This document shows positions 1 to 64,000 of a stretch of 64,000 bases of DNA, one piece after another. Every line of letters begins with the position of its first letter. Within the stretch, counting starts at the first letter, position 1. The translations under genes and the position numbers were made by a program. Below the pieces are notes generated by a model. The model did no database searches, was not told the origin of the DNA, and saw only the letters and a list, made by a program, of their open reading frames with translations. This stretch comes from Haematobacter missouriensis (lineage in GTDB: Bacteria > Pseudomonadota > Alphaproteobacteria > Rhodobacterales > Rhodobacteraceae), in the NCBI RefSeq assembly GCF_000740775.1, contig NZ_JFGS01000019.1, positions 1-64,000 on the forward strand, written 5' to 3'.

Positions 1-196
1 AGTGCCATCGACCGAGACGTGATCGTCGGGCAGCCGTGGTGCCACCTCCCGATGCGCCAGGATGGCAGCCATGATCTTGCGGGACATGTCCGGGGTCAGC
101 AGCCGGTCGCGGTTCTTCGTGAACACGTAGGCACCCAAACCGCGTCATCCATTCCGAGGCCCACGAACCACCGGAACAGCAGGTTGTCGTCCATCT
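1..196 (-). pseudogene. IS5-type transposase remnant (N-terminal region, cut by window start)
   Basis: The minus strand reads like the N-terminal part of an IS5-family transposase (DNLLFRWFVGLGMDD, then VFTKNRDRLL and SRKIMAAILAHRE). The two halves lie in different frames: one base appears to be missing near position 122, between the VPT and VFTKN motifs, so the gene is frameshifted. The reading frame is broken again at about 197, where the terminal inverted repeat of another insertion sequence begins. It continues beyond the left edge of the window. Family assignment rests on recognisable motifs only. Confidence 0.6.
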
Positions 197-197
197 G

Positions 198-1246
198 GGC
201 TGTGTTGCGCAAATTCCGTGAGGGATTCATCTCGTGAATCCAGCATGGTAGCTCGGGTGCATGAGTAGACCCACATCCCCGACCTACAGGACAGGAACTG
301 GCCAGCCTACAATGAAGCGCTCAAGCGCCGGGGATCGCTGACCATCTGGTTCGATCCCACGATGAGCTGGGATGCCGCGCCGACAGGCAGGCGTGGCCGC
401 CAGCAGCCCTACAGCGATGCTGCCATTCAGACCTGCCTGACGATGAAGGTGCTGTTTGGGATTGCGCTCCGGCAGACGACCGGCTCCGTCGAGAGCCTGC
501 TGCGGTTCGCTGGTCTGAACTGGCAGGTCCCAGACTTCAGCACGCTGTCGCGCCGCCAGAAGACGCTGGCCGTGAACATCCCATATCGCGGTTCCGACGG
601 GCCACTGCACCTGCTGATCGATGGCACGGGCATCAAGGCCGAGGGCGAAGGCGAATGGCATGCCCGCAAGCACGGTGACCCCAAACGGCGGGTCTGGCGC
701 AAGATCCATCTCGGGATTGATGAGGAAACACTGGAGATCCGCGCGGTCGAGATCACCGGGAGCCATATCGGTGACGCACCGGTGCTGCCCGACCTGCTCG
801 GCCAGATCCAGGCGAACGAGCAGATCGGGAGCGTCACCGCAGACGGTGCCTACGACACCCGCAAATGCCACGATGCCATCGCTAACCGTGGCGCCCACGC
901 TGTCATTCCGCCCCGCAAGAACGCCAAGCCGTGGAAGGCTGTCACCGTTGGCGCGGTCGCACGAAACGAAGCACTGCGGACATCGAAATACCTCGGCCGC
1001 GCGATCTGGCGACGATAAAGCGGATATCACCGCCGAAGCCGTGTCGAAACGAAGATGCATTGCGTGAAACTGCTGGGCCAGCGGCTCACGGCTCGGGACT
1101 TCGACCGTCAGGTCGCCGAGCTCCAGGTCCGCATCGCCGTCCTGAACGGCTACACCGCGCTCGTCATCCCTTTCACGGAAGCGGTGGCATAAGTCTGTCC
1201 GGGGAAAGGGGAACCTCCGCCATCAGGCGATTTGCGCAACAGAGCC
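198..1246 (+). mobile_element. IS5-family insertion sequence, about 1.05 kb, decayed
   Basis: Imperfect terminal inverted repeats bound the element. The left end at 198-214 reads GGCTGTGTTGCGCAAAT; the reverse complement of the right end (1230-1246) is GGCTCTGTTGCGCAAAT, one mismatch in 17. The length of about 1049 bp and the single DDE transposase inside fit the IS5 family (IS903/IS1031-like groups). It appears inserted in the transposase remnant to its left. I cannot see a convincing target-site duplication. Both expected transposase lesions make it non-autonomous. Confidence 0.8.
261..1192 (+). pseudogene. IS5-family DDE transposase, disrupted by a frameshift and an in-frame stop
   Basis: The intact middle part reads as an IS5 transposase, with the first Asp in LLIDGTG and the second in TADGAYD. 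The natural start is ATG at 261, but a one-base loss near 294 shifts the frame before the conserved NWPAYNEALKRRG segment. A TAA at 1016-1018 stands where family members usually have Trp. After it the same frame stays open to 1192 and contains the third catalytic residue in SRVETKMH. The product ending at 1018 would therefore lack the catalytic Glu, and I call it a pseudogene. A shorter ATG at 362 opens the undisturbed part. Confidence 0.85.
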
Positions 1247-1364
1247 AATATGCTGACCCCTTGGCAGGGAGTGCCAGAAAGACGCTCCCCGGTAAGTGAG
1301 GACTGCACGCGGAGTTTTCCCGTATGGAAGCGGGGAGAGGTGCGGACCCCCTCCCCGGACCGGA

Positions 1365-1808
1365 TCAACGGTTCTCTATCTTGCGCAGCTCGCCGGTGGG
1401 CAGGAACTCCGCCTCGAAGCGGCGTCCATCATGGTGCGTGCCTTCCAGTTCGATCTCCCGGTCGTCGAACTCCACCTTGTGGAATGTGCCGTTACCAGGG
1501 TAGCTCGGGTTGGCGCGCACGGCCTCGGGGATCAGGCTCTCCACCCCGCTGGCGGGAAAGCCCTGCCGATCTAACGCCTCGATCTCCTCCACCCTGTCGT
1601 TGCGATCCAGCTCGATCTCTATCCGGGCACCGCCGGGAAGCGTGCCGAGGATATCCCGGCCCCTGTCACCATGCTTGGGCCGGATTTCCACATCGGTGAG
1701 GCCGAGCGGTTTGAGGATTGCGGGAAGATCCTGCGCCGCGGTCTGGGCCACGGCGGGTGACGAGACAAGGACAGCACCAAGAAGTCCGGCGACAAGAAGG
1801 CGTTTCAT
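1365..1808 (-). CDS. small secreted PepSY-like protein
   Basis: A 147-residue protein with a clear Sec signal peptide (residues 1-22, MKRLLVAGLLG...PAVAQ). The mature part is rich in charged residues and has the alternating beta pattern seen in PepSY and related periplasmic domains (GGARIEIELDRNDRVEEIEA, then a second VEFDDREIELEGTHHDGR repeat-like segment). The ATG at 1808 is preceded by GGAAAG at good spacing, so I prefer it to an in-frame ATG 39 bases upstream. It lies 77 bp downstream of mrpG on the same strand and could be cotranscribed. The function is unknown, and the domain name is a tentative reading. Confidence 0.65.
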   Translation of the reverse strand: MKRLLVAGLLGAVLVSSPAVAQTAAQDLPAILKPLGLTDVEIRPKHGDRGRDILGTLPGGARIEIELDRNDRVEEIEALDRQGFPASGVESLIPEAVRANPSYPGNGTFHKVEFDDREIELEGTHHDGRRFEAEFLPTGELRKIENR

Positions 1809-1885
1809 AATGTCTTTCCGTGACAGATACATCGCCAGCAGAACCATTCCGGGTGGCTCTGGTTCCCTTCAGTCGGACCGACGGA

Positions 1886-2179
1886 TCAGCGCCTGGCATC
1901 CTGACCGGACCGCCAAGCCGCGGCGCGGCCCAGCAGATGTGCCCCGATCGGAGCCGTCAGGAAAAGGAAGAGGATGGCGATGACGGCCCGTGTCAGCGCA
2001 CTGACACTGCCGATATCGACCGCCGCGCAGATTAGCGCCAGCGAGCCTGCGAAGGCGCCGACCTTCGACGAGGCATGCATCCGCGTCAGCGCATCCGGAA
2101 AGCGCACGACGCCGACGGCCGCCACCAGCGCAAAGCCGCCGGCCAGCAGCGCGAGGATGCCGGTGATGACCTCAATCAT
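1886..2179 (-). CDS. mrpG: Mrp Na+/H+ antiporter subunit G
   Basis: A 97-residue membrane protein with three predicted helices and the MrpG/PhaG signature around VVRFPDALTRMHASSKVG. MrpG is a small, essential accessory subunit of the multisubunit cation/proton antiporter in the cytoplasmic membrane. ATG at 2179 overlaps the end of mrpF by 8 bp, which implies translational coupling; longer upstream starts would run deep into mrpF. It is the last gene of the mrp operon. Confidence 0.9.
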   Translation of the reverse strand: MIEVITGILALLAGGFALVAAVGVVRFPDALTRMHASSKVGAFAGSLALICAAVDIGSVSALTRAVIAILFLFLTAPIGAHLLGRAAAWRSGQDARR

Positions 2180-2480
2180 CGCGATCCTCCCGCCGAGCCT
2201 GACGTGCGGCATAACGGGCCAGCGCCACGACGGAGACAAAGCTCACAAGCGCCAGCGCCACCGCGATATCCAGATAGGCCTCTGCCCCCGCCTTCACCGC
2301 GAAAAGCCCGCAGAAGACGATGATCGCGGCGGTCATCATGTCCAATGCCACCACCCGGTCAGCCAGCGAAGGACCTCGCCGGAGTCGGATGAACCCGACC
2401 AGCACCGCCAGAATGACGAGGCCGAGACCGATGGTCACGCAGGCGTTCATGAAGCCCGTCGCGCTGAATGCTGCGGTCAT
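2172..2480 (-). CDS. mrpF: Mrp Na+/H+ antiporter subunit F
   Basis: A 102-residue protein with three hydrophobic segments and the MrpF/PhaF core RLRRGPSLADRVVALDMM. It belongs to the Mrp antiporter, a complex related to the membrane arm of respiratory complex I. Start ATG 2480 overlaps the stop of mrpE in an ATGA arrangement, and its own end overlaps mrpG by 8 bp. The C-terminal tail is short and strongly charged (ARQARREDRDD). Confidence 0.92.
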   Translation of the reverse strand: MTAAFSATGFMNACVTIGLGLVILAVLVGFIRLRRGPSLADRVVALDMMTAAIIVFCGLFAVKAGAEAYLDIAVALALVSFVSVVALARYAARQARREDRDD

Positions 2481-2959
2481 TTGCGAAAGACCTCCCTCAC
2501 GAGGTGTTCCATGCCGGACTTCAGCTCCGCGACCAGCGCGTCCGGGTCTTCGGCATAGATGGAATGGATGACGAGGAAGCTGCGATCCTCCGCCACGTCG
2601 AGCGTGAGCGTGCCGGGGGTGAGCGAGATCAGGTTGGCGACAAGGAAAATCTCGATGTCGCTCGTCACGTCGAGCGGCATACGCACGATGGCGGGATGCA
2701 GCCGCGGCTTGGGCGAGATGCAGTCCCGGGCCACGTTGACGCAGGATTTCACCAGTTCCTTCACGAAATACACTGCAAGGATCACGCTCTGGGGCAGCGC
2801 GCGGAAGTAGTGCTTCTCCCCGCGCCCGATCAGGTCGCGTGCAAACCACAGCCCGGCATAGCCCAGCAGAAAACCGGCGAGCAGATTTATCGGAGACAGG
2901 CTGCCCCAAAGCGCCCCCCATGCGATGGCGAGCAGCACGTTCATGGCAAGGAGCGTCAT
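2477..2959 (-). CDS. mrpE: Mrp Na+/H+ antiporter subunit E
   Basis: A 160-residue protein: two N-terminal membrane helices (roughly 1-40), then a cytoplasmic domain containing VYFVKELVKSCVNVARD and NLISLTPGTLTLDV, which are typical of MrpE/PhaE. In the Mrp complex it is an assembly or stability subunit. ATG 2959 overlaps the mrpD stop by 4 bp (ATGA), and the stop overlaps the mrpF start by 4 bp. The tight packing supports this start over the long upstream open frame. Confidence 0.92.
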   Translation of the reverse strand: MTLLAMNVLLAIAWGALWGSLSPINLLAGFLLGYAGLWFARDLIGRGEKHYFRALPQSVILAVYFVKELVKSCVNVARDCISPKPRLHPAIVRMPLDVTSDIEIFLVANLISLTPGTLTLDVAEDRSFLVIHSIYAEDPDALVAELKSGMEHLVREVFRK

Positions 2960-4458
2960 GGCCGTGCCTCCCCGAGAACCGCCGCGACATAGGGCGTGGC
3001 ATCCAGAAGCTGCTCCGCGCTGATGGTGGCGAACTGCAGGAATGGTTCGGGGAACAGCCCGATGAAGACGGTCATCGCCGCCAGCCCCGCGATCGGGGTG
3101 AGCATGATCCAGCGTTCGCGGGCCGGGATGGCGGACAGGCGCGGCTCGCGGCCGTCCGGGGCGGCTTTCCAGAACGCCTCTGCCCAGATTTTCGTCATGG
3201 AGAAGATGGTGAGCAGTCCGACCAGCAGCGCCACCCCCGCGACAATGGCGTCCTGCACCTCCAGCGCGGCGCGGACCAGCACGAACTTGGCCCAGAAGCC
3301 GGAGAGCGGCGGAAAGCCTGCGAGCGAGAAGGCCGGGATCAGGAACAGCACGGCGAGAAGCGGCGCAGCTCGGTAAAGCCCCCCGATGGCATAAAGATCC
3401 GACGACCCGGTAAGCCTGCGGGAAACCCCGGCGACAAGGAACAGGTTCGCCTTCACGATGATATGGTGCACCAGATAGAACACGGCCCCCATCAGCGCCA
3501 GCGGCGTCATCAGCGCCAGCCCCAGCACCATGTAGCCGATCTGGCTCACGATATGGAACGACAGGATACGGCGGAAATCGCTCTGCGCTGCCGCGCCCAG
3601 AACGCCTGTCAGCATGGTCAGGCAGGCGATCCACAGCAGGATCCCATGGGTATAGGACTGGTCCCCGGTGAAGATCAGCGTGAACACCCGGATCAACGCA
3701 TAGACCCCCACCTTCGTCAGCAATCCCGCGAACACGGCAGAAACGGCGTAATGCGGCGTGTGGTAGGAGGCGGGCAGCCAGTAGAACAGTGGAAAGACCG
3801 CCGCCTTCAGCCCGAACGCCACCATGAACATCATCGCGATGACGGTCATCAGCCGCTGATCGGGATGGGCGGCCACGGCGGCATGCAGATCGGCCATGTT
3901 GAGCGTGCCCGTCGCCCCGTACAGCAGACCCGCCGCGCCAAGGAACAGCACCGTTGAGATGAGGTTCAGCGTGACGTACTTGATCGCGCCGTCGATCGCC
4001 TCCTTCCGCCCGCCGATGACGAGCAATCCGAACGAGGAGATCAGCAGCACCTCGAACCAGACATAGAGGTTGAACAGGTCCCCCGTCAGGAACGCGCCGG
4101 TCACGCCGCCGATCAGCGTCTGGAACAGGCCGTGCCAACCCAGGCGCCGCGATGTCTGCCCCACCTCGGCCAGCGACCACAGCCCGACGGCGAGCGAGAT
4201 GATCGCGGTGATGAGCACCATCGCAGCCGCAAGGTAATCGGCGGCCAGCGTGATGCCGAAGGGGGCCGCCCAGCCGCTCATCTGCCCGGCGATCACGCCG
4301 TGGTCCAGCACAAGCATCACCAGATGGATCGCCAGCGCCAGCGACACGACGGACCCGGCAACGGAAATCCAGCCGCTGCCCCGCCGGTTGCGGGCAAGGA
4401 AAGCCGCCGCCGCCGTGGCAAAGGGCACGAGAATGGGAAGAGTAAGGCTCCAGATCAT
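2956..4458 (-). CDS. mrpD: Mrp Na+/H+ antiporter subunit D
   Basis: A 500-residue polytopic membrane protein of the proton-conducting antiporter family shared with complex I subunits NuoL/M/N. It is hydrophobic throughout, with conserved segments such as GLKAAVFPLFYWLPASYH and LTKVGVYALIRVF carrying the lysines and charged residues expected within transmembrane helices. MrpD is one of the two large ion-translocating subunits. It overlaps mrpC and mrpE by 4 bp each. The length matches the family (about 490-510 residues). Confidence 0.95.
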   Translation of the reverse strand: MIWSLTLPILVPFATAAAAFLARNRRGSGWISVAGSVVSLALAIHLVMLVLDHGVIAGQMSGWAAPFGITLAADYLAAAMVLITAIISLAVGLWSLAEVGQTSRRLGWHGLFQTLIGGVTGAFLTGDLFNLYVWFEVLLISSFGLLVIGGRKEAIDGAIKYVTLNLISTVLFLGAAGLLYGATGTLNMADLHAAVAAHPDQRLMTVIAMMFMVAFGLKAAVFPLFYWLPASYHTPHYAVSAVFAGLLTKVGVYALIRVFTLIFTGDQSYTHGILLWIACLTMLTGVLGAAAQSDFRRILSFHIVSQIGYMVLGLALMTPLALMGAVFYLVHHIIVKANLFLVAGVSRRLTGSSDLYAIGGLYRAAPLLAVLFLIPAFSLAGFPPLSGFWAKFVLVRAALEVQDAIVAGVALLVGLLTIFSMTKIWAEAFWKAAPDGREPRLSAIPARERWIMLTPIAGLAAMTVFIGLFPEPFLQFATISAEQLLDATPYVAAVLGEARP

Positions 4459-4808
4459 TCTTCAGGCTCCGCCAGGCGCATCCGGTCCACCTCGAGATGG
4501 CCGAAGCTGCGGTAGGCGCGGATGGCAAGGGCAAGGGCAAAGGCGAACAGGCCGAAACCGATGACGATGGCAGTGAGCAGCAGCGCCTGCGGCAGCGCGT
4601 TGGCCATGGCCTGCTCCGGCACGCCGCCGCCATTGGTCAGCAGTGGCGCGGCGGCCTCCGTCAGTCGTCCGGCCGCAAAGATCGCCACGTTGACCCCGTT
4701 GGACAACAGCAGCAGCCCGAACAGGAAGCGAAGAAGGTTGCCCGACAGCATGAGCCAGACCGCCGACGACACCAGAACGCCCGCAACGAGCGCGAGAACG
4801 GTTTCCAT
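4455..4808 (-). CDS. mrpC: Mrp Na+/H+ antiporter subunit C
   Basis: A 117-residue NuoK-like subunit with three transmembrane helices and the family segment LLRFLFGLLLLSNGVNVAIF, followed by PLPQALLLTAIVIGF-type residues (here NALPQALLLTAIVIGFG). In the Mrp complex it sits between the large A and D subunits. Start ATG 4808 shares a base with the mrpB stop (TGATG), and its stop overlaps the mrpD start by 4 bp. Confidence 0.94.
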   Translation of the reverse strand: METVLALVAGVLVSSAVWLMLSGNLLRFLFGLLLLSNGVNVAIFAAGRLTEAAAPLLTNGGGVPEQAMANALPQALLLTAIVIGFGLFAFALALAIRAYRSFGHLEVDRMRLAEPEE

Positions 4809-5209
4809 CAGTGCGTCTCCTCAAGCGCGAAGATCAGCGTGAGGATGCCGCCCACCACTGCGAGATAGACGCCGATGTCGAACAGCAGCACGCTCGAGAT
4901 CGCGAAGCCGCCCACTTCCGCCCAGATGCCAGTGAAAGGCGCAAGGCCGAAGGGTGCGGCCATGACACCGGCGACCAGCGCGGATACCAGCCCCGCAAGT
5001 CCGATGGTCCGGGGATCGACGCGGAGCGCGCGCCGCGCCTCCTCCACCCCCGCCGCAAAGGCCAGCAGCGCAAAGCCCGAAGCCGCGATCAGGCCGCCGA
5101 TGAACCCACCCCCCGGTGCGTTATGGCCGCGCAGCAGGATATAGAGCGAGAACACGAGGAACAGCGCCGTCAGCAGCCGCGCGCCGGTTGTCAGGATCAG
5201 GGAATTCAC
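4808..5209 (-). CDS. mrpB: Mrp Na+/H+ antiporter subunit B
   Basis: A 133-residue protein of the MnhB/MrpB family, with four hydrophobic helices and the diagnostic [13 protein letters not shown] motif near residue 30. The start is a GTG at 5209 that overlaps the mrpA stop by 4 bp (GTGA). MrpB is encoded as a separate gene here rather than fused to MrpA as in some rhizobial Pha systems. It is part of the antiporter membrane complex. Confidence 0.94.
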
Positions 5210-7446
5210 TTGGACATCCTCCGCTTCAGCAGCGCATAGGCGCCGATGGAGGCGAGCAGGATCACCGTCAGTTCACCGAACGTATCGAAGGCACGGAAAT
5301 CGACGAGGATCACGTTGACGATATTGAGGCCATGCGCCAGCGCGTAGGAAGAGGCCTCGAAATAACTGGTGATGCGGCGGTCGAGCGGATGGCTGGTCAC
5401 AGCCAGAATGATGAGCGTCACCGTCAGCCCCGCCGCACCCGCGATGACGCCGTGTACCACCTTGCGGGCGCGCGGGCGACGCTCCACCATGCCGGGCAGC
5501 CGCAGCATCGCGATGCCGAAGAGCACGGCGGAGAGGGTTTCCACCATGAGCTGCGTCGTCGCGACATCCGGCGCGCCGAAGCTGATGAAGATCAGCGCCA
5601 CACCGATCCCGACCGTGCCCACAGCCGAGATCGCGGTGATGCGCGACATGGCGACGGAGGCAAGCGCCGCCCCCGCCACGACGATCCCGGCGATCAGCCA
5701 CAGCAGCAGCGGTGCGGAAAGGTCCGGCGCGATCACCGGGCCCTTGAGGATCAGCGTCCCGCCAAGCGCCAGCACCGCCACCGCGAAAGTCGCAGAGAGA
5801 TAGCCCGAGAGCCGCCCCGGCTGGATGACCCGCGTCTGCCATGCCGCGAAGGCACGGAAGCCGTCAAGGAAGGCATCCCACCCGCGGTCGAACACCGGAA
5901 GCCGGGCGAGCAGCGCGGCGAACGCGGTCCGATACCGCTCCCGCCCTGCGTAGAGCAGGAAGCCGAGGGCGAATGTCGCGAGGCTCAGAAGGAAGGGCAG
6001 GTTCACCCCGGCCCAGAGATGCAGCTCCGCGGTGCGGGGAAGCTGGAGGCTTCCTTCCACCGCCCGGTCGATCAGCGGCTGCAGCAGCCCCGCGCCCAGC
6101 CCGAGCACCAGCCCCAGACAGCCCAGCAGCAGCGGACCGATCAGCATCTGCCAGCCGGCCTCATGCGGGGTATGGGGTGGATCGCCGGGCGCGCCCCAGA
6201 AGGGACGGAGCGCGACCACGCCCGCCACCGCCACCATCAGCGCATTCGCGACGAGCGCTCCCGCCACCGCCAGCCCCCAGGGTGCGATGGACGGCGTGCC
6301 GGCATAGATCAGTTCCTTGCCGATCCAGCCAAGGAGCGGCGGGAACCCGGCCATGGATGCCGCCGCGAGCGCCGCCGCCGCCGCCGTCATCGGCATGACG
6401 CGGGCAAGGCCGCCGAGACGCCCCGCTTCCCGCGTGCCGGTGCCGTGGTCTATGGCCCCGACGACCATGAACAGAGCGGCCTTGTAAAGCGAATGGACGA
6501 CAAGGAAGGTCACCGCCGCCGTCAGTGCATAGGGGGATCCGCCCGCCAGCAGCACGGTGATCGTGCCGAGCGCCATCAGCGTCGTATAGGCCAGCGCCTG
6601 TTTCAGATCGGTCTGCCTGAGCGCGAGGAGCGAGGCCATGACCGCCGTGACCAGCCCCGCCGTGGTGAGCGTCGCGACCCATGCCGTCGTGCCGCCCAGT
6701 GCCGGATGCAGGCGGGCCAGAAGGTAGATCCCCGCCTTCACCATCGTGGCGGAGTGCAGATAGGCGGAGACGGGCGTGGGCGCAGCCATGGCGTTCGGCA
6801 GCCAGAAATGGAAGGGGAACTGCGCCGATTTGGTAAAGGCGCCGAGCAGCACGAGGATCAGGATCGGAGTATAAAGCGGATGGGACTGCAGCCCTTCCCC
6901 CGCAAGCAGCGCGCCGATGTCATAGCTGCCGCTCGCCATGCCGATCAGGATGAACCCCGCCAGTAGCGCCAGCCCGCCCGCCCCTGTCACCAGCATCGCC
7001 TGAAGTGCATTCCGGCGAGCCACGCTGTCCTCATGGTTGAAGCCGATGAGGAGATAGGAGGTGACGCTCGTCAGCTCCCAGAACACGAAAAGCGTGATGA
7101 GGTCGGAGGCCAGCACCAGTCCCAGCATCGACAGCATGAAGGAGAACAGGTAAAGCACGAACCGCCCGAACTGCGGGTGATCGCCCATGTAGCCGGTCGC
7201 GTAGAGCAGGATCAGCGCCCCGATGCCGCTGATGAGCAGGGCGAAGATCAGCGACAGCCCATCCAGCATGAACGCCAGTGATACCCCGAGGCTCGGCGCC
7301 CAGCTCCAGCCGGCGCGCAGCGTCTCTCCCGCCAGAACGGCGGGCATGCAGAGTGCGAAACAGATGGCGAAGACCAAAGCCGCCGCCGCGCCCAGATATC
7401 CCCAGAGCCTTCCGCCGGAGGCGGCGCCCCGCTGTATTCCTGCCAT
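5206..7446 (-). CDS. mrpA: Mrp Na+/H+ antiporter subunit A
   Basis: A 746-residue subunit and the first gene of the mrp operon. The N-terminal two thirds is a NuoL-like antiporter module ([57 protein letters not shown]). The C-terminal third is the extra MrpA domain ([20 protein letters not shown]), related to complex I NuoJ. Together with MrpD it moves Na+ or K+ against H+, supporting pH and salt homeostasis. I chose ATG 7446 over a TTG three bases upstream. The promoter should lie in the 60 bp or so before it, facing away from the LysR gene; no specific box is evident. Confidence 0.95.
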
Positions 7447-7520
7447 CAAGTCGTTCCGTTCCGCCCTGTCTCCGTCCTACGTAACCGCAGAGGCGACATG
7501 AGGGAAATTGAAAATTCACT

Positions 7521-7551
7521 GGCTTCTTATAGAGGCTGACTATAAGAAGCC
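7521..7551. promoter_or_regulatory. perfect inverted repeat with an ATAG-N7-CTAT core before a LysR gene
   Basis: The arms GGCTTCTTATA (7521-7531) and TATAAGAAGCC (7541-7551) are a perfect 11-bp inverted repeat around a 9-nt spacer. Inside it lies ATAG-N7-CTAT (7529-7543), the half-site arrangement known for OxyR operators. It ends four bases before the ATG at 7556 and therefore covers the ribosome-binding region. It could be an autoregulatory operator, an RNA hairpin limiting translation, or both. Confidence 0.65.
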
Positions 7552-7555
7552 CTTC

Positions 7556-8470
7556 ATGCCGACCCTTCAGCAACTTCGCTATCTCGTCGCCATTGCCGAC
7601 ACCCTGAGTTTCAGCCGGGCGGCGGAGATGTGTCGGGTCACCCAGCCCACGCTCAGCATGCAGTTGCGGGAACTGGAGGCGCGGCTTGGGACGCGGCTGG
7701 TGGAGCGGACACGCGCGCGCGTGCTCATGACCCCGGTGGGAGAGGCGGTGGCCCGCCGCGCCCGCGCCGTGATGGCCGAGATCGACGACATGCGGGAGAT
7801 CGCGCGCCGCGACGACCCGGAAGCGCCGCAGGCCGCGCTGCGCCTCGGTGTCGTGCAGACGGTCGGAGCCTATGTGCTCTCCGTCGCGATGCCCGCGCTT
7901 CGCCGGTCCTTTCCCAGATTGCGACTACAAGTGCGGGAGGAGCGGTTCGACATGCTCCTCCGACAACTTCTGGACGGGGCGCATGACGCGATCCTCCTGC
8001 CCGAAGCGGTGGAGCGCCCGGATCTGGAAAGCCGGTTGCTGGCGGTGGAGCCGTTGCAGGTGGTGCTGCCCGCGGATCACCGGCTGTCGGCGCGCGCCCT
8101 GCTACGGCCCGCGGACCTGGCGGGGGAGACACTGCTCACCATGGAAGGCAGCCCGGACCTTCAGGCGCAGGTGACGCGCTTCTGCATGCTGGCGGGCGCG
8201 GCGCAAGCCCGGGATTACGAGGGCACGACGCTCGACACGCTGCGCCAGATGGTGGCCGCCGGGATGGGCCTGTCGCTTCTCCCCACGCTCTACATCCGAT
8301 CGGAGGTGATGCGGGAGCAGCTCGTCGTGGCGCGCCCTCTTGCCAGCGACGCGCCCACGCGGGCGCTCACCATGGCCTGGCGGCGCGATACGCCGCGCGC
8401 CCGGACCCATGCTGCCCTGGCCGCGCTGCTCAGCGAGAACCTCGCCCCCATCCCCGGCATAGGTGGCTGA
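7556..8470 (+). CDS. LysR-family regulator, OxyR-like but lacking the peroxidatic cysteine position
   Basis: A 304-residue LysR-type regulator. The N-terminal winged helix-turn-helix (LQQLRYLVAIADTLSFSRAAEMCRVTQPTLSMQL) and the effector domain follow OxyR closely, including TTLDTLRQMVAAGMGLSLLP. By eye-alignment with E. coli OxyR, the Cys208 position is kept (RFCMLAGA), but the position of peroxidatic Cys199 is not Cys (GSPDLQ region). A classical disulfide switch is therefore unlikely. Start ATG 7556 begins the canonical MPTLQQLRY sequence; the longer frame from 7508 would run through the palindrome. It ends two bases from the convergent transporter gene. Confidence 0.85.
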   Translation: MPTLQQLRYLVAIADTLSFSRAAEMCRVTQPTLSMQLRELEARLGTRLVERTRARVLMTPVGEAVARRARAVMAEIDDMREIARRDDPEAPQAALRLGVVQTVGAYVLSVAMPALRRSFPRLRLQVREERFDMLLRQLLDGAHDAILLPEAVERPDLESRLLAVEPLQVVLPADHRLSARALLRPADLAGETLLTMEGSPDLQAQVTRFCMLAGAAQARDYEGTTLDTLRQMVAAGMGLSLLPTLYIRSEVMREQLVVARPLASDAPTRALTMAWRRDTPRARTHAALAALLSENLAPIPGIGG

Positions 8471-8472
8471 CC

Positions 8473-9444
8473 TCAGGCCGTGGCCGCCTGCTCCCTTGCG
8501 AGCCTCTGCGAGACGATGGCGCAGACAAGAAGCTGCGAGATGTGGAAGAGCATGACGGGGAGCACGATGGCACCGACGCTTGCAGGCGGAAAGATGGCCG
8601 TAGCGATGGGGAGGCCGCTCGCGAGGCTCTTGGTGGAGCCGCAGAAGAAGAGCGCCGTCCGGTCCGGCCCGTCGAGCGAGAAGACGCGCCCCGCAAAGAC
8701 CATCGCCGCCATGACAAGGGCAAGGAACACCCCGATGGTCACGAAAAGAGCGGCGAAGGTCGGCAGCGGGATGGCCGACCAGATACCCGCCACCGTCCCG
8801 GCGCTGAACGCCGAATAGACAATGAGCAGGATGGAGCCGCGATCGACCACCATGCTCAACAGTTTCTGCCGCCGGATGAAGGCGCCGATCCAGGGCCGCA
8901 GGCACTGACCCAGCACGAAGGGGATCAGGATCTGGACCGCGATCTTGATCACGGCATCGCCGCTGATCCCGCCGCTCTGGTGCAGGATCACCGCCATCAG
9001 CCCAGGTGTCAGCACCACGGCCACGAGGTTGGAGAGGGAAGCCGAACAGATCGCCCCCGCCACATTGCCCCCCGCCATCGCCGTGAAGGCGACGGACGAC
9101 TGCACCGTGGAAGGCAGAACGGAGAGGAACAGCAGCCCCAGCGTGAGTTCGGGCCCGAGCGATCCCCCCGCCGTCCAGGCCAGCGTGACGCCGATCAGCG
9201 GGAACAGTACATAGGTCGCCGCGAAGGACAGTCCCTGCAGCTTGAGGTTCAGAAGGCCCGCCCGCACCGAGGCCATGTCCAGCTTCGCGCCGTAGAGGAA
9301 GAACAGCAGCGCCACGGCCCAGAAGGTCACCTGCCCCAGCAGAAACGCCGCCTCGCCCCGCGCAGGCAGGATCGCGCCCGCCGCCACCATGACAACCAGC
9401 AGCAGCATGTAGGTGTCGATGCCGATACGTCTCAGGAACTGCAT
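8473..9444 (-). CDS. bile acid:sodium symporter-family transporter (SLC10A7-like)
   Basis: A 323-residue membrane protein with about ten hydrophobic helices. Segments such as LFFLYGAKLDMASVRAG, LSVLPSTVQSSVAFT and GSTKSLASGLPIA place it in the BASS / SLC10A7-like branch of Na+-coupled organic anion transporters. The substrate cannot be read from sequence. It is on the minus strand just downstream of a gamma-glutamyltransferase-like gene (23 bp gap), so the two are probably cotranscribed. The transporter could handle an organic anion linked to that enzyme, but this is only inference from position. Confidence 0.85.
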   Translation of the reverse strand: MQFLRRIGIDTYMLLLVVMVAAGAILPARGEAAFLLGQVTFWAVALLFFLYGAKLDMASVRAGLLNLKLQGLSFAATYVLFPLIGVTLAWTAGGSLGPELTLGLLFLSVLPSTVQSSVAFTAMAGGNVAGAICSASLSNLVAVVLTPGLMAVILHQSGGISGDAVIKIAVQILIPFVLGQCLRPWIGAFIRRQKLLSMVVDRGSILLIVYSAFSAGTVAGIWSAIPLPTFAALFVTIGVFLALVMAAMVFAGRVFSLDGPDRTALFFCGSTKSLASGLPIATAIFPPASVGAIVLPVMLFHISQLLVCAIVSQRLAREQAATA

Positions 9445-9467
9445 GTCTTGTCCTCTCTCCGGCGTAC

Positions 9468-11108
9468 TCAGTAACCGAGCGCCATTCCGTCCTTGCGGCT
9501 GTCCGAACCGCCTTCGAGCAGACCTCCGTCGATCCGTATGGCCTGAGCGCCGCCGATCGGGCTGCTCACCACCTTCAGCACATGCCCGCGCGCCGCCAGC
9601 GCATCACGCGTCGCGGCGGGGATCGTCGGCTCCACTTCCAGAACGCCGTTGAAGGCGAAACTCCGTGGCGCATCAATGGCCGCCTGCACCGTCAGCCCGC
9701 GGTCGATCACGCCGGACAGGAAGGCCGCATGGCCCGCCGCCTGATAATGGCCGCCCATCACGCCGAAGGGCATGACCACGCGCCCCGCCTGCGTCACCAT
9801 GCCGGGGATGATCGTGTGCATCGGCCGCTTCCGCGGAGCGATGGCGTTGGGATGGTCCGCCGCCAGCCGGAAGGAGGCGCCGCGGCTGTGGAACAGTACC
9901 CCCGTCGCCGGATCGAGGCGCCCGGAACCGAAACCGTGGAAGATCGAGTTGATGAAGGAGATGGCATTGCCCGCCTCGTCCACCACGCAGAGATAGATCG
10001 TGTCCTTGTGCTCCGGCTCGTCCCAGAGCACGGGCGGCCGGGCGCGGCTCATGTCGATCCGCGCGCGCAAGGTCGCCACCACCTCCTCCGACAGCAGCCG
10101 CTCCGCCACATCCGGGCAGGAGGCCGGATCGGCGATCAGCGCGTCGCGGTGGTGATAGGCGAGCTTCGTCGCCTCCGCCTGCAGATGGATGCGGTCCACT
10201 TCGTCCAGCGCGGCCACGTCGAAACCTTCAAGGATCCTGAGGATCAGAAGCGCCGCCAGACCCTGCCCGTTGGGCGGGCATTCATGCACCTCATAGCCGC
10301 GGTAGGTGGCGCTGATCGGCGTCACCCACTCCGCTCCGTCCATGCCTTCGGCGAAATCCTCCAGCGTATGCAGCCCGCCGAGCGACCGCAGATATCCGAC
10401 CATGCTCTCCGCCGTGGCTCCCCGGTAGAAGGCCTGCGGTCCGCTCTCCGCGATTTCCCGGTAGCGGGCGGCAAGCAGGGGCTGTGCGCGGCGCTCGCCC
10501 GCCACGGGCGCCCTGCCCTCCGGCAGAAACAGCGCCGCCGCGCCCGCATCGCCTGCGACCGTGGCCTGAGCCGCCGCCCAGTCCATCGCCACGCGCGGCG
10601 TCACGCGGAAACCCTCCTCCGCATAGCGGATGGCCCGGGCGAACAGCCGGGAAAGCGGGAGCGTGCCGTGATCCGCATGCAATCTGCACCAGGCTGAAAT
10701 CGCGCCCGGAACCGTCACTGCATGAGGCGAGGTCTGGGGGATTTCCGTCTGTCCTGCGGAAATGCCCGCGGTACCCGCGGCGGCATTGACCCCGGTCGGA
10801 AGCGCGCTCGCCAGCGCCGCCGTTACCGCCTCCACCGTCGCCGCCGCAGGCGACCGTCCCGAACCGTTCAGCGCCCTGACTGCGCCGCCCGCCGGTGCAT
10901 AAAGCGCAAAGCAATCGCCCCCGATGCCCGTCATCAGCGGATCGACCACCGCGTGAACCGCTACCGCGGCAATCGCCGCATCCACAGCGGTTCCGCCTGC
11001 GGACAGAACCTCAAGCCCCGCCGCCGTCGCCAGCGGATGCGCTGTTGCAACCATGGCGCCCCCCGTCAATGTCGATGGACGGCACCCGGAAAAGAAATCA
11101 AACGTCAA
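9468..11108 (-). CDS. gamma-glutamyltransferase-family N-terminal nucleophile hydrolase
   Basis: About 546 residues of the gamma-glutamyltranspeptidase fold. The chain should self-cleave before the nucleophile Thr in HKDTIYLCVVDEAGNAISFI, with the large subunit upstream and the small one downstream. Other family marks are GGTAVDAAIAA, GIGGDCFALY, PPNGQG and FGVMGGHYQAAGHA. Such proteins hydrolyse or transfer gamma-glutamyl groups from glutathione-like substrates or act as acylases. I see no signal peptide. The reading frame is open to 11201, but family members begin close to LTFDF, so a TTG at 11108 is my choice, with an upstream GGAG at somewhat long spacing; this start is uncertain. Confidence 0.85.
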   Translation of the reverse strand: MTFDFFSGCRPSTLTGGAMVATAHPLATAAGLEVLSAGGTAVDAAIAAVAVHAVVDPLMTGIGGDCFALYAPAGGAVRALNGSGRSPAAATVEAVTAALASALPTGVNAAAGTAGISAGQTEIPQTSPHAVTVPGAISAWCRLHADHGTLPLSRLFARAIRYAEEGFRVTPRVAMDWAAAQATVAGDAGAAALFLPEGRAPVAGERRAQPLLAARYREIAESGPQAFYRGATAESMVGYLRSLGGLHTLEDFAEGMDGAEWVTPISATYRGYEVHECPPNGQGLAALLILRILEGFDVAALDEVDRIHLQAEATKLAYHHRDALIADPASCPDVAERLLSEEVVATLRARIDMSRARPPVLWDEPEHKDTIYLCVVDEAGNAISFINSIFHGFGSGRLDPATGVLFHSRGASFRLAADHPNAIAPRKRPMHTIIPGMVTQAGRVVMPFGVMGGHYQAAGHAAFLSGVIDRGLTVQAAIDAPRSFAFNGVLEVEPTIPAATRDALAARGHVLKVVSSPIGGAQAIRIDGGLLEGGSDSRKDGMALGY

Positions 11109-11556
11109 GATTGGAGGCTCCGCGTTCGGTTTTCGGGAAGCGCCTGTTCGCAAGGGCGGCGCATGCTTCGATGCCCTAGCACCGCTGCCGCGCGGCGGCA
11201 ATCCGCCGCATGCCGGGGCGGGAATCGCGATCTGCGCAGGATCTGGGCAGGCAGGCGAGCACGCCTGAAGGCGGCAGGCTTGCCCGCATGGACGGCACGG
11301 CGTTCCCTCACCGCACCGATCTCCGGCAGCTCACGGCGGCGCCCGCAGGCGGCTGAAAAGCATCCCGGATTTACAGTGAGGCAAAGCTCTTTGCGCATAT
11401 TGTTGAGATCGCCCGGAACCGCGAGTTTTGGCTTGGGACCGGACCGATTTTCCGGTTTAAACGCAAGCCCGGGTAGATGCGCGACTTCTTCCAGCTGCTA
11501 AGGTATCCTGCCTGATACTGACATGCTGGCGGTCAGCCTCGGAATGTCTCGAAATG

Positions 11557-11623
11557 GATTTCCGGGCGTATTTTGGCGGAGTGCAAGCGATCTCCGCGCC
11601 CACGCGGGCCGGAAAGCCGTTTT
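11557..11623 (+). repeat. dispersed repeat copy 1
   Basis: This copy shares with the others a GATTTC...GG(T/A)TTTGG-type left part and a core close to TCCGCGCC-ACGCGGGCCG followed by AAAGCCGTTT. It matches the reverse complement of 11941-12009 over about 65 bp with scattered differences, so the two copies form a large imperfect inverted repeat around 317 bp. Confidence 0.65.
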
Positions 11624-11940
11624 GGCCGCCATGGGAGAAGGCACCGCTTTTACACGGCGCCGTCAGGCAATCCGGTTCGGGACCACTCCCGCCCACACCC
11701 GCAGGAGTGGGATCCGCGAGGGAATTGGCGGGCAAAACCACGCGGCAGCACCTGGCGTCCGGGCGGATTGGATTGGTCGATGTGCAGGAACTGGGGAACT
11801 GCTGCCGTCAGGGTGCATGCTCCGGCACCTCCACCAGACCGGCAGGCAGCGCAGCCCGCCTGGTTGGAGGATGCCGGGCAAAGGGCGCCCGACCCCACAA
11901 CCGGTCGATAGGCAAACCGCGGGCGACGGGAATGCTTAAC

Positions 11941-12009
11941 AGGAAACGGCTTTTCGGCCCGCGTAGGCGCGGAAATCGTTCGCAATCTGACCAAATCCAG
12001 CCGAAATCT
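11941..12009 (-). repeat. dispersed repeat copy 2 (inverted)
   Basis: The reverse complement reads AGATTTCGGCTGGATTTGG at its left end and ends with the core ACGCGGGCCGAAAAGCCGTT. It pairs with 11557-11623 and is also similar to 31188-31254. The core itself contains a GC-rich hairpin. Confidence 0.65.
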
Positions 12010-12120
12010 ATATATTTCGGGGCATTTCCGGGCCGATTTTCCGATTTCCCGCACATAGGCATCACAGTTCAGGACTTTTCAGCGGCCTGTTATGGGCGCT
12101 TATTCAGAGGGGCCAACCCG

Positions 12121-12146
12121 CAGACCCGCAGACCCGCAGACCCGCA
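12121..12146. repeat. 8-bp tandem repeat (CAGACCCG), three copies
   Basis: Three perfect CAGACCCG units are followed by CA and preceded by a partial ACCCG. It lies 17 bp past the stop of the minus-strand imelysin gene. The function is unknown; it may be slippage-prone. Confidence 0.8.
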
Positions 12147-12162
12147 AGCACCCTTTGCGGTC

Positions 12163-12966
12163 TCAGTCCAGCCCGAGTTTCGCGCGCAGGGTGGAAAGGT
12201 CTTCCGCCAGCACGTTCACGGCGGCTGCCATCGTCACGCGGTCGGCTTCCGTGAGCTTGTCGTAGCTGACATAGCCGTCGCCCTGCCGGTATTTCTCCAG
12301 CGTCGTGTCGATGGTGGCGAAATTGGCGTCCACCTTCGCCATGAACTCCTTGTCGGTGACCAGTGGACGCACCAGATCGACGATCTTCTTCGCACCGTCA
12401 AAGTTGCCGCGGAAATCCCACAGGTCGGTGTGGGAATAACGGTCCTCCTCGCCGGAGATCTTGGTGGCGGCGACCTCCTCCATCAGCGCGGCGGCACCCC
12501 CTACGACCACTTCCGGCGGGAAGGTCAGCCCGTCGATCCGGGTGCGCAATTCCTTCACATCCGCGAGCAGCTTGTCAGCCACGGGCGCCAGCCCCTCGGT
12601 GGAGTTCTTTTCCCACAGGCCGTATTCGATGCGGTGAAAGCCCGGAAAGTCAGGGTCGGCCTCAGCCTTTTCATAATCGTCCGCGCGGCTGTCGATGGAG
12701 CCGTCGAGGTCCGAGAACAATTCCGCGATCGGTTCGATCGCCTCATAATTCATGCGTGTCGGCGCATAGAGGGCCTTGGCCTTCTCCACGTCGCCCGCCT
12801 TCACGGCATCCACGAAGGTCTGTGTGTTCTTGAGAAGGATATCCGTCTGCTCGGAGACGTAGATCTTGTAGTCGCTGATCGGGCCGACAAGGTCGAGCGG
12901 CGCCGCGGCATGGGCCACCTGCCCAGCCATGAGCGCGCCAACGAAGGCGAGGGTGACAAGACGCAT
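12163..12966 (-). CDS. EfeM-like periplasmic imelysin (peptidase M75 domain) for iron uptake
   Basis: A 267-residue secreted protein with a signal peptide at 1-20 (MRLVTLAFVGALMAGQVAHA) and one imelysin/M75 domain. The metal-site HxxE motif appears in FHRIEYGLWEKNSTEGL at about residue 110. It lacks the cupredoxin domain of EfeO, so it resembles EfeM. It follows efeB by 65 bp on the same strand and is probably the last gene of the efe operon. A second imelysin beside a full EfeO is unusual; it may be an alternative iron-binding component. Confidence 0.85.
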   Translation of the reverse strand: MRLVTLAFVGALMAGQVAHAAAPLDLVGPISDYKIYVSEQTDILLKNTQTFVDAVKAGDVEKAKALYAPTRMNYEAIEPIAELFSDLDGSIDSRADDYEKAEADPDFPGFHRIEYGLWEKNSTEGLAPVADKLLADVKELRTRIDGLTFPPEVVVGGAAALMEEVAATKISGEEDRYSHTDLWDFRGNFDGAKKIVDLVRPLVTDKEFMAKVDANFATIDTTLEKYRQGDGYVSYDKLTEADRVTMAAAVNVLAEDLSTLRAKLGLD

Positions 12967-13031
12967 GGAACTTCCTTTCTTGATGCCCCTTCAGGGCAGG
13001 ACAGTCCGACTGGCTGCTGGCGTGTCGGGTT

Positions 13032-14285
13032 TCAAATGGCGTCGATCAGCGAACGGCCGAGATAATCGCCCTCGCCGAAGCCCGGAAGCGCGAAGAAATA
13101 GCCGCCCCCCACGGGTTTGATATATTCTTCGAGCGGCTCCCCATCGAGCCGGCGCTGCACGGCAACGAAGGCCCGTTCGAGATCCGCCTGCCATGCGATG
13201 AACAGAAGCCCCTGATCGAGCTGCCCGTTCTTCAGCACACCGTTGACGTAGTTGAACGGACGGCGGAGCATGAGCTGGTCCGCCGAGGCCGCGTCGCGCG
13301 GATTGGCAAGGCGGATATGGCTGTTCAGCGCGGTTCTGGCTCCTTCCGCATCCGCCGCGTAATCGGGCAGGTCCGTTTCCGTTCCCTCCGGGCGGTCGAG
13401 CGGCGCCCCGGTCATCTTGGCACGACCGATGATCCGCTCCTGCTCGCCAAGGGGGGTCCTGTCCCAGCGTTCCACAAGGGTCCGCACGATGCGGACGGCC
13501 TGGTAGCTGCCGCCGCGCGCCCAGCCGGGCTCCCCCTCATCCGCCCAGACGACCCGCCGCATCAGCCCGCTGTCGCCACTGTCGGGATTGGCGGATCCGT
13601 CGCGAAAGCCCAGGAGGTTCCGCGCGCTTTCGGCGGTGCCCCCCGGCTTCGGCGGGATCACGGGCACGCTGCCAGCCTGCGCCCATTTCAGCACGAGCTG
13701 ATCGGGGATGGATTTCACGATGTCGCGGAGCGCGTGAATCACGGTGTCCTGCGCATTGGCGCAGATCTGGAGCGTGATATCCCCGTGGCAGAGGTCCGGC
13801 TGAAGCGCGTCGTTGCGGAACTGCACCATCCTGCTCAACACGCGGGGCTTGTGGGAAGCGAGCCACTCCCGATCGTCGAAGAGCGACGCGCCCAGCGATA
13901 CCGTGATCGTCGTGGCGTCCGGGCGGACCACCGGGCCGAGCAGGCCACTGTCGGCGGGGGGGAGCTTCGGATCCAGCTCCGGCACGGGACCGCCGTGGGT
14001 GAGAAAGACGATCCGCTCCGTGAGCCGCCGGAAAAGCCGCTCCAAATCGCCCGGCGTCGCGGCGATCACATGGAAGGCGGCGACCATGCCATTCGCGGGC
14101 CGGGGCGTCACGATGCCCGCCTGATGCACGCCATAGGGAGAGACGCGATCCGCCTCCGCGGCCACGCCCGCGACCGGTGCGGTCGCCACGTTCGAGGTTT
14201 CCGCGCGAAGGGCGAGCGGCAGCCCCGCCGCGAGCGCCGCCGCGCCGGTCAGAAGCCCCCGCCTGCTAGCACAGAACTCTGCCAT
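13032..14285 (-). CDS. efeB: EfeB deferrochelatase/peroxidase (DyP-type heme protein)
   Basis: A 417-residue DyP-type heme peroxidase. A Tat signal is visible (ASRRGLLTGAAALAAG), so the folded heme protein should be exported to the periplasm. The family signature GFRDGSANP (catalytic Asp) lies near residue 225, and the likely proximal heme His is in LNSHIRLANP near 330. In EfeUOB systems it acts with EfeO and EfeU in low-pH or ferrous iron uptake and may release iron from heme. It starts 4 bp after the efeO stop. Confidence 0.93.
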   Translation of the reverse strand: MAEFCASRRGLLTGAAALAAGLPLALRAETSNVATAPVAGVAAEADRVSPYGVHQAGIVTPRPANGMVAAFHVIAATPGDLERLFRRLTERIVFLTHGGPVPELDPKLPPADSGLLGPVVRPDATTITVSLGASLFDDREWLASHKPRVLSRMVQFRNDALQPDLCHGDITLQICANAQDTVIHALRDIVKSIPDQLVLKWAQAGSVPVIPPKPGGTAESARNLLGFRDGSANPDSGDSGLMRRVVWADEGEPGWARGGSYQAVRIVRTLVERWDRTPLGEQERIIGRAKMTGAPLDRPEGTETDLPDYAADAEGARTALNSHIRLANPRDAASADQLMLRRPFNYVNGVLKNGQLDQGLLFIAWQADLERAFVAVQRRLDGEPLEEYIKPVGGGYFFALPGFGEGDYLGRSLIDAI

Positions 14286-14289
14286 ATTG

Positions 14290-15501
14290 CTACTCCAACC
14301 CGATCGCCGGGTTCAGCGCCCCGGCCGCGTCGGCGATACGGCGAAGGGCCGCCGCCACCCTCTCCCGGCCTGCGGGATCGGGGGTATAGCTGCCGATGGA
14401 CGCCCCCGCGCCATCGAGTGCGGCGTGAAGGGTGGCGGAAGCCTCCGGCTGCGCGACAGCGACCAGCGGATCGACGAGCAGTGCGGATTTGCGGATCCCG
14501 TCCAGAGCCGCCGCGAACTCCGCCCCTTCGTCTCCCGCATAGGGGGTCTGCGACCCCGCCTGATCCGCAAGGCGGCTTGCGAAGGCTGCCGCATTCGCGG
14601 CCAGATCGGCCGGAGCCACGTCGAGGTTGCGGAGCCGATCCTTCAGGGTCAGGGCATCTGCGGCAAGCCGATCCGCAACTGGGGCAAGCCCCTCCGTGGT
14701 GTTCTGCGACCACAGGCCGTATTCGATGCGGTGGAAGCCGGTGAACGCCGCGTCCTGCTCCCGCTCCGCCAGATATTCGGCCAACGGATCCATGCTGTTG
14801 GCCAGATCGGCGATCCGGGCGGAGACTGGGCCCATCTGCCGCCACGGCTCACGCGCCGCACGCCAGGCGCTCCGCGCGCCCTCCAGATCGCCCGCGGCGA
14901 TCCTGTCCCGCAGCGCCTCGGTCGCCTCCACCAGCAGAGAGGCGCGGCGGCTCAGATAGACACGGTATTCGGAAAGCGGTCCGATGAAGGCACGTGTCTC
15001 CGGCTGCACCCGCGCGGCTTCGGACGCCTCCGTGGGCACGACCGTCAACGTTCCCCGCGGATTGGAGAGCAGCCCGCAGGTGATGGCATAGGTGCCCGGG
15101 ACGAGCCGTTCGGTCAGCGTTGCATTGAGGCCGGGCGCTATGTTCTCCCGCTCCGCCACGACCATCACGCCGTCGAGGATCTCCCACTCCAGCGCCCGAT
15201 CAGAGGCGTTGTGGATACGGAAGGTCCGCCGGCCCGCAGGAACGGTGATGTCGGCCGGATCGCAGGTGCCGTCCGTCACCGTCACGGTGATTTCGTCGGC
15301 TGCACCCTCGGGCACCGCACTCCGCGCCGCGAGCCAGAAGGCGCCGACGCCCAGCAGCACGAGCACCCCCGCCCCGGCCATCGCCAGCTTCAGCCCCCGA
15401 CCGGAGGGCGGCGTGGCGCCGGGTTGCAGGGCCGCGGGGCTTGCTCCCACCGGCTGCCGAGGATCCGACTTCCCACCCTTCCGCTGTATCTTCTGCGCCA
15501 T
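14290..15501 (-). CDS. efeO: EfeO periplasmic iron-binding component
   Basis: A 403-residue protein with a basic N-terminus and one membrane anchor (LAMAGAGVLVLLGVGAFWLA, about residues 40-60). A cupredoxin-like domain follows (TVTDGTCDPADITVPAG to TYAITCGLL), then a C-terminal imelysin/M75 domain with FHRIEYGLWSQNTTEGL. This is the classic EfeO two-domain layout. It binds iron in the periplasm and hands it to EfeU. ATG 15501 lies 1 bp after the efeU stop, which settles the start; the longer frame would overlap efeU. Confidence 0.92.
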   Translation of the reverse strand: MAQKIQRKGGKSDPRQPVGASPAALQPGATPPSGRGLKLAMAGAGVLVLLGVGAFWLAARSAVPEGAADEITVTVTDGTCDPADITVPAGRRTFRIHNASDRALEWEILDGVMVVAERENIAPGLNATLTERLVPGTYAITCGLLSNPRGTLTVVPTEASEAARVQPETRAFIGPLSEYRVYLSRRASLLVEATEALRDRIAAGDLEGARSAWRAAREPWRQMGPVSARIADLANSMDPLAEYLAEREQDAAFTGFHRIEYGLWSQNTTEGLAPVADRLAADALTLKDRLRNLDVAPADLAANAAAFASRLADQAGSQTPYAGDEGAEFAAALDGIRKSALLVDPLVAVAQPEASATLHAALDGAGASIGSYTPDPAGRERVAAALRRIADAAGALNPAIGLE

Positions 15502-15502
15502 C

Positions 15503-16339
15503 TCAGGCCCCCCGCCGCACGGCGTGGCCCGGCGTTTCTGCGTGCGGGCGCAGGAAGAACCACAGACCCCCCGCAAGAACCATCGCCCAGGCGATGCCTT
15601 CCCCCAGGACCGGCGCATCGTGATAGCCGAAAAGCCCGCTCAACACCGTGCCCAGCACCGACTGCACCGGCAGGGTGCGCGTCATGTCCCAGATCGGCTG
15701 CTGCAGGTGGTTCCAAAGCCCCGCCTCGTGCAGATTGCGCAGCACCGAAGCCGCCAGTCCCGCCGCGACGAGGATGATGAACACCCCTGTCCAGCGGAAA
15801 AACCGCCCGAGGTTGATCCTGACCCCGCCGCGATAGATGCCGTAGCCGATCATCACCGCCACCGCGACGCCCAGAAGCGCGCCAAGCGGCGCGGCAGTGC
15901 CCGGGCTTTGCTGAAACAGCGCCAGCAGGAAAAACACCGACTCCAGCCCCTCCCGCGCCACGGCGAAGAAGGTCATGCCGATCAGCGCCCATGTCGCGCC
16001 ACGCCCATGCGAAAGCGCGATGTCGATGTCATGCTCCATGGTGCGGCTGAGGGACTTTGCCGCCTTGCGCATCCACAACACCATGGAGAGCAGCACGACG
16101 ACGGCGAGCAGCCCCACCAGCGCCTCGAACAGCTCCTGTGTCTTCTGCGGAAACTGAGCGCCAAGCGCGAGCACCCCCGCGCCGACGAAAAGCGACAGCG
16201 CCACCGCGAGCAGTACCCCCACCCAGACGGCCGGAAGCCATTCCGCACGGCCAGTCCGGCCGAGGTAGCCCGCGATGATGCCAACGATGAGCGCGGCTTC
16301 CAGCCCCTCCCGCAGCATGATCAGAAATGTTGGCAGCAT
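15503..16339 (-). CDS. efeU: EfeU iron permease (FTR1 family)
   Basis: A 278-residue permease with about seven transmembrane helices and both REGLE iron-coordination motifs (LREGLEAALIV near residue 9 and AREGLESVFF near 120). It transports iron across the cytoplasmic membrane and is the first gene of the efeU-efeO-efeB-imelysin operon. ATG 16339 places the first REGLE at the expected position; the frame is open further upstream, but that part is not permease-like. A perfect inverted repeat lies 29 bp upstream. Confidence 0.94.
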   Translation of the reverse strand: MLPTFLIMLREGLEAALIVGIIAGYLGRTGRAEWLPAVWVGVLLAVALSLFVGAGVLALGAQFPQKTQELFEALVGLLAVVVLLSMVLWMRKAAKSLSRTMEHDIDIALSHGRGATWALIGMTFFAVAREGLESVFFLLALFQQSPGTAAPLGALLGVAVAVMIGYGIYRGGVRINLGRFFRWTGVFIILVAAGLAASVLRNLHEAGLWNHLQQPIWDMTRTLPVQSVLGTVLSGLFGYHDAPVLGEGIAWAMVLAGGLWFFLRPHAETPGHAVRRGA

Positions 16340-16367
16340 GGTGCACTCCTGCCGAAGCAAAATGGGC

Positions 16368-16388
16368 TTCCGACGAATCCTGTCGGAA
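16368..16388. promoter_or_regulatory. inverted repeat upstream of efeU, candidate iron-responsive operator
   Basis: TTCCGAC-N7-GTCGGAA is a perfect 7-bp inverted repeat spanning 21 bp, starting 29 bp upstream of the efeU ATG. The location suits control of an iron uptake operon. The motif is not a textbook Fur box or Irr/RirA box, so the regulator is unknown. Confidence 0.5.
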
Positions 16389-16563
16389 TTAGCGCTACAC
16401 CCGCCGACCGGCTTAAGACAAGCGGTAAGGTTGCCTTGCCGCCCTGAAGAATATCCAATCAAACAAGGGAATCCGTGTGGGCGTCGCTCACATCTTCGGG
16501 AAGTGACCGTGGTTGGAATGCGGCATATCGTCTCCGGGGGTAAAAGTCGCAGAAGTCGCCCGC

Positions 16564-16581
16564 CTGTCATGCTTCCGTCAC
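16564..16581 (+). promoter_or_regulatory. Pho box (PhoB site) upstream of phoA
   Basis: CTGTCAT-GCTT-CCGTCAC carries two 7-bp direct repeats separated by 4 bp, matching the PhoB consensus (CTGTCAT-N4-CTGTCAY) in 13 of 14 repeat positions. It ends 74 bp before the phoA ATG. This strongly suggests PhoBR control by phosphate starvation. Confidence 0.8.
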
Positions 16582-16655
16582 GTCCCCACCCTAGAAGCAG
16601 CGCTACCCGTCGCGCCACACGGCGGGGAAGGACGCCATAGCCACGGGAATACCTC

Positions 16656-18113
16656 ATGACCCCTCACCACCCGCTCCTGCTTTCCACCGCACTCGTGCTT
16701 GCCACCGGGCTGTTGGCGGGGCCTCTTGCCGCCCAGCAGACCCCTCCGGCCACCGCGAACGCAGCATCCGCTGACCTCTTCGACCGCGGCCACCGGGGGG
16801 ATGTCAGCCAGCACGGCGGCGCACGGCGGCTGAACGGTGATATGACCGAACCGCTGGCCTCCGTGATGAAGCCGGGGCCGGCACGGAACGTGATCCTGCT
16901 GATCGGCGATGGCATGGGAGATTCCGAGATCACCATCGCGCGGAACGTGGCGCGGGGTGCGGGCGGCTTCTTTGCAGGGATCGACGCGCTGCCCGTCACG
17001 GGGCAGTACACGCACTATTCTCTGGGCAAAGACGGCAAGCCGACCTACGTGACGGATTCCGCCGCCTCCGGCTCCGCCTGGGCGACGGGAACCAAGACCT
17101 ATAACGGCGCGATCTCCGTCGATATTCACGGCAAGCCGCAGGCCACGCTCCTTGAGATGGCGAAGGCCGCGGGGCTGGCCACCGGCAACGTCTCCACCGC
17201 CGAGCTGCAGGACGCGACCCCCGCCGTGCAGATTGCGCATGTCACCGGCCGGAAGTGCTACACACCCGATTCCACCGCCGAGAAATGCGCCTCCGACGCG
17301 CTGGAGAATGGCGGCCTCGGCTCCATCACCGAACAGCTCATCAACGCGCGGGCCGATGTGACGCTGGGCGGCGGGCGCAAATACTTCGACGAGACCGCCC
17401 ATGCCGGCGAGTGGAAGGACAAGACCCTTCTGGACCAGGCCAAGACCCGCGGCTACCGGATCGTCGAGACGCTGGCCGACATGAACGGCGTCAACACGGC
17501 CGATGACAGCGCGCCGCTGCTGGGCCTTTTCGCTCCGGGCAACATGCCCGTCCGCTGGCAGGGACCGAAGGCCACACGTCACGGCAATACCGAACAGCCG
17601 CCCGTGACCTGCGAGACCAATGCGGCGCGCGGTGCGGAAGTGCCGACCCTTGCCCAGATGACGGAGAAGGCCATCCAACTGCTCGACGCCCGGAACACCG
17701 GTTTCTTCCTTCAGGTGGAGGGCGCCTCCATCGACAAGCAGGATCACGCGGCCAACCCCTGCGGCCAGATCGGCGAGACGGTGGACCTGGACGAGGCGGT
17801 TCAGGTCGCGCTCGACTTCGCGCGCAAGCAGGGCGATACGCTCGTCATCGTGACCGCCGATCATGCCCATGCGAGCCAGATCATCGGCAATGACGTCACG
17901 GCGCCCGGACTGTCGCAGGCGGTGACAACGGCGGACGGCGCGGTGATGTCCGTCACCTATGGCAACTCCGAGGATGAGAACGATCAGGAACACACCGGCG
18001 CCCAGGTCAGAATCGCGGCCTTCGGTCCGGGATCGGCGAATGTCTCGGGCCTGACCGACCAGACGGACCTTTTCTTCACCATCGGCAGCGCCCTCGGCCT
18101 GCTCACGCACTGA
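16656..18113 (+). CDS. phoA: alkaline phosphatase PhoA
   Basis: A 485-residue periplasmic alkaline phosphatase with a Sec signal peptide (about 1-26). The catalytic serine is in [13 protein letters not shown]. Metal ligands fit the family: [11 protein letters not shown], then [17 protein letters not shown] and [10 protein letters not shown], with a C-terminal His in EHTGAQV. It hydrolyses phosphomonoesters to release phosphate. Four cysteines could form the usual disulfides. The ATG at 16656 begins the signal peptide. A Pho box lies upstream. Downstream are a repeat array and a GC-rich hairpin. Confidence 0.95.
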
Positions 18114-18143
18114 GGCCGGGCGGCGTCGGCCGCGCAGGTCAGA

Positions 18144-18360
18144 CGGCAGATGCCGCAATGGGCCGGAGAGCCGGCGCGATGGATGCCGGACAACGGACGC
18201 TATGGATCAGGCGGCACAGGCCGCGCGGTGAACCATACGACGGCTGCCGCGCAATCGGCCACGCGGCACATGCCGTAATCGGCGGGACGGCGCGCGCCGT
18301 AATGGGCCGAACGGCAGATGCCGCACGATGGGCCGCGCCACAAGCCGCGCGATGAACCGG
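18144..18360. repeat. degenerate tandem array, about 24-bp unit, around nine copies
   Basis: The unit is close to CGGCAGATGCCGCAATGGGC followed by CGAA, with variants at regular 24-26 bp spacing. Many units contain a small internal palindrome such as GGCAGATGCC, and the copies degrade towards both ends. It lies between the phoA stop and a terminator-like hairpin, so it is probably in the 3' untranslated part of the phoA transcript. A minus-strand open frame through it shows an 8-residue periodicity but has no protein-like context. Confidence 0.65.
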
Positions 18361-18385
18361 AGGGCGGATCCCGCGCAAAGACATA

Positions 18386-18410
18386 CGGCCCCGCCTGGTT
18401 GGCGGGGCCG
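18386..18410. terminator. strong GC hairpin between phoA and ssuB
   Basis: CGGCCCCGCC-TGGTT-GGCGGGGCCG is a perfect 10-bp stem with a 5-nt loop, followed on the plus strand by TTCTCGTT. It lies between convergent genes and can terminate phoA and probably ssuB transcription as well. Confidence 0.75.
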
Positions 18411-18484
18411 TTCTCGTTGCATAGACTGCGACTATACTTGTTCTGAATGAATGAATTACGCAGTGATGCTGACAGACGACATCA

Positions 18485-19222
18485 TCAGGCGGCCTCAACT
18501 GAACCAAGCAGGCGGGACAGGACACGGCGCTCCACCTCCGCCACCTCGGCCGCGCCGTGGCGGCGGGGGCGCGGCAGCGTGACGGGGAGGTCGAGCGTGA
18601 TCCGCCCCTCCTCCAGCACCACGATCCGGTCGGCAAGCAGAACGGCCTCCGCCACGTCATGGGTGACGAGGACGGCGGTGAACCCCTGCCGCCGCCATAT
18701 CCGCTCCAGCAGCCGCTGCATGTCGATCCGGGTCAGCGCATCCAGCGCGCCCAGCGGTTCGTCCAGCGCGAGGATCCGCGGCTGTCCGATCAGCGCGCGG
18801 GCCAGAGCCACCCGCTGCCGCTGCCCGCCGGAGAGAACGGAGGGCCAGTCCGCGCCCCGGTCGGCAAGACCCACCTCCTCCAGCAGCTGCGCACTTCTGA
18901 CACGGGTCGTCACCCCGCCGGCGATGCCGGTCAGGCCGACGGCCACGTTCTCCTCCACCCGCGCCCAGGGGAGCAGGCGCGGCTCCTGAAACATGATGCG
19001 GGTGTCGGTCTGCCCCTCGCCCACGGCCCCATGTTCGATCCGGCCCGCGTCGGGCGTCTCCAGCCCCGCCAGCAGCCGCAGCAGGGTTGACTTCCCACAA
19101 CCGGACTTGCCGACGATGGCCACGAACTGCCCTTCGGGCACGTCGAGGTCCAGCCCGTCCAGTACGCGCTTTGCACCGAACCGCTTGCTCACGCCGCGAA
19201 AGCGGACTGCCATTCCGGTCAT
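18485..19222 (-). CDS. ssuB: aliphatic sulfonate ABC transporter ATP-binding protein
   Basis: A 245-residue ABC ATPase with Walker [10 protein letters not shown], signature [15 protein letters not shown] and Walker [13 protein letters not shown], plus the switch His in LVTHDVAEA. It is the last gene of the ssuADCB set and energises sulfonate import with SsuC and SsuA. The gene starts 4 bp after the ssuC stop. Assignment to SsuB rather than TauB or another nitrate/sulfonate-type ATPase rests mostly on the operon. Confidence 0.9.
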
Positions 19223-19226
19223 CGGA

Positions 19227-20048
19227 TCATCCTTTCGTCTGGAAGGCGGGGTGCCATTGCAGCGTCAGCCGCTCCAGCCCCCGGGCCAGCGTATCGGCCA
19301 GCTTGCCCAGCACCGCGTAGATCAGGATGGACAGTACCACCACGTCGATCTGCAGGAACTCCCGCGCCTGCATCGCCATGTAGCCGATGCCGGAGGAGGC
19401 GGCGATCGTCTCCGCCACGATCAGCGTCAGCCACATGATGCCGAGCGCATAGCGCAGCCCGGCAAAGATGGAGGGCAGCGCGCCGGGCAGGATGACCTTG
19501 CGGAACAGCTCGCTCCGATCCATCCCGTAGGTGCGCCCCATTTCCACCAGTTGCGGATCCACGCCCTGAATTCCCAGCAGGGTATTGACATAGATCGGGA
19601 AGAACACGCCAAGCGCGACGAGGAACAACTTGGCCTCCTCCCCGATGCCGAACCACAGGATGACAAGGGGAATGAGCGCGAGATGCGGGATATTGCGCAC
19701 CATCTGGAGCGTCGTATCCGTCACGTCCCGCGACAGGCGTGACAGCCCGTTCGCCAGCCCGAAGGCAAAGCCGATGGAACCGCCGATGACAAAGCCCGCC
19801 AGCGCGCGGTAGGTGCTGGCCCAGATGTTCTGCAGAAGCTCCCCGGAAAGCAGCAGCTTCCAGAAGGCTGTGATCACGTCGGAAGGCGCGGGCAGCACCG
19901 TTCCGTCGATCAGGCCAAGACGCGCAGACCCCTCCCACACCAGCAGGATCGCGAGCGGCAGCAGCCAGCCCACCCAGGCGCGGAGTATCCGCAGCGGGGG
20001 GGCGGGGCGGCGCGCCTCCTCCGCCGGGAGATCGGCGACCGCGCTCAT
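19227..20048 (-). CDS. ssuC: aliphatic sulfonate ABC transporter permease
   Basis: A 273-residue binding-protein-dependent permease with about six helices and the EAA-type loop in [31 protein letters not shown] (coupling segment near residue 170). It forms the transmembrane channel for alkanesulfonates with SsuB. ATG 20048 overlaps the ssuD stop by 4 bp, so the two are translationally coupled. Confidence 0.92.
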
Positions 20049-21223
20049 GACACGGCCCCGGCAAGGCGGCGCCCATGATCGCCCACGGAGAATTCGTTGG
20101 CGATGGCGCGGGAGACGCGGGAGCCGCCACGGTCGATGCCCAGTTCCGGGAACAGCAGTTCGGCCACGCGGTAGGCTTCCTCAAGATGCGGATAGCCCGA
20201 GCCGATCACCGTATCGACACCGACCGCCTGATATTCCCGCAGCCGTTCGGCCACCTGCGCGGGCGTGCCAACCAGCGCTGTGCCGGCACCGCCCCGGACA
20301 AGCCCCACCCCCGCCCAGAGGTTCGGCGCGACGACGAGTCTGTCCCGCCGTCCGCCATGCAGCTCCGACATGCGGCGCTGGCCCACACTGTCCATTTCCT
20401 TCAGAAAGCGGGCCTGTGCCTTTTCGATCTGCTCATCCGTCACGCGGCTGATGAGCTTGTCGGCAGCAGCCCACGCCTCCTCCTCCGTCTCCCGCACGAT
20501 GAAGTGCAGACGGATCCCGAAGCGGAGCCTGCGGCCATGACGGGCGGCCTTCGCACGGGCGGCGGCGACCTTTTCTGCCACCTGCGCGGGCGGCTCGCCC
20601 CAGGTGAGATAGGTCTCCACCAGTTCCCCGGCGAGGTCCTGCCCCGCCTCCGAAGATCCGCCGAACCACAGCGGCGGAGCCTTGCCCTCCACCGTCGGCA
20701 GGTCCAGACGCCCTGCCTCCATCCGGTAGTATTTGCCGTCGAAATCAACCGTTCGTCCGTCCAGCAGGTCGCGCCAGATGGTCAGGAATTCCCGCGCCTG
20801 ATCGTAGCGCTCGTCATGGGCAAGGAACACGCCATCGCCCGCCAGCTCCACCGGGTTGCCGCCCACCACGACGTTGAGCAGCAGCCGCCCGCCCGAAAGC
20901 CGGTCCAGCGCCGCCGTCTGCCGCGCGGCAAAGCTCGGCAGCGTGACACCGGGGCGCAGCGCCACGAGGAACTTCAACCGCTCCGTCGCCGTCGCAAGCC
21001 CGGCCGCGGTAATCCAGCTGTCCTCGCAGTTCTGGCCCGTGGGCAGCAGCACACCCTGATAGCCCAGCCGGTCGGCGGCCTGCGCCACCTGCCGGAAATA
21101 GCCGGGATCCTGCGGCCTCTGCTGGCTTTCGGAGCCGAGATAGCTGCCATCGCCATGCGTCGGGATGAACCAGAAGAAATTCAGCGGGTCCGCGCTGTCG
21201 CGGAGGGGGGCGATGAGGGTCAT
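20045..21223 (-). CDS. ssuD: FMNH2-dependent alkanesulfonate monooxygenase
   Basis: A 392-residue bacterial luciferase-fold enzyme closely matching SsuD. It has [15 protein letters not shown] at the start, [11 protein letters not shown] with the conserved active-site region, [15 protein letters not shown] and [10 protein letters not shown]. It cleaves C2 and longer alkanesulfonates to aldehyde and sulfite with FMNH2 and O2, releasing sulfur for assimilation. The start ATG 21223 lies 22 bp after the ssuA stop. No ssuE flavin reductase is seen in the operon, so reduced flavin must come from elsewhere. Confidence 0.94.
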
Positions 21224-21245
21224 GGCTGCCGTCCTTGAATGGGGT

Positions 21246-22187
21246 TCAGCTTCTCGGGGCGGTCCAGACCGCCTCGGAAACCGTGATCTTGTTGGGGATG
21301 AGACCGAGCGTGTAGAAGCGGTCCGCCGTTTCCTGCTGATGAGCAATGATCTCGGGTGTGATCGGGAACACCCCGAAAACGGCCCGGTTGGCGGCAAGCG
21401 TCTGTGCCTCCATCGGCACGCCCGTCACTTCGTGAAGTGCCTCCGCCACCTTGTCGCGGTTCTGGTCCGCCCATGCGGCCGCCTTTTCCAGCGCGCCGAT
21501 CACTCCGGAGATCTCCGAACCATGCGTGGCCGCAAAATCCCGGTTGGCGAGGAAGTAGGTATTGACGCTCAGCACATCGCTCGATTTCGCCAGCACAACC
21601 GGCTTCTGCCGCGTCTCTGCAATGGCAAGGAAGGGATCCCAGATCGACCATGCATCGACCTTGCCGGAGGCAAACGCGGCGGCTGCATCCGCGGGGCTGA
21701 GATAGACCGGATCGATATCGGCAAGGGAGAGGCCCGCCTTCTCCAGCGCGACGACGAGCAGGTTGTGCGCGCTGGTTCCCTTGCCCACCGCCACGCGCTT
21801 GCCCTTCAGATCGGCGAGCGTCGCGATACCGGAATCGGCCCGCGCGATGATCGCCTCACCCTTGCCGTTGGAGGGAAGCGCGGCGACGTAAACGATGGCC
21901 GCGCCTGCCGACTGCCCGAAGATCGGCGGCGCATCGCCCGTCCAGCCCACCTGAATAGCACCGGTATTGAGCGCCTCCACCAGTGGCGGCCCCGCGGAAA
22001 ACTCCACCCACTGCACATCGACGCCCGCTGGCTTCAACGCATCCTCGATCAGATGCTGCTGCCGGGCGATGACCGGAAGGCCCGCCTTCTGATAGCCGAT
22101 CTTCAGCACGTCCGCCTGCGCCGCCATGGCCAGCGTGGCGCCGAGCAGCGCCGTGCCAAGGCCGAGGGTCCGTTTCATGATCTTCAT
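21246..22187 (-). CDS. ssuA: aliphatic sulfonate ABC transporter substrate-binding protein
   Basis: A 313-residue periplasmic binding protein with a Sec signal ([20 protein letters not shown]). The fold matches SsuA ([46 protein letters not shown]). It delivers sulfonates to SsuBC and is the first gene of the operon ssuA-ssuD-ssuC-ssuB. A second in-frame ATG lies 9 bases downstream of the chosen start. An AT-rich patch with repeats lies about 140 bp upstream. Confidence 0.92.
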
Positions 22188-22324
22188 TTCCTGCTCCTGC
22201 CCGGTCTGCGGGTTTGGGATATGAGGAGAAGAAACGACAGTAAAAATCCTCTACGTCAATAGACGGAGCAGGCATGTGTCGGGCCGAGGCACCCTGCACA
22301 AATTCACGCTAACTTGTCACCATA

Positions 22325-22354
22325 ATACATTGTTTATTAATGTATATCATACAT
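22325..22354. promoter_or_regulatory. AT-rich operator-like repeats in the ssuA/monooxygenase divergent region
   Basis: ATACAT (22325-22330), ATGTAT (22340-22345) and ATACAT (22349-22354) form an inverted repeat with a 9-bp spacer plus a third half-site. The surrounding 40 bp or so are strikingly AT-rich against GC-rich flanks, typical of a promoter core. The rest of 22188-22605 has another small palindrome, GAGAGAA-GGA-TTCTCTC (22414-22430), and no gene. A LysR regulator of sulfur genes is a natural candidate to bind. Confidence 0.5.
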
Positions 22355-22605
22355 AGTTTAAAACGGTTCCACGCGTCGACGGCGAGAAATGCTTCGCTTT
22401 TCATCCTGCCCGCGAGAGAAGGATTCTCTCCCGACGTGGGAAAGAAAGCGACGCGCGTTTCTGCCTGTTTTTACCGCGAAGCTGCCCGAAGCGACGCTGA
22501 TTAGTCCCGCCCTAAGCAGAGGTGAGCGAAACGATCATATCCGGCCCCGAGGCGCTGCGGTAGATCTGGACTCACAGTCATCTCCCCCGTGAAAGGAATG
22601 CCGCT

Positions 22606-23841
22606 ATGGCCATCGAGAAAGTCGATACGCTCGTGATCGGGGCCGGGCAGGCCGGGGTCGCGATGAGCGAACACCTTGGCCGGCAAGGCATCCCGCATCT
22701 CGTGCTCGAAAGAAGCCGCATTGCGGAAAGCTGGCGCACGGCACGCTGGGATTCGCTCGTCGCCAACGGTCCCGCCTGGCATGACCGGTTTCCGGGACTG
22801 GAGTTTGCAGGTAGCCCCGATGCCTTCGCCGCGAAGGAGACGGTCGCCGATTACTTCGTGAGCTACGCCGACCGGATCAACGCACCGATCCGTACCGGGG
22901 TGGCGGTGACCGATCTTGCGGCCGCGCCGGGCGGTGGTTTTCGGGCCACGACTTCGGAAGGCGTGGTTGAGGCGCGCAACGTGGTCGTGGCAACAGGTGC
23001 TTTCCAGCGGCCGGTGATCCCGGCCCTTGTTCCTGAAAGCGCGGGTCTGCACCAGCTCCACTCCCACAGTTACCGCAACCCGGCGCAACTGCCGGAGGGG
23101 GCGGTGCTGGTCGTCGGCGCGGGATCCTCGGGCACGCAGATTGCCGAGGAGCTTCTGGCCTCCGGGCGGCAGGTCTATCTTTCCGTCGGACCACATGACC
23201 GGCCGTTCCGCAGTTACCGCGGGAAGGATTTCGTTTGGTGGCTCGGAGTGCTCGGCATATGGGACAAGAAGGTGCCCGCCCCCGGAACGGAACATGTGAC
23301 CATCGCCGTCAGCGGCGCAAACGGCGGGCGCACGGTGGATTTCCGCCGCCTTGCTGCCGAGGGGATGACCCTGGTCGGCCGCGCGGAGGCGTTCGAGGGC
23401 GGCGTGCTGCGTTTCGCCCCCGATCTGGCGGACAACATCGCGCTTGGCGATGCCAACCACTTCTCGCTCATGGATCAGGCGGATGCGCATGTGGCAAGGG
23501 AGGGGCTCGACCTTCCCGAAGAGCCGGAGGCCCGCCGCCTGCTGCCGGACCCGGAGTGCGTAACCCATCCGCTCACCCAGCTTGATCTGGCGCAAGCGGG
23601 TGTGACGACAATCCTGTGGGCCACGGGCTATGTGCCCGATTACGGGTGGGTCGGCTTCGACATCTTCGATGACAAGGGCCGTCCCCGGCATGACCGGGGC
23701 GTGTCCGAAGTGCCGGGGCTCTACTTCCTCGGTCTGCCGTGGCTCTCCCGCCGCGCATCCTCCTTCATCTGGGGGGTGTGGCACGACGCGTCCTATCTGG
23801 CCGATCATATCGCGGAAGAACGGGCGGAAAGCGCGGCCTGA
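22606..23841 (+). CDS. flavin-containing monooxygenase-like NAD(P)/FAD oxidoreductase
   Basis: A 411-residue two-dinucleotide-fold flavoprotein. The FAD site GAGQAGVAMSEHL is at the N-terminus, and the NADPH site GAGSSGTQIAEEL lies near residue 172. A segment ILWATGYVPDYGWV matches the late ATG motif of FMO and Baeyer-Villiger type enzymes. The likely reaction is oxygenation of a sulfur, nitrogen or carbonyl centre; the substrate is unknown. It is divergent from ssuA, which makes an organosulfur substrate attractive but unproven. A LysR gene follows after 41 bp on the same strand. Confidence 0.85.
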   Translation: MAIEKVDTLVIGAGQAGVAMSEHLGRQGIPHLVLERSRIAESWRTARWDSLVANGPAWHDRFPGLEFAGSPDAFAAKETVADYFVSYADRINAPIRTGVAVTDLAAAPGGGFRATTSEGVVEARNVVVATGAFQRPVIPALVPESAGLHQLHSHSYRNPAQLPEGAVLVVGAGSSGTQIAEELLASGRQVYLSVGPHDRPFRSYRGKDFVWWLGVLGIWDKKVPAPGTEHVTIAVSGANGGRTVDFRRLAAEGMTLVGRAEAFEGGVLRFAPDLADNIALGDANHFSLMDQADAHVAREGLDLPEEPEARRLLPDPECVTHPLTQLDLAQAGVTTILWATGYVPDYGWVGFDIFDDKGRPRHDRGVSEVPGLYFLGLPWLSRRASSFIWGVWHDASYLADHIAEERAESAA

Positions 23842-23882
23842 CCCGCTTTTCGCCCTCCGCCCGGGGCAGCGGGCAGGGAGGG

Positions 23883-24818
23883 ATGCCGGTGCTCAGGTTC
23901 ACGCTCCGCCAGCTCGAATACCTCGTCGCCGTCGGCGAGCTCGGCTCCGTCACGGAGGCGGCGGAGCGGGTGAATGTATCCGCTCCGTCCGTCTCCACCG
24001 CCATTTCCCAGCTCGAGCGGGAGTTCGGGCTGACGCTTTTTGTGCGCCGTCATGCACAGGGGCTGGCGATGACGGAGGCCGGGCGGCGCTTCGTGGAACA
24101 GGCGCGGCACATTCTGGCAGAGGCTGGCAAGCTCAACGCCTTGTCCAACGCGCTCACCGGGCAGGTCAGGGGGCCGCTCAACGTCGGCTGTCTCGTCACT
24201 TTCGCGCAGATCGTGATCCCGGCCCTCCGCCGCGCCTTCTGCGACGCCTATCCGGAGGTGGAGTTCGCCCAGTTCGAGCGGGACCATGCCGAACTTCTGG
24301 AAGGGCTGCGCTCCGGCCGGTTCGACGTGGCGCTCAGCTACGACATGGACATCCCGCCCGACGTGGCCTTTCAGTCGCTCGCCACGCTCCCGCCGCATGC
24401 CGTCCTGCCGGAGGCGCATCCACTTGCCTCCCGTGCGGGGATCAGCGTGGCGGAGCTTGCGGGCGAACCGATGATCCTGCTCGACCTGCCGCACAGCACG
24501 GGCTACTTCCTCTCGCTCTTTCGGGAGCGCGGCCTTGCCCCCCGGATCGCGGAGCGGACGCGGGACATGTCTGTCATGCGGGCGATGGTGGCCAATGGAT
24601 TTGGCTACTCCATCGCGAATATCCGGCCCGATTCCAACCTGGCGCTGGATGGCGGGCGGCTGGCCTTCGTGCCCATCACCGATGAGAGCCGCCCCATCCG
24701 TATCGGCATCCTGACGATGCGGGGCCTGAACCCGCCGCTGGTGATCGAGCGGTTTGCCGCGTTCTGCGACGACCTCACTCAACGGGGCGGGGTGGCGGGG
24801 CTGCGGCCACCTGGCTGA
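23883..24818 (+). CDS. LysR-family transcriptional regulator
   Basis: A 311-residue LysR protein with an N-terminal helix-turn-helix (LRQLEYLVAVGELGSVTEAAERV, then SVSTAISQLEREFGLTLFVRR) and a C-terminal periplasmic-binding-like effector domain. ATG 23883 directly follows AGGGAGGG; a GTG six bases later would have better spacing from that sequence. It is downstream of the monooxygenase gene in the same direction and close to the ssu operon, so it may control one or both. Confidence 0.88.
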   Translation: MPVLRFTLRQLEYLVAVGELGSVTEAAERVNVSAPSVSTAISQLEREFGLTLFVRRHAQGLAMTEAGRRFVEQARHILAEAGKLNALSNALTGQVRGPLNVGCLVTFAQIVIPALRRAFCDAYPEVEFAQFERDHAELLEGLRSGRFDVALSYDMDIPPDVAFQSLATLPPHAVLPEAHPLASRAGISVAELAGEPMILLDLPHSTGYFLSLFRERGLAPRIAERTRDMSVMRAMVANGFGYSIANIRPDSNLALDGGRLAFVPITDESRPIRIGILTMRGLNPPLVIERFAAFCDDLTQRGGVAGLRPPG

Positions 24819-24837
24819 CGGTCAGGATGGCGGGCGG

Positions 24838-24896
24838 CCAGATGCACGGGCAGTCAGATGCACGGGCAGCCAGGCATGGAGGCAGATGCACGGATG
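24838..24896. repeat. short direct repeats (CAGATGCACGG), three copies
   Basis: CAGATGCACGG occurs three times within 60 bp, twice followed by GCAG. It is just past the LysR stop and not part of a recognisable gene. Confidence 0.65.
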
Positions 24897-24944
24897 GTTA
24901 GACGGTCTCCGCAACCTCCCCCACTCAGCGGTGGAGCGCGGGTG

Positions 24945-25244
24945 TCACCGCTGCCGGCATCTGACGGGAAGACAGGTCAGCAGGACCGCCACGGCCTGTC
25001 CTCCTATTTCCGCCACCACCTCTTTCCCCCGAAGTGTGGGGATCAGGCGGCGTGTGGGCAGCCCCTCGGCCGCAAGATGGCGGAGAGTGCGGGTGCTCGC
25101 CTCGTCCGCCGGGTTGTGGAATTTCCGCGCCGCTCCACCCAGACGGAAGTTCCGGTCCCGTTCACCGTTGACCGCCTGTGCCTCCGCCGTCACGTCTCCG
25201 TTGACCATCCGCTGCAGTCCGGCCTTCCCGCGCGGCCATCCCAC
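24945..25244 (-). other. possible small or remnant gene, unidentified
   Basis: A 99-codon minus-strand frame with GC-rich third positions and a varied, protein-like residue mix (NGERDRNFRLGG, KFHNPADEAS). A different frame upstream (about 25230-25340) reads on in similar style, so this may be the 3' part of a decayed gene. I recognise no family and no convincing ribosome-binding site. Apart from this and the direct repeats, 24819-25343 has nothing I can support. Confidence 0.25.
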
Positions 25245-25343
25245 GCGGTGGGGTCATAGTGCCGGGGCGCAAAAGCTCCCGCCTCCGCTTGCGATGAGCT
25301 GAGGGGCGGGACCAGCAGCGGCCGGGCCGCCTCCTGCAGCCGC

Positions 25344-26084
25344 TCAGACATGCTGGCCGCCGTTGATATGGATTTCCGCGCCGTTGATATAGGAGGAGGC
25401 GTCCGAGCACAGGAAGTAGATGGTGGACGCGACCTCCGCCGGGTTGCCCAGCCGCCCCATCGGCACCTCTGCCGCGACGAGGGCATCGGTTCCGGGCGAG
25501 AGGATGGATGTCTCGATCTCACCCGGCGCGATGGCGTTCGCGCGCACGCCGCGCCCGCCGAATTCATGCGCCATCTCGCGCGTCAACGCCGCCAGCCCGG
25601 CCTTGGATGCCGCATAGGCCACCCCGGCAAAGGGATGCACCCGTGATCCGGCGATGGAGGTGACGTTGACAATGGAGCCGTTGGCCCGTTCCATCTCCGG
25701 TAGGAGCGCGCGCGCCAGAAGCGCGGTGGAGACGAGGTTGACGTTGAGCACCTGCGTCCAGGCATGAGCATCCGTGCCGATCACGCCGAGCCGAGTCCGC
25801 TCCGGGCCCTTGGGCGATATACCGGCGTTGTTGACCAGCGCATGGAGCTTGCCATCCGGCAGACGCGCGCGGACCTCCTCCGCCAGCCGTTCGATACCGT
25901 CCAGATCGGCGAGGTCGGCCTGAATATGGCTCTCCCGCGCCTCAGGCCAGGCGCATTCCGCCGAAAAAGCCTGCCGCGAGACGGTGAGGATGCGCCATCC
26001 CCGCTGCTGGAAAAGCTTGACGGTTGCATGGCCGATCCCCCGGCTCGCACCGGTCAGCAGCATGATGGGGCGTTCAGCGGTCAC
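25344..26084 (-). CDS. SDR-family oxidoreductase
   Basis: A 246-residue short-chain dehydrogenase with cofactor motif TGASRGIG at the N-terminus, NNAG near residue 90 and the catalytic YAASK near 155 (Tyr-Xaa3-Lys). A C-terminal SYINGAEIHINGGQ is typical of classical SDRs. It should oxidise or reduce an alcohol/carbonyl using NAD(P)(H). The start is GTG 26084 with GAGGTG upstream. It lies 9 bp after a GntR regulator gene, so the two form an operon. The substrate is unknown. Confidence 0.88.
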   Translation of the reverse strand: MTAERPIMLLTGASRGIGHATVKLFQQRGWRILTVSRQAFSAECAWPEARESHIQADLADLDGIERLAEEVRARLPDGKLHALVNNAGISPKGPERTRLGVIGTDAHAWTQVLNVNLVSTALLARALLPEMERANGSIVNVTSIAGSRVHPFAGVAYAASKAGLAALTREMAHEFGGRGVRANAIAPGEIETSILSPGTDALVAAEVPMGRLGNPAEVASTIYFLCSDASSYINGAEIHINGGQHV

Positions 26085-26093
26085 GGTGGCACC

Positions 26094-26819
26094 TCAGGTA
26101 TTTTGATGCATCATATTGGTGGCACTCGGCGGGAGCAATGATTCCGTCGCCTGCCCCACACGCGCGGCGATGGCTGCGCCGCCAAGAGTGATGTCGCTCA
26201 TGATAGCGACCGCCGCCCCCGCCGGATCCCGCCGCCGGATCGCATCGACGACGGGATAGTGGTGGTCGATCATCGCGCGCCCGCCCGCGTCATAGCTATC
26301 GGCGATCAGCGGTCCCATCTGGAGCCAGAGGCGGCGCAGCACGCCCTGCAGAACCGGCATTCCCGCGATCTGCGGCAACAGGAAATGGAAGGACTGGTTG
26401 AGCGTGGTGGCCGCTCTTCTATCATGGGACAGGAGCGCGCTTTCATTGTCCCGCAAGTTTTTTTCGAGATGACGGATGTCGTCCGGCGTCGCCGCCAGCG
26501 CTGCGGCTTCCGCTGCCAATGCCTCCAGCCGCAGCCGCATGTCACGGATTTCCCGGTAGCGGGCCGCGGTGATGGCCGGGATGCGGATGTCACGGGGCGA
26601 ACGGAACACCACTGCATCGTCATGCGCAAGCCGAAGGATCGCGTCCCGCACCGGGGTGACGGAGGTGCCAAGCTGCTCCGCCAGCTCCCGGATGCGAAGA
26701 CGATCACCTGGCTGGAACTGGCCCTTCATCAGCCCGTCGCAGAGCATTGCGTATACCGCGCCGCCAAGGCTCTCGTGATCGGGAATGGGAAGGGGTGCCA
26801 TCGGATCATGATGCATCAT
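26094..26819 (-). CDS. GntR-family (FCD-type) transcriptional regulator
   Basis: A 241-residue regulator. The N-terminal winged helix (GDRLRIRELAEQLGTSVTPVRDAILRL) is followed by an FCD-like helical ligand domain with candidate metal-binding His residues (FHFLL, IDHHYPVVDAI). The start is ambiguous: ATGs at 26819 and 26816 have a GGGGTGG ribosome site, while 26801 lacks one. The first codons coincide with the palindrome ATGATGCATCAT, and a related palindrome is inside the 3' end before the SDR gene. It probably controls itself and the SDR. Confidence 0.85.
   Translation of the reverse strand: MMHHDPMAPLPIPDHESLGGAVYAMLCDGLMKGQFQPGDRLRIRELAEQLGTSVTPVRDAILRLAHDDAVVFRSPRDIRIPAITAARYREIRDMRLRLEALAAEAAALAATPDDIRHLEKNLRDNESALLSHDRRAATTLNQSFHFLLPQIAGMPVLQGVLRRLWLQMGPLIADSYDAGGRAMIDHHYPVVDAIRRRDPAGAAVAIMSDITLGGAAIAARVGQATESLLPPSATNMMHQNT
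26104..26113. promoter_or_regulatory. palindrome TGATGCATCA upstream of the SDR gene
   Basis: A perfect 10-bp palindrome 20 bp upstream of the SDR start, inside the last codons of the GntR gene. The same core recurs at 26808-26819, so it is a plausible GntR operator half. Confidence 0.5.
26808..26819. promoter_or_regulatory. palindrome ATGATGCATCAT at the GntR gene start
   Basis: A perfect 12-bp palindrome containing the same TGATGCATCA core as 26104-26113. It overlaps the first codons of the regulator, as expected for autoregulation. Confidence 0.5.
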
Positions 26820-26841
26820 AATGCCACCCCTGTCGAGAGAC

Positions 26842-26887
26842 TTGAAACAAGGTCCGTCAACTGTCATATTATTTGCGACACATGTCG
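26842..26887 (+). promoter_or_regulatory. promoter and operator of the toxin-antitoxin pair
   Basis: A -35-like TTGAAA (26842-26847) and -10-like CATATT (26865-26870) are separated by 17 bp. Just downstream, CGACA-CA-TGTCG (26876-26887) is an inverted repeat between the -10 and the antitoxin ATG at 26904, a usual place for an autoregulatory operator. Confidence 0.5.
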
Positions 26888-26903
26888 TCCCGGGGAGACT
26901 CAC

Positions 26904-27374
26904 ATGAATGAACTGGCCCCCATCGAACACGACATCGAGCGGACCTATGCCCTGCTCGGCGGGCAGCGCACCATACGCCGACCGGTCCGTACGAGCCTTG
27001 AGGCCCATGACCTGCTGATGCGGGGACTGCCCTCCTCCGCCCTCGTCCACCTGACACGGGAGGTCAGTTTCCTCGGCTCCGATGCAGCGCTGGAGAAGGC
27101 CATCGGCATCAGCACGCGCACGCTCCAGCGCCGCAAGCGGGAGGAAGGCGAACGCGTCCTGAACACGGAGCAAAGCAGCCGGACGTGGAAATTCGCCGAA
27201 ATCCTCGGCCGTGCAGGGGAGATCTTCGGCTCCCGTGAAGCGGCGGAGGAATGGATAAGCGCCCCCGCTCTTGGGCTGGACAACCGCCGCCCCATAGACC
27301 TGCTGGCCACGTCCGTGGGCGTGGAGGCGGTCGAGGACTACCTGACCCGCATTGACTACGGGGTCTATACGTGA
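26904..27374 (+). CDS. Xre/MbcA/ParS-type antitoxin
   Basis: A 156-residue antitoxin with an N-terminal Xre-like DNA-binding helix bundle (LEKAIGISTRTLQRRKREEGERVL) and a C-terminal DUF2384/MbcA-ParS toxin-binding domain (AEILGRAGEIFGSREAAEEWI, ALGLDNRRPIDLLAT). It should neutralise the RES toxin encoded next and repress the shared promoter. ATG 26904 follows CGGGGAG at good spacing. Its stop overlaps the toxin start. Confidence 0.9.
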   Translation: MNELAPIEHDIERTYALLGGQRTIRRPVRTSLEAHDLLMRGLPSSALVHLTREVSFLGSDAALEKAIGISTRTLQRRKREEGERVLNTEQSSRTWKFAEILGRAGEIFGSREAAEEWISAPALGLDNRRPIDLLATSVGVEAVEDYLTRIDYGVYT

Positions 27375-27868
27375 CGCCACTGCCCCCGCCGCTCGGGACG
27401 GGGGAAATACGGCTCTGGCGGCTGGACCGTGCCATCCATGCGCCCGGCTGGGCGACGGGGGAGGGTAGTTTCCGCGTGGGCGGACGATGGAACTCTCCCG
27501 GCGTAAGGGCGGTCTATGCCTCGCTCGACCCGGCCACTGCGGTGCTGGAAGTGGCAGTTCACAAGGGGTTCCGCGTCCTCGACACGGAACCGCACATGCT
27601 CACCTCCGCCCGGATCGACCCGACCGCGGTTCATGTGGTCCTGCCGCAGGATGTGCCGAACCCCAACTGGCTTTCTCCCGTCACGCCGAACCGCAATCAG
27701 CAGACCTTTGGTGACGCCCTGCTGGCCGCGCATCGCCTCATCCTGATCCCGAGCGCGGTCTCCCGCCACAGCTGGAACGTGATCTTCACCGCCGGAGCGG
27801 TGACGGCGGACATGATGACGGACATCACGCAGGAACGCTTTGCGCTGGATCCGCGGCTTCAGTCCTGA
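27371..27868 (+). CDS. RES-domain toxin
   Basis: A 165-residue RES-family toxin. The characteristic Arg, Glu and Ser region is visible in LWRLDRA, ASLDPATAVLEVAVH and SAVSRHSWNVIF, and the RWNSPG motif is typical. Characterised RES toxins degrade or transfer ADP-ribose from NAD+, arresting growth when free of antitoxin. The start is GTG 27371, overlapping the antitoxin stop (GTGA). The 3' end overlaps the convergent permease gene by 10 bp. Confidence 0.9.
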   Translation: MTPLPPPLGTGEIRLWRLDRAIHAPGWATGEGSFRVGGRWNSPGVRAVYASLDPATAVLEVAVHKGFRVLDTEPHMLTSARIDPTAVHVVLPQDVPNPNWLSPVTPNRNQQTFGDALLAAHRLILIPSAVSRHSWNVIFTAGAVTADMMTDITQERFALDPRLQS

Positions 27869-29142
27869 TCGCGCCTGCCGATGCCCAGAAGCTGATACAT
27901 GATGAGCGCCGCCAGGGTCGCGGTGCCGATCCCACCGACCGTGAAGGAGCCAATGGAGAAGGAGAAATCCCCCGCTCCGAAGATCAGTGTGATCCCCACC
28001 GTGAACAGGTTGCGCGGGTCCGAGAAATCGACACGGTTGTCCACCCAGAGCCGGATCATCGCGGCCGCGATCAGCCCGAACACCGCGACACCCAGCCCCG
28101 CCAGCACCGGCGCGGGAATGGTCCGCAGAAGCGCTCCGAACTTCGGTGAGAAGCCGAGCGCGATGGCCACCACCGCCGCCACGACGAAGATCAGCGTGGA
28201 GAACACCTTGGTCACCGCCATGACGCCCATGTTCTCCACATAGGTGGTGACACCCGTTCCGCCGCCGGAGCCGGAAACCATCGTGGCGATCCCGTCGCCC
28301 AGAAAGCCGCGCCCGATGTAGCGGTCCATGTTCTGCCCCGTCATCGCCGCGATCGCCTTGATATGGCCGAGGTTCTCCGCGACGAGGATCAGCGCGACCG
28401 GCGCGATGAGGCTCATGGCGGAGAGGCTGAACGTCGGGCTGTGGAAGGTCGGGATGCCCACCCAGGGCGCGGCGGCCAGCTCGGAAAAATCGACCGGCGG
28501 CAGCCAGCCGAAGCCGTTCCCCATGATGAGCACCGCGAGATAACCCACCGCGATTCCAAGCAGGATGGAGACCCGGCGCGTCACGATGGACCCATAGGTT
28601 GAGAACAGCGCCACGGAGACCAGCGTCAGCAGCGCTGCGATCATGTGAGGCCCGCTGCCCTGAAGGCTGCTCACCCCCACGGGTGCGAGGTTCAGGCCGA
28701 TGGCGGCGCCGATGGCCCCCGTCACCGCGGGCGGCATCAACCGCTCGATCCAGCCGGTGCCCACCGCCATGACGATCAGCCCGATCAGCGCATAGAGCGC
28801 GCCTGCCGCGATGATCCCGCCCAGGGCCGGGCCGACATTCGGGTTCGGCCCCGTCCCGGCATAGCCCGTCACCGCGATCACCACCGCGATGAAGGCGAAG
28901 GAGGAGCCAAGATAGCTCGGCAGCCGGCCCGCCGTCAGCACGAAGAAGATCAGCGTGCCGATGCCCGAGAACAGCACCGCGAGGTTCGGGTCGAACCCCA
29001 TCAGCAGGGGCGCGAGGATGGTGGAGCCGGACATCGCTAGCAGATGCTGGACCCCCATGGGCACCGTCGCACCCCAGGACAGACGCTCGTCCGGCAGGAC
29101 GACGGTATTGCGGGTCAGGGGCCATTTCGGGAAGTAGCTCAT
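27859..29142 (-). CDS. NCS2-family nucleobase permease (uracil/xanthine type)
   Basis: A 427-residue membrane protein with about 14 helices of the NCS2/UraA-RutG family (GVQHLLAMSGSTILAPLLMGFDP, VALILVAENLGHIKAI, GSGGGTGVTTYVENMGVMAVT). The VAENLGH segment carries the conserved helix-8 Glu, and the NMGV segment is in the substrate site. It should take up uracil or a related nucleobase with protons. ATG 29142 gives the natural short N-terminus. It is divergent from an AlaX-like gene. Confidence 0.9.
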   Translation of the reverse strand: MSYFPKWPLTRNTVVLPDERLSWGATVPMGVQHLLAMSGSTILAPLLMGFDPNLAVLFSGIGTLIFFVLTAGRLPSYLGSSFAFIAVVIAVTGYAGTGPNPNVGPALGGIIAAGALYALIGLIVMAVGTGWIERLMPPAVTGAIGAAIGLNLAPVGVSSLQGSGPHMIAALLTLVSVALFSTYGSIVTRRVSILLGIAVGYLAVLIMGNGFGWLPPVDFSELAAAPWVGIPTFHSPTFSLSAMSLIAPVALILVAENLGHIKAIAAMTGQNMDRYIGRGFLGDGIATMVSGSGGGTGVTTYVENMGVMAVTKVFSTLIFVVAAVVAIALGFSPKFGALLRTIPAPVLAGLGVAVFGLIAAAMIRLWVDNRVDFSDPRNLFTVGITLIFGAGDFSFSIGSFTVGGIGTATLAALIMYQLLGIGRRDQD

Positions 29143-29259
29143 CGCGGACTCCGTTCGGGCGAGGGTCGCGCGGCGGCCCCGGCGATTCTGATCACATCGG
29201 CGCGATGCAGATAAAGAGCCTGGTGTCGGGTGCAAAGAGGGGTGGGGGGCTGACGCCTC

Positions 29260-30117
29260 ATGACGCTGCGCTATATCGGCGGCATGGACACACATGTCAC
29301 CTTTCCCGCAGGCAGGCTGGAGGAGACCGCGACCGTCCTCCGCATCCTGCCGCTGGCCGATGGCCGGAGCGCGGTCGTCACCGACCGCACCCCCTTCCAC
29401 CCCGTCGATCCGTGGTGGTCCGATCAGCCGTCGGACCGCGGCATGATGCTTGCGGGAGGCGTGACGCTGGAGGTGCCCGAGGCGATCGTGCTGGCCGACG
29501 GCGCTGTCGTCGATCCCGCCTCCACACCGCGCGGAGCGGAAGGTGTGGCGCTTGAGGTCGGCCATGTCGTCGGCGACGCATCGGCGTTGGTGGAGGGGAT
29601 GGAAGTCACTCTCCGTGTCGATCCGGCAAGCCGCGACGCGCTGGCCACCGGCCATACTGCGGCGCACATAGCCGCCCTAGCCCTCAACCGGGTGCTCGCC
29701 CCCTATTGGAAAAAGACGATTGCGGAGGATGGGCAGGGTCACCCCAACACCGACCAGAAGCTCATCGCCGCTTCACGCATCTCGCCATACGGCAGTCGGG
29801 AGACCTACCGGATCGGCAAGAGCGCGCGGAAGGCCGGGTTTGACGCCGAGCGTTTCCGGGAGGACAGCGCCGGCCTCGCAAATGCCATTGCGACGGAGGC
29901 CAATGCCATGCTGGGCAGGATTCGGCGGCTCGAGGTGCTTCCGGGTGAGGACGCGCTCTCCGGCCGGCGGACGTGGCGGGCGACTCTCGATGACGGTACG
30001 ATCGATATCCCCTGCGGCGGTGTCCACACGCTTGATCCGCGGGCGATCGGACCGATCTCCATCGACCTGACCCCGTCTGACGACGGCTTCATCATGGATG
30101 TGAAGGTCGGGCCCTAG
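29260..30117 (+). CDS. AlaX-like alanyl-tRNA editing-domain protein
   Basis: A 285-residue (277 if the ATG at 29284 is used) free-standing editing-domain protein. The zinc-binding motifs of the AlaRS/ThrRS editing fold are both present: HTAAH near residue 130 and CGGVH near 254. Family members hydrolyse mischarged tRNA, for example Ser-tRNA(Ala), but this is a divergent long form with an N-terminal beta domain. The METHVTFP-like opening sits at the 29284 start; a GGGGGG run precedes 29260. Confidence 0.78.
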   Translation: MTLRYIGGMDTHVTFPAGRLEETATVLRILPLADGRSAVVTDRTPFHPVDPWWSDQPSDRGMMLAGGVTLEVPEAIVLADGAVVDPASTPRGAEGVALEVGHVVGDASALVEGMEVTLRVDPASRDALATGHTAAHIAALALNRVLAPYWKKTIAEDGQGHPNTDQKLIAASRISPYGSRETYRIGKSARKAGFDAERFREDSAGLANAIATEANAMLGRIRRLEVLPGEDALSGRRTWRATLDDGTIDIPCGGVHTLDPRAIGPISIDLTPSDDGFIMDVKVGP

Positions 30118-30175
30118 GCGGCTTTTTCAGACGCAGGGCTTCCGGTTTGGCCGCCGCCCCGGACCACAGGAAACC

Positions 30176-30206
30176 GTTATCGCTAGCATTAAATGTTTGC
30201 GCTAAC
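30176..30206. promoter_or_regulatory. imperfect inverted repeat upstream of the 42-residue ORF
   Basis: GTTATCGCTAGC and GTTTGCGCTAAC flank ATTAAAT and match as an inverted repeat in 9 of 12 positions. It lies 45 bp upstream of the small ORF in a locally AT-richer stretch, suggesting a promoter or operator. Confidence 0.35.
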
Positions 30207-30250
30207 GGAAAAATGGGCGTAGGGTTGTGGTGAGCAATGGAGGAATCGCC

Positions 30251-30379
30251 ATGACAGTTGTCTTGAAGAAGTCCCTCAAAGGTAAGCCTGTTACCCCGAA
30301 ACTCGTAAAATCCCACCGCAAGGTCGTCCCGGATGAGCCGGAAATGGCCTGCATCGGCGATCTGGATTATGAAATCTGA
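30251..30379 (+). CDS. 42-residue orphan peptide
   Basis: A small open frame with an excellent ribosome-binding site (GGAGG, 7 nt before ATG). The product has a strongly basic N-terminal half (KKSLKGKPV, LVKSHRKVV) and an acidic C-terminal end (DEPEMACIGDLDYEI) with one Cys. Codons such as GTT, TTG, AAA and GTA are less GC-biased than in neighbouring genes, which hints at acquisition. A nitroreductase gene follows after 58 bp on the same strand. I do not recognise the family. Confidence 0.5.
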   Translation: MTVVLKKSLKGKPVTPKLVKSHRKVVPDEPEMACIGDLDYEI

Positions 30380-30437
30380 AGCGATTGCCTGACGGGCTTG
30401 CGATGAGTTAGCCTTCCCTCGATTGGGTGGGCAACGG

Positions 30438-31133
30438 ATGCACGAAGTGAATGACACCGTTCTTGAGGCAGTCGAAGGCAGGCGTTCGATTCGCGCCTTC
30501 TGCCCGACGGAAATTACCGATGAGACGATCGAGCGCATCCTGACCGCTGCCGCCCGCGCGCCATCGGGTTCGAATATTCAACCTTGGCAGGTAATCGTGC
30601 TGAAGGGCGAAGCGCTCCAGACGTTCGGTGCGACGCTTGAGGCGCATGAGCTTTCGGGCGGCGCTGGTGATCCCGAGTACCACTACTATCCCCGCACATG
30701 GAGAGAACCCTATCTGGCGCGGCGGCGCGAGGTAGGGTGGGCACTCTACACTTCGCTGGGCATAGAGCGAGGCGAGAAGCTGGCAATGGCGCGACAGAAC
30801 GCCCGCAACCTACGCTTCTTCGGCGCTCCCGTCGGGCTTATCTTTACGCTTGATCGCGACATGGAGATCGGGAGTTGGCTCGATCTTGGGATGTTCCTGC
30901 AAAACATCATGATCGCGGCAAGGGCCTTTGGACTTGATACCTGCCCTCAGGCAGCATTCGCGCGCTATCCGGGCCTCATCTCGGACCTGTTGTCGATCCC
31001 GGCGGAGCGGCAGGTGATCTGCGGCATGGCGCTCGGCGTCGCCGATGCCGCCGCACCGGAAAACCGTTTTCCGGTGTCCCGTGTGCCTGCCTCGTCCTTC
31101 ACCCGCTTCGTCAATTCCTTGGCAGAACGCTGA
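30438..31133 (+). CDS. nitroreductase-family FMN oxidoreductase
   Basis: A 231-residue flavin enzyme of the nitroreductase family (EGRRSIRAFCPTEITDETIERIL, APSGSNIQPWQVIVL near the N-terminus, LDLGMFLQNIMIAARAFGLDTCPQ mid-chain, CGMALGVADA near the end). It resembles PnbA-type nitrobenzoate reductases. It reduces nitroaromatics, quinones or similar acceptors with NAD(P)H. ATG 30438 has GGGTGGG upstream; a TTG at 30423 is an alternative. No obvious functional partner apart from the orphan peptide. Confidence 0.88.
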   Translation: MHEVNDTVLEAVEGRRSIRAFCPTEITDETIERILTAAARAPSGSNIQPWQVIVLKGEALQTFGATLEAHELSGGAGDPEYHYYPRTWREPYLARRREVGWALYTSLGIERGEKLAMARQNARNLRFFGAPVGLIFTLDRDMEIGSWLDLGMFLQNIMIAARAFGLDTCPQAAFARYPGLISDLLSIPAERQVICGMALGVADAAAPENRFPVSRVPASSFTRFVNSLAER

Positions 31134-31187
31134 GAAAGTCCTGAAGCATCCTGTCTCCGGAAATCGGCTGGGAACGACCGGCAATGC

Positions 31188-31254
31188 AGATTTCCGGTCG
31201 AATTTGGTCCAGATACGAAGAAATTTCCGCTCAGGCGGCCTGAAAGGCTTTTTC
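31188..31254 (+). repeat. dispersed repeat copy 3
   Basis: A diverged relative of the repeats at 11557 and 11941: AGATTTCCGGTCGAATTTGG aligns with AGATTTCGGCTGGATTTGG, and the right part keeps TTTCCGC, GCGGCC and GAAAGGC in the same order. It lies between the nitroreductase gene and the convergent membrane protein gene. Confidence 0.5.
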
Positions 31255-31267
31255 AGAAGTCCTCAGA

Positions 31268-32716
31268 TCAGCCAAGAAAAACCGTCAGCCCCGCCAGCCA
31301 GACCGCCATCAGCAGGAGTGCCCGCCTCACGTAGCGCCCATTCCAATCCCGCGTCACCTCCCGCGCGGTGCGGTCCACCATATCAGCGATGATCATGGCG
31401 GAGGCGGTGAGTGGTGAGGCATTCACCCCGAGCGCCCAGCCCGCCATCAGCGCGAGCGCCAGCACGGCGGCGGGAATCCCCGCATCCGGCACGCCCTGAA
31501 AGGCGGAGGCGAAGATCGTCACGCTCACGATCGGGTTCACCCCGATCAGGGACAGCCCCACGACCAGCACGGTGAGCAGTCCCGGCAGGAACATCAGCGG
31601 CACCGGCAGGTGCAGAAGAAGCACCGCAAGCCGCCCCTGCGGGATGAGGAGAGAGAACAGCGTCCCGATGAAGCCGGCAGAAGAGAGCACCGCGATTTCA
31701 GTGCGGTAACGGGGAAAAAGCCGCGCTCCTTCGCGCACCAGCCGGCGAGAAACAAGCCGCACCCCCCGCACCGGGCCGAAACGGCGATGCTGCCAGCCGA
31801 GCCAGATCAGCCCCGCGAGCGGCACGGCAACCAGCACGGCACGGGCCAGCGGGATGTCGGCGGCGAATTCGATACCCACCGCCAGCACGAAGACGCCCAG
31901 TACGATGCCGACGATGCCCAGCAGCGCCATCGGATCCCGCGCGCCGCTGGTGACGACGACCGGCACGGTCTGGCGCGGAGCCTCCAGCCGATCCTGCACG
32001 CAACCGAGCGTGAGGAGCAGCGCCGCCGTCATTAGCCCGAGCGGAAAGACCGTGGTCCACGACAGCCCTGGCATGACGGAAAGCACCACGGCCATTACCA
32101 TGGAAATGGGGGAGCCGAGCGGCGCCACGGCAAAGCCGCGCAGCACGGCCAGCACCATCCGCCGCTCCCTCACCGCGCGGATCGCAGCACTTCCGCCCGC
32201 CGCCGAAAGCCAGCGGCGGATCATCAGTCCCAGCAGGCTTAGCACCCCGATGTTCAGGATGATGCCGAACAGGAACCCGCCCAGCGTCAGAAGGCCGTAG
32301 CGCCGCGCGGGCGGCTGGTCGATGAAGAAGGAAGCGGAGCGGCGGACGAGCGGCGAGGTGCGCGCCGGCTCCCGCAGGAAGAACTGGTTGGCAAAGAAGG
32401 TCGCGAAGAAGGCCGCCTGGTCCAGCGCCCGCCCGATGGCCGCTCCGGGATCGGCGGTGAGCACGCCCCCCGCGACGGTAAGCGCCCCGGCGACGGCGAT
32501 CATCGCCCGTCCGGTGCGCTGAATGCCCCGCCATTCGAGCGCGAGATAGGCAATCAGCAGCACCCGCGCGGCCTGCCGCAGCAAGTCTGATCGGAACACC
32601 GCCTCTCCCAGCACGGCAAAGATCAGCGCGATGAGGACAATCGCGCTGATCCTGCCGGGGTCGAGCGATATCGGCCTGCTGGCCGGGCCCGCAAAGAGCC
32701 TGCTTGCGACCGCCAT
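31268..32716 (-). CDS. polytopic membrane protein, possible ion-transporter-superfamily carrier
   Basis: A 482-residue protein with about 12 hydrophobic helices split in two halves. Re-entrant-looking segments (AVAPLGSPISMVMAVVLS and GVNASPLTASAMIIADMV) recall ArsB/NhaD/citrate carriers of the ion transporter superfamily, but I cannot assign a family firmly. It is 25 bp downstream of an acyl-CoA dehydrogenase gene on the same strand and looks like the last gene of the ten-gene acyl-CoA operon. It might import the acid that the operon degrades. Confidence 0.6.
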   Translation of the reverse strand: MAVASRLFAGPASRPISLDPGRISAIVLIALIFAVLGEAVFRSDLLRQAARVLLIAYLALEWRGIQRTGRAMIAVAGALTVAGGVLTADPGAAIGRALDQAAFFATFFANQFFLREPARTSPLVRRSASFFIDQPPARRYGLLTLGGFLFGIILNIGVLSLLGLMIRRWLSAAGGSAAIRAVRERRMVLAVLRGFAVAPLGSPISMVMAVVLSVMPGLSWTTVFPLGLMTAALLLTLGCVQDRLEAPRQTVPVVVTSGARDPMALLGIVGIVLGVFVLAVGIEFAADIPLARAVLVAVPLAGLIWLGWQHRRFGPVRGVRLVSRRLVREGARLFPRYRTEIAVLSSAGFIGTLFSLLIPQGRLAVLLLHLPVPLMFLPGLLTVLVVGLSLIGVNPIVSVTIFASAFQGVPDAGIPAAVLALALMAGWALGVNASPLTASAMIIADMVDRTAREVTRDWNGRYVRRALLLMAVWLAGLTVFLG

Positions 32717-32741
32717 CTCTCTCCCCCGACAGGAACCGCCC

Positions 32742-33812
32742 TCAGGCGGCGTAGGACTGCATCACGATCTCAAGGCAGTGATCGGTATCGCCAAGCTGAT
32801 GGTCCAGCATGACGAGCCGCTTGGCGTAATGGGAGGCGGCATATTCCCAGGTCATGGCGATGCCGCCGTGCATCTGCACGGTCTCCTCCGCCACCAGCCT
32901 TGCCGCGCGCCCGATCAGGTTCTTGGCCATGGCGGATTTCAGCCGCGCCTCCGCGCCGTCCAGCGCCGCGGCTGCAGCGATGGTGATGGAGCGCGCCTGT
33001 TCGATCTCCGCCAGCAGGTCCACGGTGCGGTGTTGAAGCACCTGGAAGCTGCCGATGGTGGTGCCGAACTGGCGGCGGGTCTTGAGATAGTCGAGCAGCA
33101 GGTCATAGGCGGCGGTCATCGCGCCCACCGCCTCCGCGCAAAGCGCGACCTGCCCCGCGGCCACAGCCGATGTCAGCGCGGCCCCGGCATCCGCGAGCAG
33201 AAGCGTGGCCGGGGTATCGTCGAGCAGCAGTTCCGCCGCACCGCCGCCATCCATCATCCCGTAAGAGATGACGTTCACGTCCGCCGCCGCGGCGCTGAAC
33301 ACCGCAGGCTTTCCATCAAGCAGGGCGACGATCAGGAACACGTCCGCCACCTGCCCGCCGTAGACGGCGGACTTGCGGCCCGAAAGGCGATACCCCTCCC
33401 CCTGCTTCCGCGCCGTGGCGGCGGTCCCGGCAAGGCCATAGGGCGCGTCGATCTCGGACAGGCCCACGGCGTAGCGGATGGAACCGTCCACCAGCCCGGA
33501 CTGATCCGCTCCGGCAGCCGAGAGCAGGAGGCTCGCCAGCAGCGTGCCGAGGAGCGGCTCGGGGCAGAGGTGGCGGCCGAGCGCCTCGAACACCACGGTG
33601 ATGTCGAAGCCCGCGCCGCCGAAGCCGCCGTCCTTCTCCGTCGCGAGCGCGCCGGGGATGCCCAGCTCTGCCATCTCTCCCCAGCGTTCGGGGTCACTGA
33701 ACGGCGCCTCATGGGCGATGCGGTTGCGGTCCTTCAGGCTGTAGCGGTCAGCCAGATAGCGGTTCAGGCTTTCCGACAGCATCTGCCTGTCTTCGGTCAG
33801 ATCGAAATTCAT
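32742..33812 (-). CDS. acyl-CoA dehydrogenase, short form
   Basis: A 356-residue acyl-CoA dehydrogenase-like protein ([20 protein letters not shown] at the N-terminus, [21 protein letters not shown] and [21 protein letters not shown] late in the chain). It is shorter than a classical member, and I do not see the usual YEGT catalytic Glu segment. It starts 3 bp after a 395-residue acyl-CoA dehydrogenase, so the two may form a heteromeric enzyme as known for mycobacterial ChsE-type pairs. The flavin and ETF partner are assumed. Confidence 0.85.
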
Positions 33813-33815
33813 CGC

Positions 33816-35003
33816 TCAAACCCCCAGCATGGTCTTGGTCAGGATGTTCCGCTGGATCTCGTTCGATCCACCGAAGATGGAAGTCTTGCGGTTGTTGAAG
33901 TAGATTGCCGCATTGTGTTCCGTGTCCGCCGGGCCGAAGAGCAGGTTCGTCTCCGTCATCTGGCCCGGGAAGGGCGCTGCCACCGGACCGAGCGCACGGC
34001 GCGCAAGGTCGCGCAGCTCCTGGTTCACCTGCGTCCCCTTGATCTTGAGGATGGAGGTCTCCGGCCCCGGATGGCCCTGCTTCTGGGCTTGGAAGAGCAT
34101 GCGGAGGTTGGTGATCTTCATCGCCTCCAGATCGACCTCCACCCGCGCGATACGGGCGGCGAACAGCGGATCCTCGATCAGGGGGCGCCCGTTGCGCTTC
34201 ATCTGCCGGGCAAGATCCTTCACTTCCGCCAGCGCCTGCATGGAGGTGCCGACGCCCGCGATATTGGTCCGCTCATGGGTCAGCAGGAACTTGGCGATGG
34301 TCCAGCCCTTGTTCTCCTCGCCGACGAGGTTTTCCACAGGCACGCGGACGTTTTCGAAGAACACCTCGTTGACCTCATGGCCCCCTTCGATCAGCCGGAT
34401 CGGGCGCACCTCGATGCCGGGGGTGTCGATGTCCATGAGCAGGAAGCTGATCCCCTGCTGGGGCTTGCCCTCCGTAGAGGTGCGCACGAGGCAGAAGATC
34501 CTGTCGGCATGCTGGCCGAGCGTGGTCCAGGTCTTCTGGCCGTTGACGACGTAATGGTCCCCGTCCCTGACCGCGCGGGTCTTGAGGCTGGCAAGGTCCG
34601 ACCCGGCACCGGGTTCGGAATATCCCTGCGCCCACCAGACCTCGCCCGAGGCGATGGGGGGCAGGATCTCCGCCTTCTGCCGGTCGTTGCCGAATTCCTG
34701 GATCACCGGGCCGAGCATGTGCGGGCCGAAGGCGACGATCCGCGGCGTATGGGCGCGGCTGCATTCCACGTCGAACAGGTAGCGCTCGACAGGCGTCCAG
34801 CCGGGGCCGCCGTATTCCTTGGGCCAGCTCGTGCAGAGCCAGCCCTTGCGGCCGAGAATCTCGTGCCACTCCTGATAGATCTCGCGCGGCAGTTCCACGC
34901 CCGAGCGGACGGCGGCGGAGATATGCTCCGGCAGATGGGAGGCAAGGAAATCGCGCACTTCCTGCTGGAAGGCGAGCTCCTCGGGGCTGAAAGACAGGTC
35001 CAT
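33816..35003 (-). CDS. acyl-CoA dehydrogenase
   Basis: A 395-residue acyl-CoA dehydrogenase (WPKEYGGPGWTPVERYLFD, WAQGYSEPGAGSDLASLKT, NGQKTWTTLGQHAD, FGGSNEIQRNILTKTMLG). The middle motifs are the flavin-binding region. The enzyme introduces a double bond into an acyl-CoA, passing electrons to ETF. The short YEGT-type Glu is replaced by FGGS, so the base must lie elsewhere, as in some branched-chain members, or be supplied by the neighbouring subunit. The gene lies between thiolase (12 bp) and the shorter dehydrogenase (3 bp). Confidence 0.9.
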   Translation of the reverse strand: MDLSFSPEELAFQQEVRDFLASHLPEHISAAVRSGVELPREIYQEWHEILGRKGWLCTSWPKEYGGPGWTPVERYLFDVECSRAHTPRIVAFGPHMLGPVIQEFGNDRQKAEILPPIASGEVWWAQGYSEPGAGSDLASLKTRAVRDGDHYVVNGQKTWTTLGQHADRIFCLVRTSTEGKPQQGISFLLMDIDTPGIEVRPIRLIEGGHEVNEVFFENVRVPVENLVGEENKGWTIAKFLLTHERTNIAGVGTSMQALAEVKDLARQMKRNGRPLIEDPLFAARIARVEVDLEAMKITNLRMLFQAQKQGHPGPETSILKIKGTQVNQELRDLARRALGPVAAPFPGQMTETNLLFGPADTEHNAAIYFNNRKTSIFGGSNEIQRNILTKTMLGV

Positions 35004-35015
35004 GCGATCGCTCCC

Positions 35016-36218
35016 CTAGAGCACTTCAAAGAGGCCGGCCGCGCCCATGCCGCCCCCGACGCACATGGTGCAGACGACGTATTTCGCGCCGCGCCGCTTG
35101 CCCTCGATCAGCGCATGGCCGACCATCCGCGCGCCCGACATGCCATAGGGATGGCCGATGGAGATCGCGCCGCCGTTGACGTTGAGCAGGTCCTCCGGGA
35201 TGCCGAGCTTCCGGGCGGAGTAGAGCACCTGGCAGGCAAAGGCCTCGTTCAGCTCCCAAAGGCCGATATCGTCCATGGTCAGGCCATGCGCTTCCAGCAG
35301 CCGCGGCACGGCATAGACCGGGCCGATGCCCATCTCGTCGGGGTCCAGCCCGGCGGCCATCACGCCGACATAGCGGCCCAGCGGTTGCGCGCCGCGTTTC
35401 TCGGCTTCCTTGCCCTCCATGATGACGACGGCGGAGGCCCCGTCCGAGAGCTGCGAGGCGTTGCCCGCGGTGATGTTGTGGCCTTCCTTGACCTTCAGCC
35501 CGTCCTTGAACACCGGTTTAAGCGAGGTGAGGTCGTCCAGCGTTGTGGAGGGGCGGTTGCCTTCGTCCCGCTCCAGCGTCACCTCGCGGTAGGAAACTTC
35601 CTTCGTCTCCTTGTCCACCACGGCCATGGTGGAGGTCAGGGGCACGATCTCGTCGTCGAACAGGCCGGCCTGCTGCGCCGCCGCCGTGCGCTGCTGGGAG
35701 CGGAGCGCGTAGGCGTCCTGATCGTCGCGGCTGATGCCGTAACGGTCGGCGACGATCTCCGCCGTCTCCAGCATGGACATGTAGAGGTCCGGCACATGTT
35801 CCACGATCCACGGATCGGTGCGCCGGTCCTGCCGCATGTTCTGGTTCTGCACGAGGCTGATGGATTCGACGCCCCCGCCGATGACGATCTCCATCCCGTC
35901 ATGGACGACCTGCTTGGCGGCGGTGGCAATAGCCATCATGCCGCTCGCGCATTGCCGGTCCATCGACATCCCCGCGACGGAGGTCGGAAGTCCGGCACGG
36001 ATCACCGCCTGACGGCCTATGTTGCCGCCGGTGGAGCCCTGCTGGATGGCACAGCCGATCACGCTGTCCTGAATCTCGCCGCCTTCCAGCCCGGCACGGG
36101 AGACCGCGTTCTTGACCGCATGGCCGATCAGCTCCTGCGCCTGAGTGTTGTTGAACGCGCCCCGGAAGGCCTTGCCGATCGGCGTGCGTGCCGTGGAAAC
36201 GATGAGCGCCTCGCGCAT
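35016..36218 (-). CDS. acetyl-CoA acyltransferase (thiolase)
   Basis: A 400-residue thiolase. The nucleophile Cys is in [11 protein letters not shown] near residue 89. The C-terminal active-site His is in [17 protein letters not shown] and the second Cys in [16 protein letters not shown]. It cleaves 3-ketoacyl-CoA with CoA to give acetyl- or propionyl-CoA and a shortened acyl-CoA. ATG 36218 ([15 protein letters not shown]) is the natural start; the open frame extends much further into the neighbouring SDR gene. Terminal beta-oxidation step of this operon. Confidence 0.94.
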
Positions 36219-36247
36219 TGTCTTCTCCCCTGTATCCTGTGATGCCG

Positions 36248-37027
36248 TCAGGCGCTTTTCGCGCGCGGACTGAACTGACGGTTGAGTTTGCGCATACCGC
36301 CGATCCAGCGGTCGTAATCTTCGGTCTTGCGGCGCATGTAGCCCAGCACCTCCGGGTGCGGCAGGGCAAGGAAATGCCCCTCCGCCACAGCCTTGAGCGC
36401 GACTGCAGCAGCCTCCGCAGGCTCCAGCATGCCGTCGATGCTGGCCACGCCCATTTCCCGCCCAGCCGTCATCGCCGTGCGAACGGCCTGCGGGCACAGG
36501 ATGGTGACGCCGATCCCATCGTCGCCATAGGTGAGCGCCAGCCATTCGGCGAGGCCGACCGCCGCGTGTTTCGTCACCCCGTAGGGCATCGAACCCACCT
36601 GGTTGAGCAGCCCCGCAGCGGAAGCGGTGATGAGGAAATGCCCCGCCCCCCGCTCCCGCATCAGCGGTAGAAGAACGCGGGCGGTGCGGACATGGGCCAT
36701 GACATTCACGTCCCACATGCGCTGCCAGACCTCGTCGGGCAGTTCCTCGCCGCCGCGCGCCATGATGCCTGCGTTGCCGCAGAACAGCGCGATGGGGCCG
36801 AGGTCGCGCTCCGTCTCCGTGACGAGGCGGCGGATATCGGCATCGCTGGCCATGTCCACCGCCATCGCGGTTCCGCCGATGGCCTGCGCCGTCTGGCGAG
36901 CGCCCTCCGCGTCGATATCGGCGCAGACGACATGGGCCGCCCCGGCCTCGGCGAGTGCGAGGGCCAGCGCCCGGCCGATCCCCCCCGCCGCGCCGGTGAC
37001 GACGACGACCTTACCCTGAACGTCCAT
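36248..37027 (-). CDS. SDR-family oxidoreductase
   Basis: A 259-residue short-chain dehydrogenase with NAD(P) motif [11 protein letters not shown] near residue 85 and catalytic Ser and Tyr-Xaa3-Lys in ITASAAGLL and YGVTK. The tail ([21 protein letters not shown]) is longer than in typical SDRs. ATG 37027 lies 2 bp after the stop of another SDR gene. In context it may oxidise a hydroxyacyl-CoA or hydroxy acid. Confidence 0.88.
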
Positions 37028-37029
37028 GC

Positions 37030-37821
37030 TCAACTCCACATGTTGGTGCCGCCGCAGAGCGTCAGCGCCTGCCCGGTCATGTAGCTGCTGGCGTCGGAGG
37101 CGAGGAACACCGCCACACCCGCGAAGTCCTCCGGCTGGCCGAAGCGGCGGAGCGGCACCTGTGTCCGCGCGCGCTCCTCCCCCGCCTCGCTGTCCCAGAG
37201 GGCGCGGGCGAACTCCGTCTTGACCACGCCGGGGCAGATCGCGTTCGCGCGGATGCCCTGCGGCCCGTATTCGAGCGCGAGGTTCCGCACCAGACCGATC
37301 AGCGCAAGCTTGGACATCCCGTAGGTGCCAAGCGTGGGCGACGGCTTCAACGCTCCCACACTCGCCGTGAAGATCATGGAGCCAGACCCCTTGGCGGCCA
37401 TATCGGGCGCCACGAGCCGTGCCAGCCACAGGTTCGACTGGACGTTGGTCTGCATGATCTTGTTGTAGGTCTCATCGGGGATTTCCCCGATCGGGCCGTA
37501 ATGCGGGTTCACCCCGGCATTGCCGATCACGATGTCGATCGGCCCGGCGAGCCGGTGGGTTTCTTCCACCAGCCGCTCCAGATCCTCCTTGCGCCCGGCA
37601 TTGGCGGCGACGGCGTAAACCCGCGTCTCGCCGATGGCGGCGTTGATCTCCGCCGCCGCCGCATCCAGTTGCTCCTGCTTGCGGGCGGAGATGACAACCG
37701 TCGCCCCCTGCCGCGCCAGCGCTTCCGCCATCTGCCGCCCCATCCCGCGCGAGGCGCCGGTCAGCAGCGCCACCTTGCCGGTCAGGTCGAACAAGCCCCG
37801 TTCCATCTGCTGGTCCTTCAT
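37030..37821 (-). CDS. SDR-family oxidoreductase
   Basis: A 263-residue classical SDR: TGASRGMG near residue 21, NAG near 97, Ser in TASVGAL and Tyr-Xaa3-Lys in YGMSK, and the terminal SSYMTGQALTLCGG. It should be an NAD(P)-dependent alcohol/ketone oxidoreductase. ATG 37821 starts 1 bp after the upstream acyl-CoA dehydrogenase stop, so the coupling is tight. Two SDRs in series suggest two alcohol-oxidation steps or stereoisomers. Confidence 0.88.
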   Translation of the reverse strand: MKDQQMERGLFDLTGKVALLTGASRGMGRQMAEALARQGATVVISARKQEQLDAAAAEINAAIGETRVYAVAANAGRKEDLERLVEETHRLAGPIDIVIGNAGVNPHYGPIGEIPDETYNKIMQTNVQSNLWLARLVAPDMAAKGSGSMIFTASVGALKPSPTLGTYGMSKLALIGLVRNLALEYGPQGIRANAICPGVVKTEFARALWDSEAGEERARTQVPLRRFGQPEDFAGVAVFLASDASSYMTGQALTLCGGTNMWS

Positions 37822-37822
37822 C

Positions 37823-39160
37823 TCACGGCCCTTCGAACATGCCGCCGGCGCGGCGGCTGGCTGCGGCGGCGCGGCGCGCATTGGACTCCTCGAACGCCTT
37901 GCGCTCGGCGCGGGCGACGACGGCGTGGTGCACCTCGTCCGGCCCATCCGCGAGGCGGAGCGTGCGCTGCTTCATGTACATCTCCGGCAGGTCGGTCCAC
38001 TGGCTCACGCCGGTCGCGCCATGAACCTGCATCGCATCGTCGATGATCTTGCAGCAGCGCTCCGGCACCATCGCCTTGGCCATGGAGACCCAGATGCGCG
38101 CCTCCTTGTTGCCCAGCACATCCATCGCGCGCGCCGCCTTCAGCACCATGAGCCGCATGGCCTCGATCTCGATGCGGGAGCGGCTGATCGTCTCCATGTT
38201 CTTGCCGAGGTCGATGATCCGCTTGCCGAACGCCTCGCGCGAGAGGCCGCGCGCGATCATCAGGTCGAGCGCCTTCTCGGCGGCACCGATGGAGCGCATG
38301 CAGTGGTGGATACGGCCCGGCCCGAGGCGGAGCTGGCTGATCTCGAAGCCGCGCCCCTCACCCCAGAGGATGTTCTCCTCCGGCACCCGCACATCGGTGA
38401 AGCGCAGATGCATGTGCCCATGCGGCGCGTCATCGTGACCAAAGACATTCATCGGCCCGAGGATTTCCACGCCGGGCGTGTCCATGGGAACGAGGATCTG
38501 GCTCTGCTGGCGGAAGGTTTCGGCGTCGGGAGAGGTCTTGACCATGACGATCATGATCTTGCACCGCGGATCGCCGGCGCCGGAGATATAGTACTTCTCG
38601 CCGTTCATCACCCATTCGCCGTTTTCCAGCACGGCGCGCATGGACACGTTGCGGGCGTCCGATGAGGCGACATCGGGCTCGGTCATGGCAAAGGCGGAGC
38701 GGATCTCGCCGGCCAGAAGCGGCTTCAGCCAGCGTTCCTTCTGCGCGGGCGTGCCGACGCGCTCCAGCACCTCCATGTTGCCGGTATCGGGCGCCGAGCA
38801 GTTCAGCGACTGGGAGGCGAGCGGGTTCTTGCCCAGTTCGAAGGCAATATAGGCGTAGTCGAGGTTCGACAGACCTTCTCCCGTCTCGGCATCCGGCAGG
38901 AAGAAGTTCCACAGGCCCGCGGCCTTGGCCTTCGCCTTCAGATCGGCGAGGATCTCGAGCTGCCCCGGCGCGTAGGAGAACCGCTCCGCGCGGGTCCGGC
39001 CCAGACGCTCGTATTCCTCATAGGCCGGATCGCAGTGGGTGCGGATATGCTCCACCACGCGAGCCAGCAGGGGGCGCGCGCCTTCCGACATGCCGAGGTT
39101 GTTCAGCATGTCTTCCGATGCGGCACTGTCAGCCTTTTTTTTCGTGTCGATCGCGTTCAT
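37823..39160 (-). CDS. acyl-CoA dehydrogenase of the ACAD10/ACAD11-like group
   Basis: A 445-residue acyl-CoA dehydrogenase. Motifs shared with the ACAD10/ACAD11 C-terminal domain as I recall it are GPGRIHHCMRSIGAAEKAL, SRIEIEAMRLMVLKAARAM, MQVHGATGVSQWTDLPEMY and TLRLADGPDEVHHAVVA. FAD and substrate motifs FAMTEPDVASSDA and GEKYYISGAGDP are also present. In those enzymes the dehydrogenase fold acts on 4-phosphorylated acyl-CoAs made by a linked kinase. A separate APH-like kinase gene lies opposite at 43395. It overlaps the enoyl-CoA hydratase gene by 4 bp. Confidence 0.88.
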   Translation of the reverse strand: MNAIDTKKKADSAASEDMLNNLGMSEGARPLLARVVEHIRTHCDPAYEEYERLGRTRAERFSYAPGQLEILADLKAKAKAAGLWNFFLPDAETGEGLSNLDYAYIAFELGKNPLASQSLNCSAPDTGNMEVLERVGTPAQKERWLKPLLAGEIRSAFAMTEPDVASSDARNVSMRAVLENGEWVMNGEKYYISGAGDPRCKIMIVMVKTSPDAETFRQQSQILVPMDTPGVEILGPMNVFGHDDAPHGHMHLRFTDVRVPEENILWGEGRGFEISQLRLGPGRIHHCMRSIGAAEKALDLMIARGLSREAFGKRIIDLGKNMETISRSRIEIEAMRLMVLKAARAMDVLGNKEARIWVSMAKAMVPERCCKIIDDAMQVHGATGVSQWTDLPEMYMKQRTLRLADGPDEVHHAVVARAERKAFEESNARRAAAASRRAGGMFEGP

Positions 39161-39933
39161 CTGTTCACCCAGTTCGGTTTGCGTTTCTCGACGAAGGCGG
39201 TGACGCCTTCACGGAAGTCTTCGGTCTCGCGCAGGTCGGACATCACCTGACGACTGTAACGGAGGCTTGTCTGAAGGTTGTCCATGTCGTCCATCGCCCG
39301 GAGCACGCGGAGCGAGGCCCGGATGGACGAGGGGGAAACGGCGGCGATCTCTCCCGCCACTTCCATCGCCCGCTCCATCAGGCTTTCGTGGGCCACGACT
39401 TCGTTGACGAAACCCATGCGCGCACCTTCGTCGGCGCCGACCTGACGGCCGGTCAGGAACATCTCCACCGCTTGCTTGCGCGGGATCTCACGGCTCAACC
39501 GCTGGATGCCGCCCGCTGCGGCGAAGAAGCCCACCTTCACCTCCGGCAGCGCGAAACGGGCCTTCTCGGACGCGATGATCACATCGCAGGCCAGCGCCGT
39601 TTCGAACCCGCCGCCCATGGCAAAGCCGTTCACCGCCGCGACGATGGGTTTCAGCCGATCGATGCGGGAGGAGAGGCCCGAGAAACCAGTGTCCGGCCCC
39701 TTCATGTTGCCGCCCTGCGCCGTGTATTTCAGGTCATTGCCCGCGCAGAAGGCCTTGTCGCCCGCCCCTGTCAGCACGGCGACCCAGAGCTCCGGGTCCG
39801 CCTCGAACGCATCCCAGATGCGCGACATTTCATGGTGCATCGGCGCATGGACGGCATTGTACACGTCGGGTCGGTTCATCGTGACGACGAGGATATTCCC
39901 TTCCCGCCGCGTTGTCGTGAATTCGAGGTCCAT
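39157..39933 (-). CDS. enoyl-CoA hydratase (crotonase family)
   Basis: A 258-residue crotonase. Both catalytic glutamates of classical hydratases are in place: GGGFETALACD and ALPEVKVGF. The oxyanion-hole region is AFCAGNDLKY. It should add water to a 2-enoyl-CoA in the operon's beta-oxidation route. Carnitinyl-CoA dehydratase-like members are close relatives, so substrate range is open. ATG 39933 overlaps the preceding stop by one base (TGATG). Confidence 0.9.
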   Translation of the reverse strand: MDLEFTTTRREGNILVVTMNRPDVYNAVHAPMHHEMSRIWDAFEADPELWVAVLTGAGDKAFCAGNDLKYTAQGGNMKGPDTGFSGLSSRIDRLKPIVAAVNGFAMGGGFETALACDVIIASEKARFALPEVKVGFFAAAGGIQRLSREIPRKQAVEMFLTGRQVGADEGARMGFVNEVVAHESLMERAMEVAGEIAAVSPSSIRASLRVLRAMDDMDNLQTSLRYSRQVMSDLRETEDFREGVTAFVEKRKPNWVNR

Positions 39934-41237
39934 CAACCCCTCCCCCCCGTTTTGAGACCGCCGAGGTCGAGGTCCAGAAAACGACCGCCCTCCGCCGCCA
40001 GCTGCCGCAGCGATTCGGCCGGGGCAAAGACCGGATCCTCGGCGCCCAGTGCCTCCATCCGGGCAAGGATGCGCGCCGCACCCACCTGATCGGCCCAGTA
40101 CATCGGCCCGCCCTTCGACGCCGGGAAGCCATAGCCGTTCAGCCAGACCACATCGACGTCGGACGAGCGTTGCGCCTTGTTTTCCTCAAGGATCTTCACC
40201 GCCTCGTTGACCATAGGGGCCATGAGCATCTCCACGATCTCCTCCGCGGCAAGCGTGGCCGGCGCGGCGCCGGTGATCTCGTGGATGATGGCCGCGGCCT
40301 CCTCCGACGGGCTGCGGTTGCGCGCGGCGTCATAATCGTAGAAGCCGCCCCCCGTCTTCTGCCCGCGCCGCCCCTTTTCGCACAGCGCGTCGCGGATGGG
40401 GTTCGCAGTCTTGGCACCCTTGGACCAGCCGATGTCCAACCCGGCAAGGTCCGACATCTGATAGGGCCCCATCTTGAAGCCGAAGCCTGTGATGGCCGCG
40501 TCGATGTCCCAGGGCATCAGGCCCCGGTAGAGCAGCTTGTTGGCCTGCTCCCGCCGCGCCGCCAGCATCCGGTTCCCGACGAAGCCGTAGCACACGCCGA
40601 CAAGCACCGGCACCTTCCCGATCCGGCCCGCCAGATCCATGGAGGTCGCGACCACATCGTCCGCCGTCTGATCCGCCCGGACGATCTCCAGAAGCTTCAT
40701 GACGTTGGCCGGGGAGAAGAAGTGCAGTCCGATCACATCCCGGGGCCGGGAGGTGGCGGAGGCGATCTCATCGACATCCAGCGCGGAGGTATTGGTGGCG
40801 AGAATCGCGCCCGGTCTGGCGATGGCATCCAGACGGGCGAAGATCTGCTTCTTCAGGTCCATGTTCTCGAACACCGCCTCAATGATGAGGTCGCAGTCGG
40901 CCAGCTCCTCAAGGGCGAGCGCCGGGGTGATGCGCGCCATGCGCGCCTCGACCTCCGCTTGCGGGAAGCGGCCCTTGTCGGCGCTGTTCTGATAGTTCTT
41001 GCGGACCAGCGCGATGCCGCGGTCAAGCGCCTCCTGCGCCGTTTCCACGATGGTGACGGGGATACCGGCGGTGGCGAAGTTCATCGCGATGCCGCCGCCC
41101 ATCGTTCCTGCCCCGATGATGCCCACGCGGCGGATCGGGCGGAGAGGGGTTGCCGGGTCCAGCCCTTCGACCACCGCTGCCTCGCGGGTGGCACGGGCCA
41201 CGTAGCTTTCGACATCCGTCAGGGAGGGTCTGTCCAT
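39933..41237 (-). CDS. 3-hydroxyacyl-CoA dehydrogenase, FadB-like without the hydratase domain
   Basis: A 434-residue protein. An NAD-binding Rossmann domain (GIIGAGTMGGGIAMNFA, about residue 38) is followed by the 3HCDH catalytic region (GLHFFSPANVMKLLEIV with the catalytic His) and two C-terminal helical 3HCDH domains (YGFVGNRML, MNEAV-type segments). It matches the dehydrogenase half of FadB/FadJ; the hydratase half is a separate gene just downstream. It oxidises 3-hydroxyacyl-CoA to 3-ketoacyl-CoA with NAD+. Confidence 0.93.
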   Translation of the reverse strand: MDRPSLTDVESYVARATREAAVVEGLDPATPLRPIRRVGIIGAGTMGGGIAMNFATAGIPVTIVETAQEALDRGIALVRKNYQNSADKGRFPQAEVEARMARITPALALEELADCDLIIEAVFENMDLKKQIFARLDAIARPGAILATNTSALDVDEIASATSRPRDVIGLHFFSPANVMKLLEIVRADQTADDVVATSMDLAGRIGKVPVLVGVCYGFVGNRMLAARREQANKLLYRGLMPWDIDAAITGFGFKMGPYQMSDLAGLDIGWSKGAKTANPIRDALCEKGRRGQKTGGGFYDYDAARNRSPSEEAAAIIHEITGAAPATLAAEEIVEMLMAPMVNEAVKILEENKAQRSSDVDVVWLNGYGFPASKGGPMYWADQVGAARILARMEALGAEDPVFAPAESLRQLAAEGGRFLDLDLGGLKTGGRG

Positions 41238-41250
41238 TGTCCTGCCTTTC

Positions 41251-42936
41251 TCAGCGAGCGCCGTCGGCCTGCAACGACAGGCAGTGGCGCTGGATTACCT
41301 TGCGATCGATCTTTTCCGTGGCTCCGCGCGGCAGGGGCGCATCCAGCACCCAGAGCCGCTCGGGCTGTTTGAAACGCGCGACGAGGGGGGCGAGAAACCC
41401 CGCCAGCTCCTCCACCGTCAGCGAGGTGCCAGGCAGCAGATGCACCGCTGCGCCCACCGTCTCTCCCAGCCGGGGATGGGGGACGGCAAAGACGCAGGCA
41501 TCCTCCACCGCGGGGTGTTCATAGATCGCGTTTTCCACCTCGGCGCAGGCGATATTCTCGCCGCCCCGCACGATCATGCTCTTCTTGCGGCCGCAGAACT
41601 GGATGAACCCCTCCGGCCCCATGCGCGCGAGGTCGCCGGTCAGCAGCCATCCGTCGCGGAGCACGGCTGCAGTGGCAGCGGCATCGTTCAGATAACCGGG
41701 GGTCACGGCGGGGCTGCGGATCAGTAGCTCCCCCATCTCGCCCGGCGCCACGTCCCGGCCGGCGTCATCGACGATCCGCATCTCCTGAACGGGAGGAGCC
41801 AGCCGCCCTGCCGCATCCGGGTGTTCAAGATATTCCGGGCCGGAAAGGTTGATCCCCAGCGCACAGGTTTCCGTCATGCCCCAGCCGATGGCGATGGTCG
41901 TTGCCGGAAAGACGCGGTGCAGATCCTCCACCTGTGCGGCGGGCCGCTTGTCGCCGCCACCGGTGATGTTTTCCAGCGACGGCAGCGTCAGCCCGCGCCG
42001 CTCCACCGTCTCGACCAAATCGGCGGATTGCGTCGGAACGCCGCTGATGCGGGTGACGCCCTCGGCGCGGATCAGATCCACGGCCTCATCGGCATTCCAG
42101 CGAGGCATGAGCACGATCTTCGCCCCCGTCTGCAACCCCTGGAAGAAATTTGCGTAAAGCGCGGTGACATGGAACAGCGGCGAGATGATGAGCCAGGCAG
42201 GCATCGCCGGGGCACGGACGGGAACAGCAAGCTCCGGCGCCATGACCCGAAGCAGATACCAGCTCCAGATTGCCGAGATGACATTGCGATGCGTCTGTAT
42301 GACGCCCTTCGGCACACCCGAGGAGCCGGAGGAATACATCACCGCGAACTCCGCCTCCGGCGCGATATCCACCTCTGGCCAGACCGGCGCGCAGGCGCGC
42401 ATGCTCTCATAGCGGGAGGTGTCGGGCGCATCATGGATGCCGATGAGCGTCAGCCCCTCCGGCAGCACCGGGGCGAGCCGCGCGAAACGTTCGGCATCCG
42501 CAAAGACAAGCCGCGCTCCGCAATCGTTGAGGGCGCGGAGCAGTTCCGCCCCGCTTCCCCAGGCATTCAGCGGAACGACGCTGGCCCCCGTCGCGGTGAT
42601 CGCAAGGACCAGCAGAATCATCTCTGCATGGTTGCGCGAACCTATGGCAACCCGGTCGCCCGGCCCTATCCCGTGGTGGCTGATGAGAGCATGGGCGAGA
42701 GCTGCCACCTCCCGGCGGACTTCTCCATAAGTCCAGCGGTGGTCGCCCGCGACCAGCATCTCGCGCCCCGCATAGGCCTCCTCCGCCTGTTCGAACAGCG
42801 CGCGGACATTCGGGGGGGCGTTGGCAAAGACCGTGTAATCCGTGCCGTTGATCTGTTTCCGCTCCACCGCGAAACGGCTGTCCTCGCGGATCAGACGCGC
42901 GGCGACAGAGGCATGGCTCGGCAAGGCTTCGGTCAT
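41251..42936 (-). CDS. AMP-forming acyl-CoA ligase
   Basis: A 561-residue adenylate-forming enzyme: P-loop-like YSSGSSGVPKGVIQTH near residue 200, GWGMTETC, TGDLARMGPEGFIQFCGRKK, and the C-terminal Lys in ATEKIDRKVIQ. It activates a carboxylic acid to its CoA ester. As the first gene of the minus-strand operon it should prepare the pathway substrate. ATG 42936 is preceded by GGGAGGATG-type sequence. A palindrome CCTGACA-CA-TGTCAGG lies 81 bp upstream. Confidence 0.92.
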   Translation of the reverse strand: MTEALPSHASVAARLIREDSRFAVERKQINGTDYTVFANAPPNVRALFEQAEEAYAGREMLVAGDHRWTYGEVRREVAALAHALISHHGIGPGDRVAIGSRNHAEMILLVLAITATGASVVPLNAWGSGAELLRALNDCGARLVFADAERFARLAPVLPEGLTLIGIHDAPDTSRYESMRACAPVWPEVDIAPEAEFAVMYSSGSSGVPKGVIQTHRNVISAIWSWYLLRVMAPELAVPVRAPAMPAWLIISPLFHVTALYANFFQGLQTGAKIVLMPRWNADEAVDLIRAEGVTRISGVPTQSADLVETVERRGLTLPSLENITGGGDKRPAAQVEDLHRVFPATTIAIGWGMTETCALGINLSGPEYLEHPDAAGRLAPPVQEMRIVDDAGRDVAPGEMGELLIRSPAVTPGYLNDAAATAAVLRDGWLLTGDLARMGPEGFIQFCGRKKSMIVRGGENIACAEVENAIYEHPAVEDACVFAVPHPRLGETVGAAVHLLPGTSLTVEELAGFLAPLVARFKQPERLWVLDAPLPRGATEKIDRKVIQRHCLSLQADGAR

Positions 42937-43016
42937 CTCATCCTCCCAGGCAGTGGGCTCAGGAACCCGACCCGGCATCCGCTCCCTCCCCAGAGCGCAG
43001 GGATGCGGGCGACGTT

Positions 43017-43032
43017 CCTGACACATGTCAGG
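43017..43032. promoter_or_regulatory. TetR-type operator, site A
   Basis: CCTGACA-CA-TGTCAGG is an inverted repeat with 7-bp arms (core TGAC-N4-GTCA), 81 bp upstream of the CoA ligase start and facing the ten-gene operon. Confidence 0.7.
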
Positions 43033-43116
43033 GTTACGACAGCCACCCCGTACCGGACAAGAGAAAACTTTGCCTCACCGTAATTTCGGCAAAAAGGCCT
43101 TGTTGCGAGAAGCGGA

Positions 43117-43145
43117 TTGACGGCTGTCAACCGGTCCCCTAAAGT
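43117..43145 (+). promoter_or_regulatory. promoter towards the kinase gene, -35 overlapped by operator site C
   Basis: TTGACG (43117-43122) and TAAAGT (43140-43145) are separated by 17 bp. The -35 lies within TTGAC-GGCT-GTCAA, which fits the TGAC-N4-GTCA pattern. The predicted start would be just beside operator site B. The 5' leader to the kinase gene would be about 240 nt. Confidence 0.5.
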
Positions 43146-43149
43146 GATT

Positions 43150-43165
43150 CCTGACATTTGTCAGT
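43150..43165. promoter_or_regulatory. TetR-type operator, site B
   Basis: CCTGACA-TT-TGTCAGT is nearly a perfect inverted repeat with the same TGAC-N4-GTCA core as site A. It begins 5 bp after the -10 of the plus-strand promoter. Confidence 0.7.
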
Positions 43166-43234
43166 CGCGGCATGAGCCGCCGGAACAGGCGCGTGGCCGC
43201 CGCATACACTGCGCGGCGAAGAGGAGGGAGCAAC

Positions 43235-43303
43235 ATGTCACCGACAGCACGCAAGGCTGCCGCGCGGGCCTCGACCCCGGCCACATCCCGGCAAAGGTCA
43301 TGA
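43235..43303 (+). CDS. possible 22-residue leader peptide
   Basis: A tiny frame in the kinase gene leader, preceded by AGGAGGGAG at good spacing to its ATG. The product is basic and rich in Ala, Ser and Arg. It ends 91 bp before the kinase start. It may be a leader peptide or a chance frame; only the strong ribosome site supports it. Nothing else gene-like is seen in 42937-43394. Confidence 0.3.
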   Translation: MSPTARKAAARASTPATSRQRS

Positions 43304-43394
43304 CGACCGGCTCATTCACACACACACCGCTCTCAGGGCGATCCGACTCCCACTCACAGGTCCGACAGCGGGCCTGCCATCAGAGGCACAGGAC

Positions 43395-44546
43395 ATGACG
43401 GCGCAGGACAGCACAGCACGCGCGACGCCATTGCGCGACACCACGGACCGGCTCGCGGCCCAGGCACCGCAGCCTTCGGGCATCATGCTCATCGAGCCGC
43501 TCGCGAAGCATCGTTTTGACGAAGCGGCACTTTCCGCATGGATCGCGCAGACGCTGAACGAACCGGAGAGACCCATCCGCCTGCTGCAGTTCCAGGGCGG
43601 CATGTCCAACCCGACCTTCCTAGTCCGGCTGGCGGACGGGCGGCGATTCGTGCTGCGCAAGAAGCCGCCTGGAGAACTGCTGCCGAAGGCGCACGCGGTG
43701 GACCGGGAATACCGGATCATGAAAGCACTCGGCCCGACAGCCGTGCCCACGCCTCGCATGATCGCCTATTGCGACGACCCCGCCGTGATCGGAGTGGAGT
43801 TCTTTCTGATGGAATTCGTCGAGGGGCGGATCATCCCCGATCCGGCCATGGCGCCGATCGTGCGGGAGGACAGGCGGGAGGTCGCATTTTCACTGGTCGA
43901 TACGCTGGCGGAATTGCACAAGCTCGACTGGCGGGCCTGCGGGCTGCAGGATTACGGCCGCCCGGAGGGCTATCTCGCGCGGCAGACCGCCCGGTGGTCG
44001 GGGCAGTATGAGGCCTCCAAATCGGCGCTGCCCGCGGATTTCGACTATCAGGGCATGGACTGGCTGCGGGACTGGCTGCTCGCCCACTCCTCCGTGCAGG
44101 AGGAAAGCGCCATCACCCATGGCGACTTCCGCGTCGGCAACACCGTTCTCCACCCGGAGAAACCGCAGGTGGTTGCCATTCTGGACTGGGAGCTTTCCAC
44201 CATCGGCCATCCGCTTTCCGATCTGGCCTATCTCTGCCTGCCCTACCGGTTGACGGGCGCGCTGGCGGGGGCGCCCGATCTGCCCGCGGCGGGCTTGCCG
44301 CAGGAGGCGGAGATGCTCGCCCGCTATGTCGAGCGGACGGGGCGGAAGGACATTCCCGACTGGCCGGTGTTCCTTGCCTTCAACTGCTTCCGCTATGCGG
44401 CCATCGTGCAGGGTGTCGCGGCGCGGGCAGCGCAGGGCACGGCCAGCAGCGCCAGTGCCGATCCGGTCAGGGATGGCGAGCGTGCCCGCCTGGTGGCCGA
44501 GCGCGGCGCGGAAATCGCGCGGGCTTATGAGGCAGGCAAGGCCTGA
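43395..44546 (+). CDS. APH-like phosphotransferase, candidate hydroxyacyl-CoA kinase
   Basis: A 383-residue kinase-like protein of the aminoglycoside-phosphotransferase fold. Visible motifs are the nucleotide-site lysine region FVLRKKPPGEL, the catalytic loop THGDFRVGNTVL and the metal-binding AILDWELSTIGHPLSDLAY. This subgroup is the one linked to acyl-CoA dehydrogenases (N-terminal half of ACAD10/ACAD11, LvaA of the levulinate pathway) rather than to drug resistance. The likely substrate is a hydroxyacyl-CoA. A GC hairpin follows the stop. A later start at residue 31 is possible. Confidence 0.87.
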   Translation: MTAQDSTARATPLRDTTDRLAAQAPQPSGIMLIEPLAKHRFDEAALSAWIAQTLNEPERPIRLLQFQGGMSNPTFLVRLADGRRFVLRKKPPGELLPKAHAVDREYRIMKALGPTAVPTPRMIAYCDDPAVIGVEFFLMEFVEGRIIPDPAMAPIVREDRREVAFSLVDTLAELHKLDWRACGLQDYGRPEGYLARQTARWSGQYEASKSALPADFDYQGMDWLRDWLLAHSSVQEESAITHGDFRVGNTVLHPEKPQVVAILDWELSTIGHPLSDLAYLCLPYRLTGALAGAPDLPAAGLPQEAEMLARYVERTGRKDIPDWPVFLAFNCFRYAAIVQGVAARAAQGTASSASADPVRDGERARLVAERGAEIARAYEAGKA

Positions 44547-44551
44547 CCGTA

Positions 44552-44577
44552 GCGCGGGCGCCGGCTGTCGCCCGCGC
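44552..44577. terminator. GC-rich hairpin after the kinase gene
   Basis: GCGCGGGCG-N8-CGCCCGCGC is a perfect 9-bp stem 5 bp past the kinase stop. It lies between convergent genes (TetR ends at 44586). There is no clear T-run. Confidence 0.6.
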
Positions 44578-44585
44578 CCCCCAGC

Positions 44586-45302
44586 TCAACCGGCGGGATC
44601 CTCGGTGACCTCCGGCTCATCCAGGATCATCTCCGGCCCTTCCAGAATGGCCGTTACCATCACCGCCGAGCCACGCGCCACCGCGGCGACGAGAGGATCT
44701 CCCCGGGTGGCGCGTGGTTGCAGCCAGTCCCGCATCGGTGCGAAAGCGGACAGGAACACCAGCAGGTTCGCCGCCGTGATCCCGCGCGGATCATCGGGCG
44801 ACAGCCCGGCCCGGCGCGACAGCAGCGCCCCCCCTTCGGCCATCAGCTTCTCCTCCCGCTCCCGCATGGCGGCCCGGTCCTCGGGCAGCATATGCGGGAT
44901 GGAGCGGTAGATGAGCAGCGTGCCCTTGCGCTTCTTGTCCCACGTCTCCCGCAGATATTCCGACAGCACATCCTCCAGCGACCGGTCCTCCTGTGACAGA
45001 AGGTCCGTCAGCAGCGGCACGTCGGTGCGGAACCAAAGCTGGTTCAGCAACCGGCGGAGCGCATCGTTCTTGTTGGCCACATAGTCATAGATGCTGGCGT
45101 GATTGACACCGGAGCGCGCGCAGATATCGCGGATCGTTGTGGAGGCGAAGCCCTTCTCAAGAAACAAGTCAAGCGCGGCGTCGCAGATCTGCTCCCGCCG
45201 GCGCCGGACGAGGTCCTCGTTGCGCACGACATCCACATCGGCTTCGTCGAGGAAGCCCGTCTTGGGCTTTTGCGGTTTTCCGGTCGGGGGGGTCGATGTC
45301 AA
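44586..45302 (-). CDS. TetR-family regulator, candidate repressor of the acyl-CoA locus
   Basis: A 238-residue TetR protein. The N-terminal DNA-binding domain (RRREQICDAALDLFLEKGFASTTIRDICARSGVNHASIYDYVANKNDALRRL region, about residues 33-80) is preceded by a charged extension. The C-terminal domain should sense an acyl-CoA or related ligand. The frame starts with TTG at 45302. It is the only TetR gene in the locus and is flanked by kinase and crotonase genes whose promoters carry TGAC-N4-GTCA palindromes, so it is the obvious candidate to bind them. Confidence 0.85.
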   Translation of the reverse strand: MTSTPPTGKPQKPKTGFLDEADVDVVRNEDLVRRRREQICDAALDLFLEKGFASTTIRDICARSGVNHASIYDYVANKNDALRRLLNQLWFRTDVPLLTDLLSQEDRSLEDVLSEYLRETWDKKRKGTLLIYRSIPHMLPEDRAAMREREEKLMAEGGALLSRRAGLSPDDPRGITAANLLVFLSAFAPMRDWLQPRATRGDPLVAAVARGSAVMVTAILEGPEMILDEPEVTEDPAG

Positions 45303-45436
45303 GCTAGGGCTCCGTCACTCAGGGTGGCGCCAATCTATGTGGTAGCGGGCAGCGCCTCAACCTTTCCGCGCGGAAACCGCGCCTGCGTCGAAGGCCCAGG
45401 TTGCCTCGGGCATGCGGCACCGTTAACCTGCATAAA

Positions 45437-45450
45437 CTGACGATTGTCAG
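45437..45450. promoter_or_regulatory. TetR-type operator, site D
   Basis: CTGAC-GATT-GTCAG is a perfect 5-bp-arm inverted repeat with the locus motif TGAC-N4-GTCA. It is 23 bp upstream of the crotonase start and followed by AT-rich GATAATATATAG, probably the -10 region. Confidence 0.7.
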
Positions 45451-45473
45451 GATAATATATAGGGGGAGAAGCC

Positions 45474-46268
45474 ATGACCGATCAAGTTCTTCTGAACCGG
45501 CAGAACGGACTGCTGACGATCACCTTGAACCGGCCCGAGCGGCGCAACGCCATGTCGCCCGCGATGACGGCGGCTCTGACCGAGGCTCTCGCCGCTGCGG
45601 CGGAGGATGATGCGGTCCGGGCAGTCCTGCTGACGGGAGCGGGCGGGCATTTCTGCGTGGGCGGCGACGTGAAGGCGATGAACGAAGGCGCAGGCGCGGA
45701 CAGGCCCGTGGGCCAGCGCCTCCACACGCTCCGCGACCGCATGAGTGCAGCTTTGTACCTCCACACCATGCCGAAGCCCACCATTGCCGCCATCGAAGGC
45801 TCCGCCGCGGGGGCCGGCCTGTCGCTGGCGATGGCCTGTGACCTGCGGATCTGTGCGGATGACGCGAAACTCACCACCGCCTTTGCCAAGGTGGCGCTGT
45901 CAGGGGATTTCGGCGGCAGCTACTTCCTCACCCACATCCTTGGCGGGGCGAAGGCGCGGGAGCTTTACCTGCTGTCGCCGCTGCTGTCGGGGGCGGAGGC
46001 TGCGGAGATCGGCCTTGTCACCCGTGCCCTTCCGGCGGGCGCCGTCATGGAAACGGCGCGCGGCCTTGCCGCCGATCTCGCCGCCGGGCCGACGCTCACC
46101 TACGGGCGGATGAAACAGAACCTGACACTCGCGGCCACGGGCGGCAGCCTTGCGGACTGTCTGGATCAGGAGGCGCGGAACCACACGCTTTCCATGCTGA
46201 CCGCGGATCACCGGGAGGCGGCGGCAGCCTTTGTGGAAAAGCGCAAGGCAGCCTTCGCGGGGGCTTAG
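45474..46268 (+). CDS. crotonase-family protein, isomerase-like
   Basis: A 264-residue enoyl-CoA hydratase/isomerase fold (oxyanion region HFCVGGDVKAMN, AAGAGLSLAMACD). Neither of the two catalytic Glu residues of true hydratases is present: the positions read GAGLSLA and FAKVALSGDFGG. The Asp in SGDFGGSYFL matches the catalytic Asp of PaaG-type isomerases. I therefore expect double-bond isomerisation rather than hydration. It stands alone under operator site D. Confidence 0.85.
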   Translation: MTDQVLLNRQNGLLTITLNRPERRNAMSPAMTAALTEALAAAAEDDAVRAVLLTGAGGHFCVGGDVKAMNEGAGADRPVGQRLHTLRDRMSAALYLHTMPKPTIAAIEGSAAGAGLSLAMACDLRICADDAKLTTAFAKVALSGDFGGSYFLTHILGGAKARELYLLSPLLSGAEAAEIGLVTRALPAGAVMETARGLAADLAAGPTLTYGRMKQNLTLAATGGSLADCLDQEARNHTLSMLTADHREAAAAFVEKRKAAFAGA

Positions 46269-46300
46269 GCGGTCACTCCGGCATCCGGCGGACCGGGTTC

Positions 46301-46326
46301 CGAAAGAAGCGATACCGCTTCTTTCG
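46301..46326. terminator. perfect 11-bp hairpin after the crotonase gene
   Basis: CGAAAGAAGCG-ATAC-CGCTTCTTTCG lies 33 bp past the stop. A second hairpin, GCGGGGC-N7-GCCCCGC, follows at 46346-46366. Together they separate two convergent transcripts. The rest of 46269-46616 holds nothing I can support. Confidence 0.65.
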
Positions 46327-46616
46327 CCCTTGTCAGAACCAGAGCGCGGGGCTGCTGTGGCCCCGCTTCGTCGACCGTCGTTCGCTTCCACCGCTTCGCG
46401 ACCGTCTGGGGCTATGCCCGGCAGAGGCGGCCCAAGCGAAACTTGCGGTTGAGCAGCCTCTGCCAACACCGCGCAAGCCCTTCATCATCGCTGATCGGTC
46501 AGCCCACGGCGTTCTGGCGCTGCCGCAGCCTGCCCCATCGCCCATCCTGCCGGGAAAGGGTCGCGCCCTCAAACTGCGGGAGCAAGCAAGCGGGGGGCGC
46601 TGTGGGGCGCCGTCCC

Positions 46617-48290
46617 TCATTCGGCGGCAGACACCGCCCCGAAGTCCCGCGCCGCGCGTTCCTGCAATTCCAGCCACTGGACCTTGCCGCTGCCGGAGCG
46701 AGGCAGAGCCTCCACATAGACCACGCGGCGCGGCACCTTGTAGGCGGCCATCTGCTCCCGGCACCAGGCGATCAGATCGGCCTCCGGCAGTTCGCCCCTC
46801 GGCACGACATAGGCCAGCACAGCCTCTCCCCGGCGCGGATCGGGATAGCCAACGATACACGCCTCCACAATGCCGGGATGGGCATGCATCAGCGCCTCCA
46901 CCTCCGTCGGCCACACCTTGAAGCCTGAGGCGTTCACCATCCGCTTCACCCGGTCGACGATGTAGAAATAACCGTCCCGGTCATACCGCGCGATGTCGCC
47001 CGTGCGCAGGAACCGCTTGCCGTCGCGTTCCAGAAAGGCGGCGCGGGTCGCTTCCTCGTTGTTCCAGTAGCCATGGAACACCTGCGGCGCGCTGACGATG
47101 ATCTCTCCCGGCTCCTCGGGGCCGAGTTCCCGGCCGGTATCCGGGTCGATGATCCGTGCGTCCACGTCGAACACCGGGATGCCAAGACATTGCGGGCGGG
47201 GCGCGTCATGCGGGTTGATGAGGACGCCTGCAATCGTCTCCGTCATACCGTAGCCTTCGATATAGTCGAGCCCGGTCAGCGCCTTCAGCCGCGCGGCGAC
47301 GGCCGCAGGCATGGCCGCACCGCCGCCGCCCAGCGTCTGGAGGCTCGCAAGATCCTCGGCCCGGATATCGGGGTCGCTGACCAGATCGACGATCATGGTG
47401 GAGATGCTGCGCCATCGTGCGATGCGGTAGCGGCGGATCAGCTCCACCGCCACGCGCCGGTCCCAACGGGACATGAGCACGATCGTCTCCCCCGCATGGA
47501 TCGGGCCGTTCATGGAGTTCTGCATCCCCGTGACATGGAACAGCGGCAGGACGGAAAGCGTGGCGCCCCCCTCCCCCAGCGGGTTCCACACCACGCTGCC
47601 GACAAGCGTCGTCTGAAGCGTCGCGTGACTATGCATGCAGCCCTTCTGGCGCCCCGTCGTCCCGGAGGTATACGGGATCGCGGCAAGATCATCGCCGTCG
47701 GTGGTGACGAGGCCGGGGGTCAGGCCCGCCGCTTCCATCGCGCGCCATCCGGTAACGCCCGCCGGATAGTCATCCCGCTCACCGGCTTCGAGGCCCGACG
47801 GAAGGGGGATATCGCATGTCGGATCGGCCATGTCCGCATAGGCCGCCGCCAGCACATGCGCCAACGGCCTGCCGATCAGCGGCGCGATATGGTCCAGAAG
47901 CTCCTGCCCCACGATCGCCACGCGCGCGCCGCTGTCGGCGACGACATGTTCCATCTCGCGCAGTCGGTTCATCGGGTTCACCGGCACGGCGACCGCATTC
48001 GCCCGCAGGATGGCATGGAAGGCGATGATGAACTGCGGGCTGTTCTGCATGTAAAGGACGACGCGGTCGCCCCGCCGTACGCCAGCGCGCTCCTGAAGCC
48101 AGCCCGCGAGCCGTATCACCCGCGCCTGAAGCGCGGCATAGGTGATCTCCGTCCCGTGGTAGATGATCGCGACAGCCTCCGGCACCCGCTCCGCCGACAG
48201 GCGCAGGTTCTCGGCCACGTTGTGCCGGGGGGCGTCGAGCCGTTCGGGAACCCCTGCGGGCCAGGGGCGGACAGGATCAGACATCGGCAC
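46617..48290 (-). CDS. AMP-forming acyl-CoA ligase
   Basis: A 557-residue adenylate-forming ligase with IPYTSGTTGRQKGCMHSH near residue 200, EGYGMTETIAG, TGDIARYDRDGYFYIVDRVK and a C-terminal SGSGKVQWLELQ region carrying the catalytic Lys. It fits long- or medium-chain fatty-acid:CoA ligases. It overlaps the preceding ligase gene by 14 bp (8 bp if the second ATG is used). Last gene of the MaoC-to-ligase set. Confidence 0.9.
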   Translation of the reverse strand: MPMSDPVRPWPAGVPERLDAPRHNVAENLRLSAERVPEAVAIIYHGTEITYAALQARVIRLAGWLQERAGVRRGDRVVLYMQNSPQFIIAFHAILRANAVAVPVNPMNRLREMEHVVADSGARVAIVGQELLDHIAPLIGRPLAHVLAAAYADMADPTCDIPLPSGLEAGERDDYPAGVTGWRAMEAAGLTPGLVTTDGDDLAAIPYTSGTTGRQKGCMHSHATLQTTLVGSVVWNPLGEGGATLSVLPLFHVTGMQNSMNGPIHAGETIVLMSRWDRRVAVELIRRYRIARWRSISTMIVDLVSDPDIRAEDLASLQTLGGGGAAMPAAVAARLKALTGLDYIEGYGMTETIAGVLINPHDAPRPQCLGIPVFDVDARIIDPDTGRELGPEEPGEIIVSAPQVFHGYWNNEEATRAAFLERDGKRFLRTGDIARYDRDGYFYIVDRVKRMVNASGFKVWPTEVEALMHAHPGIVEACIVGYPDPRRGEAVLAYVVPRGELPEADLIAWCREQMAAYKVPRRVVYVEALPRSGSGKVQWLELQERAARDFGAVSAAE

Positions 48291-49845
48291 CCTCCTTCCG
48301 GGACGGATCGGCCCGGGAAGGATCAGGCCGGGCGGAAAGCTCGGGCCAGCGGTCCCGCAGCTCCCGCTTCAGCACCTTGCCGATCACGCTGCGGGGCAGT
48401 TCGGGCAGAACGGCGACCCCGGCGAGCCGCTGGAACCGGCCGACGCGGGCGTTGGTCCACTCCCGCACCGCCTCCGGCTCCCCACCGGGGGCGAGCACGA
48501 CGCAGGCCACCGGCGTCTCCCCCCACTCGCGGCTGGGCACACCGATCACCGCGCAGTCCGTCACGTCGGTATGGGTGGAAAGGACCGCCTCGATATCCGC
48601 GGCGAAAATGTTGAACCCGCCGGAGATGATCATGTCCTTCCGCCGGTCGAGCAACGTCAGGAAGCCATCCTCGTCCAGCCGGCCCATGTCGCCCGACCGG
48701 ATATAGGGCACACCCTCCGGGCTGTTCCATGTCAGATCGCGCGTGGCTTCGGGCGCATTGCGATAGCCGCGCATCATCGTGGTGGACCGGCCCACCACCT
48801 CCCCCGTCTCACCCTGCGGCAGAGGGCGGCCGGCTTCGTCGAGGATCAGGATTTCCGCCCCCGCCCCCGGCCTGCCGACAGTGTGAAGCTTTTCGGGCCA
48901 GGCGGAACAGTCGAGCACCGCGCTCACCCCGCCCTCCGTCATGCCGTAGATGTTGATCATCCGTCCCGGCCAGCGGGCCAGCACCTGCTCCACCACCGCA
49001 GGGTTCAAGGGCGCGCTGGTGGAAAGCTTCGCCTGATAGGAGGACAGGTCGAACCGGTCAAACTCCGGATGCTCGATGACCCGCCGGATCTGGACCGGGA
49101 CCATCATGCTGTGGGTGACGCGATGCGCCTCCGCGAGCGCGAGGAACCCCCGCGCGTCGAACTTGCGCATCAGGATCACCCGCCCGCCCATCGCCAGCAC
49201 CGGGATCAGCGTGGCAAGCGTGGTGTTGGAATAGAGGGGTGTCGAGAACAGGACCGTCGACTCCTCGCTCAACCCGAACCGGCGGAACCGGTCCACCTGA
49301 TTGTCCCGGAACCGGACGTCGTGCTCTATCCCCTTGGGAGCGCCGGTCGTGCCGGAGCTGTAGATGATGTCGAACAGGGTATCGGGCTGGATGCGGCGGG
49401 GCGGCAAGGGGGCGAGCGCCCGAGCTTCTGCCACGAAACCTTCCAGTTCCCGGGCGCCGGGCGTCTCTGGCGCAGCGGCATCGGCAAAGACCTGCGCCGC
49501 GCCCGCATTCTCCCGCATCCGGGCCAGCGCCTCGGGATGGCCGGAGGTCGGCAGCGGCGCCACGCAGACGCCAAGCGCAGCAGCACCCAGATAAAGCGTG
49601 AGGTGGTCGGCGGTCAGCCCGCCCACGGTCGCGATCACATCGCCCTCGGTCAGACCGAGCGCGGCCAGCGCCGCCGCCACCCTGTCCATCCGGTCCACCA
49701 ATGCGGCAGCCGTGATCTCCTGCGGGCCGTCGATCAGGGCGATATGCTCCGGCCGCTTTGCGGCCTCGGCGCGGATGCGGTGCGGAATGTCCAGCACCTC
49801 CTCCTCCACCGGGATAGGCCAGAGGCGCATTTCCGCCGCGGTCAT
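48277..49845 (-). CDS. AMP-forming acyl-CoA ligase
   Basis: A 522-residue adenylate-forming enzyme (IIYSSGTTGAPKGIEHD near residue 170, NIYGMTEGGVSAVLD, RSGDMGRLDEDGFLTLLDRRKD, VIGKVLKRELRD with the catalytic Lys). It activates a carboxylic acid with ATP and CoA. ATG 49845 overlaps the stop of a 21-codon frame (ATGA); a GTG at 49854 is the alternative start. Two ligases back to back plus a third at 41251 suggest several related acid substrates. Confidence 0.9.
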   Translation of the reverse strand: MTAAEMRLWPIPVEEEVLDIPHRIRAEAAKRPEHIALIDGPQEITAAALVDRMDRVAAALAALGLTEGDVIATVGGLTADHLTLYLGAAALGVCVAPLPTSGHPEALARMRENAGAAQVFADAAAPETPGARELEGFVAEARALAPLPPRRIQPDTLFDIIYSSGTTGAPKGIEHDVRFRDNQVDRFRRFGLSEESTVLFSTPLYSNTTLATLIPVLAMGGRVILMRKFDARGFLALAEAHRVTHSMMVPVQIRRVIEHPEFDRFDLSSYQAKLSTSAPLNPAVVEQVLARWPGRMINIYGMTEGGVSAVLDCSAWPEKLHTVGRPGAGAEILILDEAGRPLPQGETGEVVGRSTTMMRGYRNAPEATRDLTWNSPEGVPYIRSGDMGRLDEDGFLTLLDRRKDMIISGGFNIFAADIEAVLSTHTDVTDCAVIGVPSREWGETPVACVVLAPGGEPEAVREWTNARVGRFQRLAGVAVLPELPRSVIGKVLKRELRDRWPELSARPDPSRADPSRKEGADV

Positions 49846-49907
49846 GTCGGCCACCCGTGCGGCATCTGCGATCCGGACATGCCGGACATCAGGGCGATCA
49901 CAGCCAT
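49842..49907 (-). CDS. possible 21-residue leader peptide coupled to the CoA ligase
   Basis: A short frame with a very strong ribosome site (GGGAGGAGAGA before ATG). It is Met- and Gly-rich with an internal SGMSGS. Its stop overlaps the ligase ATG by ATGA, so ribosomes could re-initiate on the ligase. The main ligase ATG lacks a comparable site of its own. It may exist only to couple translation. Confidence 0.4.
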   Translation of the reverse strand: MAVIALMSGMSGSQMPHGWPT

Positions 49908-50045
49908 TCTCTCCTCCCTCTCGTGCAGTGCAGCGCGGGTCTCTCCTCTCCCACGCCGTACCGGTTGTCTTGCGACATCAATCTCCGTGGCCGCACCTTG
50001 CGCCCGCGCCTGACATCGAGGCGCGATCGCATTCTGCCAATGTCG

Positions 50046-50465
50046 TCATTTCCCGGCGCCGGTGTAGCGGAAGGCGCCGCTGCCGGTGGCCACGATCGTC
50101 CCATCGGCATCGGTGATCCGGCCCTCGGCGAAGAAGGTCTTCTGCCCGCCACCGACGCGCCAGCCCTCCGCCACGATCACCGAGCCGGCGGGCCGCGAGA
50201 GAAAGTTGGTCGTCAGCGACAGGGTCATCGCCTTGCGGCGGTTCTCGGCGTCGCCGGTATAGCTGCCGCTGTAGCCCATCACCGTGTCCAAGAGCGCCGC
50301 ATAGACCCCGCCGTGCGGAATGCCGTAGCGGTTCTGAAGATGCTCCCCGAGCGGCAGTTCGAACCGGGCGCGGTCCTGGGCCCAGTCGAGCATGCGGAAA
50401 CCCAGCAGCTTCTGAAACGGATAGGGGTCTTCGGTCAGGAACGTGCCGGACACGGGTTGATCCAT
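50046..50465 (-). CDS. PaaI-type acyl-CoA thioesterase (hotdog fold)
   Basis: A 139-residue hotdog-fold protein with the PaaI signature HGGVYAALLDTVMGYSG near residue 50. It probably hydrolyses acyl-CoAs that accumulate as dead ends in the pathway. It starts 12 bp after the histidine phosphatase stop, in the same minus-strand operon. About 190 bp separate it from the ligase gene downstream, which holds only the short leader frame. Confidence 0.88.
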   Translation of the reverse strand: MDQPVSGTFLTEDPYPFQKLLGFRMLDWAQDRARFELPLGEHLQNRYGIPHGGVYAALLDTVMGYSGSYTGDAENRRKAMTLSLTTNFLSRPAGSVIVAEGWRVGGGQKTFFAEGRITDADGTIVATGSGAFRYTGAGK

Positions 50466-50477
50466 CGGTAGTCTCCT

Positions 50478-51143
50478 TCAGGCATAGGTCAGCAGCCGGT
50501 CGTCCTCTTCCGTCCGCAGATGTGGCACTTCGTTGAACGCATGCAGGAACAGCCCCTGCCCCCCGCCGACAAGACGCGACACGGCGCAGTTCTTCATCTG
50601 AAGCTGGAGCAGGATCATCTGGGCGGGCGGCGCGCCCAGCACTTCCACCAGCATCCGGCTGATCGCGCCCCCCGAACTGACCGCGATCACATCGCCCCCC
50701 GCCGCACGCATTGCCGCCAGCGCGTCGGACACGCGGGCGGAGAAGTCGCGCCAGCGTTCTGGCGGGGCGTCCACCTCGTCCCGCTGCCAGGCCAGCACCG
50801 TCTCCCGCAGCGTGCGGAAGTAGAGACGCCTGTCACGCCGGACATCCTCGGGCAGTGCGCCGCCGAACCGGCAGGCGAGCAACGCGCCACCGTCGAATTC
50901 GTTCAGGCCCTCGTGGACAACGGCGGCATCCGGATCCAGCCCGAGCGCAGGAGCCAGCCCCTCCAGCGTCTCGCGATGGCGGCGCATGTTCCCCAGGAAC
51001 ACCCCTGACGGACGCACCCCGCCCCGCAGGGCCAGACTTTCGCCCAAGAGGCTGGCCTGTTCGTGGCCGAGCGGCGAGAGACGGTCGTAATCCGCCGCCC
51101 CGAAAGATGCCTGCCCGTGACGGACGAGGGTGATCTCCACCAT
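50478..51143 (-). CDS. histidine phosphatase (phosphoglycerate mutase-like) family protein
   Basis: A 221-residue protein of the histidine phosphatase superfamily. The nucleophile motif VRHGQASFG (RHG) is near the N-terminus, and the second catalytic His position reads VSSGGAIS, where many members have SHG. The second His may thus be replaced, which could weaken phosphatase activity. Its neighbours are acyl-CoA genes, and similar pairs with APH-like kinases are common. A role on phosphorylated acyl intermediates is inference. The start is set by the 1-bp gap to the preceding stop. Confidence 0.82.
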   Translation of the reverse strand: MVEITLVRHGQASFGAADYDRLSPLGHEQASLLGESLALRGGVRPSGVFLGNMRRHRETLEGLAPALGLDPDAAVVHEGLNEFDGGALLACRFGGALPEDVRRDRRLYFRTLRETVLAWQRDEVDAPPERWRDFSARVSDALAAMRAAGGDVIAVSSGGAISRMLVEVLGAPPAQMILLQLQMKNCAVSRLVGGGQGLFLHAFNEVPHLRTEEDDRLLTYA

Positions 51144-51144
51144 C

Positions 51145-52146
51145 TCAGCCGGGCACGCGTTCGTCGAGCGCCACGACACCCTCCACGGCGTGCCGGTATT
51201 CCCGCTCCAGCCGCGCGACCAGATCGGCGGCAGGCACCACGCCCTTCACCGCGCCGATCCCCTGACCCGCACCCCAGATCTCCTTCCAGGCCTTGGGCTT
51301 GGAGGCGCCATCCTTGAAGTTCATCGTGGTGACATCGCCCTGCGGCAGCGAGTCCGGGTCCAGCCCCGCGCGGCGGATCGAGGGCTTGAGATAATTTCCG
51401 GAGACACCTGTGAAAAGCGAGGAGGTAACGATGTCCTCCGCCCCGGAGTTCACGATCATCTCCTTGTACTCCTCAGGCGCCTGGGCTTCCTTGGTGGCGA
51501 TGAAGGCGGAGCCCATATAACCCAGGTCCGCGCCCATCACCTGCGCCGCCAGCAGCGCCTGCCCGGTGGCGAGGCTTCCCGACAGCAGCAAAGGGCCGGA
51601 GAACCACGACCGGATTTCCTGCACCAGCGCAAAGGGTGACTGCATCCCCGCATGGCCGCCCGCGCCGGCAGCAACGGCGATCAGCCCGTCCGCACCCTTC
51701 TCCACCGCCTTGCGGGCGAAGGTATTGTTGATGACATCGTGCAGCACGATCGCGCCGGAGTCATGGGCCGCCGCGTTCACTTCGGGTCTTGCGCCGAGCG
51801 ATGTGATCCAGATCGGCACCTTCCAGCGGGCGCAAATCTCCACGTCCCTGTCCAGCCGCGCGTTGGAGCGGTGAACGATCTGGTTCACGGCAAAGGGCGC
51901 AGCGGGCCGGTCGGGGTTGGCCTGATTGTGGCGGTCCAGCTCCTCCGTGATGCGGCGGAGCCATGCTTCCAGAAGGGGCGGCTCGCCCGCGCCCTCACGC
52001 GCGTTGAGCGCGGGGAAGCTGCCGACGATGCCCGCCTTGCACTGAGCGATGACCAGGTCGGGGCCGGAGAGGATGAACATGGGCGACGCGACGAGCGGCA
52101 GGCGGAGCCTGCGGAACGGGGCGGGGAGATCCTTGAGTGTCCGCAT
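51145..52146 (-). CDS. nitronate monooxygenase / 2-nitropropane dioxygenase-like FMN protein
   Basis: A 333-residue TIM-barrel flavoprotein of the nitronate monooxygenase family (PLVASPMFILSGPDLVIAQ at the start, AAGAGGHAGMQSPFALVQEI mid-chain, MGADLGYMGSAFIATKEA). In acyl-CoA clusters such proteins have unclear roles; relatives include FabK-type enoyl reductases. ATG 52146 sits directly at the MaoC stop (GTGATG overlap). Confidence 0.87.
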   Translation of the reverse strand: MRTLKDLPAPFRRLRLPLVASPMFILSGPDLVIAQCKAGIVGSFPALNAREGAGEPPLLEAWLRRITEELDRHNQANPDRPAAPFAVNQIVHRSNARLDRDVEICARWKVPIWITSLGARPEVNAAAHDSGAIVLHDVINNTFARKAVEKGADGLIAVAAGAGGHAGMQSPFALVQEIRSWFSGPLLLSGSLATGQALLAAQVMGADLGYMGSAFIATKEAQAPEEYKEMIVNSGAEDIVTSSLFTGVSGNYLKPSIRRAGLDPDSLPQGDVTTMNFKDGASKPKAWKEIWGAGQGIGAVKGVVPAADLVARLEREYRHAVEGVVALDERVPG

Positions 52147-52616
52147 CACGCGGCCTCCTTTCCAACATAGCGCAATCCGAGCCAGTCAGCGAGGAGCGCG
52201 GGCCGGTCGGCCCCCTCAATTTCCACAGTAACCCCCCAGACGGCAAGCAGAGCGTCGGGTGACCTCCAGTCAGCCCGGGTCAGCCGGAACCGCCCCCGGA
52301 TGCGCGCGCCGACCGGGACAGGCGCCACGAAGCGCACCCGGTCGAAGCCGTAGTTCACGCTGGAGCGCACATTGGTGAGCTTCGGCAGCGCGCTTCTCGC
52401 CAGCGCGGGCAGGAGCGACAGCGTGAGCAGCCCATGTGCCACCGTCGTCCCGTAGGGCCCTTCAGCGGCAGCGCGGCCCGGATCGACGTGGATGAACTGA
52501 TGATCGTCCGTGACCTTGGCGAAGGCGTCGATCAGCGGCTGGTCGATGACCTTCCAGTCGGACAGACCGATCTCCTCCCCCACGCGCTCCGCAAGCTCTG
52601 CTGGCGACATCTCCAT
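52146..52616 (-). CDS. MaoC-like (R)-specific enoyl-CoA hydratase
   Basis: A 156-residue hotdog hydratase. The hydratase-2 motif is visible: Asp and His in DAFAKVTDDHQFIHVDP, followed by GPYGTTVAHGLLTLSL. It should hydrate 2-enoyl-CoA to the (R)-3-hydroxy form, complementing the (S)-specific crotonase in the other operon. First gene of the minus-strand set 52616-46617. Palindrome CCTGACAAATGTAAGG is 19 bp upstream of the ATG. Confidence 0.9.
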   Translation of the reverse strand: MEMSPAELAERVGEEIGLSDWKVIDQPLIDAFAKVTDDHQFIHVDPGRAAAEGPYGTTVAHGLLTLSLLPALARSALPKLTNVRSSVNYGFDRVRFVAPVPVGARIRGRFRLTRADWRSPDALLAVWGVTVEIEGADRPALLADWLGLRYVGKEAA

Positions 52617-52635
52617 TCCACCTGCCTCCCCGTTT

Positions 52636-52651
52636 CCTGACAAATGTAAGG
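52636..52651. promoter_or_regulatory. TetR-type operator variant, site E
   Basis: CCTGACAAATGTAAGG matches the locus palindrome except for TGTAAGG in the right arm (usually TGTCAGG). It lies 19 bp upstream of the MaoC gene. Confidence 0.6.
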
Positions 52652-52766
52652 CGACCGTAGATCCAAATCCTGCGACAGACAACGCCGATAATTCTCTTGC
52701 GTCCGTTTTGACGCATCGCCTTGTTCCCTTGGGGTTTCGCAGAGTGGAACGGGGCCGGTCAGGTTT

Positions 52767-52782
52767 CCTGACATTTGTAAGG
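52767..52782. promoter_or_regulatory. TetR-type operator variant, site F
   Basis: CCTGACATTTGTAAGG has the same right-arm variant as site E and the left arm of site B. It lies 135 bp upstream of the binding-protein GTG and is followed by TTGACA, a good -35 box. Confidence 0.6.
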
Positions 52783-52916
52783 AATCCGTTGACACGCAAG
52801 TCGGCGAATGCTGTCGTCAGGCCGCATCCCCTTCGGAGGAGGAGGGGCTGCACAGACCAGACGGGGCCTTGCCCGCCCAGCGGTACATGGCCACCGATAT
52901 GACAGGGAGGAACAGG

Positions 52917-54503
52917 GTGAATTTTAACGACCTCGGGTCCGTTTCGCGCGGGCTTTTTCCCGCCCTCAGCCGCAGGAAGCTGCTGATCGGCATGACGGCG
53001 GCAGGCGCGGTGGCAAGCCTTGGCCTGCCGATTCGCGCCTTTGCGGGGGCAACGGGTCGGCTGCGGATCGCTGGCATCGCCAATCCGTCCAGCCTTGACC
53101 CTGCGACGAGCGGGTCTGGGTCCGACCACGTCTATCTGTTCAATTTCTACGATACGCTGGTGGACTGGGATCCCGAAACGCTCGCCCCCCGCCCCGGCCT
53201 TGCGAAAAGCTATACTTTCAGCGATCCGCAGACGCTCGTGCTCGACCTTCGGGAGGGCGTCTCCTTCCACGACGGCACGCCGATGGATGCGGAGGCGGTC
53301 AAGTTCAACCTCGACCGGATGCGCGGCTCGCCGTTGTCCAACCACAAGGCAGAGATGTCCACCATCGACACGGTCGAGATCACCGGCCCGCTTCAGGTGA
53401 CGCTGCGCCTGAAGGTGCCTGACAGCGCCATGCCGCTCATCCTCGCGGACCGGCCGGGCATGGTCGTCTCGCCCGCAGCGCTGAAGGCCAGCGAGCAGGG
53501 CCGGATCGACCGTAGTCCGGTGGGCACCGGCGCGTGGAAATACGTCAGCTGGACCGATGCGGAGCGGTTGATCGGGGAAGCCAACCCCGCCTACTGGCGG
53601 CAGGATCGCCCCGGTGCGGCGGAGATCGAGTTCTTCATCATCCCCGACGCGGCTACGCGGCTTCGCGCGGTGCAGTCCGGGCAGGTGGACATCGCCTATC
53701 TGGTCTCAGAACGCTTCATGCCGGTGGTGGAGCGCAACCCGAAGCTCACGGGTATCGCCCGGCCCACCGCCTATATCTACCAGCTCTACCTCAACGGCTC
53801 CAAAGGTCCGCTGGCCGATGTACGGGTGCGGCAGGCGATCAACCACGCCATCGACCGGAACGCCTTCATTCAAGCCGTGCAGCAGGGCCTGGGCGAGGCC
53901 GCGGCAATGAACCTGCCCAAATCCCACTGGGCCTATGCGCCTGAGGTCGAGGAGTACACCCGCTACGATCCCGATCTTGCCCGACGCCTGCTGGCGGAGG
54001 CGGGCCATGCCGACGGGTTGCAGCTCGACTTCCGCAGCTATCCCGATCAGGCGGCGGTGCAGCGGCAGGAGGTGATCCTCAACCAGTTGTCAAAGGTGGG
54101 GATCCGGGGGCGTTTCCTGAACGCACCCATCGCGGAGGCCGACAGCCGCGTCTTCGGAGGGGGCGAGGGGGATGTGTATCTCTCCGCATGGACGGGGCGG
54201 GCCGATCCGACGGTGACCTACGTCACGCTTTATGACGAGAAGTCCTACTACAATCCGGGCCGCGTCGCGCCGTTGCCGGGCTTCAACGAAGCCATCGCCG
54301 AAAGCCGTGCCACGGACGATCAGGCAGCCCGTGCGACCGCTCTTGCCAAGGTGCAAAAGCTGGCCATGCAGAACGCGCTCACCGCACCGATCTCTTTCCG
54401 CTATGAGACGGACGCCGCGACGAAACAGGTCGCGAATTTCGCGCCGAACCTGCTGGGCAAGCCGAAGTTTCAGGACGTGACCCTACGCGGCAACGACGGC
54501 TGA
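52917..54503 (+). CDS. orphan ABC transporter substrate-binding protein (SBP_bac_5 / peptide-nickel type)
   Basis: A periplasmic binding protein of about 528 residues. A twin-arginine-like signal is present (LSRRKLLIGMTAAGAVASLGLP). Family-5 motifs are VYLFNFYDTLVDWDPETL, LREGVSFHDGTPMDAEAVKFNLDRM and RQAINHAIDR. The GTG 52917 has AGGGAGG six bases upstream, better than the ATGs at 52887 and 52899. No permease or ATPase genes are adjacent. The promoter carries the same operator variant as MaoC, so it may bring in or sense the acid substrate of the locus. Confidence 0.87.
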   Translation: MNFNDLGSVSRGLFPALSRRKLLIGMTAAGAVASLGLPIRAFAGATGRLRIAGIANPSSLDPATSGSGSDHVYLFNFYDTLVDWDPETLAPRPGLAKSYTFSDPQTLVLDLREGVSFHDGTPMDAEAVKFNLDRMRGSPLSNHKAEMSTIDTVEITGPLQVTLRLKVPDSAMPLILADRPGMVVSPAALKASEQGRIDRSPVGTGAWKYVSWTDAERLIGEANPAYWRQDRPGAAEIEFFIIPDAATRLRAVQSGQVDIAYLVSERFMPVVERNPKLTGIARPTAYIYQLYLNGSKGPLADVRVRQAINHAIDRNAFIQAVQQGLGEAAAMNLPKSHWAYAPEVEEYTRYDPDLARRLLAEAGHADGLQLDFRSYPDQAAVQRQEVILNQLSKVGIRGRFLNAPIAEADSRVFGGGEGDVYLSAWTGRADPTVTYVTLYDEKSYYNPGRVAPLPGFNEAIAESRATDDQAARATALAKVQKLAMQNALTAPISFRYETDAATKQVANFAPNLLGKPKFQDVTLRGNDG

Positions 54504-54512
54504 AGACGCTAT

Positions 54513-54534
54513 CGGCCCCCGGTGGCGGGGGCCG
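54513..54534. terminator. GC-rich hairpin after the binding-protein gene
   Basis: CGGCCCCCG-GTGG-CGGGGGCCG is a perfect 9-bp stem 9 bp past the stop codon. No T-run follows. Confidence 0.6.
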
Positions 54535-54551
54535 GAGCACTCCGACACACC

Positions 54552-54596
54552 GGTCCCAGCCAACCTGGATCCAGCCAATCTGGGTCCAGACATTCC
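54552..54596. repeat. 15-bp tandem repeat, three degenerate copies
   Basis: Units GGTCCCAGCCAACCT, GGATCCAGCCAATCT and GGGTCCAGACATTCC follow one another exactly. They lie just beyond the hairpin. The remainder of 54504-54931 has no gene I can support. Confidence 0.65.
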
Positions 54597-54931
54597 GCAG
54601 ACAGAGAAGCCGGCGGCAGACAATTCGTCCCACACCTGTCGAACTCCGATAAAGGCACAAAAGCCTTCATCGGGATCATGTTCCACAGGTCCTCCGGCTG
54701 AAACGGCTTCCCTCAGAGTACGTCGGGCACCAGCCAACCGGCGGTCGCAAGTCCGGGAGATGGGCGAGGACAAACCGCGCCCAATGCTCCCTCTGCAGGG
54801 CCACAAGGGGGACGCCCGCGCCGCAAGGCACGGGCTCCTCTTTCGGAGGCGGGCCGACGCCGATGGTGCGGATCGGCGGTTCACGCCGGAGGCTAGACCG
54901 GCGATCCAGACTGGCAGTCCAGACCAGAGGA

Positions 54932-55468
54932 TCACGCCACCGGCGGCGGGGTCTGGGTCGTCGCGGCGGGGGCAGCGGTGCCGGACAGGGCGGCTTTCAG
55001 CCGCTCGATCGTCGCCGTCTCCTCCGGGCTCACCTTCACACCGCCGAAGCCGAGAAACTCGCCCTCCTTCGAGGCCTCCGCCACGCTCTGCGCAATGTCG
55101 ATGAGCCAGTTGTTGAAGCCCGGCGCGGCCTCGGGCGCCTTCTGCGCGATGATACCGGAAATCTGGCTAATCTCACCGATCAGATTGTCCACGATTCCTT
55201 TCGGATCCTTCCCCTTCACCCCTTCCTTGAGGAGTGTAGTCACGGCCGAACGTCCCTCGGAAGAGGAAAAACTCTCCACCGCCGCGGCGATCAATGGGTT
55301 ATCCTTCGTGTCGCGCGCCTTGTTGAGCGCTTGCGCCATGGCCGCACTTTCCTTTATGGCCCCGAACAGGCCACTCGGATCAGCGGCGGTCACCGCCATG
55401 CCGGCGAACATCGGCATCGCGGCGATACGGTCCCGGTCAGCGGGATCAAAGGCATCGAGTCCAGTCAT
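54932..55468 (-). CDS. conserved-looking hypothetical protein
   Basis: A 178-residue, mainly helical soluble protein without signal peptide or membrane segment. The sequence is Ala- and Glu-rich with a Pro/Thr tail (AAPAATTQTPPPVA). Segments such as DPSGLFGAIKESAAMAQAL and DPKGIVDNLIGEISQISGIIAQ look like packed helices. I do not recognise the family. ATG 55468 has GGGAGAAC upstream. It lies between the binding-protein gene and hisC, with no obvious link to either. Confidence 0.7.
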   Translation of the reverse strand: MTGLDAFDPADRDRIAAMPMFAGMAVTAADPSGLFGAIKESAAMAQALNKARDTKDNPLIAAAVESFSSSEGRSAVTTLLKEGVKGKDPKGIVDNLIGEISQISGIIAQKAPEAAPGFNNWLIDIAQSVAEASKEGEFLGFGGVKVSPEETATIERLKAALSGTAAPAATTQTPPPVA

Positions 55469-55554
55469 GGGTGTTCTCCCTTACGCATCGGAATCATGCG
55501 CAAGAGAATGTAGCACGACATTCTCATTCGTCTTTGTTTCGATGTCCCTGCCGT

Positions 55555-56628
55555 TCAGCGGGAGAGGATCCCGTCCATCGCGGAGAGCAGCAGATCGCAT
55601 TCCTCCGCCGTGCCGATGGAGATGCGAAGCCAGTCCGCGATCCGCTCCTGACCGAAGCGGCGGACAAGAATGCCCTGCGCGCGCAACCCCGCCAGCGCGG
55701 CCTCCCCGGACAGATCCGGGTGACGGGCGAAGACGAAATTCGCCTGCGAGGGCAGCACGTCGAAACCCCGCGCCGTCAGCCCCGCGGCTGTCCGTTCCCG
55801 GTCCGCCATCACGCGGGCGCGCGTCTGGTCGAACCAGCCACGGTCGCGCCATGCGGCCTCTGCCCCGGCGAGCGCCAGCCTGTCCAGCGGATAGGAATTG
55901 AAGCTGTCCCGGATCCGCCGCAGCGCCTCTATCAGCGGTTGCTGGCCAAGCGCGAAGCCCACCCGCAGCCCGGCAAGGCTTCGCGACTTGGAGAATGTCT
56001 GCACCACCAGAAGGTTGTCATGCTCTCCGATCAGGCCTGCCGCGCTTTCCGCGCCGAAATCGACATAGGCCTCATCGACCAGAACCACCACATCGCGGTT
56101 CCGCCGCAGGATATCCGCCAGCACGTCCAGCCCCACCGCGATCCCCGTCGGGGCATTGGGGTTGGCTATGACGATGCCGCCGCAGGGCCCGTGATACCGG
56201 GCCGCATCCAGCCGGAACTCCGCATCCAGAGGCAGCCGCCGGAACGGCAGGTCGTACAGGCCGCAATACGTGGGATAGAAGCTGTAGGTCACATCGGGAA
56301 ACAGCACCGGCCCCTTGTCCCGGAAGAAGGCGTTGAAGGCATGGGCCAGCACCTCGTCAGAGCCGTTGCCGAGAAACACCTGATCGGGCGCAAGGCCCAG
56401 CGGCTCCGCGATCGCCGCCACGAGGGCGGAGGCCGTCGGATCGGGATAGAGCCGCAGGCCATCATCCGTCGCCGCCCGGATCGCCTCCAGCGCCAGAGGC
56501 GAGGGGCCGTAGGGGTTCTCGTTGGTGTTCAGCTTCACCACCCGTGCGCCCTTCGGCTGCTCGCCGGGGACATAGGGGACGAGATGCTGGACGAAGGGGC
56601 TCCACAACCTGCTCACGGGTATCCTCAC
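55555..56628 (-). CDS. hisC: histidinol-phosphate aminotransferase
   Basis: A 357-residue PLP-dependent class I/II aminotransferase of the HisC type. Visible motifs are [12 protein letters not shown] at the start, [27 protein letters not shown], the PLP lysine in [16 protein letters not shown] and the phosphate-binding LRISIGT near the end. It converts imidazole-acetol phosphate and glutamate to histidinol phosphate. The frame starts with GTG 56628; a second GTG lies 12 bases later. It stands away from other his genes in this window. Confidence 0.9.
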
Positions 56629-57446
56629 CGGTTCATCGGCGGGAGACTATCGTCTCGACGCTGGAGAGGCCACAGCGAATGGCCAGAGGCGCACGAGCGC
56701 AGGCCGGGATGCGCAGCGGGACAGGAGCATGGTATCGTGCCCTCGCCCAGGCTCAGGCCAGCTGCGTCCGTGCCGGGTGTGCTTGCCCTCGCGGACGTTC
56801 GGGCCCTCTTCCACGCGGCAGGAACGAACCTTGTTCACGAGCGCTTCCGCCAACGGTCAATGGCCGTCTTCCACGCAGACAGGGACGAACGCCGTATTTC
56901 AGTGCCAACCCGAGCGCCCACCGTCTTCCACGGAGGGAGAGACGAACCTCCGCGCTACGCAGTTGTCCGGTCCGTGCTGAACCTTGGTCCGCGCGGGCGG
57001 GGCGAACCCAAGGCGGCGGCCAGTCCACACCCTTCTTCCGACCTTCGACCACGTGGGCGGGGATGCATCGGAGGTATACCATGCAGCCGCGCCTCACGAT
57101 ATTTGCTCGCGCAGGCCGGACGCCCCAAACCTGCGCCGGTCTCCACAAGGGTGCGAGGGCCATCCGCTATCCGACCGGGCGAGGATGCGGGCTTTTGGGA
57201 TGGTCCGCCGCGATGGCTGCCGACACTCCGGTTCCCGCCGCCCGTTGCGCGCCACCCGCCTGCCCGTTCCACGAGGCGGTATGACCAGCGGAGAAGCCAA
57301 CGCGGCGCAGGACCCTTGGCCTGCCATTCGAGCGCATGTCTCGCCCCGGATGCCGGTCCGAAACACCTCGACGTCCCTCGCAGCGCTCCGCGCCCGACGG
57401 CCGCCCGTGGCGCGTCGGACGGACGGCACAATCCGGCGTCGAGCGC
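56629..57446. other. gene-poor stretch with degenerate 57-60 bp repeats
   Basis: No frame here has protein-like motifs. Three spaced copies of CTTCCACG followed by a purine-rich GA/AC segment and GACGAAC or AACGAAC begin near 56808, 56868 and 56925, giving a period of 57-60 bp. Further right, looser versions (GCGGGGCGAACC near 57000) may be additional copies. The rest shows no structure I can name. Confidence 0.45.
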
Positions 57447-58619
57447 CTAGGCCGCCGCGGCCCAGCCCGAGGACCAGGCCCATTGGAAATTGTAACCGCC
57501 GAGCCAGCCCGTCACATCCACCACCTCGCCGATGAAATGCAGGCCCGGGACCGCCTTTGCCTCCATCGTGCGGGCATCAAGCGCATCGGTGTCCACACCG
57601 CCCAGCGTCACCTCCGCCGTGCGGTAGCCTTCCGATCCGGCGGGGCGGAGCGGATAGTCGTGCACCAAAGCGGCCAGCCGGTCTAGCGCCGCGTTCGGCT
57701 GATCGGCGAGGTTGCCCGACAGTCCGCTGACCGCCTCCACATGCCGCGCGAGCTTCTCCGGCATCAGCCGCGACAGCGCCGTACGGAGAGCGATGCGCCC
57801 GGCGGTGGCACGGGCCTCCCGCAGCAGTGCGGCGGCATCCTGACCGCGGGCCAAATCGAGCCGGATCTCCTCCCCCTCCCGCCAGTAGGAGCTGATCTGG
57901 AGGATCGCGGGGCCGGACAGGCCGCGGTGGGTGAACAGGATCGCCTCGTCGAACGCCGTGCGTCCGTGGCGCGCACTGCCCTGAACGGCGGTGCCGGAGA
58001 GCGGGGCGAAGCGCTCCAGATCCGAGGGCGAAAGGGTCAGAGGCACAAGACCGGGCCGCGTCTCCACCAACGGGAGACCGAAGCTCTCTGCGATGCGGTA
58101 GCCGATGCCGGTCGCGCCCATCTTCGGAATGGACTTGCCGCCCGTCGCCACCACGACCTTGCCCGCCGTCAGCACCCCGCGAGAGGTGGCGACCACAAAG
58201 TCCTGCCCGTGCGGCGTGACCCCTTCCACCGCCGTCTCGAGCCACAGTTCACCCCCCGCCCGCTCCAGATCGCGGAGCAGCGCAGCGACGAGATCCTTGG
58301 CCGAGCCGTCGCAGAAAAGCTGCCCCAGCGTCTTTTCGTGCCACGGGATATCCCATTCCGCCATGCGGTCGATGAAATCCCACTGGGTATAGCGTTTGAG
58401 GGCCGACAGCGCGAAACGGGGGTTCTTCGACAGGAACCGCTCCGGTGCGATGCCGAGGTTGGTGAAATTGCACCGCCCACCGCCGGAGATGCGGATCTTC
58501 TCTCCCGCCCGCCGAGCATGGTCGATCAGCAGCACCCGCCGCCCGCGCCGCGCCTCCTCGATCGCCGAGAAGAGTCCCGCCGCGCCTGCGCCGAGGATGA
58601 TGGTGTCCTGTCCCGCCAT
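57447..58619 (-). CDS. BaiN/HI0933-type NAD(P)/FAD-dependent oxidoreductase
   Basis: A 390-residue flavoprotein. The FAD motif GAGAAGLFSAIEEARRG is at the N-terminus, followed by the family signature KIRISGGGRCNFTN, then a middle TAFDEAILFTHRGLSGPAIL and the C-terminal FIGEVVDVTGWLGGYNFQWAWSSG. Members are widespread (YhiN, TIGR03862-like, BaiN) with few known functions. ATG 58619 has the natural short start; the open frame continues upstream without flavoprotein features. Confidence 0.88.
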   Translation of the reverse strand: MAGQDTIILGAGAAGLFSAIEEARRGRRVLLIDHARRAGEKIRISGGGRCNFTNLGIAPERFLSKNPRFALSALKRYTQWDFIDRMAEWDIPWHEKTLGQLFCDGSAKDLVAALLRDLERAGGELWLETAVEGVTPHGQDFVVATSRGVLTAGKVVVATGGKSIPKMGATGIGYRIAESFGLPLVETRPGLVPLTLSPSDLERFAPLSGTAVQGSARHGRTAFDEAILFTHRGLSGPAILQISSYWREGEEIRLDLARGQDAAALLREARATAGRIALRTALSRLMPEKLARHVEAVSGLSGNLADQPNAALDRLAALVHDYPLRPAGSEGYRTAEVTLGGVDTDALDARTMEAKAVPGLHFIGEVVDVTGWLGGYNFQWAWSSGWAAAA

Positions 58620-58833
58620 GCCCCGCCTGTACCTCCGGTGGCGGCGGCTGGCAATCGCGCTCCCGCTGCCTGCACGGGTGCTCATGGCGCGCGGATGACG
58701 AAGCACAGGCCGCACGCCAAAATTGTCCGCGAACCGTCATCATCCGTAAACCATGTCGTTTCAAATGGTTGTGATCTTGCCCGCGTTGACTGCCGGGGTG
58801 GAAACGCCGCGGCGCGCACAACTCCAGAGGTAT

Positions 58834-59880
58834 ATGATGAAACTCTCCCATGCCGTCCTTGGCGTGACCTTCGCGTTCGCACTGCCGCTTTCCGGCGAGG
58901 CCGCGACCTTCGGCGCCCGGTTCGACACGCTGACCGGGGCCGCGCCCGCGGTCATCGCCCACCGGGGCGCACCCGCCTATCTTTCCGAGAACACGCTGGC
59001 CGGAACGGAGCTTTCCGTCCTTCAGGGCGCTGGCTGGATCGAGAACGACGTGCAGCCCACGAAGGACGGCGTCCTCGTCGTCATGCATGACGGCTCGCTG
59101 GAGCGGACCACCGACGTGGAGACACTGTTCGCGCCCCGGAACGGCGGCTACAATGTCGCCGACTTCACGCTGGAGGAGATCCGCACGCTGACGGTGGATT
59201 CCCAGAGCCACGATTATCCGGGCTTCACGCCGTCCAGCGAAAACCCCTTCCGCGTGCCGACCTTCGCAGAGCAGCTCGACGCCCTGACCGAATACAACGC
59301 CGCCTATGGCACGAATGTCGGCATCGTGGCGGAGCTGAAATACGGCTACGATCCGGCGTCGAACCAGAAGGCGATCGACACGCTGATCGCCCATGGCTAC
59401 GACACCCCGGACAAGGCGATCCTGCAATCCTTCAGCCACGAGAATGTCTACGATGTCGCGGGCAAGCTGGAGGAGATGGGCCTGACGCTGCCGGTCTCGC
59501 AGCTTGGCGGGGCGGCGCTGGGGCTGGACGGGCAGTTCTACATCGACGGCAAAATCACTCTCGCCGGGCTTGCCACCTATGCCGATGCCCTGTCGCTGAC
59601 CTCCGGCAGCATCACGGAGGAGTTGATCGCCGCTGCCCATGACCTTGGCCTGCCGGTCTATGGCTGGACGTTCCGCCCCGCAGATCTGAACGCGGCCTTT
59701 GCCCAGATGGCGCAGTTCATCGAATGGGGGATCGACGGCATCATCACCGACAATCCCGACCATGCGGTGGCCGTGGTGGCGAGCTATGAGGTCGCCCCCG
59801 TGCCGCTGCCGGCCGCCCTGCCGCTGGTACTGGCCGGGATCGGCGCCCTCGGGCTGGTTGCACGCCGCAAGCGGGCCTGA
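58834..59880 (+). CDS. secreted glycerophosphodiester phosphodiesterase with VPLPA-CTERM tail
   Basis: A 348-residue exported phosphodiesterase with signal peptide 1-23 (MMKLSHAVLGVTFAFALPLSGEA). The GDPD barrel has catalytic residues in IAHRGAPAYLSENTLAG, ENDVQPTKDGVLVVMHDGSLERTTDV and EWGIDGIITDNPD. At the C-terminus VPLPAALPLVLAGIGALGL plus VARRKRA is a VPLPA-CTERM sorting signal: motif, transmembrane helix, basic tail. It should be processed by an exosortase/rhombosortase-type system. It releases glycerol-3-phosphate and alcohols from glycerophosphodiesters. AGAGG precedes the start. Confidence 0.92.
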   Translation: MMKLSHAVLGVTFAFALPLSGEAATFGARFDTLTGAAPAVIAHRGAPAYLSENTLAGTELSVLQGAGWIENDVQPTKDGVLVVMHDGSLERTTDVETLFAPRNGGYNVADFTLEEIRTLTVDSQSHDYPGFTPSSENPFRVPTFAEQLDALTEYNAAYGTNVGIVAELKYGYDPASNQKAIDTLIAHGYDTPDKAILQSFSHENVYDVAGKLEEMGLTLPVSQLGGAALGLDGQFYIDGKITLAGLATYADALSLTSGSITEELIAAAHDLGLPVYGWTFRPADLNAAFAQMAQFIEWGIDGIITDNPDHAVAVVASYEVAPVPLPAALPLVLAGIGALGLVARRKRA

Positions 59881-59927
59881 CCTGCAAAGCCGCCTTGCGG
59901 ATCGCAGGGTGGCGCAGGACACTGGCG

Positions 59928-59953
59928 GCCCCGGCGGCGAGTCGCCCCGGGGC
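59928..59953. terminator. strong nested GC hairpin after the phosphodiesterase gene
   Basis: GCCCCGG (59928-59934) pairs with CCGGGGC (59947-59953), and inside it GGCGA pairs with TCGCC. It lies about 50 bp past the stop and before the bestrophin gene. Confidence 0.65.
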
Positions 59954-60001
59954 TGCTCCCATGCCGCCCGCACGCCGTGCGGCCCGAAATTCGATGGCCC
60001 G

Positions 60002-60859
60002 ATGATCGTCCGAGACAGACCCAGCGCGCTCCGCCTGTTCTTCGTGATGAAAGGCTCTATCGTTCAGCGTATCTGGCCGCAGCTTCTCAGCGTGGCGCTG
60101 CTTTCCGCCTTCGTCGTCGCCGCGCACCGATGGCTGCCCGGCTGGGTGCCGGGGATGAACCCCGCGCCATTCACGCTGATCGGGATCGCGCTGTCCATCT
60201 TTCTCGGCTTCCGCAACGGGGCGAGCTATGACCGCTGGTGGGAGGCCCGCAAGCTCTGGGGCCAGATCATCCAGACGGCGCGGGACATCGCGCGCCAGAC
60301 CGCGCTCCTGACCGAAACCGCCCCGGAGGCGCGGAGGGACATTCTGCACGCGATCATCGGCTTTGCCCATGCCGGCGCGCGCGGCCTGCGGGGCGAGACA
60401 CCCGACCCCTCGGCGGACGCGCTGCTGACACGCGCCTCGCTCACCGTGGCGCGCTCGCTCCGGGCGGGAGTGCTGGAGCCGGTGGAGGTGCTCGCGCTCA
60501 ACGAAAGCCTGGGGCGGCTGTCGCAGGGCATGGTCGGCTGCGAGCGGCTGGCCAACACGCCGCTGCCCTTCGCCTATGCGCTGCTCCTCCATCGGACGGC
60601 CTATATCTTCTGTTTCCTGCTGCCTTTCGGTTTCGCCGACAGCCTTGGCTGGGCCACGCCGCTGGCGGTGGCGCTCATGGCCTATACGTTCTTCGGGCTG
60701 GACGCGTTGGCGGATGAGCTGGAGGAGCCGTTCGGCCTGATGCCCAACGATCTGCCCATCGCTTCCTACGCCACGGGGATCGAGATCACGCTCCGCCGCG
60801 AACTGGGAGAGACGGAGCTGCCCCCCGCCCCCCGCCCCGATGACTACGTGCTTACCTGA
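60002..60859 (+). CDS. bestrophin-like (UPF0187) chloride channel family protein
   Basis: A 285-residue membrane protein of the bacterial bestrophin family. Characteristic segments are ALSIFLGFRNGASYDRWWEARKLWGQII near residue 60, a central helix-rich region, and FGLDALADELEEPFGLMPNDLP near the C-terminus. It should form a pentameric anion or cation channel in the inner membrane. ATG 60002 opens MIVRDRPSALRLFF, the usual N-terminal helix. Confidence 0.9.
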   Translation: MIVRDRPSALRLFFVMKGSIVQRIWPQLLSVALLSAFVVAAHRWLPGWVPGMNPAPFTLIGIALSIFLGFRNGASYDRWWEARKLWGQIIQTARDIARQTALLTETAPEARRDILHAIIGFAHAGARGLRGETPDPSADALLTRASLTVARSLRAGVLEPVEVLALNESLGRLSQGMVGCERLANTPLPFAYALLLHRTAYIFCFLLPFGFADSLGWATPLAVALMAYTFFGLDALADELEEPFGLMPNDLPIASYATGIEITLRRELGETELPPAPRPDDYVLT

Positions 60860-61118
60860 CGGGTGCGCGGCGCTGTAGCGGGCAGAGAATTTTCACTGGC
60901 GTACGGCAGCGAAAGAGAATGCCATCGCTGCGGGGCGCAAAACCTTGGAATTCGCCCGGGGGGCCACCTGCGCTAGACTACGCGCCATCCGCAGCCCTGG
61001 GAGCATGGCATGACCCGTCGTTCGCCGCAGCGTCCGTTTCCGTCTCGCCTTCGGCGCGGCCTCCGTATAGAAATGCTATGGACGAACGCGGCGGAATACC
61101 GCCTTCCGGGGGGGTCCC

Positions 61119-61592
61119 ATGCTGACGATGAAGGGCAAGTACGGGCTGAAGGCGCTCATCAACCTCGCGGGACGGCCCTGGGGGGAGCTGGCACAGTCTG
61201 TGGAGATCGCGGAGGCCGAGGGGGTTTCCAAGAAGTTCCTGGACACCATTCTGGGCGAGTTGCGCAACGCGGGTTTCGTCGCCACGCGCAAGGGGCGGAA
61301 CGGCGGCTACATGCTGGCCCGCCCGGCGGAGCAGCTGATGGCCGGGCATGTGCTGCGCGTGCTGGAAGGCCCCCTCTCGCCCATCCCCTGCGCGAGCCGG
61401 ACGGCCTATGTGCGCTGCAACGACTGCCCGGACGAGACCCGCTGCGCCGTGCGGCTGACGATGCTGGAGGTGCGGGAGGCGATCGTCGGTGTGCTGGACA
61501 GCAAGTCCATCGCCGATCTGCGGGCCATGGGGGGGCTGTCTCTCCCTGCGGAGGGAGAGGACGACACCACCCTCAGGGTCGCGCGGGGCTGA
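61119..61592 (+). CDS. Rrf2-family transcriptional regulator with four C-terminal cysteines
   Basis: A 157-residue Rrf2 protein. The winged helix (KYGLKALINLAGR, VSKKFLDTILGELRNAGFV, RKGRNGGYMLARP) is followed by Cys residues at about 92, 101, 104 and 110 (PCASRTAYVRCNDCPDETRC). Such clusters bind Fe-S in IscR/NsrR or act in redox sensing; the spacing here differs from the CX8CX5C of IscR-like proteins as I recall it. The start is 61119 or the ATG at 61128. A FAD/NAD(P)-binding protein gene follows after 31 bp, probably cotranscribed. The upstream 60860-61118 holds no gene I can support. Confidence 0.88.
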   Translation: MLTMKGKYGLKALINLAGRPWGELAQSVEIAEAEGVSKKFLDTILGELRNAGFVATRKGRNGGYMLARPAEQLMAGHVLRVLEGPLSPIPCASRTAYVRCNDCPDETRCAVRLTMLEVREAIVGVLDSKSIADLRAMGGLSLPAEGEDDTTLRVARG

Positions 61593-61623
61593 CGCCCGCC
61601 AGCAGCGTGGCCGGGAGCGTGGC

Positions 61624-62985
61624 ATGAGCGGGCCGCGCCATATCCTCATCATCGGTGGCGGAGCGAGCGGGACGATCCTCGCCGCGCATCTGCTGCGCAA
61701 CGGTCCGCCCGGCCTGCAACTCACGCTGGTGGAGCGCCGGGAGCGGCTGGGACGGGGCATCGCCTACGACACGCCGCACGCGGCCCATCTGCTCAACACC
61801 CGCGTCGGCGCGATGAGCGCCTTTGCCGACATGCCCGACCATTTCCACGACTGGCTGGCCGCGCAGGAAACACCTGCCGACCGGGAGGCCTTCGTGCCCC
61901 GCCATCTCTACGCCGCCTATCTGGAAGGCCTCGTCTCCCCTGCGCCCCGCCTGCGCCGGGAGCAGGAGGAATGCGTGGCGCTGACCCACGGGAGCAGCGG
62001 GCGCATCGCCGCCCATCTGGCCGACGGGCGGACGATCCTCGCCGACAGGGCGGTGCTGGCAACGGGGCATCCGCTGCTTCAGGCCGGCGCGGACATGCTG
62101 GAACGCGCCGAGTTCGATCCCTGGCACGCCCCCCTGCCCGACGATGCGGAGGCGCGCGTCCTGATCGTCGGCACCGGGCTGACGATGGTGGACCGGGTGA
62201 TGCGGCTGCTGGAGGCCGGACACCGGGGGGAGATCGTGATCCTGTCCCGCCGGGGACTTCTGCCACGGGTCAACGGGCCGAGCCGACCCATCGAACTGGA
62301 CAGGGCGGACCTGCCGCTGGGCGCGGGGGCGGGCTATGCGCTCCGCTGGCTGCGCACGCAGGTGCGCTGGCACGAGGGGCGCGGCGGCGACTGGCGCGAC
62401 ATCGTGGACGGCGCGCGCGGGCATCTCGCGCTCTGGTGGCAGAGTGTGCCGCCCGAAACGCGCGGACGCTTCCTGCGCCACGCCCGCCGGTTCTGGGAGA
62501 TCCACCGCCACCGCATTCCCGCGCCCGTGGCCGCGCGGCTGGATACCGCGCGCCTTGCCGGGCAGGTGCGGCTGGTGACCGGCACCCTGCTCTCCGCCGC
62601 CGAACGCGGGGGGCGCCATACCGTCACGCTGCGCCGTCGCGGGGGAGAGCTGGAGACGGTGGAGGTGACGCAGATCACGGACGGGCGTGGCCTGCTGCGC
62701 GACCCGGAAGACCATGCGACACCGCTCGTTCGGTCGCTCGTGGACAGTGGCATGGCGCGGATCGACGCGCTCCGCATCGGGCTGGAGGTGACGGCCGACG
62801 GACAGGTTCTTCCCCGCCCCGGAACGGCCCCTGCGCCGCTGCACGCCATCGGCCCCGCCGCGCGGGCGGCAGGCTGGGAGGGGCTGGCCATCGTCGATAT
62901 CCGCGCGCAGGCCGCATCGCTGGTGCCCCGGCTGATCGCGGACGATACGACGGCTGCACAGGCCCGCTGCCGCCCCTGCGGCTGA
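61624..62985 (+). CDS. FAD/NAD(P)-binding protein (NAD_binding_9-like)
   Basis: A 453-residue protein with N-terminal dinucleotide motif HILIIGGGASGTILAAHLL and a second region VLIVGTGLTMVDRVMRLL near residue 180. The segments RLGRGIAYDTPHAAHLLNTR and LYAAYLEGL match the FAD-NAD(P)-binding family whose members sit in various redox and nitrogen clusters. No substrate can be assigned. It is downstream of the Rrf2 regulator, suggesting redox- or Fe-S-linked expression. Confidence 0.82.
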   Translation: MSGPRHILIIGGGASGTILAAHLLRNGPPGLQLTLVERRERLGRGIAYDTPHAAHLLNTRVGAMSAFADMPDHFHDWLAAQETPADREAFVPRHLYAAYLEGLVSPAPRLRREQEECVALTHGSSGRIAAHLADGRTILADRAVLATGHPLLQAGADMLERAEFDPWHAPLPDDAEARVLIVGTGLTMVDRVMRLLEAGHRGEIVILSRRGLLPRVNGPSRPIELDRADLPLGAGAGYALRWLRTQVRWHEGRGGDWRDIVDGARGHLALWWQSVPPETRGRFLRHARRFWEIHRHRIPAPVAARLDTARLAGQVRLVTGTLLSAAERGGRHTVTLRRRGGELETVEVTQITDGRGLLRDPEDHATPLVRSLVDSGMARIDALRIGLEVTADGQVLPRPGTAPAPLHAIGPAARAAGWEGLAIVDIRAQAASLVPRLIADDTTAAQARCRPCG

Positions 62986-63014
62986 CACCGGCGGCGCGGA
63001 TTATCTCCAAGGAG

Positions 63015-63035
63015 GAGACAAGTATTTCTTGTCTC
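63015..63035. repeat. perfect hairpin and direct repeats upstream of the hydantoinase gene
   Basis: GAGACAAG-TATTT-CTTGTCTC is an 8-bp perfect stem. AGTATTTCTTG and AGTGTTTCTTG form a direct repeat 20 bp apart starting at 63021. It is 93 bp before the ATG at 63129, so it may be a terminator for the upstream gene or an operator. Confidence 0.5.
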
Positions 63036-63128
63036 ATCACAGTGTTTCTTGCTTGTGCGAAGCGGGGCGCGGGCGCAACCTGACGGGCAAAACGGCGCTC
63101 CGCGCCGATGCCGCCTTCAGGAGACAGC

Positions 63129-64000
63129 ATGACCCGAACGCCCATCCGCCTTGGCGCCGATATCGGCGGAACCTTCACCGACATCGCGCTGGAACGCGAC
63201 GGACGCATCTTCTCCACCAAGGTTCTGACCAACTATACCGCGCCCGAACAGGCGATTCTGGACGGAATTGCCATCGTCCTGAAGGATGCGGCCCTGTCAC
63301 CCGCCGATCTGGACCTGGTGATCCACGGCACCACGCTTGCCACCAACGCGCTGATCGAGCGGCGGGGGGCAAAGACCGCACTGGTCACCACGGAGGGGTT
63401 CCGCGACGTGATCGAGATGCGGACGGAAAGCCGCTTCGACCAGTATGATCTCAACATCCGCTTGCCCCAGCCGCTCATTCCGCGCGACCACCGCTTCCCC
63501 GTTCGCGGGCGGCTCGGAGCGGACGGCTCCGAACTCCAACCGCTGGACGAAGCGGCACTGGAGGCGCTGGCGGAACGGCTGGCGGAGGACGGCTTCGGTG
63601 CCGTCGCTGTGGGGTTCATCCATTCCTATATGAACCCCGCGCATGAACGCCGCGCGCGGGAGATCCTGTCGGCACGGCTCGATGTGCCGATCTCGCTCTC
63701 CAGCGAGGTTTCCCCCCAGATGCGGGAATATGAACGGTTCAACACCGTCGCCGCCAATGCCTATGTCCGCCCGCAGATGGCCAGCTACCTTGCCCGGCTG
63801 CAGGTCCGGTTGCGGGAGATGGGCGCAGATTGCCCGGTCTTCATGATCCATTCCGGCGGCGGCCTGATCTCGGTGGAGACGGCGGCGGAATTCCCGGTGC
63901 GGCTGGTGGAATCCGGCCCCGCGGGGGGCGCAATCTTTGCCGCCGACATCGCCCGCCGTTTCGGGCTGGAGAAGGTCGTAAGCTATGACATGGGAGGGAC
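63129..64000 (+). CDS. hydantoinase/oxoprolinase subunit A family protein (5' part)
   Basis: The first 290 residues of a HyuA/5-oxoprolinase-type ATP-dependent amidohydrolase or acetone-carboxylase-like subunit. The N-terminal nucleotide motif GADIGGTFTDIALERDG, the segment IHGTTLATNALIERRGAKTALV and the second actin-like phosphate loop region SGGGLISVETA and ESGPAGGAIFAAD are visible, ending at SYDMGGT. The gene continues beyond the window. AGGAG precedes the ATG. A partner subunit would be expected downstream. Confidence 0.9.
   Translation, partial: MTRTPIRLGADIGGTFTDIALERDGRIFSTKVLTNYTAPEQAILDGIAIVLKDAALSPADLDLVIHGTTLATNALIERRGAKTALVTTEGFRDVIEMRTESRFDQYDLNIRLPQPLIPRDHRFPVRGRLGADGSELQPLDEAALEALAERLAEDGFGAVAVGFIHSYMNPAHERRAREILSARLDVPISLSSEVSPQMREYERFNTVAANAYVRPQMASYLARLQVRLREMGADCPVFMIHSGGGLISVETAAEFPVRLVESGPAGGAIFAADIARRFGLEKVVSYDMGG

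Follow-up and report, generated by a model that had tools for sequence, protein, structure and literature searches.

A putative plasmid-type regulon for phosphorylation-dependent catabolism of a 4-hydroxy or 4-oxo carboxylic acid in Haematobacter missouriensis

Overview of the gene island

A gene island of Haematobacter missouriensis very probably constitutes, as judged from its sequence, a self-contained regulon of plasmid type for the catabolism of a 4-hydroxy or 4-oxo carboxylic acid, in which the hydroxyl group would be phosphorylated and the phosphate eliminated. The island lies in the window, i.e., the whole stretch of 64,000 nucleotides that was analysed. This phosphorylation-elimination chemistry is already known from levulinate-eating bacteria and from human ACAD10/ACAD11; the ACAD10/11-type chemistry was reportedly explained only in 2017–2025. 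A description of the locus was not found in the open-access literature, and the undescribed elements are the substrate, the conserved regulon, and a recurring phosphatase-fold partner that is devoid of a catalytic residue. With its regulon, its distinct clade of dehydrogenases, and an operator-like sequence that is conserved, the locus should allow the substrate to be identified by direct experiment. The genes of the island are as follows.

31268..32716, minus strand: membrane protein with a hydrophobic sequence, last gene of the operon
32742..33812, minus strand: acyl-CoA dehydrogenase (ACAD), partner subunit, PimD/IpdE2-like
33816..35003, minus strand: ACAD, large subunit of a ChsE4/ChsE5- or PimC/D-like pair
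35016..36218, minus strand: acetyl-CoA acyltransferase (thiolase)
36248..37027, minus strand: SDR 2
37030..37821, minus strand: SDR 1; a similar SDR adjoins the kinase/ACAD genes in several gammaproteobacterial loci
37823..39160, minus strand: predicted ACAD10/11-type 4-phosphoacyl-CoA eliminase/dehydrogenase (445 aa), assigned by residue alignment to mouse ACAD11
39157..39936, minus strand: enoyl-CoA hydratase 1, EchA19-like, under the curated cut-off
39933..41237, minus strand: 3-hydroxyacyl-CoA dehydrogenase
41251..42936, minus strand: acyl-CoA ligase 1, which opens the dehydrogenase operon; a conserved neighbour in 17 of 26 compared regions
43395..44546, plus strand: predicted APH-fold 4-hydroxyacyl-CoA kinase, LvaA/ACAD11-kinase-like (383 aa), assigned by Pfam, structure matches, and residues
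44586..45302, minus strand: TetR-family regulator, conserved with the module
45474..46268, plus strand: enoyl-CoA hydratase 2
46617..48290, minus strand: acyl-CoA ligase 2
48277..49854, minus strand: acyl-CoA ligase 3
50046..50465, minus strand: PaaI-family thioesterase, annotated likewise in H. massiliensis
50478..51143, minus strand: histidine-phosphatase-fold protein (PF00300) of the same regulon, in which Ser replaces the second catalytic His
51145..52149, minus strand: nitronate-monooxygenase-family flavoprotein
52146..52616, minus strand: MaoC-family hydratase

The original prediction had surrounded the kinase and the dehydrogenase with three ligases, two SDRs, (R)- and (S)-hydratases, and a thiolase. 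All of these companions are present in the window, the hydratases being of the S type and the MaoC type, which supports a complete beta-oxidation gene set around the two proteins. SDR 1 may have an LvaD-like role. The membrane protein at 31268..32716 has no match in NCBIfam or Pfam.

Dehydrogenase and kinase

The dehydrogenase at 37823..39160 is a full-length member of the ACAD10/11 (LvaC-like) family, and its predicted reaction is phosphate elimination. Its best matches among solved structures are ACAD11 (8v3u, E 7e-116; 8v3v; 2wbi) and the M. abscessus homologue 4hr3, whereas the first conventional ACAD appears only at E 3e-38. It shares 51% identity with mouse ACAD11 over 391 aa and carries all of the residues shown to be important in the mouse enzyme: R278, R283, H286, C287, M288, R289, and D405 correspond to R626, R631, H634, C635, M636, R637, and D753, respectively. 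Mutation of these active-site residues in ACAD11 abolishes phosphate elimination (PMC12440821). The catalytic residue D405 is an Asp in place of Glu, and the HCMR motif with its upstream Arg (R278, H286, and R289) is invariant among 115 clade members. The ACAD11-type active-site residues are missing from the two adjoining ordinary ACADs. The coordinates, strand, and motifs given in the original prediction of an ACAD10/11-like enzyme were all right. A tree, the check proposed along with it, places the dehydrogenase with mouse and human ACAD11 and 4hr3 in a clade of 77 rows (SH-aLRT 100), outside of which lie six distant motif-sharing homologues; the tree covered ACAD10/11-like proteins and these homologues, and conventional ACADs were separated from the family by search scores only. 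The window's own dehydrogenase clade is distinct and tightly conserved (SH-aLRT 100). Its members, from alpha- and gammaproteobacteria and MAGs labelled Actinomycetota, are ~67–86% identical to each other and 43–60% identical to the remaining ACAD10/11-like proteins.

The kinase at 43395..44546 is a full-length member of the LvaA/ACAD11-kinase-like family, and its sequence predicts phosphorylation of a 4-hydroxyacyl-CoA. It matches the Pfam APH family (E 1.5e-47), and its best structure matches are 3dxp (E 6e-84) and the ACAD11 kinase domain (E 2e-70); the identity with mouse ACAD11 is 40% over 334 aa. The HGDxxxxN catalytic loop provides D244 and N249, which, together with R196, correspond to D220, N225, and R176 of the mouse enzyme. 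For R86 of ACAD11, a CoA contact, the alignment gave only an uncertain column match. The resemblance to the kinase half of ACAD11 had been correctly predicted, including the coordinates, strand, and motif. The kinase belongs to a clade of nine rows (SH-aLRT 100), every member of which lies beside a dehydrogenase of the window's clade and which was found nowhere else. In Sulfitobacter and related Rhodobacteraceae, in Caulobacterales, and in Nitriliruptoraceae, genes of this dehydrogenase clade have kinases of other lineages nearby. The dehydrogenase is the sole ACAD10/11-like protein of the genome, the other ACADs being at most 34% identical to it, and only one other APH protein, a much weaker match, scores above the cut-off. 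Therefore, the kinase and the dehydrogenase are the only plausible partners of each other.

Regulation

The palindrome CTGACANNTGTCAG precedes the kinase, ligase, hydratase, and MaoC operons. Its 14-base form occurs at five sites, every one in a promoter region of the island.

43018..43031, no strand: operator-like palindrome CTGACACATGTCAG, ligase 1/kinase promoter region
43151..43164, no strand: operator-like palindrome CTGACATTTGTCAG, ligase 1/kinase promoter region
45437..45450, no strand: operator-like palindrome with one mismatch, TetR/hydratase 2 promoter region
52637..52650, no strand: operator-like palindrome with one mismatch, before the MaoC operon
52768..52781, no strand: operator-like palindrome with one mismatch, before the MaoC operon/substrate-binding protein

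Allowing at most one mismatch, 7 sites are present in the 64 kb, where 0.76 would be expected (0 of 100 shuffles). Of 325 loci, 14 hold exact copies; the same TetR occurs in 16 loci, and these include 13 of the 14. The copies mostly lie directly upstream of the kinase, ligase 1, or the dehydrogenase. Co-regulation of the kinase and the dehydrogenase is supported, and these two genes, the three CoA ligases, the two SDRs, the hydratases, the thiolase, and the ChsE-like pair appear to belong to a single TetR regulon. The TetR repressor would be the partner of the CTGACANNTGTCAG operator.

Proposed pathway and alternative explanations

We infer the following reaction, step order, and substrate class. 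A CoA ligase would activate the acid, and an SDR would interconvert the 4-oxo- and 4-hydroxyacyl-CoA as required. The APH-fold kinase would then phosphorylate the 4-hydroxyl group of the CoA ester, and the ACAD10/11-type enzyme would eliminate the phosphate to give a 2-enoyl-CoA, with Asp405 as the putative base, FAD as a transient electron carrier, and Arg278, His286, and Arg289 holding the phosphate. The hydratases, the 3-hydroxyacyl-CoA dehydrogenase or an SDR, the thiolase, and the ChsE-like dehydrogenase pair could complete beta-oxidation, and the TetR repressor would govern the set via the CTGACANNTGTCAG sites. Activity on 4-hydroxyacyl-CoAs is documented for bacterial orthologues that are separate proteins (PMC11342911). 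The substrate may be lactone-derived, but neither a lactonase nor a Baeyer-Villiger enzyme was recognised among the island genes, and the ChsE4/ChsE5-like pair rather suggests an acid that is bulky or branched.

The island resembles the lva operon of P. putida KT2440 in having a separate kinase and ACAD-family enzyme (LvaA/LvaC), a ligase, an SDR, and a phosphorylated acyl-CoA route. However, it has a far larger beta-oxidation set and its own dehydrogenase clade. The regulator of the lva operon, LvaR, is of the sigma-54 type; such a regulator was not seen in the island, which has a TetR regulon instead. Mammalian ACAD10/ACAD11 differ in being one fusion, whereas the island encodes two proteins and no HAD domain; the island proteins have the active-site residues tested in the ACAD11 dehydrogenase, as well as the kinase residues D220, N225, and R176.

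A plain levulinate operon under another regulator, in which the ligase, SDR, kinase, and ACAD turn levulinate into 3-hydroxyvaleryl-CoA, would account for an enzyme set equal to lvaA/C/D/E, and the lva-type cluster of P. citronellolis is also devoid of LvaB and contains a histidine phosphatase gene (PMC6692424). This explanation is improbable in view of the TetR regulator in place of LvaR, the ChsE-like pair, thiolase, and hydratases that are superfluous for a C5 acid, and the separate dehydrogenase clade, which is 43–60% identical to other ACAD10/11-like proteins, whereas two LvaC proteins already known share 78% identity (PMC6692424). It is far less probable still that the two proteins are unrelated neighbours, with the ACAD serving ordinary beta-oxidation and the kinase inactivating an antibiotic or phosphorylating a small metabolite. 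The APH fold and weak matches to aminoglycoside and macrolide phosphotransferase models are consistent with such a kinase. However, the resistance models score far under their cut-off (40 of 205 bits), whereas the ACAD11 kinase domain matches at E 2e-70, and antibiotic resistance was rejected as its role; the retained phosphate-binding residues, the shared regulation, and the recurring linkage also count against this explanation.

Within the preferred explanation of a 4-hydroxy or 4-oxo acid regulon, the substrate could be a bulky side chain of the steroid, bile acid, or isoprenoid type, with the phosphorylation step serving to remove a hydroxyl group or a tertiary alcohol positioned gamma to the thioester; we consider this sub-case rather unlikely. 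The nearest PDB entries of the large ACAD (33816..35003) are Tcur3483 and 4x28 from M. tuberculosis, which we take to be ChsE4-ChsE5, and ligase 1 and hydratase 1 score high, albeit far under the cut-offs, to the steroid-24-oyl-CoA synthetase and EchA19 models, respectively. As in the heteromeric ChsE4-ChsE5 and PimC/PimD enzymes, the large and small ACAD genes adjoin (32742–35003), but the pair scores under the equivalog cut-offs. Steroid ring-degradation genes were not recognised in the island. Moreover, a short, conserved core module of ligase, SDR, and hydratase occurs without the ChsE-like pair in other species, including marine alkane degraders and Sulfitobacter; therefore, the pair is perhaps dispensable to the core.

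Phosphatase-fold protein

The protein at 50478..51143 shares the fold family and RHG motif of branch 1 of the histidine phosphatase superfamily and retains the first catalytic His. However, the second catalytic His is replaced by Ser in 55 of 55 rows of its subfamily, from which three weak phosphatase matches that retain this His, found in the survey of 60 kinases, were left out. Paralogues in the same genomes keep the second His (18/18). The Ser subfamily recurs beside 4-hydroxyacyl-CoA kinases or ACAD10/11-like genes. A single-sequence AlphaFold model was poor (mean pLDDT 44) and was set aside.

In P. putida KT2440, LvaB is reportedly required together with LvaA. No 12-kDa LvaB-like gene was noticed beside the kinase on inspection of the island genes. 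We tentatively suggest that the Ser-for-His protein is a widespread partner of the 4-hydroxyacyl-CoA kinase, as a subunit or brake rather than a phosphatase, and that it may fill the place of LvaB and, by convergence, that of the HAD domain of human ACAD10. The latter domain lacks part of the phosphatase motif and restrains the ACAD10 kinase (PMC11342911). Such a partner makes it testable how these kinases avoid tying up CoA in phospho-intermediates, which has been raised as a question for human ACAD10.

Distribution

Of the 149 genomes of the window's family, 72 carry ACAD10/11-like genes, as do 85 of 299 in the phylum. The original prediction treated the split into kinase and dehydrogenase as special; this is not supported: separate proteins such as LvaA/LvaC are the bacterial norm. 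Separate B. pseudomallei orthologues can replace the ACAD10 domains (PMC11342911). ACAD10/11-like genes were also found in 116 of 119 genomes of one gammaproteobacterial genus (searched as Pseudomonas). Those inspected lie near a liu-like leucine cluster or have no kinase; therefore, they are not established as LvaC. Outside the Rhodobacteraceae and the alkane degraders, no kinase gene was found within 10 kb of many members of the window's dehydrogenase clade. Outside the Rhodobacteraceae, the neighbourhoods of clade members were varied, and no shared substrate gene emerged. The same 24-kb island is carried by the conjugative plasmid pOT1-2 of H. massiliensis (98% covered, 89% identity).

Identity of the dehydrogenase and the kinase

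The genes discussed are as follows.
32742-35003, pair of ChsE4/ChsE5-like acyl-CoA dehydrogenases (ACAD pair)
36248-37027 (-), SDR2
37030-37821 (-), SDR1
37823-39160 (-), ACAD10/11-type dehydrogenase
39157-39936 (-), hydratase 1
41251-42936 (-), ligase 1
43395-44546 (+), APH-fold, ACAD11-type kinase
44586-45302 (-), TetR
45474-46268 (+), hydratase 2
46617-49854 (-), ligases 2 and 3
52146-52616 (-), MaoC, of the MaoC operon

The original prediction placed both dehydrogenase and kinase exactly at these positions and assigned them to the ACAD10/11 family, with which structure matches and active-site residues agree. In a structure-database search, the dehydrogenase matched ACAD11 structures at E 7e-116, whereas ordinary ACADs appeared only from E 3e-38; the kinase matched 3dxp and the ACAD11 kinase domain. 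Mutants of mouse ACAD11 indicated that R626, H634, and R637 contact the phosphate and that D753 is the base, and R631 is conserved across ACADs (PMC12440821). In alignments, R278, R283, H286, R289, and D405 of the dehydrogenase correspond to mouse R626, R631, H634, R637, and D753, and D244, N249, and R196 of the kinase correspond to D220, N225, and R176; the alignment column of mouse R86 was ambiguous. The five dehydrogenase residues are unchanged in 115 near relatives and in 68 of 68 more distant ones. The two adjoining ordinary ACADs lack the key residues, except that one retains R631. The chemistry originally proposed for the two enzymes is probably right. A search of the window's genome found no second ACAD10/11-like gene; only one APH protein besides the window kinase exceeded the cut-off. 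Distant ACADs (36-39% identity) with a complete HCMR/Asp signature lie near APH kinases at six compared loci (L012, L013, L032, L034, L220, and L234) and would be a divergent second lineage of this type.

A separate dehydrogenase clade

The separation of kinase and dehydrogenase had been regarded as special, but it is not unusual. LvaA and LvaC, the kinase and dehydrogenase of the levulinate pathway, are two separate proteins. The domains of ACAD10 can be replaced in vitro by separate B. pseudomallei orthologues (PMC11342911). ACAD10/11-like genes are also widespread, occurring in 72/149 genomes of the window's family, 85/299 of the phylum, and 116/119 of one gammaproteobacterial genus (G202, G276, G334, G380, G404, G429, and 110 more). 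In the inspected genomes of that genus, the kinase lies elsewhere, often within a cluster of phosphatase-like, kinase, and SDR genes.

The distinctive part of the locus is a separate dehydrogenase clade, not the split itself. Measured against the window dehydrogenase, its relatives show a bimodal spread of identity, with 115 at about 67-100% and 68 at 43-66%, mostly 50-60%. In the tree, the former group is a clade (SH-aLRT 100) whose sister comprises other alphaproteobacterial proteins, and mammalian ACAD11 stands apart. Members with at least about 70% identity occur in Rhodobacteraceae, Alloalcanivorax, Halopseudomonas, Caulobacterales, Hyphomonadaceae, and MAGs labelled Acidimicrobiia/Actinomycetota. 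The window kinase falls in a nine-row clade (SH-aLRT 100), every member of which adjoins the dehydrogenase clade. Where Sulfitobacter and further Rhodobacteraceae loci carry this dehydrogenase clade, a kinase of a different lineage lies 4-16 kb away, and yet other lineages directly adjoin the clade in Caulobacterales and Nitriliruptoraceae; therefore, the linkage arose more than once. A neighbourhood scan found no kinase within 10 kb of many other clade members. Near one member, in a 7-Mb alphaproteobacterial genome, is a putative Baeyer-Villiger monooxygenase (L161:2-1381), a possible lactone source there.

Proposed mechanism

By analogy with ACAD10/11 and Lva work, the acid would be activated with CoA and phosphorylated at position 4. 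Transient FAD-dependent oxidation, phosphate elimination, and re-reduction would then yield a 2-enoyl-CoA for beta-oxidation. The ChsE4/ChsE5-like ACAD and three ligases suggest an acid larger or more branched than levulinate.

A histidine-phosphatase-fold protein

A histidine-phosphatase-family gene (50478-51143) lies within the MaoC operon, in the proposed regulon described below. Sulfitobacter and further Rhodobacteraceae have its relatives directly next to the kinase, and in other families they lie between, or adjoin, ACAD and kinase. The P. citronellolis lva cluster is described as containing a histidine phosphatase gene and lacking lvaB (PMC6692424).

Subfamily examples, with Ser for His, near kinase or ACAD10/11-like genes (others exist)
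Window, 50478-51143
L166, 35827-36474
L264, 179-865
L288, 6443-7210

The second catalytic His is Ser in 55/55 aligned subfamily rows, a few of which are the same gene twice; it is kept in 18/18 same-genome paralogues outside the subfamily and in 9mmh, the nearest solved structure. Forty-nine subfamily genes occur in 47 of 299 genomes, and for 24 of them a kinase or ACAD10/11-like gene is no more than about 6 kb away (coordinates compared by eye), where we estimate a chance expectation well under one; about half are unlinked. The other neighbourhoods surveyed had been picked near kinases; therefore, the 299-genome count is the less biased figure. ACAD10/11-like genes are present in 44/47 subfamily genomes versus 85/299 overall. 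The HAD domain of ACAD10 is described as having an incomplete phosphatase motif and restraining the kinase (PMC11342911); the likeness of the Ser-for-His subfamily to this domain is only suggestive. In gammaproteobacterial loci L171, L172, L173, L180, and L181, a SurE-family phosphatase gene replaces the histidine-phosphatase-like gene directly beside the kinase.

Proposed regulon and plasmid island

Inspection of the ligase 1/kinase promoter region revealed two perfect palindromes, CTGACANNTGTCAG. When up to two mismatches are allowed, the 64 kb contain five sites for the 14-base palindrome, each of them at an island promoter region. Its 12-base core, with at most one mismatch, has seven sites (0.76 expected; 0/100 shuffles).

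Palindrome sites
14-base: ligase 1/kinase (two), TetR/hydratase 2 (one), MaoC operon/substrate-binding protein (two)
Additional 12-base core: 43118, ligase 1/kinase region
Additional 12-base core: 30252, before a nitroreductase gene

Exact copies occur in 14 of 325 loci (3.3 Mb), 13 of them among the 16 TetR-homologue loci, usually 20-400 bases upstream of the kinase, ligase 1, or dehydrogenase. We consider that the island genes form one regulon through these palindromes, to which the TetR protein presumably binds.

Among 26 regions, the dehydrogenase recurs in 25, ligase 1 in 17, SDR2 in 16, SDR1 in 15, hydratase 1 in 14, the 3-hydroxyacyl-CoA dehydrogenase and TetR in 13 each, and the kinase in 11. 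Gammaproteobacterial module loci have extra genes reading as a TRAP uptake system. On Sulfitobacter pSpoCB-1, a histidine phosphatase, a thiolase, two SDRs, and an ACAD pair adjoin the kinase. A second locus type (L171-L173) carries homologues of the kinase, SDR1, ligases 2 and 3, the ACAD pair, and MaoC, together with an LvaC-like dehydrogenase and the SurE phosphatase gene. The contig bearing the window is 73.7 kb, and the H. massiliensis conjugative plasmid pOT1-2 carries the island collinearly (98% of 24 kb, 89% identity). Positions 197-1246 match IS5-like element ISPko1-family transposase genes on Paracoccus and Haematobacter plasmids.
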